Source: a virus. Taken from it: 41,451 bases of DNA. The notes under the pieces were generated by a model. It saw only the letters and a list, made by a program, of their open reading frames with translations, was not told where the DNA came from and did not search any database. The stretch is taken from positions 1-41,451 of the IMG/VR virus record IMGVR_UViG_3300044635_000560; one strand, given 5' to 3'. Shown here one piece after another: positions 1-41,451 of this stretch; position 1 is the stretch's first letter; every line of letters starts with the position of its first letter. Position numbers and translations under genes: made by a program.

Positions 1-1180
1 TGGTCTCCACGACACCAGGCAGTTACAGCGTCACAGGGTCTAGCGCCACGACCTTGGCCGACCTGCTGGTCTCCACGACACCAGGCAGTTACAGCGTCAC
101 CGGGCCCAGCGCCGAGACGCTGCGCGAATACCCGCTCGACACGACACCAGGCAGCTACAGCGTCACAGGGTCCAGCGCGACGACCTTGGCCGACCTGCTG
201 GTCTCCACGACACCAGGCAGTTACAGCGTCACGGGATCAAGCGCGGAGCTTACCGTCGGCACCAGTTCCGAGATCACGACAACCCCAGGGTCTTACGCCG
301 TCACAGGCTCCAGCGCGACGACGTTGGCCGACCTGCTGGTGCAGACAACCCCAGGGTCCTACGCCGTCACAGGCTCCAGCGCCGACACCTCGCGCGCGTT
401 TCCGCTCGACACAACCCCAGGGTCCTACGCCGTCACGGGCTCCAGCGCGACGACGTTGGCCGACCTGCTGGCGCAGACAACCCCAGGGTCCTACAGCGTC
501 ACGGGGTCCAGCGCGACGACGTTGGCCAACCTGCTGGTCACCACGACCCCAGGGTCCTACGCCGTCACAGGGTCCAGCGCGACGACGTTGGCCGATCTGC
601 TGGTGCAGACGACACCAGGGTCCTACGTTGTCACGGGCTCCAGCGCTCAGACCTTGGCCGATCTGCTGGTGCAGACGACACCAGGGTCCTACACCGTCAC
701 GGGCTCCAGCGCGACGACGTTGGCCGATCTGCTGGTGCAGACGACACCAGGGTCCTACACCGTCACGGGCTCCAGCGCGACGACGTTGGTCGATCTGCTG
801 GTGCAGACGACACCAGGGTCCTACACCGTCACGGGCTCCAGCGCGACGACGTTGGTCGATCTGCTGGGGCAGACTACGCCCGGCAGCTACAGCGTCACAG
901 GCTCGTCTGCCGACGTCCAAGTCACGTCGCCCTCGGTGCTGGCCACCGACCCTGGCAGCTACAGCGTCACGGGGTTCACTGCCGAGCTGCAGGGCCCGTC
1001 GGCGTTCGAGGTCGTCACCACCCCTGGCAGCTACAGCACCACCGGGTCGAGCGCTCAGACCTTGACCAACCTGGTGCTGGACTCGGCACCGGGCAGTTAC
1101 GCCATCACCCCTTCGGACGCGCTTGCGGCGGCGAGCCTGATCGGTGCGACCCAGCCCGGCGCCTACATCCTGGTCGGCTT
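1..1180 (+). repeat. 66-bp tandem repeats inside the repeat protein
   Basis: The DNA unit is 66 bp and encodes 22 residues; about 18 units are visible counting the partial first one. Copies between about 600 and 880 are almost identical at the DNA level, while copies before 450 and after 880 differ in the linker part. Such near-identity points to recent expansion or gene conversion, and copy number may vary between isolates or be mis-assembled. Confidence 0.9.
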
Positions 1181-1382
1181 CAAACTGTGGTCGTCGGGGG
1201 CCCAGGCTGCGACGACGGGGCAGCGCCTGGTGCAAATATCGAAGCTGAATTCAAGAAGCGCCGGCCGCCACCTGCTGGCCATCTCGCAGCTCGGCAGCAC
1301 CGCCAGCGAGCGCCTGGTGGACTACTCGTCGCTGGACTCGGCCAAGGCGAAGGAACACCTGATGGACCAGGGCACGGGCTGA
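1..1382 (+). CDS. 22-residue-repeat virion protein, 5'-truncated by window edge
   Basis: The frame is open from base 3 to the stop at 1380-1382, so the true start lies before the window; the TTG at 54 is only an internal codon. The protein is built of about 18 tandem units of about 22 residues with the core TTPGSYSVTGSSA followed by a variable linker (TTLADLLVQ, REYPLD, AFPLD). Units 9-12 are nearly identical and the last units diverge (PGSYAIT, PGAYILV). A non-repeat tail of about 70 residues, rich in Leu, Ser and Ala, follows. Repeats of this type, rich in Gly, Ser, Thr and Val, suggest a beta-structured, surface-exposed head decoration or fibre protein. It lies between head genes (window end, if the genome is circular) and tail genes. 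Exact function is not recognised. Confidence 0.75.
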   Translation, partial: VSTTPGSYSVTGSSATTLADLLVSTTPGSYSVTGPSAETLREYPLDTTPGSYSVTGSSATTLADLLVSTTPGSYSVTGSSAELTVGTSSEITTTPGSYAVTGSSATTLADLLVQTTPGSYAVTGSSADTSRAFPLDTTPGSYAVTGSSATTLADLLAQTTPGSYSVTGSSATTLANLLVTTTPGSYAVTGSSATTLADLLVQTTPGSYVVTGSSAQTLADLLVQTTPGSYTVTGSSATTLADLLVQTTPGSYTVTGSSATTLVDLLVQTTPGSYTVTGSSATTLVDLLGQTTPGSYSVTGSSADVQVTSPSVLATDPGSYSVTGFTAELQGPSAFEVVTTPGSYSTTGSSAQTLTNLVLDSAPGSYAITPSDALAAASLIGATQPGAYILVGFKLWSSGAQAATTGQRLVQISKLNSRSAGRHLLAISQLGSTASERLVDYSSLDSAKAKEHLMDQGTG

Positions 1383-1414
1383 GTGTCCGTGCGCGGTTCG
1401 GGCCTCTATAGGAT
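1383..1414 (+). promoter_or_regulatory. Candidate late promoter, copy A
   Basis: GTGTCCGT (1383-1390) begins directly after the stop codon of the repeat protein. It is followed after exactly 18 nt by TAGGAT (1409-1414), and the next gene starts at 1421. Four other copies share the same 8-mer and the same 18-nt spacing. If TAGGAT is a -10 box, the transcript would start almost at the ATG, so this copy would give a near-leaderless mRNA. The AGGA in the box and the GGAG at 1416-1419 could alternatively serve as ribosome binding sites. Confidence 0.6.
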
Positions 1415-1420
1415 CGGAGC

Positions 1421-3658
1421 ATGAAGACCCTGCTGCGTTCGTTTGCCGGCGGTGAGATCACGCCCGAGCTCTACGGGCGCATCGACCTGACGAAGTACCA
1501 GACCGGCCTGGCGAAGTGCCTGAACTTCACGGTGCTGCCGCACGGGCCCGCCGCCCGCCGGCCCGGGTTCAAGTTCATCAACGAGGCCCGCGACTCCACC
1601 CGCAAGGTGCGCCTGATCCCGTTCACGTTCTCGGCCGACCAGACGTTCGTGCTCGAGTTCGGGCACCAGTACATCCGCTTCCACGTCAACGGCGCCACGC
1701 TGCTTGAGGGCACCGTGGCGATCAGTTCGATCGCGGGCTCGACCGTCAACACCACCGCCGCGCACAACTACTCCACCGGCGACTGGGTCTACATCGGCTC
1801 GCGCTTCCACAAGGCGACCGTGGTCGACGCCGACACGTTCACGACCACCGACCTCTGGGGCGTGGCCACCACCGCAAGCGGTGCAACCGCGGCGCGGGTC
1901 TACACGCTCGCCAGCCCCTACGCCGAGCAGCACCTGTTTGACCTGCACTACGCGCAGTCGGCTGACGTCATCACGATCACACACCCGAGCTACGCGATCC
2001 GTGATCTTTCACGGGTGAGCGCCACCAACTGGTCGCTTGCCACCGTGTCGTTCGACCCGCCGGCCTCAGTGCCGACCGGGCTTACCGCGACCGCGACGGT
2101 CGACCAAAACCATCACAAGACAAACCAGACCTACGTCGTGACCGCGGTGGCCGACGACGGCATCACCGAGACGCTGCCGAGTGCTTCCGCGACCGCCAAC
2201 AACAACCTGGGCCTGGCGGGCAACTTCAACACGCTCACCTGGACCGGCGTTGCCGGCTACAGCCGCTACAACGTCTACAAGCTGCGGGGCGGCATCTACG
2301 GCTACATCGGCTCAGCCCGATCTGCCACCGGCCTGACCCTGGTCGACGACAACATCCTGCCCGACACGAGCACCTCGTTCCCCGAGGACGTCATCACACT
2401 CAACGAGGCCGCCGGCGACTACCCGGCCTCCACGGTCTACTACGAGCAGCGCCGCTGGTTCGCGGGCACGGCCAACGAACCGCAGACGGTCTGGGCCACG
2501 CGCAACGCCACCCAGACCAACCTGACCACAAGCGTGCCCACGCGCGACGATGACGCGCTCGAGTTCCGCATCGCCGCCCAGCAGCAGAACGCGATCCGCC
2601 ACCTGATGCCGTTGTCGGACATCATCGCACTGACCGCGGGCGGGGAGTTCCGCATCTTCGCCGACAACGCCCCGGCCATCTCGCCCACCTCGCTGAGCGT
2701 CAAGCCCCAGGGCTACAGCGGTGCGTCGAACGTGCAGCCGGCGCTCACCTCCGGCTCGATCCTGTACGTGCAGGCCCAAGGGTCGCACGTGCGCGAACTC
2801 GCCTACAACTGGCAGTCGAGCGCCTACTCCTCGATCGACGTGTCGATCATGGCGCCGCACCTGTTCAATGGGTTCAGCCAGGCCGACCTGGCGTTCGCCC
2901 GAGCCTCGGTGCCCACACTCTGGGCCGCCCGCTCCGACGGCACCCTGCTCGGCATGACCTACGTGCCGGAGCAGCAGGTCTACGGCTGGCACCAGCACAC
3001 CACCGACGGCCTGATCGAGTCGGTCTGCGTGGTGAGCGAGGGCCTCGAGGACGTGCTCTACGCCGTCATCAGGCGCACGATCAACGCGCGCACCGTGCGC
3101 TACATCGAGCGCCTGCAGACTGCCCAGTTCACCGCCCAGGAGGACGCGTTCTACGTCGACTCCGGTCTCACCTACGACGGCGCGCCCGTGAGCTCGGTGT
3201 CGGGTCTGTGGCACCTGGAGGGCAAGGCCGTGCAGATCCTGGCCGACGGCGCGGTGCACCCGGCCCGCACCGTCGCTGGCGGGGCCGTCACGCTCAACGA
3301 CACCTACGGTGTGGTGCATGTGGGCCTGGCCTACGCCTCCGACCTCAAGACGCTACCGCTCGCGCTCGAGGGCGCGCCGGCCGCCGGCCAGTACCGCACC
3401 AAGAACGTGAACGGGGTGGCCCTGCGCGTGACCCAGTCGAGCCTGGTGAAGGCGGGCCCGAGCTTCGCAAAGCTCACCGAGTACCCGGCCCGCGACCACA
3501 CCGACCCCTACGACTCGCCACCCGCGCTGCGCACGGGCGAGCTGCGCTTCGCAATCGGCCCCAACTGGAACGCCGACGGGGCGGTGTGTCTGCGCCAGGA
3601 TCAGCCCCTGCCGCTGACCGTGCTGGGCATCGCGCTCGATGTCGCCACGGGTTCTTGA
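1421..3658 (+). CDS. Tail stabilisation / tail tubular protein (T7 gp12-like role)
   Basis: 745 residues. The N-terminus (MKTLLRSFAGGEITPELYGR) and the following NFTVLPHGPAARRPGFKFI segment are typical of the large podovirus 'stabilisation' or tail tubular B-like family, which forms the nozzle of the short tail. A fibronectin-like stretch (about residues 210-320, with YNVYK and DDGITE) follows, as in other members. The start is the ATG behind GGAG and just downstream of late-promoter copy A. The 3' end overlaps the next gene by 20 nt. The family call rests on N-terminal motifs, length and position. Confidence 0.8.
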   Translation: MKTLLRSFAGGEITPELYGRIDLTKYQTGLAKCLNFTVLPHGPAARRPGFKFINEARDSTRKVRLIPFTFSADQTFVLEFGHQYIRFHVNGATLLEGTVAISSIAGSTVNTTAAHNYSTGDWVYIGSRFHKATVVDADTFTTTDLWGVATTASGATAARVYTLASPYAEQHLFDLHYAQSADVITITHPSYAIRDLSRVSATNWSLATVSFDPPASVPTGLTATATVDQNHHKTNQTYVVTAVADDGITETLPSASATANNNLGLAGNFNTLTWTGVAGYSRYNVYKLRGGIYGYIGSARSATGLTLVDDNILPDTSTSFPEDVITLNEAAGDYPASTVYYEQRRWFAGTANEPQTVWATRNATQTNLTTSVPTRDDDALEFRIAAQQQNAIRHLMPLSDIIALTAGGEFRIFADNAPAISPTSLSVKPQGYSGASNVQPALTSGSILYVQAQGSHVRELAYNWQSSAYSSIDVSIMAPHLFNGFSQADLAFARASVPTLWAARSDGTLLGMTYVPEQQVYGWHQHTTDGLIESVCVVSEGLEDVLYAVIRRTINARTVRYIERLQTAQFTAQEDAFYVDSGLTYDGAPVSSVSGLWHLEGKAVQILADGAVHPARTVAGGAVTLNDTYGVVHVGLAYASDLKTLPLALEGAPAAGQYRTKNVNGVALRVTQSSLVKAGPSFAKLTEYPARDHTDPYDSPPALRTGELRFAIGPNWNADGAVCLRQDQPLPLTVLGIALDVATGS

Positions 3659-4115
3659 GACCCGGGCGCCCACGCCCGCCGACCTCGACTACCTCGCACT
3701 GCACCTGCGCCAGCAGGACCGTGCCGAGCTCGACGCCGCCGGCTGGAGCGATTACCGGGTGGCGCTCGAGCAGTCCGTGCAGCGCTCGCGCTGGTCGCTC
3801 GTGGCGCTGGTCGACGGTGAGATCGCCTGTGTGTTCGGCTGCGCCGAGTACGGCTCGCTGCTCGCGCCGATCGGCGTGCCGTGGCTGCTGGGCACCGATC
3901 TCGTCACCCGCCAGCGGCGTGTCCTTCAACGCTGGGCCCCCCGATACATTGAAGCGATGCTGCAGGAGTATCCGCGCCTGTTCAACGCCGTGCACGCCGA
4001 CAACACCGTGGCCGTGCGCTGGTTGCGGCGGCTGGGGTTCACCCTGCACCCGGCCACCCCGGCACCGCCCACCGGCGCGCCGTTCCACGTCTTTGAGATG
4101 AGCCGCCATGTGTGA
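3639..4115 (+). CDS. Internal virion protein A-like (GNAT-fold, DUF2833-like)
   Basis: 158 residues. The pattern RLFNAVHADNTVAVRWLRRLGF near the C-terminus is the acceptor-side motif of GNAT-like proteins and is typical of the small virion protein encoded between the tail stabilisation protein and the internal core proteins in T7-like phages (gp13-like). Enzymatic activity is not implied, because the canonical acetyl-CoA loop is not obvious. It overlaps both neighbours (20 nt upstream, 8 nt downstream), which indicates translational coupling. Confidence 0.6.
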   Translation: MSPRVLETRAPTPADLDYLALHLRQQDRAELDAAGWSDYRVALEQSVQRSRWSLVALVDGEIACVFGCAEYGSLLAPIGVPWLLGTDLVTRQRRVLQRWAPRYIEAMLQEYPRLFNAVHADNTVAVRWLRRLGFTLHPATPAPPTGAPFHVFEMSRHV

Positions 4116-4683
4116 ACCCGTAACGCTCGGCGCCCTTGCCACCGCGCTCACCGCAGGCGCCACTGGCACCGCTGCGGGTGCTGCCGCGCTGGGGATGTCA
4201 GGCGCGTTGACCGCCGCCCAGGCCATCGCGCTCGGTGCCACCGTAGGCTCCGGCGTCATGGCTGCGGGCAGCGCCTACCAGCAGGGGCAGGTGGCCAAGC
4301 AGACCGCCCGCAACAACGCCACCATGGCCGAGTACGCCGCGCAGGACGCCCAGCGCCGCGGCGAGGAGCAGGTGCAGTCGACCCAGCGCAAGGCCGCCGG
4401 GCTCAAGGGCGCGCAACGCTCGATCATGGCCAGCCGCGGTCTCGACCTCGGCTCGGGCACGCCCGCCGAGCTGCTGGACCAGACCGACTTCTTCGCCGAG
4501 CAGGACGTCGCCACCACCCGCTACAACGCGAGCCGCGACGCCTGGTCGTCCAGGGCGCAGGGGCAGGACATGCTGACCCAAGGCCGGTACGCCGCGCGCA
4601 CCGCCAACCAGCAGGCGATCGGATCGCTGATGGGCACCGCCGGCTCCGTCTCCGACAAGTGGCTGCGCTACAAGGGCCCCTGA
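4108..4683 (+). CDS. Internal virion protein B-like (T7 gp14-like)
   Basis: 191 residues. The N-terminal half (about 10-75) is a long Ala/Gly/Thr-rich hydrophobic segment that could span a membrane. The second half is helical and rich in Gln, Ala and Arg (QGQVAKQTARNNA, MASRGLDLGSGTP), a pattern common to podovirus gp14-like ejection proteins. It is encoded directly before two larger internal proteins, the same order as T7 gp14-gp15-gp16. Assignment rests on composition and gene order. Confidence 0.6.
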   Translation: MCEPVTLGALATALTAGATGTAAGAAALGMSGALTAAQAIALGATVGSGVMAAGSAYQQGQVAKQTARNNATMAEYAAQDAQRRGEEQVQSTQRKAAGLKGAQRSIMASRGLDLGSGTPAELLDQTDFFAEQDVATTRYNASRDAWSSRAQGQDMLTQGRYAARTANQQAIGSLMGTAGSVSDKWLRYKGP

Positions 4684-4686
4684 CCG

Positions 4687-6297
4687 ATGCCGCAGGTCCC
4701 CACCTACGACGGCCCGCAGGTCCGCACCCAGGCCCTGCGCCCGGTCTACCAGAACGCGCCCGACGTCAGCAGCGGCACCCAGGCCATCGCCCGCGGCATC
4801 GGCCAGGTCACTGAGGAGCTCGACCGCAAGATCCAGCGGGATGCGCAGGACGAGGCGTTCAAGCTCGAGCTGCAGATCCGCACCGACTGGCAGAAGCAAC
4901 GCGCCGCCCTGCGCAACCAGTACAAGGGCGAGCTCGCCGACCAGTACAAGACCGCCGCCGACGAGTGGTGGGCCAAGGCCCCAGAGACCTATGGCAAGGC
5001 AGCAAGCCCCATGGCGCGGCAGATGGCCACGCGCTCCATCGGCCAGTACGCGCTGCAGTCCGAGGCGGACACGCTGGGGTACGTTGAGGGGGAGAAGAAG
5101 CGCTCCCGCGAGATCAACTTCCGCACGCTGCAGGACGGCATCATCTCCGAGGCCGGGCAACTGGTCACGCCAGAGAACGCCCGCGCACTGGCGGCCACCA
5201 CCGCCCAGCGCTTGAACGACAACGCGATTGCCTATGCCGTGGGCGAGGGTCAGAACAGCGACTTCGGCAAGGGCCTGGCGCGCGAGCAGCTCAACCGCTT
5301 CCACGCCGACGTAGCCCTGGCGTTGGCCAACCAGCCCAACGGTGCCGCCGCCGCGCAGGCCTACCTGAGCGAGTTCGGCAAAGACATCCCGCTGGCCGTG
5401 CGCACGCGCGTGGACGGCACCATCAAGGCGGCGGCAAACGAGCAGGAAGGGGTCGCCACCGGCCGGCGCCTGGCTGCGCTGCCTTATGAGCAGCGCAAGG
5501 CCGAGCTCGACAAGATCACCAACCCCGACGTGCTGAAGATCGCGCAGCAAACCATCGACGGCGAAGAGACCCGCCGCCTGGCAGCGTTGCGCCAAGTCTC
5601 CGACCAGATGGAAGGCAACCTGATGCTCCAGGTGCAGCAGGGCCGCCCGCCAAAGGCTGCGGAGATTGAGCAACTGCGGCAGGTGGACCCCAAGGCCGCC
5701 GCGCGTGTGCAGCAGGCCATCAACGCAGAGCGCAAAGCCGCTGCAGCCGCGGCCAAGGGCGAGTCGGTCAAGACTGACTGGGCCGTCTACATCGACGCCC
5801 GTGAAAAGCTGGCAGCAGGCGAGAAGGTCAACCTGATTGGGTTGAAGGACAGGATCGCGCCCGCGCAGATGGAGCAACTGCTCGACATCCAGACCAAGGC
5901 CAAGAACCCGAGCAAGGCGCCCGAGGTGGCGAGCTCCGAGCAGCAGCTCGGCGCGTTCACGACCAGCCTGGACCTGAAGGGCGAGAACCTCGGCAAGTTC
6001 AAGGCCGCCGCCTACGACATGTTCAACGAGCACCTGAAGCGCACCGGCAAGGAGCCGACCTTCGAGGAGCGCGACAAGATCATGCGCGACCTCAACCGCG
6101 AGATCGTCACGAAGCCCGGCTGGTTGTGGGACACGAAGGAGCCCGCGTTCAAGGCCGAGCCTGAGACGCGCCGCCGCGCGCTGACCGCGCCTGCTGCGCC
6201 CACAGCACCGCTGCGGGTGAAGAACGTCGAGGAAGCCCGTGCGCTGAAACCCGGCACGGTGTTCATTGACCCCCAAGGCGTCGAGCGGATTCGATGA
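4687..6297 (+). CDS. Internal virion protein C-like (T7 gp15 position)
   Basis: 536 residues, highly helical, rich in Ala, Gln, Lys and Glu, with no signal peptide or membrane segment. The N-terminus (MPQVPTYDGPQVRTQALRP) resembles those of podovirus internal core proteins, and the coiled-coil-like body fits the gp15 role in the DNA-ejection apparatus. The start is 3 nt after the previous stop. The last codons overlap the ATG of the giant protein (ATGA at 6294). No catalytic motif is visible. Confidence 0.55.
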   Translation: MPQVPTYDGPQVRTQALRPVYQNAPDVSSGTQAIARGIGQVTEELDRKIQRDAQDEAFKLELQIRTDWQKQRAALRNQYKGELADQYKTAADEWWAKAPETYGKAASPMARQMATRSIGQYALQSEADTLGYVEGEKKRSREINFRTLQDGIISEAGQLVTPENARALAATTAQRLNDNAIAYAVGEGQNSDFGKGLAREQLNRFHADVALALANQPNGAAAAQAYLSEFGKDIPLAVRTRVDGTIKAAANEQEGVATGRRLAALPYEQRKAELDKITNPDVLKIAQQTIDGEETRRLAALRQVSDQMEGNLMLQVQQGRPPKAAEIEQLRQVDPKAAARVQQAINAERKAAAAAAKGESVKTDWAVYIDAREKLAAGEKVNLIGLKDRIAPAQMEQLLDIQTKAKNPSKAPEVASSEQQLGAFTTSLDLKGENLGKFKAAAYDMFNEHLKRTGKEPTFEERDKIMRDLNREIVTKPGWLWDTKEPAFKAEPETRRRALTAPAAPTAPLRVKNVEEARALKPGTVFIDPQGVERIR

Positions 6298-9200
6298 GCA
6301 CCAACCCCTTCGACGAGTTCCGTCGCGCCCAGCCCGCCGCCAACCCGTTCGACGAGTTCCAGCCTGTCGGCCCCACCGCCCGGCAGACGCTGACCACCGC
6401 GGTCACGATGAAGCCCGACTCGGTGGCCGAGGCCGCCCGCCTGGCCAAGCGCTACCCAGCGCCGCCCGAGGTCATCATGCAGGACCTCGAGGCCTACCGG
6501 CTGCAGGAGGTGCTCGACCTCGCCGACACCGACCTGCAGAAGGCGCCGATGCTGCGCGAGATCATGCGCCGCGACGTCAAGGTTGCCGCCATGGCGCAGG
6601 ACGACATCCCGATGCTCACCCGGGTTGCGCAGGCTGCGCGCGACGTGGCCAACATCGGCAAGGCCGGCGTGTTCGGCGCAAGCCGGGGCGTGGCTGGCAC
6701 CGCACGTGCGGGCCTTGAGCTTGTCGCGCCGGTGCTCGACGTGCTTGAGCCACTTGACCCCAACGCCACCTCCCCGGGCCTGATTCCTCGCGTCGCGTTC
6801 CCTGGTGGTAATCCGCTGCGCCGCCTGGCCGAAGGGTTTGGCATGCAGGCTGCAGCGGCTGGCCGGACGGCCGACGCCGCGATGCCGCGCTACGAAAGCA
6901 CGCTCGGCCAAGGCGTGGCATCAGGCCTGCGATCGCTCACGCAAAACCTGATGACACTGCCCATGGCGTTCCTGCCAGGCGGGCAGGGCGCTGCGCTGGC
7001 GGGCATGACGACCTTCACGGGTGGCGACGCTTACCAGCAGGCGCGCGAGAAGGGCATCCCGATGTCGCAGGCACTGCCGTTTGCGGCGTCGCAGGCGGCG
7101 GTCGAGTACGCCACTGAGAAGCTGCCCCTGGCCGCGCTGCTCAAGGACGTGAAGGCAGGCGCTGGATTCCTGCAGATCCTCGGGCGCCAGATCGCGCTCG
7201 AGGTGCCCGGCGAGCAGGTGGCCACGCTGCTGCAGGACCTGAACGAGTGGGCGGTGATCAACCCCGAGAAACCCTTCAGCTCGTATCTGGAGGAACGCCC
7301 GAATGCTGCCGCACAGACGCTGATCGCCACGATCGTAGGCACCGGCGGCAACGTCGCGGTGGTTAAGGGCATCGAGCGCCTGGTCGAGCGCGCCACCCGC
7401 GACGGCACCAACATGCAGCGCGCCGGGCTCACAGCCCAGGCGCTTGAGCAAGCCATGCAGGGTGCCGAAGCCTCGCGCTTGCGCGAACGCAACCCCGAGG
7501 CTTTCCGCGATGTGATGGCGCAGATGTCGCAGGACGGGTCGATCTACATCGACGCGGAGGTCCTGAACCAGATGCCGCCCGAGCTGCTGCAGCAGATGCA
7601 GGGCGTGATCGAGGCGCTGCCTGATGCCCTGGCAGCCAACAGCTCGGTGGAGGTCAAGCTCGCCGATGCGCTCACGCTTCTGCCCGGCACGCCCCAGGCC
7701 GAGGTGTTCATGCAGAACGCCCGCAGCGCGCCCGACGCGCCGAGCCTGGTGGAGGCTGAAGCCGCGGGCGCGCAAGCGCAAGAGTTTCTGAAGGCCGAGG
7801 CCGAGCGCGTGATCGCCCAGGCGCAGGACCAGGAAGCCATGCGCGCGAGCTCCGAGGCCGTGCGCCAGTCGATCCTGGGCGAGCTCAACACCGCCGGCCG
7901 CTACCGCGGCAAGGTCAACGAGGGCATGGCCTCCTGGGCCAGCGCGTTTTACACGGCCTACAGCTCCCGCCTGGGGATCACCCCCGAGGAGATGTACCAG
8001 CGCTACCGGCTGCGCGTGCTCGGCGCACCGACGGGGCAGGGGGAGGTGCTCAATGCGCCCCGCCTTGGCCGGCTCGACGGGATCGAGGCGTTCAACTTCG
8101 GCAAGAGCAACCGCACCACGCTGTCGGGTGGCAACTTCGGCAACGGTCTGGCGGGCAACAACAGGGACGCCTACCTAAACGCCGCCGACAAGCGCCTGGC
8201 CAAGCGGATCTACTTCTATGTCGACAAGGGAACCGGCATCAACCCCGAGGCTGGTGTTGGCGGTATCGCGCGCAAGTTCAACCTCGACAACGTCTACGAC
8301 GGCGATGCGGATCCGTTGCGCCTGAAGAGCGGGCGCGATCAGCTCGGGTTCGAGTCGGCCGTGCTCGACGCAGGATTCTCGGGCTACCTCACGCGCATGG
8401 GCGGCACGCAGTCGGGCCAGGTCATCCTGCTCGGCGACCAAACGGTGACCGGCGAACTGCTGGGGCCGACCACGCGCACGACAGGCAAGCGCGTTCCTGA
8501 CGCCGGTGCCAGGCCAAGCGTGGGCCGTGACGTCGTTGCCGACGCGCTGCGCGCCCGCAAGGACCTGCCAGGTGGTGAGCTCACGCGCCAGCGCTGGGGT
8601 GAGCTCCTGCAACGCCTGGCCCCTGCCGAGTACGAGGCGCTGGCCGCGGCCGGCGTGTTCGAGGGTGAGGGTCGTCTCTACAAGGACGGGCTGATCCGCG
8701 ACTTCGAGTCGCGCACGCAGGCGCCGACCTACGAGCAAGCCGCCCGCGTTACTACCGGCCGCGAGCTATTCGGTGACATCGTCCAGGCGCTGGGCCTGAC
8801 CGATCAAGAGTTCAACGCCACCGCGCTGGAGTACATGACCGGACTGCCGGGCAACATGGCGTTCTTGCCACCGTACCAGGGTGGCCTGACTGAGGTAGTC
8901 GCGTTCCTGCACGAGCGCCGCTTGAAAGCAGGCCTGCCGCCGCTTGACATCAACAAGCCCGAGGACCGGGCGCAGCTTGCCCGCCTAGTGGCCGCCGAAG
9001 CCCTGGCTGCGATCCGCAACGCTGGTGACAGCTTGGAGTGGTACGACACGACGGTGGGCATGACCTTGGGGCTGATGGCGTTGAAGTACCCGGAGCTCAA
9101 CACCGACCCCAACGCCCGCACAGCGTTTCTGATTGCCACCGCGATCGCCTCTCAGGGCCTGAACGTCGAGGACAACCTGGCGTTCTCAAGCGAGCAATAC

Positions 9201-12200
9201 GAAGCCTTCCGCGCCGAGGTGGCGGCCGGCAGGACCGGCAAGTTCCCCATCACCGGCAAGGGTGAGAGCGCGGGCGCCATGGAGGCCAACTTCCAAAAGG
9301 CCAACGACCTGCTGGAGGAGATGGGCCCGGATCTGCTGCGCCGGTTCCTGGTCACGCCTTTCACCGTGCGCGAGCTTGAGACTGCTGGGTTTCCGATCGG
9401 CGGCGAAAACATGGATACCGTGGTTCTCGGCAGCGCGGTCTTCGGGCCGAAAATCGGGTTTGGGTTCTACTCAAACCTGAACGGTAACTTTGAGCCGACG
9501 ACCATGGACATGTGGTTCATGCGGACCATCGGCAGGCTTGCAGGCACACTGCCCGCATTCGACCAGGGCAAGTTCAACAAGCAGGTCAAGCGTTTGCGTG
9601 ACGCGCTGACGGAGCGGGGCCCGAAGGCTCGCGGGTTGTTTGCATCGCAATTCGACAAGGCCCTTGTCGCCGCGGCCAAGACCGATGACAACAAGCTGAT
9701 CGAACTGGCGCGCCTGGTGAAGAAGGCCCACGAAAAGGACTTCAAGACAAACCGCGCCGGCTTCGACAACAAGACCAGGGTCAAGACCGACTTGGTGGGG
9801 GCGGCTGAGACGATTCTGTTTTCGCTTGAAAAACCCAGAGACGTACCGGCCTCTGGTGGCGAACGAAACAATCTGCGCGATGTGGTCGCCCAGGTGGTCG
9901 ACCTGGTCGCGCAGAACTACGGTCAGCGGGTTCCACCTGCTGCGCTGCAGGCCCTGATCTGGTATCCAGAGCAGGAGTTTTACAAGGCCATGGGCGTCAA
10001 GCTCAGGGTCACCAGTCAGGACTACGCGGGAGCAGCGCGCAAACTCCTGGAAAGTGAAGGCTTCAATGGACAACAACTCGATGGTGCAGCCCAGCGTGGA
10101 GCAGCAGCAGTACGACCGGCGGATGGCGCAACAGTCGCCGGATCAGTACCGAGCAATGATCAAGGGGTTGGGCGAGCTCGCCCGCTCGAAGCTGATGAAC
10201 GAACCCGACTCCTCGTCGAGCGCAACGCCCGCATCCTCGCCGAGCAACGAGCCGCTGCCGCCCGCATAGCCTTCGAGGTCGCGCCCGACCCGAATGACCT
10301 GGCGCTGACCGCGCAGTGGCGCCAGCTCGATCAGCAGCAGCGCCTGGACATCAGTAACCGCGTCGCGCAGCAGATCGTCCCCAAGGTCCTGAAGTTCCTG
10401 AAGGGCAAGGGCGAGGTGCTGCCGCAGGTGGGCAGCTATCTGGAGGACACCAACCCGTCGTTCGCGCTGCGCGTGGACAAGGGTGACGTCGATCAACTGT
10501 CCAAGATCCTGGGGTTCGTGCTGTCCCAGGACTCGATGATGGCCATCGCGCCAGCCGAGTTCCCGGGGGCGTTCAATGCCCAAGCCCTGCGCGTTGAAAT
10601 CGGCGAAAAGACTGCTGCAGAGGTTGATCAGATCTACCAGGCCTTGCGCGCGATCAAGTTGCCAGACGGCCGGCAACCCATTGCTGGGCAGTCGACCAGC
10701 GGCGGGATAATGACCGTGCTGCTGGACAGTCAAGACGATGGTGCAACCATCGGTGCTTTGGTGGACCAGGCTTTAGCAGGTGCTTATAATGTCGGCGTTG
10801 CGGACGTCTTTGCGGCGTTCCCTGAAAAGCAGGACTACGACTATGCCCGTGTACAAGATGACCCCGCAGGAGACGAAGGACTGGCTCGGCAGCGGGCTCG
10901 TGATGCCCGGGCGGAAGCCTCCGAGCTCCTCCGAGCCGAGCTCGATGGAACCCAGCCCGCCGGCCCAGCCGCAGACAACGCCGCCGGATCCGACACCGGA
11001 GTCCTAGAGCAAGGCCCCCGCGGGACGTTCAACCCGCGCACCCTCGAGCTGGTTCTCAGCCCGACGGCCGATCTCAGCACGTTCTTCCACGAGACCGGAC
11101 ACTTCTTCCTCGAGGTGCTGGCCGACATCGCGAGCCAGCCTGGCGCGCCGGCGCAGATCGTCGAGGACATGGGCGCGTTCCTGAAGTGGACCGGGGTGCC
11201 CGACCTCGCCACCTGGAACGGCTACAGCCTGGAGCAGAAGCGCCCCTACCACGAGCGCTGGGCCGAGGGCATCGAGCAGTACGTGATGGAGGGCAAGGCC
11301 CCCAACACCGAGCTGCAGCCGCTGATGCGCCGGTTCTCGGCGTGGCTGAAGTCGGTCTACAAGTCGATCACGCAGTTCGTGGCGGGCAAGCCGGAGCTCG
11401 AGCTCAACGACGACATCCGCCGCGTGATGGACCGCATGCTCGCCACCGACGAGCAGATCCAGCAGGCCAACGAGGTGGCCGGCCTGGTGCCCGACGAGCA
11501 GGCCGACGGCGAGGCGGCCGAGCGCCTGCAGAAGCGGTCGATGGCCGACCTGAAGTGGGCGGTCAGGGCGCGCGATGCGGTCATCGCCAAGCTCAAGAAG
11601 CAGGCCCGCGAGATCGAGAAGGCCACCCGCGAGCAGGTCACGGTCGAGGTCGACCAGATGCCCGAGATGCGCGCCAAGGCGGCGCTGGACGCGCTGGCGG
11701 TCACGCCCGAGTACGCCGGCATCCTGGCCGAGCACAAAGCCCAGCGCCAGGCCGCCGAGGCCCAGGCACGCCAGGAGATCACCGACGCGGCGGTCGCTGC
11801 CGAGGAGGCCAAGGGCGGCGAGCTGAAGGGTCTGAAGAAGGGCCAGTTCCTGGCCAAGATGAAGCGCGAGATCGGCAACCAGGTCGAGGCGCGCATGATC
11901 GAGTGGGACCGGGCCAACCCGCGGCCGGCGCGCCCCGTCAACGCCACCGACCAGGACGTGGCCACTATCGCCGACAGCTTCGGGTTTGAGTCGGTCGACG
12001 CCATGCTCCAGGCCATCGACGCCTTCGGTCCCCGCGCCGAGGCCATCGACGGCCTGACCGAGCAGCGCATGCTGGAGGAAAACGGCGACCTGATCGACGA
12101 GCGTGCGATCCAGGAGGCGGCGAACGAGGCCGTGCACAACGAGGCCCGGGCCCGCAGCCTGGCCACCGAGCTGCGCACGCAGCGCGAGATGCTGGGCCAG

Positions 12201-14999
12201 CGCACCGACACAGGCGAGACCAACGCCCGCGGCGCCCGCATCACGGTCAACGCGCTGATCGAGGCGGCCAAGCGGTTCGGCGCCAACGTCATCGCCCGCA
12301 CCCCTCTCAAGGATCTGAAGGCCACCGCCTGGAAGCACACCGCCGCCGAGCGCCGTGCGGGCAAGCGCTGGGCCGAGGCCACCGCCAAGGGAGAGACGGC
12401 CGACGCCGTCAAGGCCAAGCAGGACCAGGTGCTCAACAACGCCGCCGCGAAGGCGGCACTGGATGCCACCAACGAGGCCAAGAAGATCCTCGAGTTCTTC
12501 AAGCGCGTCACCAAGGGCAACGACGAGAAGACGGTGGAGAAGGGCCGCGACCCCGACATCGTCAACGCCGCCCGCGCGGTGCTGGCCGCCTACGGCATCG
12601 AGACCCCGACCACCAAGGCTGCCGCAGCGTACCTGGAGGCGCTGCAGCAGAACGACCCGGAGACCGCCGCGGTGGTGGGCCCGATGATCCTGCAGGCCAC
12701 GCAGAACGCGCAGCCGCTGGAGGCCCTCACGTTCGAGGAGCTGCAGGGCCTGCACGAGTCGGTCCAGGCGATGTGGTTCCTGGCCAAGCGCACCCGCCAG
12801 ATGGAGGTCGACGGCGACCTCATGGACATCGACGACGCGGCCGGCGAGCTCTACACCCGGATGGAGGAGATCGGCATCCCCGACACCATGCCGGGCGAGT
12901 CGGGCGCGCTGACCAAGGCCGAGCTCATCAAGCGCGCCGTGCTGCAGCAAGCCCCCGCGCTGTTGCGGCGGGTGGAGCAGTGGGCCGAGGCCAAGGACGG
13001 CAAGTTCGGTGGGCCGTTCCTGCGGCTGATCTTCCAGCCGATCAAGGACGCGGCCGACCGCTACCGGGCCGAGCGCCTGGCGTACCGCAAGAAGTTCCAG
13101 GCCCTGGTCGACGACGTCGCCCTGCTGATGTGGATCAAGCCGATCGAGGCGCCCGAGCTCGGCTACGTGTTCGGGCGCGGGCACAACGGCATCGGCATGG
13201 CCGAGCTGCTGCACGCCATCCTGCACACCGGCAACGAGAGCAACAAGCGCAAGCTGCTGCTCGGGCGCGGCTGGGCCACCGAGAACCCCGACGGCACGCT
13301 CGACACGAGCCGCTGGGATGCGTTCCTCAAGCGCCTAGCGTTGCAAGGGGTGCTGCAGCCTCAACACTTCGACTTCGCCCAGGGCGTGTGGGACCTGCTC
13401 GAGCAGACCAAGCCGCTGGCACAGAAGACCCACCGCGACGTGTTCGGCCGCTACTTCGCCGAGGTCACCGCCGACACCTTCACCGACCCCTTCGGCGTGG
13501 CGCGTCGCGGCGGCTACGTGCCGGCCCAGGCCGACCCGCTGCTGGTGCAGGACGCGGAGCTGCGCGACCTGCTCGAGACCGAGAACGCGGGCATGAGCTA
13601 CGCCTTCCCGTCGACCAACCGCGGGTTCACCAAGGGGCGGGTCGAGTACAACCGGCCGCTGAAGCTGGACCTGCGCAGCCTGCCGCAGCACATCGACAAG
13701 GTGCTGCTGTTCAGCCACATGGAAGCGCCGGTGCGCTCGGCCGCCAGGTTGATCAAGCGCCCGAAGGTGAGCCAGCCCCTGGGCCGGATCGACCCGGCCG
13801 CCATCAGCGGCGTGCTCAAGCCCTGGCTGAACCGCTCCGCACGCCAGACGGTGGAGACGCCGATCAGTGCGGATGCAGGCCTGAACCGCATGCTGTCGAC
13901 GATCCGCGCACGCACGGGCATGGCGCTCATGTTCGCGAACCTGAGCAACACGCTGCAGCAGATCACCGGCCTGAGCTCGGCTGCGGTCAAGGTCAAGCCC
14001 GCGCTGATGATGCGCTCGCTGGCCGACTACGTGGCCAACCCGAAGAAGTTCGCCCAGACGGTGTGGGACGCGAGCCCCTACATGGCCGACCGCGCCAGCA
14101 ACGAGGTGGCGGTGTTGTCTGACACGTTGGAGAAGATCCTCATCAACCCGAGCGTGTACGAAAGCGCCGAGCAGTTTACTCGCCGCCACGCCTACTTCCT
14201 GCAGACCGCGTTCGACAACGTGCTCTCGCCCATCATCTGGCAGGCCGCCTACAACCAGGGCCTGGCCGAGGGGATGGAAGAGCGCATGGCCACACGCTAC
14301 GCCGACGGCGTGATCCGCCAGACCCAGGGCTCGACCCTGCCCGAGGACGTGAGCCGGATCGAGACGGGCCCGGCCTACGCGCGCGTGTTCACGCAGTTTG
14401 TGAGCTACTTCAACATGCTGGCCAACACCAACGCCACGGCGCTGCAGCAGATCGCCCAGGAGCAGGGGCTCAGGAAGGGCGCCGGCAAGGCGTTCGGCGT
14501 GCTGATGCTCGGGCTGATGGCCCCCATCTGGGTGGCCGAGGCGATCGCGATCGCGTTCAGGGGCGGGCCCGACGACGAGGACGATGACGGCTACCTCGAC
14601 GACTGGCTGGCCCAGGTGTTCGGGTTCGGCACCATCAAGGGCGTGCTCTCGGGCATCCCGTTCGTGGGCGCGCTCGGCCAGTCGGTCGTGAACCGCTTCA
14701 ACGACCAACCGGCCGACGACAAGTTCTCGCTCTCGCCCACGGTGTCGGTGCTCGAGTCCGCCGCCGGCGCCCCGGCCAGCGTCTACAAGGCGATCGTCGA
14801 CGACGCGAGCGCGCAGAAGGCCGTGCGCGACGTGGCAGCGCTCATCACCGTCACCACCGGGATGCCGGCCATGACCCTGGCCCGCCCCCTCGGCTACGGC
14901 GCCGGCGTCGCGCAGGGGAAGATCGAGCCCACCAGCGAGGCCGACTTCGTCCGGGGCCTGGTGACCGGCACCGCGAGCCCCGAGTCCAAGGTCCGGTGA
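6294..14999 (+). CDS. Giant 2901-residue polyvalent internal virion protein with a zincin motif
   Basis: The position matches T7 gp16 (ejected core protein), but this protein is twice as long. The N-terminus carries two NPFDEF units. Residues about 180-370 include hydrophobic helices. Residues about 590-740 (YFYVDKGTGINPEAGVGG, AVLDAGFSGY) match a recurrent phage domain that may have an ADP-ribosyltransferase-like fold (inference). A predicted zincin follows: HETGH at 1599-1603 with a possible third ligand Glu in the WAEGIEQY stretch (E1658 or E1661). A long charged helical region spans about 1720-2200. The C-terminal 350 residues, with hydrophobic segments at about 2740-2760, resemble the C-terminal domains of large polyvalent proteins. 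Such proteins are injected with DNA and act in the host cell or envelope. Codon bias is disturbed at residues 1258-1325 and 1517-1571, where other frames appear to code. Confidence 0.8.
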   Translation: MSTNPFDEFRRAQPAANPFDEFQPVGPTARQTLTTAVTMKPDSVAEAARLAKRYPAPPEVIMQDLEAYRLQEVLDLADTDLQKAPMLREIMRRDVKVAAMAQDDIPMLTRVAQAARDVANIGKAGVFGASRGVAGTARAGLELVAPVLDVLEPLDPNATSPGLIPRVAFPGGNPLRRLAEGFGMQAAAAGRTADAAMPRYESTLGQGVASGLRSLTQNLMTLPMAFLPGGQGAALAGMTTFTGGDAYQQAREKGIPMSQALPFAASQAAVEYATEKLPLAALLKDVKAGAGFLQILGRQIALEVPGEQVATLLQDLNEWAVINPEKPFSSYLEERPNAAAQTLIATIVGTGGNVAVVKGIERLVERATRDGTNMQRAGLTAQALEQAMQGAEASRLRERNPEAFRDVMAQMSQDGSIYIDAEVLNQMPPELLQQMQGVIEALPDALAANSSVEVKLADALTLLPGTPQAEVFMQNARSAPDAPSLVEAEAAGAQAQEFLKAEAERVIAQAQDQEAMRASSEAVRQSILGELNTAGRYRGKVNEGMASWASAFYTAYSSRLGITPEEMYQRYRLRVLGAPTGQGEVLNAPRLGRLDGIEAFNFGKSNRTTLSGGNFGNGLAGNNRDAYLNAADKRLAKRIYFYVDKGTGINPEAGVGGIARKFNLDNVYDGDADPLRLKSGRDQLGFESAVLDAGFSGYLTRMGGTQSGQVILLGDQTVTGELLGPTTRTTGKRVPDAGARPSVGRDVVADALRARKDLPGGELTRQRWGELLQRLAPAEYEALAAAGVFEGEGRLYKDGLIRDFESRTQAPTYEQAARVTTGRELFGDIVQALGLTDQEFNATALEYMTGLPGNMAFLPPYQGGLTEVVAFLHERRLKAGLPPLDINKPEDRAQLARLVAAEALAAIRNAGDSLEWYDTTVGMTLGLMALKYPELNTDPNARTAFLIATAIASQGLNVEDNLAFSSEQYEAFRAEVAAGRTGKFPITGKGESAGAMEANFQKANDLLEEMGPDLLRRFLVTPFTVRELETAGFPIGGENMDTVVLGSAVFGPKIGFGFYSNLNGNFEPTTMDMWFMRTIGRLAGTLPAFDQGKFNKQVKRLRDALTERGPKARGLFASQFDKALVAAAKTDDNKLIELARLVKKAHEKDFKTNRAGFDNKTRVKTDLVGAAETILFSLEKPRDVPASGGERNNLRDVVAQVVDLVAQNYGQRVPPAALQALIWYPEQEFYKAMGVKLRVTSQDYAGAARKLLESEGFNGQQLDGAAQRGAAAVRPADGATVAGSVPSNDQGVGRARPLEADERTRLLVERNARILAEQRAAAARIAFEVAPDPNDLALTAQWRQLDQQQRLDISNRVAQQIVPKVLKFLKGKGEVLPQVGSYLEDTNPSFALRVDKGDVDQLSKILGFVLSQDSMMAIAPAEFPGAFNAQALRVEIGEKTAAEVDQIYQALRAIKLPDGRQPIAGQSTSGGIMTVLLDSQDDGATIGALVDQALAGAYNVGVADVFAAFPEKQDYDYARVQDDPAGDEGLARQRARDARAEASELLRAELDGTQPAGPAADNAAGSDTGVLEQGPRGTFNPRTLELVLSPTADLSTFFHETGHFFLEVLADIASQPGAPAQIVEDMGAFLKWTGVPDLATWNGYSLEQKRPYHERWAEGIEQYVMEGKAPNTELQPLMRRFSAWLKSVYKSITQFVAGKPELELNDDIRRVMDRMLATDEQIQQANEVAGLVPDEQADGEAAERLQKRSMADLKWAVRARDAVIAKLKKQAREIEKATREQVTVEVDQMPEMRAKAALDALAVTPEYAGILAEHKAQRQAAEAQARQEITDAAVAAEEAKGGELKGLKKGQFLAKMKREIGNQVEARMIEWDRANPRPARPVNATDQDVATIADSFGFESVDAMLQAIDAFGPRAEAIDGLTEQRMLEENGDLIDERAIQEAANEAVHNEARARSLATELRTQREMLGQRTDTGETNARGARITVNALIEAAKRFGANVIARTPLKDLKATAWKHTAAERRAGKRWAEATAKGETADAVKAKQDQVLNNAAAKAALDATNEAKKILEFFKRVTKGNDEKTVEKGRDPDIVNAARAVLAAYGIETPTTKAAAAYLEALQQNDPETAAVVGPMILQATQNAQPLEALTFEELQGLHESVQAMWFLAKRTRQMEVDGDLMDIDDAAGELYTRMEEIGIPDTMPGESGALTKAELIKRAVLQQAPALLRRVEQWAEAKDGKFGGPFLRLIFQPIKDAADRYRAERLAYRKKFQALVDDVALLMWIKPIEAPELGYVFGRGHNGIGMAELLHAILHTGNESNKRKLLLGRGWATENPDGTLDTSRWDAFLKRLALQGVLQPQHFDFAQGVWDLLEQTKPLAQKTHRDVFGRYFAEVTADTFTDPFGVARRGGYVPAQADPLLVQDAELRDLLETENAGMSYAFPSTNRGFTKGRVEYNRPLKLDLRSLPQHIDKVLLFSHMEAPVRSAARLIKRPKVSQPLGRIDPAAISGVLKPWLNRSARQTVETPISADAGLNRMLSTIRARTGMALMFANLSNTLQQITGLSSAAVKVKPALMMRSLADYVANPKKFAQTVWDASPYMADRASNEVAVLSDTLEKILINPSVYESAEQFTRRHAYFLQTAFDNVLSPIIWQAAYNQGLAEGMEERMATRYADGVIRQTQGSTLPEDVSRIETGPAYARVFTQFVSYFNMLANTNATALQQIAQEQGLRKGAGKAFGVLMLGLMAPIWVAEAIAIAFRGGPDDEDDDGYLDDWLAQVFGFGTIKGVLSGIPFVGALGQSVVNRFNDQPADDKFSLSPTVSVLESAAGAPASVYKAIVDDASAQKAVRDVAALITVTTGMPAMTLARPLGYGAGVAQGKIEPTSEADFVRGLVTGTASPESKVR
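10066..10269 (+). CDS. Nested small ORF (67 aa), frame +1 inside the giant gene
   Basis: ATG at 10066 is preceded by GAAGG at 7-8 nt spacing; a GTG at 10054 is the longest start. The product begins MDNNSMVQPSVEQQQYDRRM, continues with a soluble helical stretch, and ends in a Ser/Pro-rich tail. Third codon positions in this frame are almost all G or C, as in genuine genes of this phage. The giant-gene frame over the same DNA uses many A/T-ending codons (GGT, GCA, GGA, GTA, CGA). I infer that this small frame is or was coding and that the giant frame is overprinted here. Function unknown. Confidence 0.5.
   Translation: MDNNSMVQPSVEQQQYDRRMAQQSPDQYRAMIKGLGELARSKLMNEPDSSSSATPASSPSNEPLPPA
10762..10790 (+). 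promoter_or_regulatory. Candidate internal promoter with operator-like palindrome
   Basis: A perfect TATAAT (10785-10790) lies 17 nt after TGGACC (10762-10767). The spacer contains TAGCAGGTGCT (10774-10784), which differs at the end from the TAGCA-N2-TGCTA sites of the early promoters. This short AT-rich stretch forces rare codons (TTA, TAT, AAT) in the GC-rich giant gene and lies 53 nt before the nested ATG at 10843. No transcription evidence is available. Confidence 0.35.
10843..11007 (+). CDS. Nested small ORF (54 aa), frame +1 inside the giant gene
   Basis: ATG at 10843 follows AGGA with about 8 nt spacing. The product starts MPVYKMTPQETKDWLGSG and ends in a Pro/Ser/Gln-rich tail. As with the ORF at 10066, its third positions are nearly all G or C, whereas the overlapping giant frame has many A/T-ending codons. 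The frame is open further upstream to 10780. It lies just before the zincin domain of the giant protein. Function unknown. Confidence 0.5.
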   Translation: MPVYKMTPQETKDWLGSGLVMPGRKPPSSSEPSSMEPSPPAQPQTTPPDPTPES

Positions 15000-15001
15000 C
15001 C

Positions 15002-15033
15002 GTGTCCGTTTGACGGGCCGGGCCTCCTACCAT
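15002..15033 (+). promoter_or_regulatory. Candidate late promoter, copy B
   Basis: GTGTCCGT (15002-15009), continued as TTGA, starts 2 nt after the stop of the giant gene. After 18 nt comes TACCAT (15028-15033). The tail fibre gene starts at 15051 with its own AGGAG. Spacing leaves room for a normal leader of about 12 nt. Confidence 0.6.
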
Positions 15034-15050
15034 TCCGACAGGAGTCGACC

Positions 15051-15845
15051 ATGACCGTTCCGTCAACCACCCGCCGAGCTGGGCCGTATTCCGGCAACGG
15101 GATCGCCAACACCTTCTCGTTCACGTTCAAGACCTTTTCCGCGGCCGACCTGCTGGTCATCAAGACGTCGACCCTGGGCAACGAAACGACCCTGGTGCTG
15201 GACAGCGACTACAGCGTCGCGCTGAACGTCGACCAGGACGTGAGCCCTGGCGGCACCGTCACCCACCCGATCACCGGCGCCAAGTTGGCGGCAGGCGAGA
15301 AGCTGACCGTCGTCGGGGATCTGCCTTACGAGCAGACCACTGACCTGCTCGGCGGGGGCGCGTTCAACGCCCGGGTGATCGAGGACACGTTCGATCGCAC
15401 GGTCGTGCAGATCCAGCAAGTCCAAGAGGGCGTGGGCCGTGCGCTGAAGGTGCCGGTCTCGTCGACGGCGCTGGACGCCACCCTGCCGCAGCCCCAGGCC
15501 AACAACGTGCTGGGCTGGAACGAGACCGCCACCGGCCTGCAGAACATCGACCTGGAGACGCTGGCCACCAGCGTGGCCTACGCGTCGGCGATCACCGACG
15601 TGTTCTCTGGCACCGGGTCGCAAACCGTGTTCGCCTTGAGCGTCAACCCTGGCGCGATCAACAACCTGCTGGTGGCCATCTCGGGCGTGGTGCAGACCCC
15701 GACCGTCGACTACACCTGGGTGTCGGGCACCACCCTCACGTTCACCTCGGCCCCGCCTGCGGGCACAGGCAACGTCCTGGTGCGCTACGCCCAGGCCGTG
15801 CCTGTCGGCGCGCTCGGCGCCCAGGATTACGGCTTCATCGTTTAA
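15051..15845 (+). CDS. Tail fibre / adaptor protein, T7 gp17 N-terminus-like
   Basis: 264 residues. The start is fixed by AGGAG 8 nt upstream. The N-terminal 140 residues (RAGPYSGNGIANTFSFTFKTF, LPYEQTTDLLGGGAFNARVIEDTFDR) are the pattern of podovirus tail fibre domains that dock on the tail tube. The C-terminal part (VFSGTGSQTVFALSV, VDYTWVSGTTLTFTSAPP) is a beta-rich domain common in short fibre adaptors. It ends 9 nt before the first tailspike and probably anchors the spikes. The usual distal receptor-binding part is absent. Confidence 0.75.
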   Translation: MTVPSTTRRAGPYSGNGIANTFSFTFKTFSAADLLVIKTSTLGNETTLVLDSDYSVALNVDQDVSPGGTVTHPITGAKLAAGEKLTVVGDLPYEQTTDLLGGGAFNARVIEDTFDRTVVQIQQVQEGVGRALKVPVSSTALDATLPQPQANNVLGWNETATGLQNIDLETLATSVAYASAITDVFSGTGSQTVFALSVNPGAINNLLVAISGVVQTPTVDYTWVSGTTLTFTSAPPAGTGNVLVRYAQAVPVGALGAQDYGFIV

Positions 15846-15854
15846 GGAACCCCC

Positions 15855-17435
15855 ATGGCCACCGTCGTACAACGCCGCCGCGGCACCGCCGCCCAGCACA
15901 CCACCTTCACCGGCGCGGCGGGTGAGATCACGATCAAGACCGACACGAAAGAACTGGTCGTCCACGACGGATCGACGCCTGGCGGCTGGACGGGTGGCGG
16001 TTTTCTGCAGGCCGGCTCCGGCGCAGTCACGCGCACCGCTCAGGCCAAGATGCGCGATACCGTGAGCGTCAAGGACTTCGGCGCTGTTGGCGATGGGGTT
16101 ACTGACGATACTGCGGCGATTACCGCCGCGCTGGCTGCGGCGGATGATGTTTTCGTCCCGCCCGGGACGTACCTCATCTCCTCGACCATCAGCATTGCTC
16201 AATTTAAAGTCTTTCGCGGCGTTGGCTACAAGTCACGACTTTCTGCAAATTCTATCTCCGGGCCAGTCATCAGCATTACATCCGGTACAGGCCCAACTGA
16301 GGTATCGGGATTTAGAATTACTGGAACTGCGACCTCTGGAGTTTCCGTAAATAACGCGCAAACCATAGTAGTAGATAACATTAGTCTGTGGGGCCTCACC
16401 GCTACAAATGGGTTCGTGTTCGTTTCCACTTGGGGAAGCGCGTTTTCTAATTTGTGGACGAACGGTTCAACGCTGACCAATGCTGGCTTCATCTGTGGGC
16501 AGGACTTCAACGCGAACGACTGTCGGAACTGGTATACCGGAAGCAGTTTTTGTACCTACAGCCTGCTCATCGACGGAACGTACAACGGCGGTTCTGGCGT
16601 GTCGCACGGATCGTCGTGGACTATGGTTTGTCTGCAAGATGGTCAGTACGGAATTTACATTGGGTCGTATCAAGGCGCGTCTTTTAATGGCGTCTACATG
16701 GAAAACGTGGTGCACCCACTGCGACTCGGTGTGGCGTCTACAAAGCTGGCGCGGGGAATCGCTTTCAATGGCGGGGATTTTGGCGGCCCGTATAACACTC
16801 ACCCGAACTACGCTTCCAGAGAAGCTGTTATCTGGCTGGATTACGCTATTGGCTGCTCTATTGATGGTGTCGATCTTAGTGGCGCGTACAACTGCGGAAA
16901 TGCTGCGCCTATTACGTTCAGCGGTGGCGGTGGGTCTGGCGCGTTCGCTATCGCTCGTGTGACCGCCGCCGGCGTCGTTCAATCAGTTGAGGTCGTTTGC
17001 GGCGGCACTGGCTACACCAGCGATCCGACCGCAGCAGTCGGAGGCGCAGGGTCTAGCGCCAGCCTGACCGTCACGCGATCGGGTACGTCTGTGTCCACGA
17101 TTGCGGTGGCGGCGGGTGGATCTGGATATGTCCCGGTCGTTTGTCCGGTGGCAGTGACTTACAACAAAGCATTTAAATGCTCGATCAACAGCGTCATGTT
17201 TAATAGTTCGTTTGGAGACACAAGCCCGCTTTACCCCTGGGTTGTTCGGCGTTCTGGCGCAGACTCTGGCGCGGGTGTGATGTTGCTCAACGACGCTTCT
17301 TGGCTTAACAGCGCGAACGGCAACGCGGCCACCCTAATGAAAACGCGATCAAACAATTACACGCATGCGCTGATCGAATACGACAACACTGGTGCTCTCC
17401 AATCCTACGTCTACACACCGCCACAGTACCCATGA
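15855..17435 (+). CDS. Tailspike with pectate-lyase-like beta-helix (receptor binding or depolymerase)
   Basis: 526 residues, start behind AAGGAA. Residues 1-60 form a virion-attachment part (QRRRGTAAQHTTFTGAAGEI) similar to fibre N-termini. Residues about 65-110 (VSVKDFGAVGDGVTDDTAAI, VFVPPGTYLI) are the entry strand of a pectate_lyase_3 beta-helix, as in capsule or LPS depolymerases. A Gly-rich insertion lies near 355-420 (repeated GGTGYTSDP / GGSGYVPV). From about 16090 to 17430 the base composition is visibly poorer in GC and the codons are unlike the rest of the phage, which points to horizontal replacement of the receptor-binding part. Its 3' end overlaps the next gene. Confidence 0.8.
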   Translation: MATVVQRRRGTAAQHTTFTGAAGEITIKTDTKELVVHDGSTPGGWTGGGFLQAGSGAVTRTAQAKMRDTVSVKDFGAVGDGVTDDTAAITAALAAADDVFVPPGTYLISSTISIAQFKVFRGVGYKSRLSANSISGPVISITSGTGPTEVSGFRITGTATSGVSVNNAQTIVVDNISLWGLTATNGFVFVSTWGSAFSNLWTNGSTLTNAGFICGQDFNANDCRNWYTGSSFCTYSLLIDGTYNGGSGVSHGSSWTMVCLQDGQYGIYIGSYQGASFNGVYMENVVHPLRLGVASTKLARGIAFNGGDFGGPYNTHPNYASREAVIWLDYAIGCSIDGVDLSGAYNCGNAAPITFSGGGGSGAFAIARVTAAGVVQSVEVVCGGTGYTSDPTAAVGGAGSSASLTVTRSGTSVSTIAVAAGGSGYVPVVCPVAVTYNKAFKCSINSVMFNSSFGDTSPLYPWVVRRSGADSGAGVMLLNDASWLNSANGNAATLMKTRSNNYTHALIEYDNTGALQSYVYTPPQYP

Positions 17436-17836
17436 CCGACTTCCTCTACAAACTTCGCGGCTCCCTCTACTCCAAGACCAGCAACGCGGCCATCGTCGTC
17501 GCGGTCATTGGAGTCCTTGAGCAGTTGGCTCCTGGCCTGCTGGCAAGTGTGATCCCCGCTGACTACAGACAGAGCCGTAACATGACCCCCCGCCCCACGT
17601 CATCCGCTGGTTCCTGCGAACCTTCGGCTACGGCGGAATCACGCTGCCGCCGCTGGGCATCTTCATCCTGGCCGAGCGCATCAACGAGACGGCGCTCGTC
17701 AGGCATGAGCAGCGGCACTGGCAACAGGCGCAGCGCATGGGCGTGGTGCGGTGGGCGATCACGTATCTCTTCTACAACGTGCGGTATGGGTACTGGGACA
17801 ACCCGCTCGAGGTTGAGGCCCGAGCTGCAGAACTGA
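17432..17836 (+). pseudogene. Holin-like N-terminus running out of frame into the next gene
   Basis: The first 46 residues (SKTSNAAIVVAVIGVLEQLA, then LLASVIPADYR) look like the first membrane segment of a small phage holin or membrane protein. After about 17570 the frame reads a Ser/Arg/Pro-rich sequence that is plainly the wrong frame of a second gene. The usual second half of such a holin is missing. A TAA in another frame at 17578-17580, directly before the ATG at 17582, looks like the original gene boundary. I read this as a damaged or mis-sequenced holin fused by frameshift. Confidence 0.5.
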
Positions 17837-17844
17837 GTTCTTGA
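17582..17844 (+). pseudogene. Small HExxH (HEQRH) protein, apparent 1-nt frameshift
   Basis: From 17596 one frame encodes HVIRWFLRTFGYGG, then VRHEQRHWQQAQRMG and NPLEVEARAAE, ending at 17844. HEQRH is a zinc-peptidase-like HExxH motif, with Glu in EVEARAAE as a possible third ligand. No standard start codon exists in that frame. The ATG at 17582 is in another frame, separated by a run of six C. One additional C in that run would give a clean start (MTPPPHVIRW). So either a real frameshift mutation, a sequencing error, or slippage at the C run. Small proteins of this type occur next to phage lysis genes; function unknown. Confidence 0.55.
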
Positions 17845-17849
17845 CGACC

Positions 17850-18056
17850 ATGACCGACATCGACCCCATCGCGTTTGGCCGCATGCAGGCCGAGGTCCAC
17901 CTGCTGCGCAGCGAGGTGGCCACGTTGCAGAGCGACGTCAAGGAGTTGCTGGCCCTGGCCAACAAGGGCAAGGGCGGGTTCTGGATGGGCATGACCATCG
18001 CCTCGATGCTCGGTGGCTTGGTGTCTTGGATCGCTACCCACTGGCCCAGCAAATGA
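17850..18056 (+). CDS. Small coiled-coil membrane protein, possible holin or spanin-like
   Basis: 68 residues from the ATG at 17850; a TTG at 17841 is the alternative start. Residues about 12-40 form heptads (MQAEVHLLRSEVATLQSDVK). Residues about 45-65 form one membrane segment (FWMGMTIASMLGGLVSWIA). The stop overlaps the endolysin start (ATGA at 18053). Position inside the lysis cassette suggests a role in membrane disruption; the exact class is not recognised. Confidence 0.65.
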   Translation: MTDIDPIAFGRMQAEVHLLRSEVATLQSDVKELLALANKGKGGFWMGMTIASMLGGLVSWIATHWPSK

Positions 18057-18529
18057 ACTTCGACACCGCGTTCAGTTTGCTCTTGGGCCACGAGGGAGAC
18101 TTCTCCGACCACGAGGACGATCCCGGGGGCAGGACCCGCTTTGGCGTCACCGAGGCGGTGGCGCGCGAGGTGGGCTACAAGGGCGACATGCGCGAGCTCC
18201 CGCTGGATCTCGCCAAGCGCATCTACCTCGAGCGCTACTGGAAACCCATCCGCGCCGACGAGCTGCCACCAGGTATCCGCTACGCCGTGTTCGACGGCGC
18301 GGTCAACTCGGGGGCCGTCCAGGCCACCCGCTGGCTGCAGCGGGCGCTCGGTGTCGAGGCTGACGGGCTGATCGGCCCCAAGACTATGGCTGCGGCTTAT
18401 GCGCAGGACATGAACGCACTGCGCCTGCGCATCCTGGCGCAGCGGCTGCGGTTCATGACCAGCTTGAAGAACTGGCCTTCCTTCAGCAGGGGATGGGCCA
18501 TCCGCATCGCGGACTTGATGGAGGCCTGA
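18053..18529 (+). CDS. Endolysin, GH108 muramidase with peptidoglycan-binding C-terminus
   Basis: 158 residues. The N-terminal half carries LLLGHEGDFSDHEDDPGGRT with Glu14 in the HEG motif, the catalytic residue of glycoside hydrolase family 108 (N-acetylmuramidase). The second half (VFDGAVNSGAVQATRWLQRA, GLIGPKTMAA) is a PG_binding_3-type domain. No signal peptide is present, so a holin is needed for release. ATG at 18053 overlaps the stop of the upstream gene, and the stop overlaps the next ATG (TGATG). Cleaves the glycan backbone of the host wall. Confidence 0.9.
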   Translation: MNFDTAFSLLLGHEGDFSDHEDDPGGRTRFGVTEAVAREVGYKGDMRELPLDLAKRIYLERYWKPIRADELPPGIRYAVFDGAVNSGAVQATRWLQRALGVEADGLIGPKTMAAAYAQDMNALRLRILAQRLRFMTSLKNWPSFSRGWAIRIADLMEA

Positions 18530-18924
18530 TGGCACACGACCCGATCACCGCCGCGCTCGATGTGGGCGGCAAGCTCATCGACCGGCTCTGGCCGGACCCG
18601 GCCCAGCGCGACCAGGCCAAGCTCGCCATGCTGGAGCTGGCGCAGAAGGGCGAGCTCGCCGAGTTCACCGGCCGGGCCGAGATCGTCAAGACCGAGGCGG
18701 CAAGCGAGAACTGGCTGGCCTCCTCCTGGCGGCCGATCCTGATGCTGACCTTCGGCGCCCTGATCGTGGCGCGCTGGTTCGGCTGGGCCGCCCCCAACCT
18801 GAGCGAAGCCGAGTACCTCAAGCTCTGGTCGATCGTCGAGCTGGGCCTGGGCGGTTACGTCATCGGGCGCTCGGCCGAGAAGATCATCCCAGCAGCCGCG
18901 GCTGCGATGAAAGGGAGCAAGTGA
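18529..18924 (+). CDS. 3-TM holin family protein
   Basis: 131 residues from the ATG at 18529, chosen because it overlaps the endolysin stop; an in-frame start at 18493 would intrude far into that gene. The pattern GGKLIDRLWPDPAQRDQAKL followed by ASSWRPILMLTFGALIVAR and a second hydrophobic segment (VELGLGGYVIGRS) matches the Holin_3TM family, with an amphipathic N-terminus and a C-terminal membrane hairpin. It would permeabilise the inner membrane for the endolysin. Confidence 0.85.
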   Translation: MAHDPITAALDVGGKLIDRLWPDPAQRDQAKLAMLELAQKGELAEFTGRAEIVKTEAASENWLASSWRPILMLTFGALIVARWFGWAAPNLSEAEYLKLWSIVELGLGGYVIGRSAEKIIPAAAAAMKGSK

Positions 18925-19886
18925 CGACCCGTGTTCCGTACTCCATGACCGACGCCCCGGTCAACGTCAAAGCCTACGGTGCCAGGGGTGACGGCACCAC
19001 CAACGACAGCGCCGCGATCCAGGCGGCGATCAACGCTGCGGCGGGCACCGTCTACGTGCCCAAGGGCAACTACCTGGTGAACACCGGGCTGACGCTGCCC
19101 TCGAGCTGCCACCTTGAGTTCGAGGCGGGAGCGCTGCTCAAGGCTGGCACCAACTCGATGACGGTGATCTCGACCACGGCCGGGTTCAAGACCGGCATCA
19201 AGCTCAGGAACGTGGCGGTCGACGGCAACAGCAAGACCGGGGTCACCGCGGTGGCCCTGTCCAACGTGCAGTTCGACAGCGCGGTGGTGGGCCTGAACGT
19301 GAACGGCTGCGCCACCGGCCTGGTGCTGCAGTCGACCTGCATCGGCGTGCACGTCGACCACCCAACCATCTACGGCACGATCGACGCGATCAAGATCCTG
19401 GCGAGCAATGCCAACGTCGTGACCTGCCCGCAGATCGACCACCAGACCGGCGCCTCGCCGTTGACCGGCACGGGCGTCTACATCACAGGCTCGAGCAACG
19501 CGATCTATGGCGGGTTCATCCAGGGCTTCCAGCACGGGGTCTACGACCAGGGCGACTACAACAAGGTCGACGGCACCTACTTCGAGCTGTGCTCGGACAA
19601 CGCGCTGCGCTGGGACGGGTGCCTGCTGCCGACCGCGACCGACGTGTTCTTCTTCGGCCAGGCGGCGAGCGCCGGGGCGCGCTTCCTGTGCGTGGCGAGC
19701 GACACCAAGGGCGGCCGGGTGATGTGGCCGAAGATGGTGCAGGGCAACTCGACGGGCGGCCTGTTCTTCTTCAGCACCGGCAACACGGGATGCGTGGCCG
19801 ACTACGCCACCGACGGCGGCACGACCAACACCGCCACCGGCACGACGACCCAGATCACCAAGCCGGCCAACACCCAGGCGATCTAA
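18921..19886 (+). CDS. Second tailspike, pectate-lyase-like beta-helix
   Basis: 321 residues. The GTG start at 18921 overlaps the holin stop and follows AAGGGAG at good spacing. Residues 9-65 (VNVKAYGARGDGTTNDSAAI, VYVPKGNYLVNTGLTLPS) form the entry of a pectate_lyase_3 beta-helix; short parallel strands continue to about residue 290. Unlike the first spike it lacks a separate virion-attachment domain and has the normal high GC content. It may bind on top of another fibre protein. It is the last gene of the rightward late region and its end overlaps the convergent gene by 4 nt. Confidence 0.75.
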   Translation: MTTRVPYSMTDAPVNVKAYGARGDGTTNDSAAIQAAINAAAGTVYVPKGNYLVNTGLTLPSSCHLEFEAGALLKAGTNSMTVISTTAGFKTGIKLRNVAVDGNSKTGVTAVALSNVQFDSAVVGLNVNGCATGLVLQSTCIGVHVDHPTIYGTIDAIKILASNANVVTCPQIDHQTGASPLTGTGVYITGSSNAIYGGFIQGFQHGVYDQGDYNKVDGTYFELCSDNALRWDGCLLPTATDVFFFGQAASAGARFLCVASDTKGGRVMWPKMVQGNSTGGLFFFSTGNTGCVADYATDGGTTNTATGTTTQITKPANTQAI

Positions 19887-20320
19887 GCCCGGGCCCTGAG
19901 GTCCTCATTCGCGGCGCCCGCGTGGCGCCGCTCTGCTTCTTCGGCCACGGCCAGGCGGGCCTTCAGGCGCTCGAGCTCGTGGCGCTGGGCGGTCAATTGC
20001 TGGCGCAGCAGGATCAGGCTCAGGACCTCGCCGGCGGTGAAGGCTTCGCCGGCGGGGGAGAGGAGGCGGCCGTCGTGGAAGCGCCAGCCGGTCCAGCGGC
20101 CGGCGGTGCCAGGCAGATCGCCCAGCAGACCGCGCACTGCCAGAGTCTGAGCCCCGGGAATTTGCGTCTGTCCCGACAACCATCGCTGCACCGTCGTCCG
20201 GTGCACGTTGAGCTCGCGCTCGACGCGGCGCTGGCCGATGAGTTCGATGAGGTGTCGGAGGTCACGTTGCGGTCTCTGGTTGACTTCAAGCAGCGGCTGC
20301 GCCGCGGCAGTTCTACGCAC
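19883..20320 (-). CDS. HTH DNA-binding protein with C-terminal coiled coil
   Basis: 145 residues from GTG at 20320, which overlaps the upstream stop (GTGCGTAG). Residues about 28-50 (RRVERELNVHRTTVQRWLSG) form a helix-turn-helix. A WTGWRFHDGRLLSPAGEAFT segment and a Leu/Glu-rich coiled coil (QQLTAQRHELERLKARLA) follow. Similar phage proteins of unknown role combine an HTH with this GW-F-DG-L-P-G pattern. It is the last gene of the leftward operon. Confidence 0.65.
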   Translation of the reverse strand: MRRTAAAQPLLEVNQRPQRDLRHLIELIGQRRVERELNVHRTTVQRWLSGQTQIPGAQTLAVRGLLGDLPGTAGRWTGWRFHDGRLLSPAGEAFTAGEVLSLILLRQQLTAQRHELERLKARLAVAEEAERRHAGAANEDLRARA

Positions 20321-20486
20321 AGTCGCCGGTCTCGAGCCGGTAGCGGTTGAGCGCCGCCTCGCGCCGGGTGTCGTCTTCCTCGTACCGCTCGGCCAGGCGC
20401 TCGTACTCGGGGCTGTTCGGGCCGACCATCTCGGCCGCATCGACGGCGCACTGCTCGGCGTACCAGTCGTTGAAATCGGTTCGCAT
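20313..20486 (-). CDS. Small acidic protein, unknown
   Basis: 57 residues from ATG at 20486, preceded by GGAAG at about 8 nt. The product (MRTDFNDWYAEQCAVDAAEM) is acidic and rich in Arg and Glu, with no membrane segment. It overlaps the downstream HTH gene by 8 nt. Not recognised; supported by the ribosome site, codon bias and operon position. Confidence 0.6.
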   Translation of the reverse strand: MRTDFNDWYAEQCAVDAAEMVGPNSPEYERLAERYEEDDTRREAALNRYRLETGDCA

Positions 20487-20548
20487 AGTCGTTCTTCCGT
20501 TCAGGTGGAGAGGGTAGGTGGGGCAGGGGGTTGGGGTGTGCAGGGCGC

Positions 20549-20851
20549 TCACTGCTTCAGCGCCGCCAGTTCGTCGGCCAGCGTCACGGCATCGCCGCGC
20601 TCGATCATGTCGCGCAGGGTCTTGCTGGCCCTGTACCACTTCAGCGGGCACGCCGGCACCATGAAGTAGGCGTCGGTCAGCGGGCACACGGTCTGCCACT
20701 TGGCGCGGCCGTAGTCGTCCACCTCGTCGTACTCCTGCACCAGCAGGCCGGGGCGCACATCGTCGGGGTCCATGCAGGACACCACCTTGTCGCGCACCAG
20801 GCGCAGCGAACCCAGTGCGGGGCTTTCAATCAACGACTGGCCTGCGATCAT
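20549..20851 (-). CDS. Hypothetical early protein (100 aa)
   Basis: 100 residues from ATG at 20851, which has AGGAG 8 nt upstream. Contains LVQEYDEVDDYGRAKWQTVC and ends with a helical segment (LADELAALKQ). No known domain recognised. It is the first gene downstream of the AT-rich regulatory gap at 20852-21012, so it probably starts its own transcript. The 62-nt gap to the next gene holds nothing I can identify. Confidence 0.65.
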   Translation of the reverse strand: MIAGQSLIESPALGSLRLVRDKVVSCMDPDDVRPGLLVQEYDEVDDYGRAKWQTVCPLTDAYFMVPACPLKWYRASKTLRDMIERGDAVTLADELAALKQ

Positions 20852-21012
20852 TTTCTTGCTCCTGGTTGGCGACTCGATGAAGCAAAGTGTACACGATCTT
20901 TTAGCAGGTGCTGTAGGAAAAACCCTTAGATCAGGACGCATAATGTATATTGTGCCCTGCCATTTTGCTAAAGCGGGTCACAACTTACGGTTCGCATCAT
21001 GCTCAACCGCAC
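20852..21012 (-). promoter_or_regulatory. AT-rich regulatory gap with an operator-like site
   Basis: 161 bp without a gene and much more AT-rich than its surroundings. It holds TAGCAGGTGCTG (20902-20913), one base off the TAGCA-N2-TGCTA palindrome, and a lone TGCTA half near 20967. On the minus strand a weak promoter can be drawn (TTTAGC, 17 nt, TATACA). The exact start point cannot be fixed by eye. The nearby perfect palindrome at 21013 may belong to the same control region. Confidence 0.45.
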
Positions 21013-21028
21013 CCTAGCAAGTGCTAGG
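21013..21028. promoter_or_regulatory. Operator-like palindrome CCTAGCA-AG-TGCTAGG
   Basis: Perfect 7-nt arms around a 2-nt centre, the longest member of the TAGCA-N2-TGCTA family in the window. It contains the TAG stop codon of the leftward gene 21014-21196 and lies about 160 bp upstream of the 20851 start. Candidate binding site for the phage repressor or Cro-like protein. Confidence 0.5.
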
Positions 21029-21196
21029 TTCAGGTGCAGGATGCACTTCGCTGACGTGCCGGTCAAGCGGTTGCCACGTCATCGCCTGCTCGTCGAGATA
21101 CAGGATCGGCTCAACGAGGTGGTATCCGAGCAGCAGGTTCTGCCGCTTGGCCAAGCTGAACACGTAGCCTGGCGGCAGAGGCGGGATGAAGCTCAT
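21014..21196 (-). CDS. Small hypothetical protein (60 aa)
   Basis: 60 residues from ATG at 21196 (MSFIPPLPPGYVFSLAKRQN). No domain recognised; no signal peptide or membrane helix. It overlaps the upstream 42-residue membrane protein by 4 nt and ends inside the operator-like palindrome. Confidence 0.6.
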   Translation of the reverse strand: MSFIPPLPPGYVFSLAKRQNLLLGYHLVEPILYLDEQAMTWQPLDRHVSEVHPAPEPSTC

Positions 21197-21321
21197 GCTT
21201 TCACCCACTCCCACACCCCCCAGCCAAGTCCGATCACAAGGGCCAGCACGCCGATCACGGCCAGCGCGCCCACGGTACGGGCGAAGCGCTCCAGGCCTTG
21301 CCCTTCGTACTCTTCTTTCAT
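21193..21321 (-). CDS. Small single-TM membrane protein (42 aa)
   Basis: 42 residues from ATG at 21321 with AGGA about 7 nt upstream. The charged N-terminus (MKEEYEGQGLERFAR) is followed by one strong membrane helix (VGALAVIGVLALVIGLGWGV). It overlaps the helicase stop by 4 nt. Too short to appear in most ORF lists; function unknown. Confidence 0.65.
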   Translation of the reverse strand: MKEEYEGQGLERFARTVGALAVIGVLALVIGLGWGVWEWVKA

Positions 21322-22706
21322 CGTCTTCCTTTCATGGCGTCCAACAGGATCGACTGCACCGACGCCTTGGTCTGCAGCCGCGCCAGCACGAGCTCGTCGA
21401 CGGTTCCCCGAGCAACGATGCGGTGCACGTACACCGGCCGGTTGTGCCCGGCCTGGGCCTGGCGCGTGGGCCCGATCCGCTCGATCACTTGTTCGTGCGT
21501 CTCGAGGTCCCACCAGAGGCCGAAGAACACGAGGATGTTCCCCCCGTCCTGGAGGTTGAGCCCGTGGCCAGCGCTCTGAGGGTGAACGAATAGCAGTGGT
21601 ATCCGTCCCAGGTTCCACGCCTCGATCGTTCGAGGGTCAGTGTCCAGCGCCCGACCTTGAGGGAATGCACGCTGTAATCGGGCGAGGTCGGACTTGAACT
21701 GGTACGCCACAAGAACCGGGGCCCCAGCAGCTTCCTCCACCACGGACGTGAGGGCATCAAGCTTGGCATCGTGCAGCTCCTTCCATGTTCCCTTGTCGTC
21801 AGTGTAGAGCGCGCCGTTGGCGGCCTGGAGGCACTTCATCGTGCGCCCCGCGGCGTTGAACGCCTCGATCTCGGCGCCACCGGCCAGCACCGTGAACATC
21901 TCGCGCTCCAGTTCCCGGTAGTGTCGGCGCGCGGTCGGTGGCAGCTCCACCTCGACCACGTTCTCCACCAGCGGCGGCAGGTCGATGTAGTCGGCCGCGC
22001 GCACGGTCAGCGTGCACGAGGCCATGCGCCCCTCGATCTCGGCCTGCGCGCCCTCGAGCAGCGTGACGGTGCCACCGTACTTCTGGCCGGGTGCTCGCTT
22101 GACCTTGAACCACCGATCCTCGAACGCCGAGAACGAACGGCCCAGCCGCTGGCCGGCGTCGATGAACCACTGCTGGCCCCACAGGTCCAAGAACCCATTG
22201 GGTGCGGGCGTGCCGGCCAGGTTGACCCAGCGGCGCACATGCTTGTGCGCGACCTTGCCCAAGGCCTGGGCGCGCTTGCCGCCTTGCTTGACCCTAAAAG
22301 ACTTGAGCCTGGTCGACTCGTCGGCGATGACGGTGCGGTACGGGAACGACGGGAACCGCTCGCACCTGTCGACCAGCCACTCCACGTTGTCGTAGTTGAT
22401 GCAGACGATGTCGGCGTGGGCAAAGATGCCGGCGTCGCGCTCGGCCGGCGAGCCGATCGCGCGGGCGATCTTCAACCCCTGGAGGTGCGCCCACTTCGCG
22501 ATCTCGCTGGGCCAGGTGCTGGAGGCCACCCGCAGTGGCGCCAGCACGAGGGCGGGGAAGGGGTCCTCGACCAGCGCCAAACCCTGCAGCGCGGTCAGGG
22601 TGGACACCGTCTTGCCGGTGCCCATACCTGCCCACACGTTGCAGCGCTCGTGCGCTGCGATGTGCGCCACGATCGCCTGCTGGTAGTCACGCGGCTTGTA
22701 CTGCAC
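21318..22706 (-). CDS. SNF2/DEAD-like DNA helicase
   Basis: 462 residues from GTG at 22706, chosen because AGGAGG lies 7 nt upstream; the frame is open further but that part is arginine/alanine noise. Superfamily 2 motifs appear in order: Q-like KPRDYQQAIVAHI, motif I GMGTGKT (27-33), motif II VIADESTRLK, motif III AGTPAPN, motif V HGLNLQDGG, motif VI QVIERIGPTRQ. This is the SNF2-type helicase found next to VRR-NUC, DUF2800 and PolA genes in many phages. It probably remodels replication or recombination intermediates. Confidence 0.9.
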   Translation of the reverse strand: MQYKPRDYQQAIVAHIAAHERCNVWAGMGTGKTVSTLTALQGLALVEDPFPALVLAPLRVASSTWPSEIAKWAHLQGLKIARAIGSPAERDAGIFAHADIVCINYDNVEWLVDRCERFPSFPYRTVIADESTRLKSFRVKQGGKRAQALGKVAHKHVRRWVNLAGTPAPNGFLDLWGQQWFIDAGQRLGRSFSAFEDRWFKVKRAPGQKYGGTVTLLEGAQAEIEGRMASCTLTVRAADYIDLPPLVENVVEVELPPTARRHYRELEREMFTVLAGGAEIEAFNAAGRTMKCLQAANGALYTDDKGTWKELHDAKLDALTSVVEEAAGAPVLVAYQFKSDLARLQRAFPQGRALDTDPRTIEAWNLGRIPLLFVHPQSAGHGLNLQDGGNILVFFGLWWDLETHEQVIERIGPTRQAQAGHNRPVYVHRIVARGTVDELVLARLQTKASVQSILLDAMKGRR

Positions 22707-22875
22707 GCCTGGCCTCCTTGCTCTGGCGGGCGCCACCGTGCGGCACGATCTCCACCCGCTCGACGGTGTTGAACTTGTGCAGGTTGGCGCACTCGTAGCT
22801 GCGGCGGCGGGTGCCGTCATCCCGGGTGCGGGTCTCGAGCACGCGGGTCCAGACCCCACAGTGTGGGCAGCGCAT
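22687..22875 (-). CDS. Zinc-ribbon protein, NrdR-N-terminus-like
   Basis: 62 residues from ATG at 22875. MRCPHCGVWTRVLETR and YECANLHKFNTVE form a zinc ribbon (C3, C6, C29 and H33 as likely ligands) like the N-terminal domain of NrdR and small phage regulators. The ATP-cone of NrdR is absent. It overlaps the helicase start by 20 nt and the upstream stop. Probably binds nucleic acid. Confidence 0.7.
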   Translation of the reverse strand: MRCPHCGVWTRVLETRTRDDGTRRRSYECANLHKFNTVERVEIVPHGGARQSKEARRAVQAA

Positions 22876-23216
22876 CACAGTTGAGCTCCCCAGGTCCAGA
22901 CGCTGTTGGCCACCTTCGGGAGGGCGCGCTTGCCCTTCCACCGCTTGCACCGCTGGGCGTTGGTCAGGGGCGCAGGCTTGCGCGCGTCAGGGAGGTCGCC
23001 CAGCGCGTGGATGGCGCGCAGGTAGGTCTTGCCGTGCCCGTTGTCGCGGGTCCAGCCACAGATGTAGACCTGCTTGCGTGCTGCGCTCCTGAGCGTGCTC
23101 AGGATCGAGGTGACGTGGCGGAGCGGAACGCCGGGAAAGAACGCGGCCACCTCCCGGCTGGTCAGGGGCCCGACCGTGGCCAGCACCTCGCGGACGTTGT
23201 CGTGGGTCGCCTTCAT
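22875..23216 (-). CDS. Winged-helix-like small protein
   Basis: 113 residues from ATG at 23216. The first 75 residues (TSREVAAFFPGVPLRHVTSILSTL, KQVYICGWTRDNGHGKTYLR) look like a winged-helix DNA-binding fold. The C-terminus is basic (RCKRWKGKRALPK). Similar small proteins sit beside the VRR-NUC/helicase pair in related phages. Overlaps both neighbours by a few nt. Confidence 0.6.
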   Translation of the reverse strand: MKATHDNVREVLATVGPLTSREVAAFFPGVPLRHVTSILSTLRSAARKQVYICGWTRDNGHGKTYLRAIHALGDLPDARKPAPLTNAQRCKRWKGKRALPKVANSVWTWGAQL

Positions 23217-23479
23217 CGCAGCAGCCCCTCGACCGCGGCCAGGCTGTCGACCACCTCGACCAGCTCACCGAGCCGGCGCATGCGGTTGTGCTCGCGGATC
23301 TGGTGCGCCTCAGGCTTGACGCCCGGGGCCTTGAGCTCAACCCACACAGGCGGCCGGCCCGGCAGCATCACGCGCCGATCCGGTGCCCCGCGGCGGCCGA
23401 TCCACTCGGCCTTGCGGACCTCGCCGCCCATCGCCTGGACACGCTTGACCAGGTACTCCTCAATGTCGCGTTCTCTCAC
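23213..23479 (-). CDS. VRR-NUC domain nuclease
   Basis: 88 residues from GTG at 23479. The VRR-NUC core is complete: GRRGAPDRRVM with D34 and VWVELKAPG with E48 and K50, the PD-(D/E)xK metal-binding set. The N-terminal RERDIEEYLVKRVQAMGG is the usual first helix. Stand-alone phage VRR-NUCs act with SNF2-like helicases as structure-specific (Holliday-junction type) nucleases. Overlaps both neighbours by 4 nt. Confidence 0.88.
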   Translation of the reverse strand: MRERDIEEYLVKRVQAMGGEVRKAEWIGRRGAPDRRVMLPGRPPVWVELKAPGVKPEAHQIREHNRMRRLGELVEVVDSLAAVEGLLR

Positions 23480-23730
23480 AGCCCGGCCCACCAGTTGTGC
23501 AGGGCAAGGGCCGCTAAAAAGGCGATCGCCACCAGCGCCCAGGCCAGCGCTGCGGCGCCCAGGATGATGAAGCACCCGTTGCGGGTAAGCGGCTGGTCAG
23601 GCGAGCACTCCTCGGGGCTCAGGCAGGGCCGCCGGCCTTGCTGGCAGTCGCCCTTGCAGCCTGGCAGCTTCGGGTCCCAGGGCTCGATGCGCACGTCGAA
23701 TGCCTCGTCGATGTCGCGGTCGCGGGTCAT
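23476..23730 (-). CDS. Cys-containing single-TM protein (84 aa)
   Basis: 84 residues from ATG at 23730. The soluble N-terminal half has CKGDCQQGRRPC and a further Cys (ECSPDQ). The C-terminal half is one membrane segment (FIILGAAALAWALVAIAFLA). Unknown function. Overlaps its neighbours by 4 nt, within a run of tiny membrane-protein genes. Confidence 0.6.
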   Translation of the reverse strand: MTRDRDIDEAFDVRIEPWDPKLPGCKGDCQQGRRPCLSPEECSPDQPLTRNGCFIILGAAALAWALVAIAFLAALALHNWWAGL

Positions 23731-23822
23731 GTCAACCCCGCCAGTCGAAACGCCACCTCAACAGGCACGGTGGCATACACATAAGCCCCGTGGATCGGGC
23801 TCCAATAGTGGATGGCGGTCAT
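23727..23822 (-). CDS. Tiny ORF, 31 aa
   Basis: ATG at 23822 to TGA at 23727: MTAIHYWSPIHGAYVYATVP and 11 more residues. It overlaps the upstream stop (ATGA) and the downstream start, the same 4-nt coupling as the rest of this operon, and it exactly fills an otherwise empty gap. Unknown function; may be a leader or coupling peptide. Confidence 0.45.
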   Translation of the reverse strand: MTAIHYWSPIHGAYVYATVPVEVAFRLAGLT

Positions 23823-23992
23823 GCTGCGATCGCCCAGGCCAGCAGCACGCACATGCCGGTGATGGAGGCCCAGGCCAGCGCGGCCTCCCACAGAGGCATC
23901 GGCGCGCGATAACGCTCGATGGCGTAGGCGTGCTGGGCATCGCGGGGGAACGCTTTGCGCATCGTGCGCGGGAACTTGCGGGTGGTGTTCAT
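23819..23992 (-). CDS. Small single-TM protein (57 aa)
   Basis: ATG at 23992 with AAAGG about 6 nt upstream. The N-terminus is basic (MNTTRKFPRTMRKAFPRDAQ) and the C-terminus is one hydrophobic segment (LWEAALAWASITGMCVLLAW). Unknown function. Supported by the ribosome site, 4-nt overlap with the next start, and gap-filling position. Confidence 0.55.
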   Translation of the reverse strand: MNTTRKFPRTMRKAFPRDAQHAYAIERYRAPMPLWEAALAWASITGMCVLLAWAIAA

Positions 23993-24002
23993 GGTTTACC
24001 TT

Positions 24003-24137
24003 TCAGAACAGTGCCGGCGGCAGATCCTTGATGGCCGGCTTGGGTTGCGGGATGCGCACAGCCTTGACGCCTGGCGGCAGGACCGGGTAGTCCAGCAGCT
24101 TGGGCGGGAAGGGCCAGGTGGGTAGTGTCTTGCGCAT
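24003..24137 (-). CDS. Small Pro-rich protein (44 aa)
   Basis: ATG at 24137: MRKTLPTWPFPPKLLDYPVL and a Pro/Lys-rich remainder. It is the first gene after the operator/promoter at 24145-24175, so it heads the leftward operon of small genes, VRR-NUC and helicase. No recognised domain. No clear ribosome site is seen; the transcript leader is predicted to be short. Confidence 0.5.
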   Translation of the reverse strand: MRKTLPTWPFPPKLLDYPVLPPGVKAVRIPQPKPAIKDLPPALF

Positions 24138-24144
24138 ACGTGAA

Positions 24145-24175
24145 AATGTAGCACATGCTAAAGCACGGCAGCTTA
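24145..24175 (-). promoter_or_regulatory. Early promoter with TAGCACATGCTA operator
   Basis: The minus strand has an extended -10, TGCTACATT (24145-24153 on plus), and a TGCC-containing -35 region. The palindrome TAGCACATGCTA (24149-24160) overlaps it. A 16-nt stretch (TGTAGCACATGCTAAA on plus) is identical at 29576-29591. It would drive the leftward operon beginning at 24137. Confidence 0.6.
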
Positions 24176-24184
24176 GGGCAAACC

Positions 24185-26260
24185 CTAGTCCTTGCGATAG
24201 CGCAGCGTCTCGAACCCGGCCGCGGCCAGCGGCACGTCGGGCGCCCACACAGGCTGCACAGACATGAGCCTGGCGAGGTCGGCACTGCTGTAGCGTTCGC
24301 TGTCGGGGGCCTCGGTGATCAGCTCGTCGTGCACGGTGAGCACGATCTCGTAGCCGGCCTGCTCGATCGCGGCCATGTTGCTGGCCAGCACGTCGCGGGC
24401 CCAGGCCTGCACCAGGTTCTCGACCAGCTTGCCGCCGTAGGTCTTGATCCGAGCCCACTGGCGTGTGTACTGGTTCACGCCCATGTAGCTGATCTGGCCG
24501 TCGTCGTCGACCTCGGGGTTGATGTAGCAGAGGTATCGGCCCGAGGGCAGGCGCACGCGCAGCCAAGCGCCGTCACGGCGCACGGCGATGTTGCGCACAC
24601 GGAAGACCTCGCCCGGGCGGCGGATGGCCTGGCGGGCGGCGTTGCCGAGGTCGGCCCACAGCGACACCGTGGCCGGGTGGGCAGCGCGCCAGGCAGCTTT
24701 CAGGATCTCGCAGGCCACGTACACGCGCTGCGACAGGCCGAGCGTGCGGCGCTTCTTGCTGGCCCACTTCCACATGCCCAGCGCAGCCTCGAGCGCCTCG
24801 GCGCTGGCCACACCCCACACCGCCTCGGCGAGCTCGTCGAGGTCCATCTGGTACACCGCGGCGAATGTCAGGAACGCGGCCACGCCACCCTCGTAGCCCA
24901 GGCCCAGCTCCATCACCTTGCCGATCTGGCGCTGCCACTTCTCGACGTCCTTCGCGTCGATGTTGAACGCGCGGGCGTAGGCCAGCTTGTAGAGGTCGGC
25001 ACCGCGGCCGGCGTCGAACTCGCGGAAGGCGCGCACCTTCCACGTCTCGCCTGCCACGTAGGCCAGGCCACGGCCCTCGATGTTGGACAGGTCCGCGACC
25101 ACCAGCTTCTTGCCGGATGGTGCTACGATGCAGCCACGCACGGTGTTTGCGGTGGCCCGCATTACGTCGTCGATAAGCAGCGGCGCGCAGCCGGCCTTCA
25201 GCGCCTCGATGGCCAGGTCGATCTCGTCCTGCTCCATGTCAGGCCGCGGCATGTTCTGCGGCTGGAACACGCGCCCGGCCCACCGGGCGGTGCGCTGCGC
25301 GCCAGCGAACTGCAGCGTGTTGCGCAGGCGGCCGTCGGCCGAGGTGGCCTTCACCAAGGCCTTGTACTTCGCGGTGCTGGTCTTCGTGGCCTCGAGCCGG
25401 ATCGACAGCAGCAGCTTCACCGCGTCGGGCAGCTCCGGGTCCTCGATCCGGCGGCGCAGCGTGTCGGCCCGCATGTCGGGCAGCTCGACCCCGTACTCCA
25501 TCAGGATGTGCGCCAGCAGCTCGTCGCGCTTGCTGGGGGAGGTGACTTGGCCCGCGGTCAGCGTGCGGGTCTCTTCCTTCAGCCGGGCCTGCTCGGTGGC
25601 CACCGCGTCGATCGCGGCGTGGGCGAGCTCGAGGTCGACGGCGAACCCGCGGTCGTTGATGCGCTGGTCGAGGTGCCACAGCGCGAGCTCTGGCGAGGTG
25701 GCGTTGTAGTTCCAGCCTGGCAGCTTCTTGTGCACGGCGCGCATCGAGACGATGTCCTGGCGGCTGTACTCCAGGAACTCGGCCCACTCGGCGGGGTGCG
25801 TTTCGCGGGTGGCGCGGCGCAGCGTGTGGCCCTTCGGCCTGGGCTTGCAGAAGAGCTGGATCAGGTCACGGCCGCGCTTGTCCTTGGCCTCGTCGCTGGC
25901 CAAGTTCAGGATGCCCGAGAGCTTGTCCAGGCTGCCCGGCAGCCCGTGCGCGAGCGCGCGAACCATCGTGTCCTGCCACCGCTCGACCGGCACGTCGATG
26001 CCCCACACGTGGCGCAGCAGGGTGCGGTCGAACATGGAGTTGTGCGCGACCACCGTCACGCCAGGCGCGCGCAGCCAGTCGCACAGTGCCTTCGACAGCA
26101 GTTTGCCGGTGGTCATGTCCTCGACCATCGGCTCGCCGTCGTCGATCGCCCACTGGGCGACCGTGATCTCGGTGCTGGGGTGCGCGGCGTAGGCGTGCGT
26201 GCCCGCGGCCTTGAGATCGCACTCGCTGTAGGTCTCGCAGTCGAACCAGAGGATGGTCAT
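24185..26260 (-). CDS. DNA polymerase I (family A) with 3'-5' exonuclease
   Basis: 691 residues from ATG at 26260; the longer frame adds only an unlikely basic leader. The exonuclease domain starts at once: LWFDCETYS (D7, E9) and later YSRQDIVSM. The polymerase domain has motif A VVADLSNIEGRG (D390, E395), motif B with RQIGKVMELGLGYEGG, and motif C TVHDEL (D645, E646). The DLSNIEGRG form marks the phage clade found with DUF2815 and DUF2800. It is the replicative polymerase of the phage. A structured leader precedes it. Confidence 0.95.
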   Translation of the reverse strand: MTILWFDCETYSECDLKAAGTHAYAAHPSTEITVAQWAIDDGEPMVEDMTTGKLLSKALCDWLRAPGVTVVAHNSMFDRTLLRHVWGIDVPVERWQDTMVRALAHGLPGSLDKLSGILNLASDEAKDKRGRDLIQLFCKPRPKGHTLRRATRETHPAEWAEFLEYSRQDIVSMRAVHKKLPGWNYNATSPELALWHLDQRINDRGFAVDLELAHAAIDAVATEQARLKEETRTLTAGQVTSPSKRDELLAHILMEYGVELPDMRADTLRRRIEDPELPDAVKLLLSIRLEATKTSTAKYKALVKATSADGRLRNTLQFAGAQRTARWAGRVFQPQNMPRPDMEQDEIDLAIEALKAGCAPLLIDDVMRATANTVRGCIVAPSGKKLVVADLSNIEGRGLAYVAGETWKVRAFREFDAGRGADLYKLAYARAFNIDAKDVEKWQRQIGKVMELGLGYEGGVAAFLTFAAVYQMDLDELAEAVWGVASAEALEAALGMWKWASKKRRTLGLSQRVYVACEILKAAWRAAHPATVSLWADLGNAARQAIRRPGEVFRVRNIAVRRDGAWLRVRLPSGRYLCYINPEVDDDGQISYMGVNQYTRQWARIKTYGGKLVENLVQAWARDVLASNMAAIEQAGYEIVLTVHDELITEAPDSERYSSADLARLMSVQPVWAPDVPLAAAGFETLRYRKD

Positions 26261-26427
26261 GGTGTTCTGTGGCCCGTTCCCCAGCATTGGCGCTTTGCGC
26301 TTGCGTCGCACCACGCCGTCTGAGCCCCGCCCGCTACATCGAAGTGCGGGGGCGGGCGAGGCCGATGCTGGGGCTGAGTCTCTCGGGGGCCAGGCGAAAG
26401 TAGGAGGTAGGTGCGACCCGCGGTTGA
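26261..26427 (-). repeat. Gap with inverted repeat CCCCAGCAT / ATGCTGGGG before the polymerase gene
   Basis: 167 bp without a gene. A perfect 9-nt inverted repeat (26279-26287 and 26365-26373) brackets a G/C-rich inner hairpin near 26328-26358 (CCGCCCGC against GCGGGGGCGG with a 2-nt bulge) and a small GCGC-TTT-GCGC dyad. On the minus strand this lies between the upstream SSB-like gene and the polymerase start, so it would fold in the mRNA. No U-run is present, so it is not a simple terminator. Confidence 0.45.
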
Positions 26428-27018
26428 TCAGACGAACTCTTCGGCGCCAGCGCCTGCAGTCACGTCCTCGAAGTCATCGGCCCGGGCCGGCGCGCTGCCG
26501 AAGGCGTCGCCGTCGGCGCGGAACTGGATGCCCACCAGCTTGCAATTGACCTGCTCGCCGTAGCGGTTGTCGGCGTAGACCTCGACCAGCGCGTTGACGT
26601 AGCACCCGCGGTAGATCGGGTTTCTGGCCGGGTCGGTGATCTCGTTGCGGAACTGGTCGTAGACCTTGGGCTTCTCAGCCTCGGCCTCGGTGTCGCCGCC
26701 CTTGCAGTTGGCCGACAGCACCCAGGTGCCCTCGTAGTGCGGGTTCTTCGCGGCCTTCAGGTCGCCGTCGGCCAGGCAGACCTTGCCCTTGGCGCGGGCG
26801 GCCTTGAGGAACAGCGCGGCCTTGGCGGCATCCTTGAGCTTGGCCTTGGCGGCCTCCTCGATCGCGGCGTTGATTACCGGCAGTTGCGGGTGATCGCCGG
26901 GCACGATCAGCGCAGCGCCGCAGCGGTAGGCTCCGGTGCCCTGGAACTGCTCACCCTTGAAGAGGTTGGGCCAGTCGACGCGGACGTTGTCCAGGCGGAA
27001 GCGGGTAGGTGTGGTCAT
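26428..27018 (-). CDS. DUF2815 ssDNA-binding-like protein
   Basis: 196 residues from ATG at 27018, with AGGAA upstream; the longer start at 27039 would overlap the previous gene. RVDWPNLFKG, YRCGAALIVP, NPIYRGCYVNALVEVYAD and GEQVNCKLVGIQF are the conserved strands of DUF2815, an OB-fold, SSB-like family. The C-terminus is acidic (DDFEDVTAGAGAEEFV), as in SSBs that recruit partners. It lies beside the polymerase and the Cas4-like gene. Confidence 0.85.
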   Translation of the reverse strand: MTTPTRFRLDNVRVDWPNLFKGEQFQGTGAYRCGAALIVPGDHPQLPVINAAIEEAAKAKLKDAAKAALFLKAARAKGKVCLADGDLKAAKNPHYEGTWVLSANCKGGDTEAEAEKPKVYDQFRNEITDPARNPIYRGCYVNALVEVYADNRYGEQVNCKLVGIQFRADGDAFGSAPARADDFEDVTAGAGAEEFV

Positions 27019-27035
27019 GGTTCGGGTTCCTTTTC

Positions 27036-28295
27036 TCAAACGAGGTCGCCAGCCTGGACTTCAAAAGCCTCCGCGACCGGCTGGACGGTGATCGCGGGGC
27101 GGAGGTCGGAGGCAGGGGCGACGCTGGGTGCGCCGTCCTTCTGCACGATGAGGGGTTGCAACTTCGGCCACTGGCGCGGGCCGATGTCGCCGGCCTTGGC
27201 CAGCTTCTCGGCAGTCGTCGGGCTGATCAGCTTCAGGTCGTAGGCTTTCTCGACGGGCAGCCGGAACTGCTCGCGCAGCACCTTCTCAGCCTCAGCAGGA
27301 TCGGCCCACTGGCGGGCGCCGCGCTTGCCGGGCACCAGCTTGTAGCCGGGCACCGGCTCGCCGTTCGACAGGCGTCGCAGCGACTCGGCGCGCACCGCCT
27401 TGCACCAGTCCTCGATCAGGTCGACCTTGGACAGGCAGGCGGCGAGCCAATTAGCATCGGAAGGCAGTGCGGCGTTGGGTGTTGCGGTGACAAAGTCAGC
27501 GAACTCATCTGGCGACGCGGCGGCCACGCCATGCACCTCAATGGATACCTCGTTGCGCAGCGCCGGGCAGGTGGCCTTGGCGCGGCACCAGCGGCACTGG
27601 TCGCCCGAGCGCAGGAACGTCTCATCCCACTTGCTGGTGCCGTGCGTTTGCTTGGCCGCCAGCACACTGGTGGCGCCGCTGCGTGCGGTCGATGTCAGCC
27701 AATGCACCAGCGCTTGGCGCGGCAGCGACCACTCGCTGGGTGCCTGGCGCACGCGGGGCTGATGGATCACGAGGCGCACGGTCTCGATGTCAATCCCGAG
27801 CGCTTCCATCTCCAGCAGCTTGCCGCCGGCGTACAGCATTATCTGCTCGTTGTGCATGGCGTCGACCTCAACACCGCGGCCGGTCTTCAGGTCGTGCACC
27901 TGGAGCTCGGTGCCGATCACCGCGGTGGCGTCGGCCGTGCCCCAGGCCAGGCTCTCGTCTACCTGCAGCCAGGCGGCGTAGTTGGTGCGGGTCTCGGACT
28001 CGAACAGGTCGGCGCCTGCGGTCATCTCCTTGAGGTTGCCGAGGTAGGTCTGCACGCAGTCGGCCATCTCGTCGTCGACGACAAAGTCGTACCCGTCCTG
28101 CTGGTAGGCCTGCCCGATGTAATCGGCCGCGGCCTTGCCGGTGGTCAGGCACCTGTCGGCCACCTGGTGCGCGACGCTGCCCCAGGCGGCGTACTCGCTG
28201 GTGTTGTCCGGCTGGCCCTCGGACAGCACGACGCTGCCCGGGCACGCGAGCCAGCGGCTTGCGGCGCTGGCACTGAGCTTGGAATGCGCGCTCAT
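27036..28295 (-). CDS. DUF2800 Cas4/RecB-like nuclease
   Basis: 419 residues from ATG at 28295 (GGAG 6 nt upstream). The nuclease core shows WGTADATAVIG, the D135-x-K137 motif in VHDLKTGRG, and NEQIMLYAGG. A Cys at 18 (WLACPGS) plus C234, C237 and C243 (CRWCRAKATC) match the 4Fe-4S cluster of Cas4/AddB-type nucleases. DUF2800 proteins occur with DUF2815 and PolA in phage replication modules and probably process DNA ends for recombination. The C-terminal 120 residues are an extra helical region. Confidence 0.85.
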   Translation of the reverse strand: MSAHSKLSASAASRWLACPGSVVLSEGQPDNTSEYAAWGSVAHQVADRCLTTGKAAADYIGQAYQQDGYDFVVDDEMADCVQTYLGNLKEMTAGADLFESETRTNYAAWLQVDESLAWGTADATAVIGTELQVHDLKTGRGVEVDAMHNEQIMLYAGGKLLEMEALGIDIETVRLVIHQPRVRQAPSEWSLPRQALVHWLTSTARSGATSVLAAKQTHGTSKWDETFLRSGDQCRWCRAKATCPALRNEVSIEVHGVAAASPDEFADFVTATPNAALPSDANWLAACLSKVDLIEDWCKAVRAESLRRLSNGEPVPGYKLVPGKRGARQWADPAEAEKVLREQFRLPVEKAYDLKLISPTTAEKLAKAGDIGPRQWPKLQPLIVQKDGAPSVAPASDLRPAITVQPVAEAFEVQAGDLV

Positions 28296-28297
28296 GC

Positions 28298-28750
28298 TCA
28301 GCTCCGTGCGGCGATCGCCTCGGTCACCAGGCGGTGGGCCGCGGGCCACTGCTCGGGCTTGAGCAGCTTGAATGTGTCGGCGCCCAGACTCTTGGCGATC
28401 GGCACGGCGGCCGTCGGGTCGAGCTTGTGCAGCGCGAGCACCTGCTTGGTGAGTTCGGCGTAGGTGATCTCAGCCGGCGCAGAGGGTGCAGCGGCAGGCG
28501 CTGCCGTGGGCTTCTCGGCCACCGGCTGCGGCGTGGCCGGCGCGGGCGCAGCGGGTGCCGGGCTCGGGGCCGCCTCGGCAGTAGGCTGGGAAGGGGCAGT
28601 TGGCGCAGCGGGTGCCGGCTTGGCCGCCGGCTTCGTGGGCTTTGGGGCGATGGCCGCCTCCGCGGTGACGACAGCGGCGGCGCCGTCGACCTTGGCCAGC
28701 AGCGCGGCGGCTGCGGCGACGTCGGTGAACTGGAAGGTGATCGTGATCAT
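28298..28750 (-). CDS. Ala/Pro-rich linker protein (150 aa)
   Basis: A short N-terminal segment (MITITFQFTDVAAAAALLAK) and a folded-looking C-terminal segment (EITYAELTKQVLALHKLDPT, FKLLKPEQWPAAH) are joined by about 65 residues of Ala-Pro-Lys repeats. Such bipartite proteins are common in replication modules next to DUF2800 and could tether partners. Function unknown. Ends 2 nt before the downstream gene. Confidence 0.6.
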   Translation of the reverse strand: MITITFQFTDVAAAAALLAKVDGAAAVVTAEAAIAPKPTKPAAKPAPAAPTAPSQPTAEAAPSPAPAAPAPATPQPVAEKPTAAPAAAPSAPAEITYAELTKQVLALHKLDPTAAVPIAKSLGADTFKLLKPEQWPAAHRLVTEAIAARS

Positions 28751-28753
28751 GGT

Positions 28754-29122
28754 TCAGGCCTCCTGGGCGGTCACGCGGTTGATGTAGTCACCGATGGTGA
28801 CGTCGGGCTTGGTGGTGCTGCGTCCAAGGGCGGCGAGCTCCTCGAGCGTGTACGGCTGGGCGCGGTCTTCCGACTGGTCCCGCTGGGTGCCTTGCCAGGC
28901 GCCGGTGGGCGACAGCAGGCGGAACCGCTCGCTCGCGCCGGCCGACTCGTTGGCGCGGACCAGGGCCTGGGCGGCGTCCTCGGGGCTGCTGAACGTCTCG
29001 ATGGACATCAGCGTCAGCCCGTCGTAGCAGGCCAGCACGTAGCGGCCCTGGCTGCGGAAGTTCTCGACGGCTGTGGAGAAGGCCTTCTCGTTCAGTCGGT
29101 TGATGGTGTTCAGATCGTGCAT
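28754..29122 (-). CDS. Hypothetical early protein (122 aa)
   Basis: ATG at 29122 lies just downstream of the promoter at 29150-29177, so it heads the DUF2800-DUF2815-polymerase operon. The protein is mixed alpha/beta (MHDLNTINRLNEKAFSTAVE, YVLACYDGLTLMSIETF), soluble, and not recognised. Confidence 0.6.
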   Translation of the reverse strand: MHDLNTINRLNEKAFSTAVENFRSQGRYVLACYDGLTLMSIETFSSPEDAAQALVRANESAGASERFRLLSPTGAWQGTQRDQSEDRAQPYTLEELAALGRSTTKPDVTIGDYINRVTAQEA

Positions 29123-29149
29123 GATGTGTTTAGCAGTTGAGAGAGGTGA

Positions 29150-29177
29150 ACTGTAGCAGAAGCTACAGGGTGGTCAA
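29150..29177 (-). promoter_or_regulatory. Early promoter with CTGTAGC-AGAA-GCTACAG palindrome
   Basis: On the minus strand: TTGACC (29172-29177), 16-nt spacer, TACAGT (29150-29155) preceded by TGC, an extended -10. The palindrome with perfect 7-nt arms (29151-29168) overlaps the spacer and the -10. TGCTACAGTTCAC is shared with the 29574 promoter. A half-site TAGCA lies at 29131. Confidence 0.7.
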
Positions 29178-29530
29178 GCGGCTTGCGCCACGGGACCCGA
29201 CAGGCGGGTGCCGTCGGGGAGGATGAAGAACTCGGGGTTGAACTCGCCCCAGGCTTCAGAGCGGGGGCCGATCAGCTCACCCTTGCCGATGCTGGGGGTG
29301 TAGACCGCGATGCAGTCCTGGCTCAGCAGTTGCGCCAGGTGGTAGACCTTGTGCCAAGCGGCGGCACCGTCGGTGAACTGGACGCAGGCGATGCAGGTCA
29401 GCTCGGTGTCAGAGTGCTTGAACTCAAACGACGCGGCACCGAAGGTGGCGATGACCTCGCGGATCGCGGTGCCCGAGCCGATGTTGCTGTTGCCGTTGAC
29501 TGCCAGGCCGATGTTCAGAATGACGTCCAT
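29174..29530 (-). CDS. Hypothetical early protein (118 aa)
   Basis: ATG at 29530 with GGAG 8 nt upstream; the longer frame reads through the promoter and is rejected. MDVILNIGLAVNGNSNIGSG and later strands (FKHSDTELTCIACVQF, WHKVYHLAQLLSQDC, NPEFFILPDG) suggest an alpha/beta fold. Similar small proteins occur in phage early regions without known role. Its stop overlaps the -35 element of the next promoter. Confidence 0.6.
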   Translation of the reverse strand: MDVILNIGLAVNGNSNIGSGTAIREVIATFGAASFEFKHSDTELTCIACVQFTDGAAAWHKVYHLAQLLSQDCIAVYTPSIGKGELIGPRSEAWGEFNPEFFILPDGTRLSGPVAQAA

Positions 29531-29573
29531 GTCGTTGCTCCAGTTACTGCAGCGTCCTTGCTGCGATGTGTGA

Positions 29574-29601
29574 ACTGTAGCACATGCTAAAACGCAGGCA
29601 A
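29574..29601 (-). promoter_or_regulatory. Early promoter with TAGCACATGCTA operator
   Basis: On the minus strand: TTGCCT (29596-29601), 16 nt, TACAGT (29574-29579) with the TGC extension. TAGCACATGCTA (29578-29589) is identical to the 24149 site. The leader to the ATG at 29530 is about 37 nt. The terminator of the upstream transcript lies directly before it. Confidence 0.7.
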
Positions 29602-29602
29602 C

Positions 29603-29628
29603 AAAAAACCCCACACGTTGGTGGGGTT
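29603..29628 (-). terminator. Rho-independent terminator
   Basis: Read on the minus strand: AACCCCAC, a 6-nt loop, GTGGGGTT, then a run of T. An 8-bp stem (29607-29614 with 29621-29628) and U-tract (29603-29608) form a classical terminator. It ends the short leftward transcript of the repressor-like gene and the 50-residue membrane protein. Confidence 0.85.
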
Positions 29629-29648
29629 CTCGTTCATCTACCTCGAGA

Positions 29649-29801
29649 TCAGAGGTGCAGCAGGGTCACCAGCAGCAGGGTCACCAGCGAGATGGCCAAG
29701 GCCCACCGCACCTGCCGGCGCAGATCCCCCAACGGGTCGTCCCACACGCCGCCGTGCTCGATCAGGTACGCGATCCTCTGCTTGATCTCTTCGTTGCTCA
29801 C
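29649..29801 (-). CDS. Small membrane protein (50 aa) after the repressor
   Basis: GTG at 29801 overlaps the stop of the repressor-like gene (GTGA), so it is translationally coupled. The acidic N-terminal part (SNEEIKQRIAYLIEHGGVWD) is followed by one strong membrane helix (WALAISLVTLLLVTLLHL) at the very C-terminus. A tail-anchored protein co-expressed with a repressor would fit a superinfection or membrane-signalling role; this is inference. Confidence 0.6.
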   Translation of the reverse strand: MSNEEIKQRIAYLIEHGGVWDDPLGDLRRQVRWALAISLVTLLLVTLLHL

Positions 29802-30223
29802 TTGCCGCTCCCTCGGAGTAGGTTGGTCAGTTGCTTGATGTGGTTCTCGTCCAGGCGGCCGGTCAGCTTGGCGCGGTCGTAGGCGAGCTGCACAAGGGTG
29901 CCGTAGGTCTCGGGGTCAGGTCTGAGACCCGCGTCACGAAGCACGGCGGCCACCGCCTTGACGACCTCAGTCAATGCTTGGTCGTTGAGTGGTTGGCCCC
30001 CGGCCGGGTGGTCCTGGTCCATCCAGCCGGCCGGCAGGCCCAGCTTCGTCTCGATCTCGCGTGCGGTCTTCTCGCTGATCTCGCGCGAGGGCCTGGGCCC
30101 GGCGATCTGCGCCAGGTAGGACCCGTTCGCGTGCCCAAGTTTGCGAGACAGGGAGGTGGGCCCGCCCCACTGGCCGATGAGCCGGCGCAGGTTCTCCCGC
30201 CTCGTGTCGTACACCGTGATCAC
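29798..30223 (-). CDS. CI/C-like phage repressor
   Basis: 141 residues from GTG at 30223; ATG at 30244 and GTG at 30216 are alternatives. Residues 7-60 (YDTRRENLRRLIGQWGGPTS, LSRKLGHANGSYLAQIAG, EISEKTAREIETKLGLPAGW) are a lambda-repressor-like helix-turn-helix of a kind common in proteobacterial phages. The rest is a helical domain with no LexA-like peptidase motif. It is divergent to the gene at 30309. Probable controller of the TAGCA-N2-TGCTA operators. Confidence 0.75.
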   Translation of the reverse strand: MITVYDTRRENLRRLIGQWGGPTSLSRKLGHANGSYLAQIAGPRPSREISEKTAREIETKLGLPAGWMDQDHPAGGQPLNDQALTEVVKAVAAVLRDAGLRPDPETYGTLVQLAYDRAKLTGRLDENHIKQLTNLLRGSGK

Positions 30224-30308
30224 CCGCCTACATTGGCACGTCATAGCAGGCTGTGCAAGCACTTTACAAAATGCTACAGTCGGGCCCCCACTTCACCTAT
30301 TGACTGCC
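30224..30308. promoter_or_regulatory. Divergent control region between repressor and Cro-like gene
   Basis: 85 bp. On plus, TGCTACAGT (30272-30280) is the same extended -10 as in the leftward early promoters; its -35 (GTGCAA at 16 nt) is weak. On minus, TGC-TATGAC with TTGTAA 18 nt upstream can be drawn. A TAGCA half-site (30244) and GTGC-AA-GCAC dyad (30253-30262) lie between. No strong ribosome site precedes the 30309 ATG. Confidence 0.55.
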
Positions 30309-30662
30309 ATGAGCACGATTACCCCCATGAAGGCCTGGATGATGGCCGCCACCCCCCAGGAGCAGGAGGCGCTGGCCCAGACGGTCGGCACCTCGAGGGC
30401 CATGCTGTACCACTACGCGGGCGGGTTCCGTGAGGTCAGCGCGTCGCGCGCTGGCGAGATCGAGGCTGCGACCAAGGCGATGGCCAAGGCCAGCAAGGGC
30501 CGGCTGCCGGTCGTGTACCGCACCGACGTAGCGGAGGCCTGCCGCGGGTGCGAGTACGCGAGGCGGTGCCTTGGCGACCGCGCCGTCGCCTCGCACTTCC
30601 CGATCGTTGATCCGCGTCAGGCGGATCTGTTCGGTGATTCTGAGGGCGGCACCGCCGACTGA
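30309..30662 (+). CDS. Cro/CII/YdaS-like regulator with Cys cluster
   Basis: 117 residues from ATG at 30309. The N-terminal 60 residues (MKAWMMAATPQEQEALAQTV, GTSRAMLYHYAGGFREVSAS, RAGEIEAATKAM) form a Cro/YdaS-type helix-turn-helix. The C-terminal part adds CRGCEYARRC, which may bind zinc, and ends in a disordered acidic tail. Divergent from the repressor and 3 nt upstream of the primase-helicase, so it likely opens the rightward early operon. Confidence 0.7.
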   Translation: MSTITPMKAWMMAATPQEQEALAQTVGTSRAMLYHYAGGFREVSASRAGEIEAATKAMAKASKGRLPVVYRTDVAEACRGCEYARRCLGDRAVASHFPIVDPRQADLFGDSEGGTAD

Positions 30663-30665
30663 GCG

Positions 30666-32648
30666 ATGAGCGCCGTGACCAAACTCAGCGCACACCTCAA
30701 CACCGTCACAGTCCCAGATGAGCTGCGGGAGATCCCGGGCTGGCTGATGTGGCGGCTCGAGTACCACGAGGGCGAGGACAAGCCCCGCAAGGTCCCGTAC
30801 TACCCCAACGGGCGACGCCGCCAGGGGCAGCAGGGTTCCCCCGAGGACAGGCAGCAGCTCACCACGTTCGACGCCGCGCGCAGTGCAGCCGCCCGCCGCG
30901 GGTTCGACGGCGTGGGCATTGCACTGCTGCCTGACTGGAACCTGACCGCGCTCGACTTCGACCGATGCGTCAGCGGTGGCCAGCTCCACCCTGAGGTGGA
31001 GGCGATCGCATCGACCAGCTACGCGGAGTGGAGCCCGTCGGGCACCGGCGTGCGGGTGCTGCTGCGTGGCCTGCTGTTCAACCGCAAGTCGTTCGAGGGC
31101 GCCTACGGGTTCGAGACCTTCAGCACGAAGGGGTTCGTGACCGTCACCGGCAACCGCTTGGAGATATGCGACGTGCTCGGCAACGAGAACACCGTGGCCC
31201 CGATCGGGGAGGAGGTGATGGGCCTGGTGCGCAAGCGGTTCACCCGCGCCGACGGGCCCACCACCAGCCACGACGACCCGGTGCTCGGCCTCACGCCCGC
31301 CCAGATCGAGCAGGGCCTCGAGCATCTGGACCCTGACACCGGCCACGATGAGTGGCTCCAGGTGGGCATGGCGCTGCACCACGAGACCCGCGGTGAGGGG
31401 TTCGATTACTGGTGCGACTGGTCCGAGCGGGGTGCGAAGTTCCCCGGCCGCGACATCCTGCGCCAGCGCTGGGACAGCTTCGGCAAGGGCGCAGGCCCGG
31501 TCGTCACCGGCAAGTCGTTCGTGCATCTAGCCAACGAGCACGGCGCCTCCATCGCTGGCGGTGCGCCGGCCAGCGCGGAGGAGTTCGAGGTCATGGTCAC
31601 CGAGACGGTGGAGGCGGCCAAGGCCAGTGGCAAGCCGCTGCGGTTTCAGTTCGAGCCGGTGCACACGTTCGCCAGCGCCACCGCGTCGCCCTGGATCGTG
31701 AAGGGCGTGCTGCCGCAGTCGGGCCTGGCGGTCATCTACGGCGCCAGCGGTGCCGGCAAGTCGTTCGTCGTGCTCGACCTGGCGCTGGCCATTGCCAGGG
31801 GCACGCCCTGGCGCGGTCGCAAGGTCAGGCAGGGGAGGGTGGCCTACGTGGCCGCCGAGGGCGCTGATGGGTTCAGGAAGCGCCTGGCCGCCTACGCCCA
31901 GCACAACAAGCTCGACCTCGCTGACGTGCCCGTGAGCGTGCTCAACGGGGCCCCCAACCTGATGCTGCTCGAGGATGCCAAGGACTTGGCCGTGGGCGTG
32001 CTGGCGGCGGGGGAGGACACCAGCGTGATCGTGGTCGACACGCTCGCGCAGACCACCCCTGGGGCCAACGAGAACGCGGGCGAGGACATGGGCAAGGCCC
32101 TGGGCCATTGCAAGCGCCTGCACGAGCTCACAGGGGCGCTGGTGGTGCTCATCCACCACAGCGGGAAGGACCAGGCCAGGGGCGCGCGTGGCTGGTCAGG
32201 CCTGCGTGCGGCGGCCGACGCTGAGGTCGAGGTGATCCGCACCGAGTCGGGCCAGCGTGCGCTGCGCCTGAGCAAGAACAAGGACGGTGAGGACGGCCTC
32301 GAGTGGGGCTTCGCGCTGGACGTGGTGCAGATCGGCGCTGATGAGGACATGGAGCCCATCACGTCGTGCGTGGTGGTCGAGGCCGAGCTCCAGGGCGTGC
32401 GCTTGCTGCGTCAGTTGGGGCCGAAGGAGGTGGTGGTCAACGAGGTGATCCAGGAGATGGCCAAGGCGCAGACCGAGGGCATTGAGGTGGCTGCGGTGCT
32501 GGCCGAGGCGGTCAAGCGGTTGCCGGCACCGGAGGATGGCAAGCGGGACACGAGGCGGCAGCACGCGAAGCGCGCGTTGGAGAGCCTGTGCAACGGTGAC
32601 ACGGCGCCGTATTGGATCGGCGACGACGGCTGCATCGCAGTCATGTGA
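30666..32648 (+). CDS. Primase-helicase (PrimPol-like N-terminus plus RepA-like ATPase)
   Basis: 660 residues. The N-terminal part (IPGWLMWRLEYHEGEDKPRK, LTALDFDRCV with D97 and D99) resembles the archaeo-eukaryotic primase-like domain of phage primases. A middle PriCT-like region follows (HLDPDTGHDEWLQVGMALHH). The ATPase has Walker A GASGAGKS (359-366), Walker B VIVVDTLAQ (D458) and LIHHSGKDQARGARG, typical of RepA/RAD25-like hexameric replicative helicases. It would initiate and unwind at the origin-like region directly downstream. The AEP assignment is moderate, the ATPase strong. Confidence 0.85.
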   Translation: MSAVTKLSAHLNTVTVPDELREIPGWLMWRLEYHEGEDKPRKVPYYPNGRRRQGQQGSPEDRQQLTTFDAARSAAARRGFDGVGIALLPDWNLTALDFDRCVSGGQLHPEVEAIASTSYAEWSPSGTGVRVLLRGLLFNRKSFEGAYGFETFSTKGFVTVTGNRLEICDVLGNENTVAPIGEEVMGLVRKRFTRADGPTTSHDDPVLGLTPAQIEQGLEHLDPDTGHDEWLQVGMALHHETRGEGFDYWCDWSERGAKFPGRDILRQRWDSFGKGAGPVVTGKSFVHLANEHGASIAGGAPASAEEFEVMVTETVEAAKASGKPLRFQFEPVHTFASATASPWIVKGVLPQSGLAVIYGASGAGKSFVVLDLALAIARGTPWRGRKVRQGRVAYVAAEGADGFRKRLAAYAQHNKLDLADVPVSVLNGAPNLMLLEDAKDLAVGVLAAGEDTSVIVVDTLAQTTPGANENAGEDMGKALGHCKRLHELTGALVVLIHHSGKDQARGARGWSGLRAAADAEVEVIRTESGQRALRLSKNKDGEDGLEWGFALDVVQIGADEDMEPITSCVVVEAELQGVRLLRQLGPKEVVVNEVIQEMAKAQTEGIEVAAVLAEAVKRLPAPEDGKRDTRRQHAKRALESLCNGDTAPYWIGDDGCIAVM

Positions 32649-32861
32649 ACGTGCAAGGAATCGCGAACATGCAAGAAAGCGCCTGCACCACCGTGCACCA
32701 CGATGCACCGTGCACATCGTGGTGCGTGGTGCATCCTGTGGATAACTGCACCGCACCGCACCACCACCCTATAAGGGGTGGTGCGTGGTGCAGTTATACG
32801 CAGCGGCGCGGTGTGCAGCCTTTCTTGGTTGTTTGAAAAGTTTTTCAAGAAAGGCCCTGGA
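32647..32861. other. Candidate replication origin: iterons, dyads, DnaA box, AT-rich tract
   Basis: 213 bp between primase-helicase and an HTH gene with no coding sequence. Contents: imperfect 14-nt direct repeat GAACrTGCAAGrAA (32647, 32665); seven exact GCACCAC/GTGGTGC units at 32685, 32695, 32719, 32726, 32758, 32778, 32785; dyad 1 (GCACCACGATG, 32695-32705, with 32715-32725); dyad 2 (ATAACTGCACC, 32742-32752, with 32787-32797, enclosing CACCACCC/GGGTGGTG around TATAAG); a DnaA box; and an AT-rich tract with TTGAAAA-GT-TTTTCAA at 32833-32848. This is the pattern of an iteron-type origin. Confidence 0.65.
32737..32745 (-). promoter_or_regulatory. DnaA box TTATCCACA
   Basis: TGTGGATAA on plus is the exact complement of the consensus DnaA box TTATCCACA. 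It sits between the two dyads of the origin-like region; its last bases start the ATAACTGCACC arm. Confidence 0.7.
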
Positions 32862-33131
32862 ATGGTCAGTGTGCAAAAAACTGCAAAGATGCGCCTGGTG
32901 CCGGTCAATGATCGGCGTCGGCGCATCGGCGAGCAACACCCCGGGGCTGTGCTCTCCGATCACGAGGTCGAGCTCGTGCACCAGCTCCGCGACGACGGCA
33001 TGCCCCTGGCCGAGATCGCACGCAAGATGGAGGTCAGCAAGGGTTGCATCTGGAAGATCGTGAGCGGCCACCGGCGGGGCCAGGTGCCGGCCGGCTGGGT
33101 GCGTGTCCGTGATCCGAAGGTTCGCGGCTAA
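32862..33131 (+). CDS. Small HTH (homeodomain-like) protein
   Basis: 89 residues from ATG at 32862 (AAAGG about 8 nt upstream); the longer frame to 32778 would cover the origin-like dyads, and an inner ATG lies at 32889. SDHEVELVHQLRDDGMPLAE and IARKMEVSKGCIWKIVSGHR form a resolvase-type helix-turn-helix. It could bind the neighbouring iterons or act as a terminase-region regulator. The 3' end contains the late-promoter motif copy E. Confidence 0.65.
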   Translation: MVSVQKTAKMRLVPVNDRRRRIGEQHPGAVLSDHEVELVHQLRDDGMPLAEIARKMEVSKGCIWKIVSGHRRGQVPAGWVRVRDPKVRG

Positions 33132-33134
33132 GGT
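33103..33134 (+). promoter_or_regulatory. Candidate late promoter, copy E
   Basis: GTGTCCGT (33103-33110), 18 nt, TAAGGT (33129-33134). This copy lies inside the end of the HTH gene; its box includes that gene's TAA stop. The terminase ATG follows at 33141, the same 38-nt distance from the motif start as in copy A. Confidence 0.55.
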
Positions 33135-33140
33135 CAGACC

Positions 33141-33569
33141 ATGGGCAACCTTCGACATCTCTGGACCGACGCCTTCCTTGCGCACCTGGCTGAGTGCGGT
33201 GTCCTGACCGACGCCGCCGCGGCTGCGGGCGTGGATCGCTCGAGCGTGTTTCGCCGCCGGCAGGACGACGAGGAGTTCGACGCCGCCGTGCGCGACGCGA
33301 TGGAGGCCGCCGCCGACAAGCTCGAGCGGGAGGCCCGCAGGCGGGCCCTGGAGGGCGTCGAGGAGCCCGTGTACCAGGGCGGGCAACTGGTGGGCACCAA
33401 GACGGTCTATAGCGACTCGCTGCTGGCCTTGCTGCTCAAGGGCAGGCGCAAGCAGGTGTTCGCTGAACGGGTGGAGCAGACCGGGCCCAACGGTGGCCCG
33501 GTGCAGTCCCAGGTGGTGATCGTCACCGGCGTGCCCGATGCGCCTGTGGCGATCGAGGATCTGGTCTGA
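33141..33569 (+). CDS. Terminase small subunit
   Basis: 142 residues. The N-terminal HTH (LTDAAAAAGVDRSSVFRRRQ, DDEEFDAAVRDAMEAAADKL) followed by a helical oligomerisation part with VYSDSLLALLLKGRRKQVF is characteristic of phage small terminases, which recognise packaging sites. It lies directly before the large subunit and overlaps its likely start. Confidence 0.85.
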   Translation: MGNLRHLWTDAFLAHLAECGVLTDAAAAAGVDRSSVFRRRQDDEEFDAAVRDAMEAAADKLEREARRRALEGVEEPVYQGGQLVGTKTVYSDSLLALLLKGRRKQVFAERVEQTGPNGGPVQSQVVIVTGVPDAPVAIEDLV

Positions 33570-34909
33570 CCGCGATCGACCTCGGCTACCGGCCCAGGGC
33601 CTGGCAGGCCGAGTGCCACCTCAACCGCCGGCGCTTCACGGTGCTGGCGCTGCACCGGCGGGCCGGCAAGACCGAGCTCGCACTGGCCGAGCTCATCGAC
33701 AAGGCGCTGCGGTTCAAGCACGAGCTTGGGTTGTTCTTCTACGTTGCGCCACTGCTCAAGCAGGCCAAGGCCATCGCATGGTTGCGCCTGAAGCAGAAGG
33801 TCACGCCGCTGCTCATGCGTGGGATGGTCGAGATCAACGAGTCCGAGCTCTGGGTGCGGTTCACGACCAACGGCGCCGTGATCCGCGTGTACGGGGCCGA
33901 CTCGCCCGACCGCATGCGAGGCGTGCGCCTGGATGGTGTCGTGCTCGACGAGGTGGCGCAGATGGCGCCCGAGGTGTGGGACGACATCCTGCAGCCGGCG
34001 CTGTCTGACCGCCTGGGCTGGGCGCTGTTCATCGGCACACCCAAGGGCGTGAACCTGTTCTCCAAGCTGTTCTTCGAGGCACGCGACAAGACGAACTGGC
34101 ACTCGGCGCTCTACACGGTGCACGACACCGAGTCGATCGACCCGGACGAGGCCCGCCGATTGCAGGCCGAGATGAGCGAGCTCTCGTGGCGGCGCGAGTA
34201 CCTGTGCGACTTCAGCGCCGCCGGCGACGAGCAGCTCATCAGCCTGGCCGACGTGGAGGAGGCCACACGGCGCCACCTGCGCCGCGACCAGTACGACTTC
34301 GCGCCCGTGATCCTGGGCGTGGACCCTGCGCGGTTTGGCGATGACCGCAGCGTGATCAGCGTTCGCCAGGGCCTGCTGGCCCGGGACTTCCGGGTCTACA
34401 CCAAGATCGACAACATGGCGCTGGCTGCCTACGTGGGCCAGGCCATCGCCGACTTCCAGGCCGACGCGGTGTTCATCGACGCAGGCAACGGGGCGGGCGT
34501 CATCGACAAGCTGCGCCAGATGGGCCACGAGGTCACCGAGGTGCACTTCGGTGGCCGGGCGAGCAAGCCCCGCTACGTCAACAAGCGCGCCGAGATGTGG
34601 TTCGAGATGCGCGAGTGGCTGGCGCTGGGCGCTGCGATCCCGCGCAACACGGCGCTGATGCAGGACCTGGCTGCGCCGATCTACACGTTCGACAACCAAG
34701 ACCGCGTGGCGCTCGAGGCCAAGGACGACATCAAGAAGCGTGGCCTGCCGTCGCCTGACCTGGGCGATGCGCTCGCGCTCACGTTCGCGTTCCCCGTGGC
34801 CAAGGAGCGGGACCTGCGCCGCCAGGCCGCCATCCTGGCCGGGCACCGGGCGGGGCAGTTCGACTCCGACGTCAGCGTCACCGCCTACGACCCGATGGCC
34901 GGCATCTGA
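33566..34909 (+). CDS. Terminase large subunit (ATPase-nuclease), CTG start
   Basis: 447 residues if started at CTG 33566. The frame before the first standard start (GTG 33641) encodes LGYRPRAWQAECHLNRRRFT, the conserved adenine-binding start of large terminases, so translation must begin further up; no ATG, GTG or TTG exists there. CTG 33566 overlaps the small-subunit stop and has GAGG about 9 nt upstream. Walker A is HRRAGKT (30-36) and Walker B DGVVLDEVAQ. The nuclease has GVDPARFGDD, DAGNGAGV and GDALALTFAF. Translocates DNA into the prohead. Confidence 0.9.
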   Translation: MTAIDLGYRPRAWQAECHLNRRRFTVLALHRRAGKTELALAELIDKALRFKHELGLFFYVAPLLKQAKAIAWLRLKQKVTPLLMRGMVEINESELWVRFTTNGAVIRVYGADSPDRMRGVRLDGVVLDEVAQMAPEVWDDILQPALSDRLGWALFIGTPKGVNLFSKLFFEARDKTNWHSALYTVHDTESIDPDEARRLQAEMSELSWRREYLCDFSAAGDEQLISLADVEEATRRHLRRDQYDFAPVILGVDPARFGDDRSVISVRQGLLARDFRVYTKIDNMALAAYVGQAIADFQADAVFIDAGNGAGVIDKLRQMGHEVTEVHFGGRASKPRYVNKRAEMWFEMREWLALGAAIPRNTALMQDLAAPIYTFDNQDRVALEAKDDIKKRGLPSPDLGDALALTFAFPVAKERDLRRQAAILAGHRAGQFDSDVSVTAYDPMAGI

Positions 34910-34914
34910 GGCGC

Positions 34915-34946
34915 GTGTCCGTCTGATCGGCCCGCATCCGCAGAAT
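34915..34946 (+). promoter_or_regulatory. Candidate late promoter, copy C
   Basis: GTGTCCGT (34915-34922), continued CTGA, starts 5 nt after the terminase stop. After 18 nt comes CAGAAT (34941-34946), the weakest box of the set. The next gene starts at 34970 behind GGAG. Confidence 0.55.
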
Positions 34947-34969
34947 CCCCCTGCAGACTGGAGCTTCCC

Positions 34970-35155
34970 ATGTGCATGTCATCGCCCAACATTCCCCCGC
35001 CGCCCCCGCCTCCGCAAGAGGCCAAGCAGCCTGACTCGATGGCCATGCGTCGGCGCCAGCGCACGAGCACCTCGCCCGGCACCATGCTGACCGGGCCCTC
35101 GGGCGTGTCGTCTGGCGGGTTGAGCACCGGCGGCGCCACGCTGCTGGGCGGGTGA
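34970..35155 (+). CDS. Small Pro-rich head protein (61 aa) before the portal
   Basis: 61 residues from ATG at 34970, GGAG about 6 nt upstream. MCMSSPNIPPPPPPPQEAKQ is followed by a basic stretch (MRRRQRTSTSP) and TGPSGVSS with a Gly/Leu-rich end. Proteins with this Cys-start, poly-Pro and TLLG-like C-terminus are common beside the portal gene of such podoviruses; role unknown, perhaps structural. Confidence 0.7.
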   Translation: MCMSSPNIPPPPPPPQEAKQPDSMAMRRRQRTSTSPGTMLTGPSGVSSGGLSTGGATLLGG

Positions 35156-35161
35156 TCGCCC

Positions 35162-36889
35162 ATGATGTACGGCGCCGGGCCAGACTCCGGTGAGAGCCCG
35201 CAGGGCCGCGGCTACGACATCAACCGCAAGCTCGCGCGGCTGTCGGCGCTCAAGACCGAGCGCAGCTCCTGGGATACGCACTGGAAGGATGTGTCCCAGT
35301 ACCAGTTCCCGCGCGCCGGCCGGTTCATCTCGAGCGAGGTGAACCAGGGCAAGAAGAAGAATCAGCTCATCTACGACAACACCGCGGTGTTCGCGGTGCG
35401 CACACTGGCCGCCGGCATGATGTCGGGCGTCACCAGCCCGGCCCGCCCCTGGTTCCGACTCGGCCTGCCCGACAAGGACCTGATGGAGTTCGGACCCGTC
35501 AAGCAGTGGCTGCACGACAGCGCCGAGCTGATGCGCGCGGTCTTTGCTGCAAGCAACACGTACAACTCGCTGCACGCCTGCTACGAGGAGCTCGGCGCGT
35601 TCGGCACCTGGGCCAACGTGGTGCTGCCCGACTTCGACAACGTGATCCACCACTACCCGCTGACCATCGGCGAGTATTACCTCGGCACCAACCACAAGGG
35701 CCGGGTCGACACCCTGGCGCGCGAGTTCAAGATGACCGTCGCGCAGATGGTCGAGCAGTTCGGCAAGCAGGCCTGCAGCGCGACCGTGCGCAACCTGTGG
35801 GACAAGGGCGCCTACGATCAGTGGATCGACGTAGTGCACATGATCCAGCCGCGCCGTGACCGCGAGTACGGCAAGCGCGACGCCAAGAACATGGCGTTCG
35901 AGTCCTGCTACTTCGAGCCCGGGCGCGAGGCCCAGAACCAGTACCTGAGCGAGTCGGGGTTCAAGCGCTTCCCCGTGCTGGCCCCGCGCTGGACCATCAC
36001 CGGCAACGACGTGTACGGGCGCAGCCCCGGCATGGAGGCGCTGGGCGACACCAAGCAGTTGCAGTTCGAGCAGGCCCGCAAGGCGCAGGCGATCGAATAC
36101 CAGGTGAACCCGCCTCTGCAGGTGCCCACCAGCTACAAGAACACGTCCCAGAGTCGCCTGCCCGGCGGCGTGATGTACGTCGACGCGATGGGCCCTGGCA
36201 GCGGGGTGCGCTCGGCGTTCGACGTCAACCTGCGGCTCGACTTCCTGATGGACTCGATCCGCGACACGCGCGACCGCATCCGTCAGGCCTACTACGCCGA
36301 CCTGTTCCTGATGCTGGCGCAGCAACCCGCCAACGGACGCATGACCGCCACCGAGGTGGCCGAGCGCCACGAGGAGAAGCTGCTGATGCTGGGCCCGGTG
36401 CTCGAGCGCCTGCACAACGAGCTGCTGTCGCCGCTGGTGGACCTCACGTTCGACCGCCTCAACGAGGCCGGCGTGCTGCCGCCCCCGCCCGAGGAGATCA
36501 CGGGCCAGGAGCTCAACATCGAGTTCATCAGCGTGCTGGCCCAGGCGCAGCGCGCGGTGGCCGTCAACGGCATGGAGCGACTGCTCACCACCGCCGTGAG
36601 CTTGGCGCCGGTCAAGCCCGAGATCCTGGACAAGATCAACTTCGACCAGGTGATCGACGACATGGGCGAGGCGTTCGGCGTCAACCCCGCGCTGGTCGTG
36701 CCTGATGGTCAGGTGGCCGAGATCCGCGCGCAGCGTGCCCAGGCCATGCAGGCGCAAGCCTCGGCCGCCACCGCACCTCAGGTGGTCGAGAGCGCGAAGA
36801 CCGCGAGCGAGATCAACACCGACCAACTGCGCGACGTGATGGGCATGCTGCAGGGCTACTCAAGCCCGAGCCCTGCGATGGTCGAGTAA
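35162..36889 (+). CDS. Portal (head-to-tail connector)
   Basis: 575 residues. KLARLSALKTERSSWDTHWK, QFPRAGRF, RTLAAGMMSGVTSPARPWFR, and later WTITGNDVYGRSPGMEALGD and ANGRMTATEVAERHEEK are the signature of the podovirus head-to-tail connecting protein family (Pfam Head-tail_con). It forms the dodecameric vertex for DNA packaging and exit. Length is normal for the family. Starts 6 nt after the small Pro-rich gene. Confidence 0.92.
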   Translation: MMYGAGPDSGESPQGRGYDINRKLARLSALKTERSSWDTHWKDVSQYQFPRAGRFISSEVNQGKKKNQLIYDNTAVFAVRTLAAGMMSGVTSPARPWFRLGLPDKDLMEFGPVKQWLHDSAELMRAVFAASNTYNSLHACYEELGAFGTWANVVLPDFDNVIHHYPLTIGEYYLGTNHKGRVDTLAREFKMTVAQMVEQFGKQACSATVRNLWDKGAYDQWIDVVHMIQPRRDREYGKRDAKNMAFESCYFEPGREAQNQYLSESGFKRFPVLAPRWTITGNDVYGRSPGMEALGDTKQLQFEQARKAQAIEYQVNPPLQVPTSYKNTSQSRLPGGVMYVDAMGPGSGVRSAFDVNLRLDFLMDSIRDTRDRIRQAYYADLFLMLAQQPANGRMTATEVAERHEEKLLMLGPVLERLHNELLSPLVDLTFDRLNEAGVLPPPPEEITGQELNIEFISVLAQAQRAVAVNGMERLLTTAVSLAPVKPEILDKINFDQVIDDMGEAFGVNPALVVPDGQVAEIRAQRAQAMQAQASAATAPQVVESAKTASEINTDQLRDVMGMLQGYSSPSPAMVE

Positions 36890-36892
36890 GGC

Positions 36893-36924
36893 GTGTCCGT
36901 CTGAGGCGGGCCCGCTTCTACGAT
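36893..36924 (+). promoter_or_regulatory. Candidate late promoter, copy D
   Basis: GTGTCCGT (36893-36900), continued CTGA, starts 3 nt after the portal stop. After 18 nt comes TACGAT (36919-36924). The first possible ATG (36923) lies inside the box, which supports the second ATG (36938) as the start of the next gene. Confidence 0.6.
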
Positions 36925-36937
36925 GCTCCCGTCAACC

Positions 36938-37249
36938 ATGAGAGAACTGACAGACCTGCGAGGCCAGGAACGCGATGCTGAAAGCGAAGAGCTGGTGGCA
37001 CGCGAGAAACGTCGCAAGGAACTCGAGGATCTCAAGTGGCTGATGGCCCACCCCCAAGGACGACGCATCGTGAGTCGTCTGCTGGAGGAGGCCGGTGTCA
37101 ACCGCACCACGTTCAACCATAGCGGCAGCGTTATGGCGTTCAACGAGGGCAAGCGGCACGTCGGTCTGTTCCTCACGGCAGAAGTGCTCGAGGCCTCGCC
37201 CGAGGGGTACTTCAAACTCCTGAAAGAGTACCAGGGCAAAGATGGATGA
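36938..37249 (+). CDS. Bbp19-like phage protein
   Basis: 103 residues from ATG at 36938; ATG 36923 is the alternative. After a charged coiled-coil start (MRELTDLRGQERDAESEELV) comes DLKWLMAHPQGRRIVSRLLE, GVNRTTFN and FNEGKRHVGLFL, the pattern of the Bbp19-like family named after Bordetella phage BPP-1. It lies between portal and scaffold, as in related phages, and overlaps the scaffold start by 8 nt. Likely head assembly; not biochemically defined. Confidence 0.75.
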   Translation: MRELTDLRGQERDAESEELVAREKRRKELEDLKWLMAHPQGRRIVSRLLEEAGVNRTTFNHSGSVMAFNEGKRHVGLFLTAEVLEASPEGYFKLLKEYQGKDG

Positions 37250-37829
37250 TTCGACTGCGGTGACCAGCACACCTGCCAACGACGCTGGGGAACCGAAACC
37301 GATTGATGGACAAGCCGTAGCGCCTGCTGCGGACAGCGCGAGCACGACGCCCGCGGCGGACCCCAAGGCCCCTGAAGCCAAGGCCCCCGAGGACTACACG
37401 CTCACGATGCCCGAAGGGGTGCAACTCGACAGCGTCGCTGCTGACGAGTTCAAGGCGATCGCCAAGGAGCTCAAGCTCGACCAGGCGGGCGCGCAGAAGG
37501 TTGCAGACATCGGGGCCAAGATGGCCCAGCGTCAGGCCGAAGCGCACACGAAACTGGTGGAGACCTGGGTGGAGCAGGTCAAGGCCGACAAAGACATCGG
37601 CGGCGACAAGCTCACCGAGAACCTGGCGGTGGCCAAGAAGGCGCTCGACACCTTCGGCACGCCCGAGCTTCGGGACGTGCTGAACAGCACCGGGCTGGGC
37701 AACCACCCCGAGGTGATCCGAGCCTTCTACAAAGCCGGCAAGGCCATCAGCGAAGACCGCTTCATTCCCGGCAGCCCGAAGGGCGCCGAGGCTGACCCGG
37801 CCCGAAAACTGTTCCCCTCCATGAATTGA
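37242..37829 (+). CDS. Scaffolding protein
   Basis: 195 residues. An Ala/Pro/Asp-rich disordered N-terminus is followed by EDYTLTMPEGVQLDSVAADE and a long helical part (LKLDQAGAQKVADIGAKMAQ), ending DPARKLFPSMN. Acidic disordered-plus-helical proteins directly before the major capsid gene act as scaffolds in podoviruses. Ends 13 nt before the capsid gene. Confidence 0.8.
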   Translation: MDDSTAVTSTPANDAGEPKPIDGQAVAPAADSASTTPAADPKAPEAKAPEDYTLTMPEGVQLDSVAADEFKAIAKELKLDQAGAQKVADIGAKMAQRQAEAHTKLVETWVEQVKADKDIGGDKLTENLAVAKKALDTFGTPELRDVLNSTGLGNHPEVIRAFYKAGKAISEDRFIPGSPKGAEADPARKLFPSMN

Positions 37830-37842
37830 AAGGCAACACACC

Positions 37843-38838
37843 ATGGCTACCCTCGCTGCAAACAACCCGACGCTGCTGGACGTTTCCAAGCGTCTGGACC
37901 CCGATGGCAAGATCGACACCATCGTCGAGCTGCTGAATCAGACCAACGAAGTCCTGAGCGACATGTCCTGGGTCGAGGGCAACCTGCCCACCGGCAACAA
38001 GACCACCGTCCGCACCGGCCTGCCCACCCCGACGTGGCGCAAGCTGTACGGCGGCGTGCAGCCGGGCAAGAGCACCACCGCGCAGGTCACTGACTCGTGC
38101 GGTATGTTGGAAGCCTACGCCGAGGTCGACAAGGCCCTGGCCGATCTGAACGGCAACACCGCCGCGTTCCGCCTGAGCGAAGACGCTGCCCACATCGAGT
38201 CGATCTCCCAAGAGCACGCCTCGACGCTGTTCTACGGCAACGAAGGCACCGAGCCCGAGGCCTTCACCGGCCTGGCCCCGCGCTACAACTCGCTGTCCGC
38301 GCAGAACGCCGACAACATCATCGACGCCTTCAGCGGCTCCGGTGGTGACCTGACGTCGATCTGGCTGTGCGTGTGGGGTCCGCAGACGGGCTTCGGCATC
38401 TACCCGAAGGGCTCGCAGGCTGGCCTGCAGATGTCCGACAAGGGCCAGGTGACGATCGAGAACGTCGACGGCGCTGGCGGCCGGATGGAAGGCTACCGCA
38501 CCCACTACCGCTGGGACGCGGGCCTGACGATCCGCGACTGGCGCTACTTCGTGCGCATCGCCAACATCGACATCTCCGAGCTCGGCACGATCGCCAACAC
38601 CAAGAACCTGATCAACTGGATGGTGCAGGCGAGCGAGCGCATCCCCAGCTTCGGCAAGGGCCGCGCCGTGTTCTACATGAACCGCACGCTGCGCGAGAAG
38701 CTGCGCCTGGGCATCCTCGAGCGGGTGAGCTCCAACCTCACCTGGGAGACGGTCTCTGGCAAGCGCGTGATGACGTTCGACGACATCCCCGTGCGCCGCA
38801 CCGACGCCCTGATCAACACCGAGACCCGCGTGGTCTGA
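37843..38838 (+). CDS. Major capsid protein (Bbp17-like, HK97 fold expected)
   Basis: 331 residues, AAAGG upstream. ATLAANNPTLLDVSKRLDPD, VEGNLPTGNKTTVRTGLPTP, AAFRLSEDAAHIESISQEHA and IYPKGSQAGLQMSDKGQVT are typical of the major capsid protein of BPP-1-like podoviruses. It sits between scaffold and cement genes. No cleavable long delta domain is visible, in line with a separate scaffold. Confidence 0.88.
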   Translation: MATLAANNPTLLDVSKRLDPDGKIDTIVELLNQTNEVLSDMSWVEGNLPTGNKTTVRTGLPTPTWRKLYGGVQPGKSTTAQVTDSCGMLEAYAEVDKALADLNGNTAAFRLSEDAAHIESISQEHASTLFYGNEGTEPEAFTGLAPRYNSLSAQNADNIIDAFSGSGGDLTSIWLCVWGPQTGFGIYPKGSQAGLQMSDKGQVTIENVDGAGGRMEGYRTHYRWDAGLTIRDWRYFVRIANIDISELGTIANTKNLINWMVQASERIPSFGKGRAVFYMNRTLREKLRLGILERVSSNLTWETVSGKRVMTFDDIPVRRTDALINTETRVV

Positions 38839-38868
38839 TCGCAGCACTGAATCGAAAGGAACCACACC

Positions 38869-39342
38869 ATGATCCTCGATAAGCGTACCGAGTTCTGCGA
38901 TGCAGTCTCGTGCAACACCGGCGCCGCCGGCACCTACAACCTGGGCGACATCATCGACCTGGGCGCCGTGTCCCCCTCCCGGGACCTCGGTGGCGACATG
39001 GCCCTGTACCTGGTGGTGACGGTTGACACCGGCATCGCCACCGCAGGCTCTGCCGGCACCGTGGCTTTCCAGTTGGTGTCTGACGGCACCGACACGATCG
39101 CCACCAACGGCACCCAGACGGTGCACGCGACCTCGCGCGCGTTTGTCACCGGCTCCACGGCCATCGCTGCAGGCACCACCCTGTTCGCGATCCAGCTCCC
39201 GATGGAAGGCGCCGTGTACGAGCGCTACCTGGCCGTGCAGCAGGTCACGGGCACGACGGCCCTGAACGCCGGCAAGATCAACGCCTTCCTGACCGAAGAC
39301 GTGGCTCGCTGGAAGGCCTACGACTCCCCGAGCCAGGCCTGA
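38869..39342 (+). CDS. Capsid cement protein, Bbp16-like
   Basis: 157 residues, AAAGGAA upstream. MILDKRTEFCDAVSCNTGAA, NLGDIIDLGAVSPSRDLGGD and YERYLAVQQVTG form a jelly-roll-like beta protein of the Bbp16 family, the cement protein seen on the BPP-1 capsid. Directly after the major capsid gene, as in BPP-1. Confidence 0.82.
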   Translation: MILDKRTEFCDAVSCNTGAAGTYNLGDIIDLGAVSPSRDLGGDMALYLVVTVDTGIATAGSAGTVAFQLVSDGTDTIATNGTQTVHATSRAFVTGSTAIAAGTTLFAIQLPMEGAVYERYLAVQQVTGTTALNAGKINAFLTEDVARWKAYDSPSQA

Positions 39343-39353
39343 GTAGGTAGCCC

Positions 39354-39572
39354 ATGAAGAAAGTCGTGGCCATCTCGATGGGGTTCTACAACGGAGCCCG
39401 TGTCCGCCCTGGCACCGAGTTCGAGGTGCCCGACAACTTCAAGGGCTCGTGGGTGGTGGAGGTCGGCTCGCCGGCCTCTGCCCCTGCGAAACCGAAACCC
39501 GCCCGCGCTGAACCGAAGACCTTGTCCGAGATGGCCAAGGTCCCGGCCAAGTCGGCGAACGACATCGTGTAA
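39354..39572 (+). CDS. Small head-associated protein (72 aa)
   Basis: 72 residues from ATG at 39354. The start MKKVVAISMGFYNGARVRPG and FEVPDNFKGSWV form a short beta fold like those of small head proteins that follow cement genes. The tail is Lys/Pro-rich and disordered. Unknown role. Confidence 0.65.
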   Translation: MKKVVAISMGFYNGARVRPGTEFEVPDNFKGSWVVEVGSPASAPAKPKPARAEPKTLSEMAKVPAKSANDIV

Positions 39573-39578
39573 CGGGGC

Positions 39579-39935
39579 ATGGCGACGGTCGATCCCGTCA
39601 CCACGTTCCCGTTCGAGACCTCGCTCGACGTCGCGGTCACGACCTGGGCACCGCTGGCCGCCGATGACGACGGCGCACCAGTGCGCCTGGCCGTCTACTC
39701 CGACCGCTCAATCCAGGTGGCCGGCACGTTCGGGGGAGCCTCCGTCACCATCGGGGGCTCCAACGACGGCATCACATACCACGCGCTGTCCGATCCCAAC
39801 GGCCAGACGCTGACCCTTACTTCGGCAGCTCTGCGGGCAATCGTAGAGCTGCCGATTTTCTTGAAGCCCCGCGTGTTCGGGGGCAACGGCACGACCAACC
39901 TGAGCGTTGTCTTGTCGGGTAGGCGATCAATCTAG
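39579..39935 (+). CDS. Beta-rich structural protein (118 aa)
   Basis: 118 residues from ATG at 39579. Short beta strands (VRLAVYSDRSIQVAGTFGGA, SVTIGGSNDGITYHALSDPN) suggest an Ig-like or jelly-roll head decoration or completion protein. Position in the head operon supports a structural role; no firm family. Confidence 0.6.
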   Translation: MATVDPVTTFPFETSLDVAVTTWAPLAADDDGAPVRLAVYSDRSIQVAGTFGGASVTIGGSNDGITYHALSDPNGQTLTLTSAALRAIVELPIFLKPRVFGGNGTTNLSVVLSGRRSI

Positions 39936-39945
39936 GAGCCCAACC

Positions 39946-40350
39946 ATGTCCATGTCCAACGCCACCGAGAACGCCGCCCTGAAGATGTTTCTGCAGGGCA
40001 CGGACCCGTCCTATCGGGCCGGCTCCACGCAGTACCTCGCGGCCTTCACCGCCGATCCGGGCGAGGCCGCATCCCTCGCCAACGAGGCCACCTACACCGG
40101 CTATGGCCGACTGGCCATCACCAAGTCCAGCGCCTGGACCGACAACGGCTCGACGTTCAACAACGCCGTGCTGATGCAACTGCCCGTCTGCACGGGCGGC
40201 ACCAGTGCGCTGACGCACTTTGCCATCGTGGACACGGCCAGCGGCGCGGTCAACATGATGATCTCGGGCGCCTTGGGCGGCACGCTGAACGTGTCCACCG
40301 GCATCCAGCCGCAGTTCGCCCCCGGCGATCTGTCGGTGACGGCTGACTGA
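39946..40350 (+). CDS. Structural protein of the head/tail operon (134 aa)
   Basis: ATG at 39946 with AGGAG 7 nt upstream. SMSNATENAALKMFLQGTDP, YLAAFTADPGEAASLANEAT and LTHFAIVDTASGAVNMMISG match a recurrent phage virion protein of about 130 residues, often called a fibre or baseplate-like component; the exact role is not known. Its stop overlaps the next ATG (TGATG). Confidence 0.65.
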   Translation: MSMSNATENAALKMFLQGTDPSYRAGSTQYLAAFTADPGEAASLANEATYTGYGRLAITKSSAWTDNGSTFNNAVLMQLPVCTGGTSALTHFAIVDTASGAVNMMISGALGGTLNVSTGIQPQFAPGDLSVTAD

Positions 40351-40496
40351 TGATCTACCGCTGCGCCCACTGCCGTGAGCTGCTGACGCTGACAGACACC
40401 GAGCTGTCTCAGTGCTCAGAGCACGCCGACGGGGGCGTGGAATGGTCGCCCGACGAGGTGGAATGGATACCGCTGGAGAACCCTGATGCCGTTTAG
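40350..40496 (+). CDS. Small zinc-ribbon-like protein (48 aa)
   Basis: ATG at 40350 to TAG at 40496: MIYRCAHCRELLTLTDTELS, then QCSEH and an acidic tail with two Trp. C5, C8, C22 and H25 could bind zinc. It overlaps the stop of the previous gene and the start of the next one by 11 nt. Too short for most gene lists; function unknown. Confidence 0.55.
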   Translation: MIYRCAHCRELLTLTDTELSQCSEHADGGVEWSPDEVEWIPLENPDAV

Positions 40497-41349
40497 GTCC
40501 GTTGCCGAGGTGGCAGATGCCGTCGAGCAAGGGCGGCATCACATCCAGCATTTCATCCGCACATCGGTTTACGGTGGTTTCGGGACCAACGCGTTGGGTG
40601 ATTTCAGCGTCGGCACCGGCATCCCGTCCTACAACGCATACCTCGGCTTGGCGCTGGAGGCCACGCAACTCATCGGCCAGCGAAACAACAGCATCTATGT
40701 CGGCCCTGGCATCAGCACGGAGCGGTATCTGCTCAGCATGTCGTTGACGCATGGCGGCTCGGGGGGCTTTCTGGCCTCGGTCTACTTTCTCGATTACCTG
40801 CTGTTTTACCCGTACATCGACCTGGACAACACCGACCAGCAAGACTTGACCAACGATGTGACCTTGCCGCGATACACAGACGGCGAGGGTGTGCGGATGC
40901 TGATGATGATGCAAACGCCTGGAACAAGCACTGCCACGAACATCACCATCAACTACACCAACCAAGACGGCGTTGCCAAGACCATTACGACAGCGTACAG
41001 AGCCTCGGGCGGAATTGGTGTCATTGGACCCAACATGATCAGCACCTCCGGGGGCTCTGCAGGGCCGTTCTTCCCGCTGGCCGATGGTGACAGGGGCGTG
41101 CGGTCTGTGCAGTCTGTGCAGCTTGCGGCAGGCGTGGGCGGGTTCGGCGTGATGCTGTTGGCCAAGCCGCTGTTCACGATGTCCGCCAACGAGTTGTCGT
41201 CAACTGTCGAGAAGAACTTCCTGCGCGAACAGGCGGCGTTGCCGCGCATTTTGGACGGCGCGTTCCTCAACTACATCTACAACCTGTCCACCAACACCAG
41301 CGCCATATTGCCGATGGTGGGGCAGGCGCAATTCATCTGGACACCGTAA
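40486..41349 (+). CDS. Virion-associated protein (287 aa), first of two MPF-start paralogs
   Basis: MPFRSVAEVADAVEQGRHHI is followed by a Gly/Asn/Thr-rich protein (YNAYLGLALEATQLIGQRNN, YTDGEGVRMLMMMQTPGT, LREQAALPRILDGAFLNYIY). This resembles large families of phage head or tail decoration proteins. The next gene begins with a similar N-terminus. Function not defined; a virion location is inferred from position. Confidence 0.6.
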   Translation: MPFRSVAEVADAVEQGRHHIQHFIRTSVYGGFGTNALGDFSVGTGIPSYNAYLGLALEATQLIGQRNNSIYVGPGISTERYLLSMSLTHGGSGGFLASVYFLDYLLFYPYIDLDNTDQQDLTNDVTLPRYTDGEGVRMLMMMQTPGTSTATNITINYTNQDGVAKTITTAYRASGGIGVIGPNMISTSGGSAGPFFPLADGDRGVRSVQSVQLAAGVGGFGVMLLAKPLFTMSANELSSTVEKNFLREQAALPRILDGAFLNYIYNLSTNTSAILPMVGQAQFIWTP

Positions 41350-41358
41350 GGAATCACC

Positions 41359-41451
41359 ATGCCATTCAGTTCAATGGACGATCTCGTCAACGAGATCACA
41401 AGCGGCAAGTTCAACCGCACCGACTGGAACAAACTCACGGGCGCTGCAGCC
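41359..41451 (+). CDS. Second MPF-start protein, 3'-truncated by window edge
   Basis: ATG at 41359, AAGGA upstream; 31 codons visible (MPFSSMDDLVNEITSGKFNR then TDWNKLTGAA). The N-terminus is similar to that of the previous protein, which suggests a tandem duplication. Joining the window end straight to its start does not continue this frame into the repeat protein, so sequence is missing or the genome is not closed here. Confidence 0.6.
   Translation, partial: MPFSSMDDLVNEITSGKFNRTDWNKLTGAAA

Follow-up and report, generated by a model that had tools for sequence, protein, structure and literature searches.

Genes of the immunity region

The window, that is, the whole stretch of DNA analysed, is a virus record of 41,451 bp with a podovirus-type gene set (internal virion proteins, a head-tail adaptor, a DNA polymerase, a Gp2.5-like SSB and an exonuclease). 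Its immunity region holds two divergent regulatory genes. One of them encodes a CI-like repressor of 141 aa (29798..30223, minus strand) with an N-terminal HTH and a small helical C-terminal part. This protein matches PHROG 12107, transcriptional repressor (E 3e-14), and has a profile match to 7nkv. An AlphaFold2 model (pLDDT 83) predicts a short helical C-terminal part, and no Pfam match to an S24/LexA-type self-cleavage domain was obtained for CI. As a self-cleaving C-terminal domain is present in lambda CI and not in every lambdoid repressor, the missing S24 domain makes the protein less like lambda CI without speaking against the mechanism. When the CI model and that of a XafT-like protein (see below) were compared with the PDB using Foldseek, nothing was found under E 0.001; above this value, the best match of CI was the phage repressor 5d50, with the N-terminal domain of PaaR2 ranking lower. 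The other gene encodes a Cro-like regulator of 117 aa (30309..30662, plus strand), which has a YdaS-like HTH, a conserved Cys cluster and weak profile matches to the Cro of CP-933P (8co2, 8c7k).

Upstream of CI there is a putative P_RM (30230..30258, minus strand), with a −35 TTGCAC (30258-30253), a 17-nt spacer and a −10 CAATGT (30235-30230). The GTG start codon of CI lies only 6 nt past this −10, which implies that its mRNA is leaderless.

Relatives were drawn from IMG/VR with CI and Cro as queries. These records are metagenomic, linear according to IMG/VR and of uncertified completeness. Among known phages, Bordetella phage BPP-1 (Rauchvirus) resembles the window in its exonuclease, Gp2.5-like SSB, DNA polymerase, helicase and divergent CI/Cro. 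Nevertheless, its immunity region is unrelated, its CI is UmuD-like, and it encodes its own integrase and excisionase, while the window has no integrase.

A repeated operator fused to extended −10 promoters

The regulatory region is marked by an 18-bp operator with the consensus CT[T/G]TAGCA-N2-TGCTA[C/A]AG. Four copies of the full 18-mer with two mismatches or fewer occur in the window (24146, 29151, 29575 and 30262), and none were found in 60 first-order Markov shuffles. By itself, a short 12-mer with two mismatches has no significance (11 observed vs 6.4 expected). The most informative site is O_R, CTTTACAAAATGCTACAG (30262..30279, plus strand), an imperfect palindrome that is located in the divergent region between CI and Cro and whose right arm supplies the extended −10 for P_R (TGC TACAGT, 30272-30280). 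O_L1 (29575..29592, minus strand) accompanies P_L1, with a −35 TTGCCT at 29601-29596 and a −10 TACAGT at 29579-29574. Similarly, O_L2, CTGTAGCTTCTGCTACAG (29151..29168, minus strand), accompanies P_L2, with a −35 TTGACC at 29177-29172 and a −10 TACAGT at 29155-29150. O_L3, CTTTAGCATGTGCTACAT (24146..24163, minus strand), precedes the distal genes on the left, among them an endonuclease and a helicase, and its −10 TACATT (24150-24145) lacks a good −35. Finally, there is a fifth, weaker copy with three mismatches, O_att1, CTACAGCACCTGCTAAAA (20899-20916, minus strand), upstream of an operon whose last gene is XafT-like.

A preliminary description of this DNA had proposed a family of operators fused to extended −10 promoters, and all the sites that it named are present. 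TAGCACATGCTA is exact at both 24149-24160 and 29578-29589, CTGTAGCAGAAGCTACAG is present at 29151-29168, and a further palindrome, CCTAGCAAGTGCTAGG, is present at 21013. On the minus strand, the right arm forms the extended −10 (TGCTACAGT/TGCTACATT), also as proposed; both TTGACC and TTGCCT are 16 nt away from the −10 hexamer. The whole-window motif search that it had suggested bears out the family as an 18-mer, but the copy at 30262 had been overlooked.

Two features of a lambdoid switch are in place: the repressor and cro genes diverge from a shared operator region, and one operator is repeated at P_R and P_L, where it overlaps promoter elements. As in the O_R/O_L switch of lambda, CI is predicted to be read from P_RM as a leaderless message. 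Unlike in lambda, the repressor is a 141-aa protein without a recognised self-cleavage domain, there is no integrase, the operator arm is fused to the extended −10, and internal operators are located far down the left operon.

Conservation of the operator in relatives

O_R, O_L1, O_L2 and O_L3 recur at corresponding positions in relatives whose CI is 70-98% identical, and the operator is conserved over about 69 distinct CI/Cro intergenic regions, that is, in dozens of relatives. The right arm of the repeats coincides with the extended −10, and they might be mere conserved sigma-70 promoters with no regulator involved. The left arm separates the two possibilities. Extended −10 elements of the form [TC]GCTA[CA]AnT were gathered on the leftward strand blind to the left arm, which avoids circularity. 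In the 54 phages with CI, TAGCA was found at the palindromic offset, with at most one mismatch, in 71 of 74 nonredundant sites; it was exact in 63 of them, while every other offset gave one or none. Thus, the left arm within the promoter spacer is almost as conserved as the −10 itself, and sigma-70 is not known to prefer TAGCA in that position. Conservation at the palindromic position points to an operator rather than to a promoter, and a DNA-binding dimer would be its natural reason. O_R, moreover, is an imperfect palindrome. Taken together, a promoter-only origin is hardly credible.

Binding by a host regulator such as LexA would also produce conserved palindromes, and the CTGT...ACAG ends of the sites resemble a LexA box. 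The spacing of that box is CTGT-N8-ACAG, though, and the 18-mer has CTGT-N10-ACAG; in addition, the half-site is altered in a divergent CI/Cro clade. A host regulator of this kind can be practically discounted. This phylogenetic footprinting backs the proposed fusion of operators to extended −10 promoters. Inferred from sequence, the palindrome is a genuine operator for a phage repressor and Cro, and dozens of related tailed phages have kept it.

The distance between O_R and the CI promoter is also fixed, as the gap from the end of O_R to the TTGC of the −35 is 3 nt in 35 of 41 parsed relatives.

Which protein reads the sites

Phages without CI offer a natural test of Cro acting alone, through repeated losses of CI in which the operators are kept. 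Cro is present and CI is absent at the locus in 13 records. A profile search for CI in 12 of their contigs detected none; this search had no positive control, although a related query did find CI in CI-bearing records. According to the Cro tree, which is built from a short protein and has many open forks, the CI state changes about seven times across the family. Nevertheless, of the 22 nonredundant extended −10 sites in the CI-less phages, all but one (21) retain the left arm. The persistence of the sites without CI indicates that CI is not required for their maintenance.

It could be argued that CI is the sole reader of the operators, that Cro acts elsewhere and that the sites of CI-less phages are relics. 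Indeed, there are close CI-bearing relatives of some CI-less lineages, L136 and L133 among them. In L136 and L201, just the first nine CI codons remain, followed by a stop, and L136 is placed next to the phage L018; some losses of CI look recent, and site retention there is weak evidence. Against mere relics stand the 21 of 22 left arms kept over 13 records and about seven losses, as well as the altered arm (CAGCA) that L025 and L028 have in common at several sites, which looks like altered specificity and not like decay. An exclusive role for CI is therefore improbable. As judged from these sequences, the protein most likely to read the sites is Cro, and CI would be a second ligand where it is present.

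An attempt was also made to assign the sites to CI or Cro through covariation of the recognition helix. It failed, as both proteins and the half-site covary: in the divergent phages L121, L122, L124 and L126, where the half-site is TTTCGCA, CI, Cro and the half-site have all changed. L113/L114 also have the SPS helix motif in common, yet they keep TTTAGCA.

The nearest studied system is the PaaR2/YdaS/YdaT immunity region of CP-933P, an E. coli O157:H7 prophage whose CI and Cro pair are the PDB sequence neighbours of the window's proteins. There, the footprints of PaaR2 (the CI analogue) and YdaS (the Cro analogue) overlap and contain 18-bp palindromes, the half-site is GTTTAGTAA, and paaR2 is leaderless (PMC8630535). 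The HTH proteins of both systems are related by profile, and both systems have 18-bp palindromes, a leaderless CI and an additional P_L promoter (PMC8630535). By contrast, the half-site in the window is CTTTAGCA; a single imperfect O_R operator is recognised in the window in place of the four repeats of CP-933P, and the sites of the window extend over about 9 kb. Furthermore, no toxin-antitoxin gene was noticed in the window, and an operator is found at its dif/xafT module. That CI and Cro share sites is inferred from this precedent and from the retention of sites in CI-less phages.

The CI-like and Cro-like proteins had already been named in the preliminary description, and they are the right candidates, their binding being an inference. 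That interpretation was largely right, not complete: it did not include the CI/Cro operator, the fixed geometry of the CI promoter, the survival of sites after loss of CI, or the operators at the dif-like site and at the xafT promoter.

A dif-like site and a XafT-like gene next to operators of this family

Close to the end of the left operon there is a dif-like site, GGACGCATAATGTATATTGTGCCCTGCC (20934..20961, plus strand), a putative attP whose XerC arm and centre match chromosomal dif and whose XerD arm is divergent. In Burkholderiales chromosomes, CGCATAATGTATATTATGTNAA was found, with at most one mismatch, in 62 of 150 genomes, as a single copy in all but one, and the XerC arm and 6-bp centre of the phage are those of this chromosomal dif. 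The dif-like element (two mismatches or fewer) is present in 18 of 20 CI-bearing genomes without integrase, in none of seven integrase-bearing genomes and in none of eight CI-less records, five of which were counted as containing the region (Fisher p = 4e-7 for 18/20 vs 0/12, uncorrected for relatedness). One of the two exceptions (L118) has a truncated CI. Loss of CI is probably accompanied by loss of the dif-like site and of xafT, with Cro and its early operators staying.

The XafT-like gene, a putative Xer recombination activation factor, is located at 19883..20440 on the minus strand (conserved part 19886-20275). It matches DUF3653 with 33.1 bits, above the cut-off of 22.4, and NCBIfam NF040522 (VC1465-family Xer recombination activation factor) with E 3e-10, below that model's cut-off; 14 of 14 homologues match NF040522. 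DUF3653 is above cut-off in 16 of 18 dif-bearing genomes vs 2 of 17 others, without correction for phylogeny. Tyrosine and serine recombinase domains (PF00589, PF00239) are absent from the window, a near-full-size record of uncertified completeness. Most CI-bearing relatives also lack a tyrosine integrase, which was found in six of 26 such records, plus L021; ten records tested for a serine recombinase gave none.

Operators surround this module. In 19 of 20 copies, an operator-like site is located towards xafT, about 26 bp (within 2 nt) from the dif-like core, and many relatives have a second one another 22 bp on, which in several (e.g. L213, L216, L226) overlaps the xafT ATG. Only the first is recognisable in the window: O_att1 lies between the dif-like site and the operon ending in the XafT-like gene, and two small genes separate it from xafT. 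On the other side, an operator half-site, ATTTTGCTAAAG (20962..20973, plus strand), adjoins the XerD arm, where several relatives have a fuller operator-like palindrome. The palindrome at 21013..21028, with a CTAGCA half-site, is conserved too, relatives having it as TTCTAGCANNTGCTAGAA; it is not part of a promoter, and the dif-like core lies about 75 bp away from it.

A CI/Cro switch that may gate Xer-dependent lysogeny

The mechanism proposed here infers binding, repression and Xer integration from sites, geometry, conservation and gene content that are visible in the sequence. Dimers of the 141-aa CI-like and 117-aa Cro/YdaS-like proteins would bind the 18-bp consensus. Since the right arm doubles as the extended −10 (TGC TACAnT), the bound protein would keep RNA polymerase from reaching P_R, which serves cro and the primase, as well as P_L1, P_L2 and P_L3, which serve recombination and replication genes. 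Only 3 nt separate the end of O_R from the −35 of the CI promoter, whose message is predicted to be leaderless, so that occupancy of O_R would set the level of CI too, with CI probably activating and Cro probably repressing this promoter. The site upstream of the XafT-like operon, beside the dif-like site, would be under the same switch, which through it would also control a XerCD-activating gene, even though the attP-side operator of the window is poor. The XafT-like product would then activate host XerCD, which would insert the phage at chromosomal dif and excise it again. From operators adjoining the XerD arm, the repressor could also control recombination in a direct way. With no bench, binding or expression data, we nonetheless hold with good confidence that this tailed phage has a CI/Cro network of the lambda type, which gates its XerCD-dependent lysogeny as well. 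That a podovirus-like clade without integrase lysogenises via host XerCD at dif, with its XafT-like activator under CI/Cro operators, is a somewhat less secure but still probable reading.

The module resembles those of TLCphi (Vibrio) and the gonococcal genomic island (GGI), integrative mobile elements exploiting Xer (IMEX) that likewise have a dif-like attP with a XafT-family gene nearby; their attP sites combine dif's XerC arm and centre with a divergent XerD arm (PMC5357621), and XafT is named for a V. cholerae IMEX in PMC9765430. The window meets the same description: its attP-like XerC arm and centre match host dif next to a divergent XerD arm, it lacks its own integrase as far as a record of uncertified completeness can tell, and, as in the TLCphi subtype, it has a XafT-family activator by DUF3653. 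Unlike these elements, it belongs to a tailed dsDNA phage of podovirus type, about 42-46 kb in size, and has CI/Cro-type operators.

An integrated copy, however, was not seen in the genomes and contigs searched. No prophage was found at chromosomal dif in the 399 Burkholderiales genomes or contigs inspected, where it may be rare. Contig scans for relatives gave a single contig, without a dif-like site; the CI search of the 399 genomes gave one clear relative (G193), inside a larger contig and also without dif; and the search for the phage-type dif pattern gave just two chromosomal-looking sites. As XerCD also serves the cer/psi sites of plasmids, the dif-like site and the XafT-like protein might resolve multimers of a plasmid prophage instead of supporting chromosomal integration. 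This remains possible but unlikely: the XerC arm and 6-bp centre match Burkholderiales dif, an integration requirement, a scan of window proteins showed no parA/parB, and TLCphi and GGI display this very combination of an intact XerC arm and centre with a divergent XerD arm (PMC5357621).

If chromosomal integration through XerCD is correct, Xer-dependent lysogeny would be widened to tailed phages with a dif-type attP, a Xer activator and repressor control, providing a clean model of a lysis-lysogeny switch tied to a host recombinase. A missing integrase gene would be no proof of a virulent phage. Phages that exploit Xer are known chiefly as small filamentous or satellite elements. Tailed phages are unmentioned in a 2017 review on Xer-exploiting elements (PMC5357621), and no tailed Xer-dependent phage was found in the open-access literature searched, which is only part of the literature.

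The phage-type dif pattern occurs in 28 IMG/VR contigs, 22 of which come from this phage family. Separately, smaller contigs with a host-type dif were observed to carry XafT-like genes as well.

Immunity module and operator variants

Over window positions 27039-36886, comparison with the contig G003 (L010) gives identities of 98-100% for the terminase, portal and primase, whereas identity is lower for the Cro-like regulator (81%), the CI-like repressor (78%) and the exonuclease (73%). Judging from the sequences alone, this contrast looks like the result of an exchange of the immunity module. In the Cro-like protein (30309-30662), the cysteines C78, C81 and C87 form a conserved cluster C-terminal to the HTH; this cluster is perhaps a metal site.

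The operator also varies among related phages. The CI-less phages L025 and L028 have in common a left arm that reads CAGCA in place of TAGCA; in L028, the gene after the leftward operator contains a tandemly repeated 13-residue peptide (DNFSLEHGCYQTA). In a clade with divergent CI and Cro (L121, L122, L124 and L126), the half-site TTTAGCA is replaced by TTTCGCA, which makes this clade helpful for specificity mapping.

In the phage records L136 (near 3450) and L201 (near 3400), only the first nine codons of CI are left (MQNVYSQRR* and MQSVYALRR*, respectively), and a terminator-like sequence downstream of this remnant is retained in both. The end points of the deletion are alike in the two lineages.

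Surroundings of the dif-like site

The palindrome CCTAGCAAGTGCTAGG / TTCTAGCANNTGCTAGAA (21013-21028 in the window), which lies some 75 bp away from the core of the dif-like site, is conserved in the related phages L208, L210, L213, L214 and L221. It could be an operator variant or an accessory site, and its function is unknown.

The window represents an integrase-less tailed phage with a dif-like site (20934-20961), which operators flank, and an XafT-like gene (19883-20440). Two dif-like copies less than 1 kb apart are found within a single phage contig in both G022 (6586 and 7250) and G034 (42737 and 43634).

Elsewhere in the window, a 2,901-aa open reading frame (6294-14999) with an LPD22 domain close to its start probably encodes a giant virion protein.
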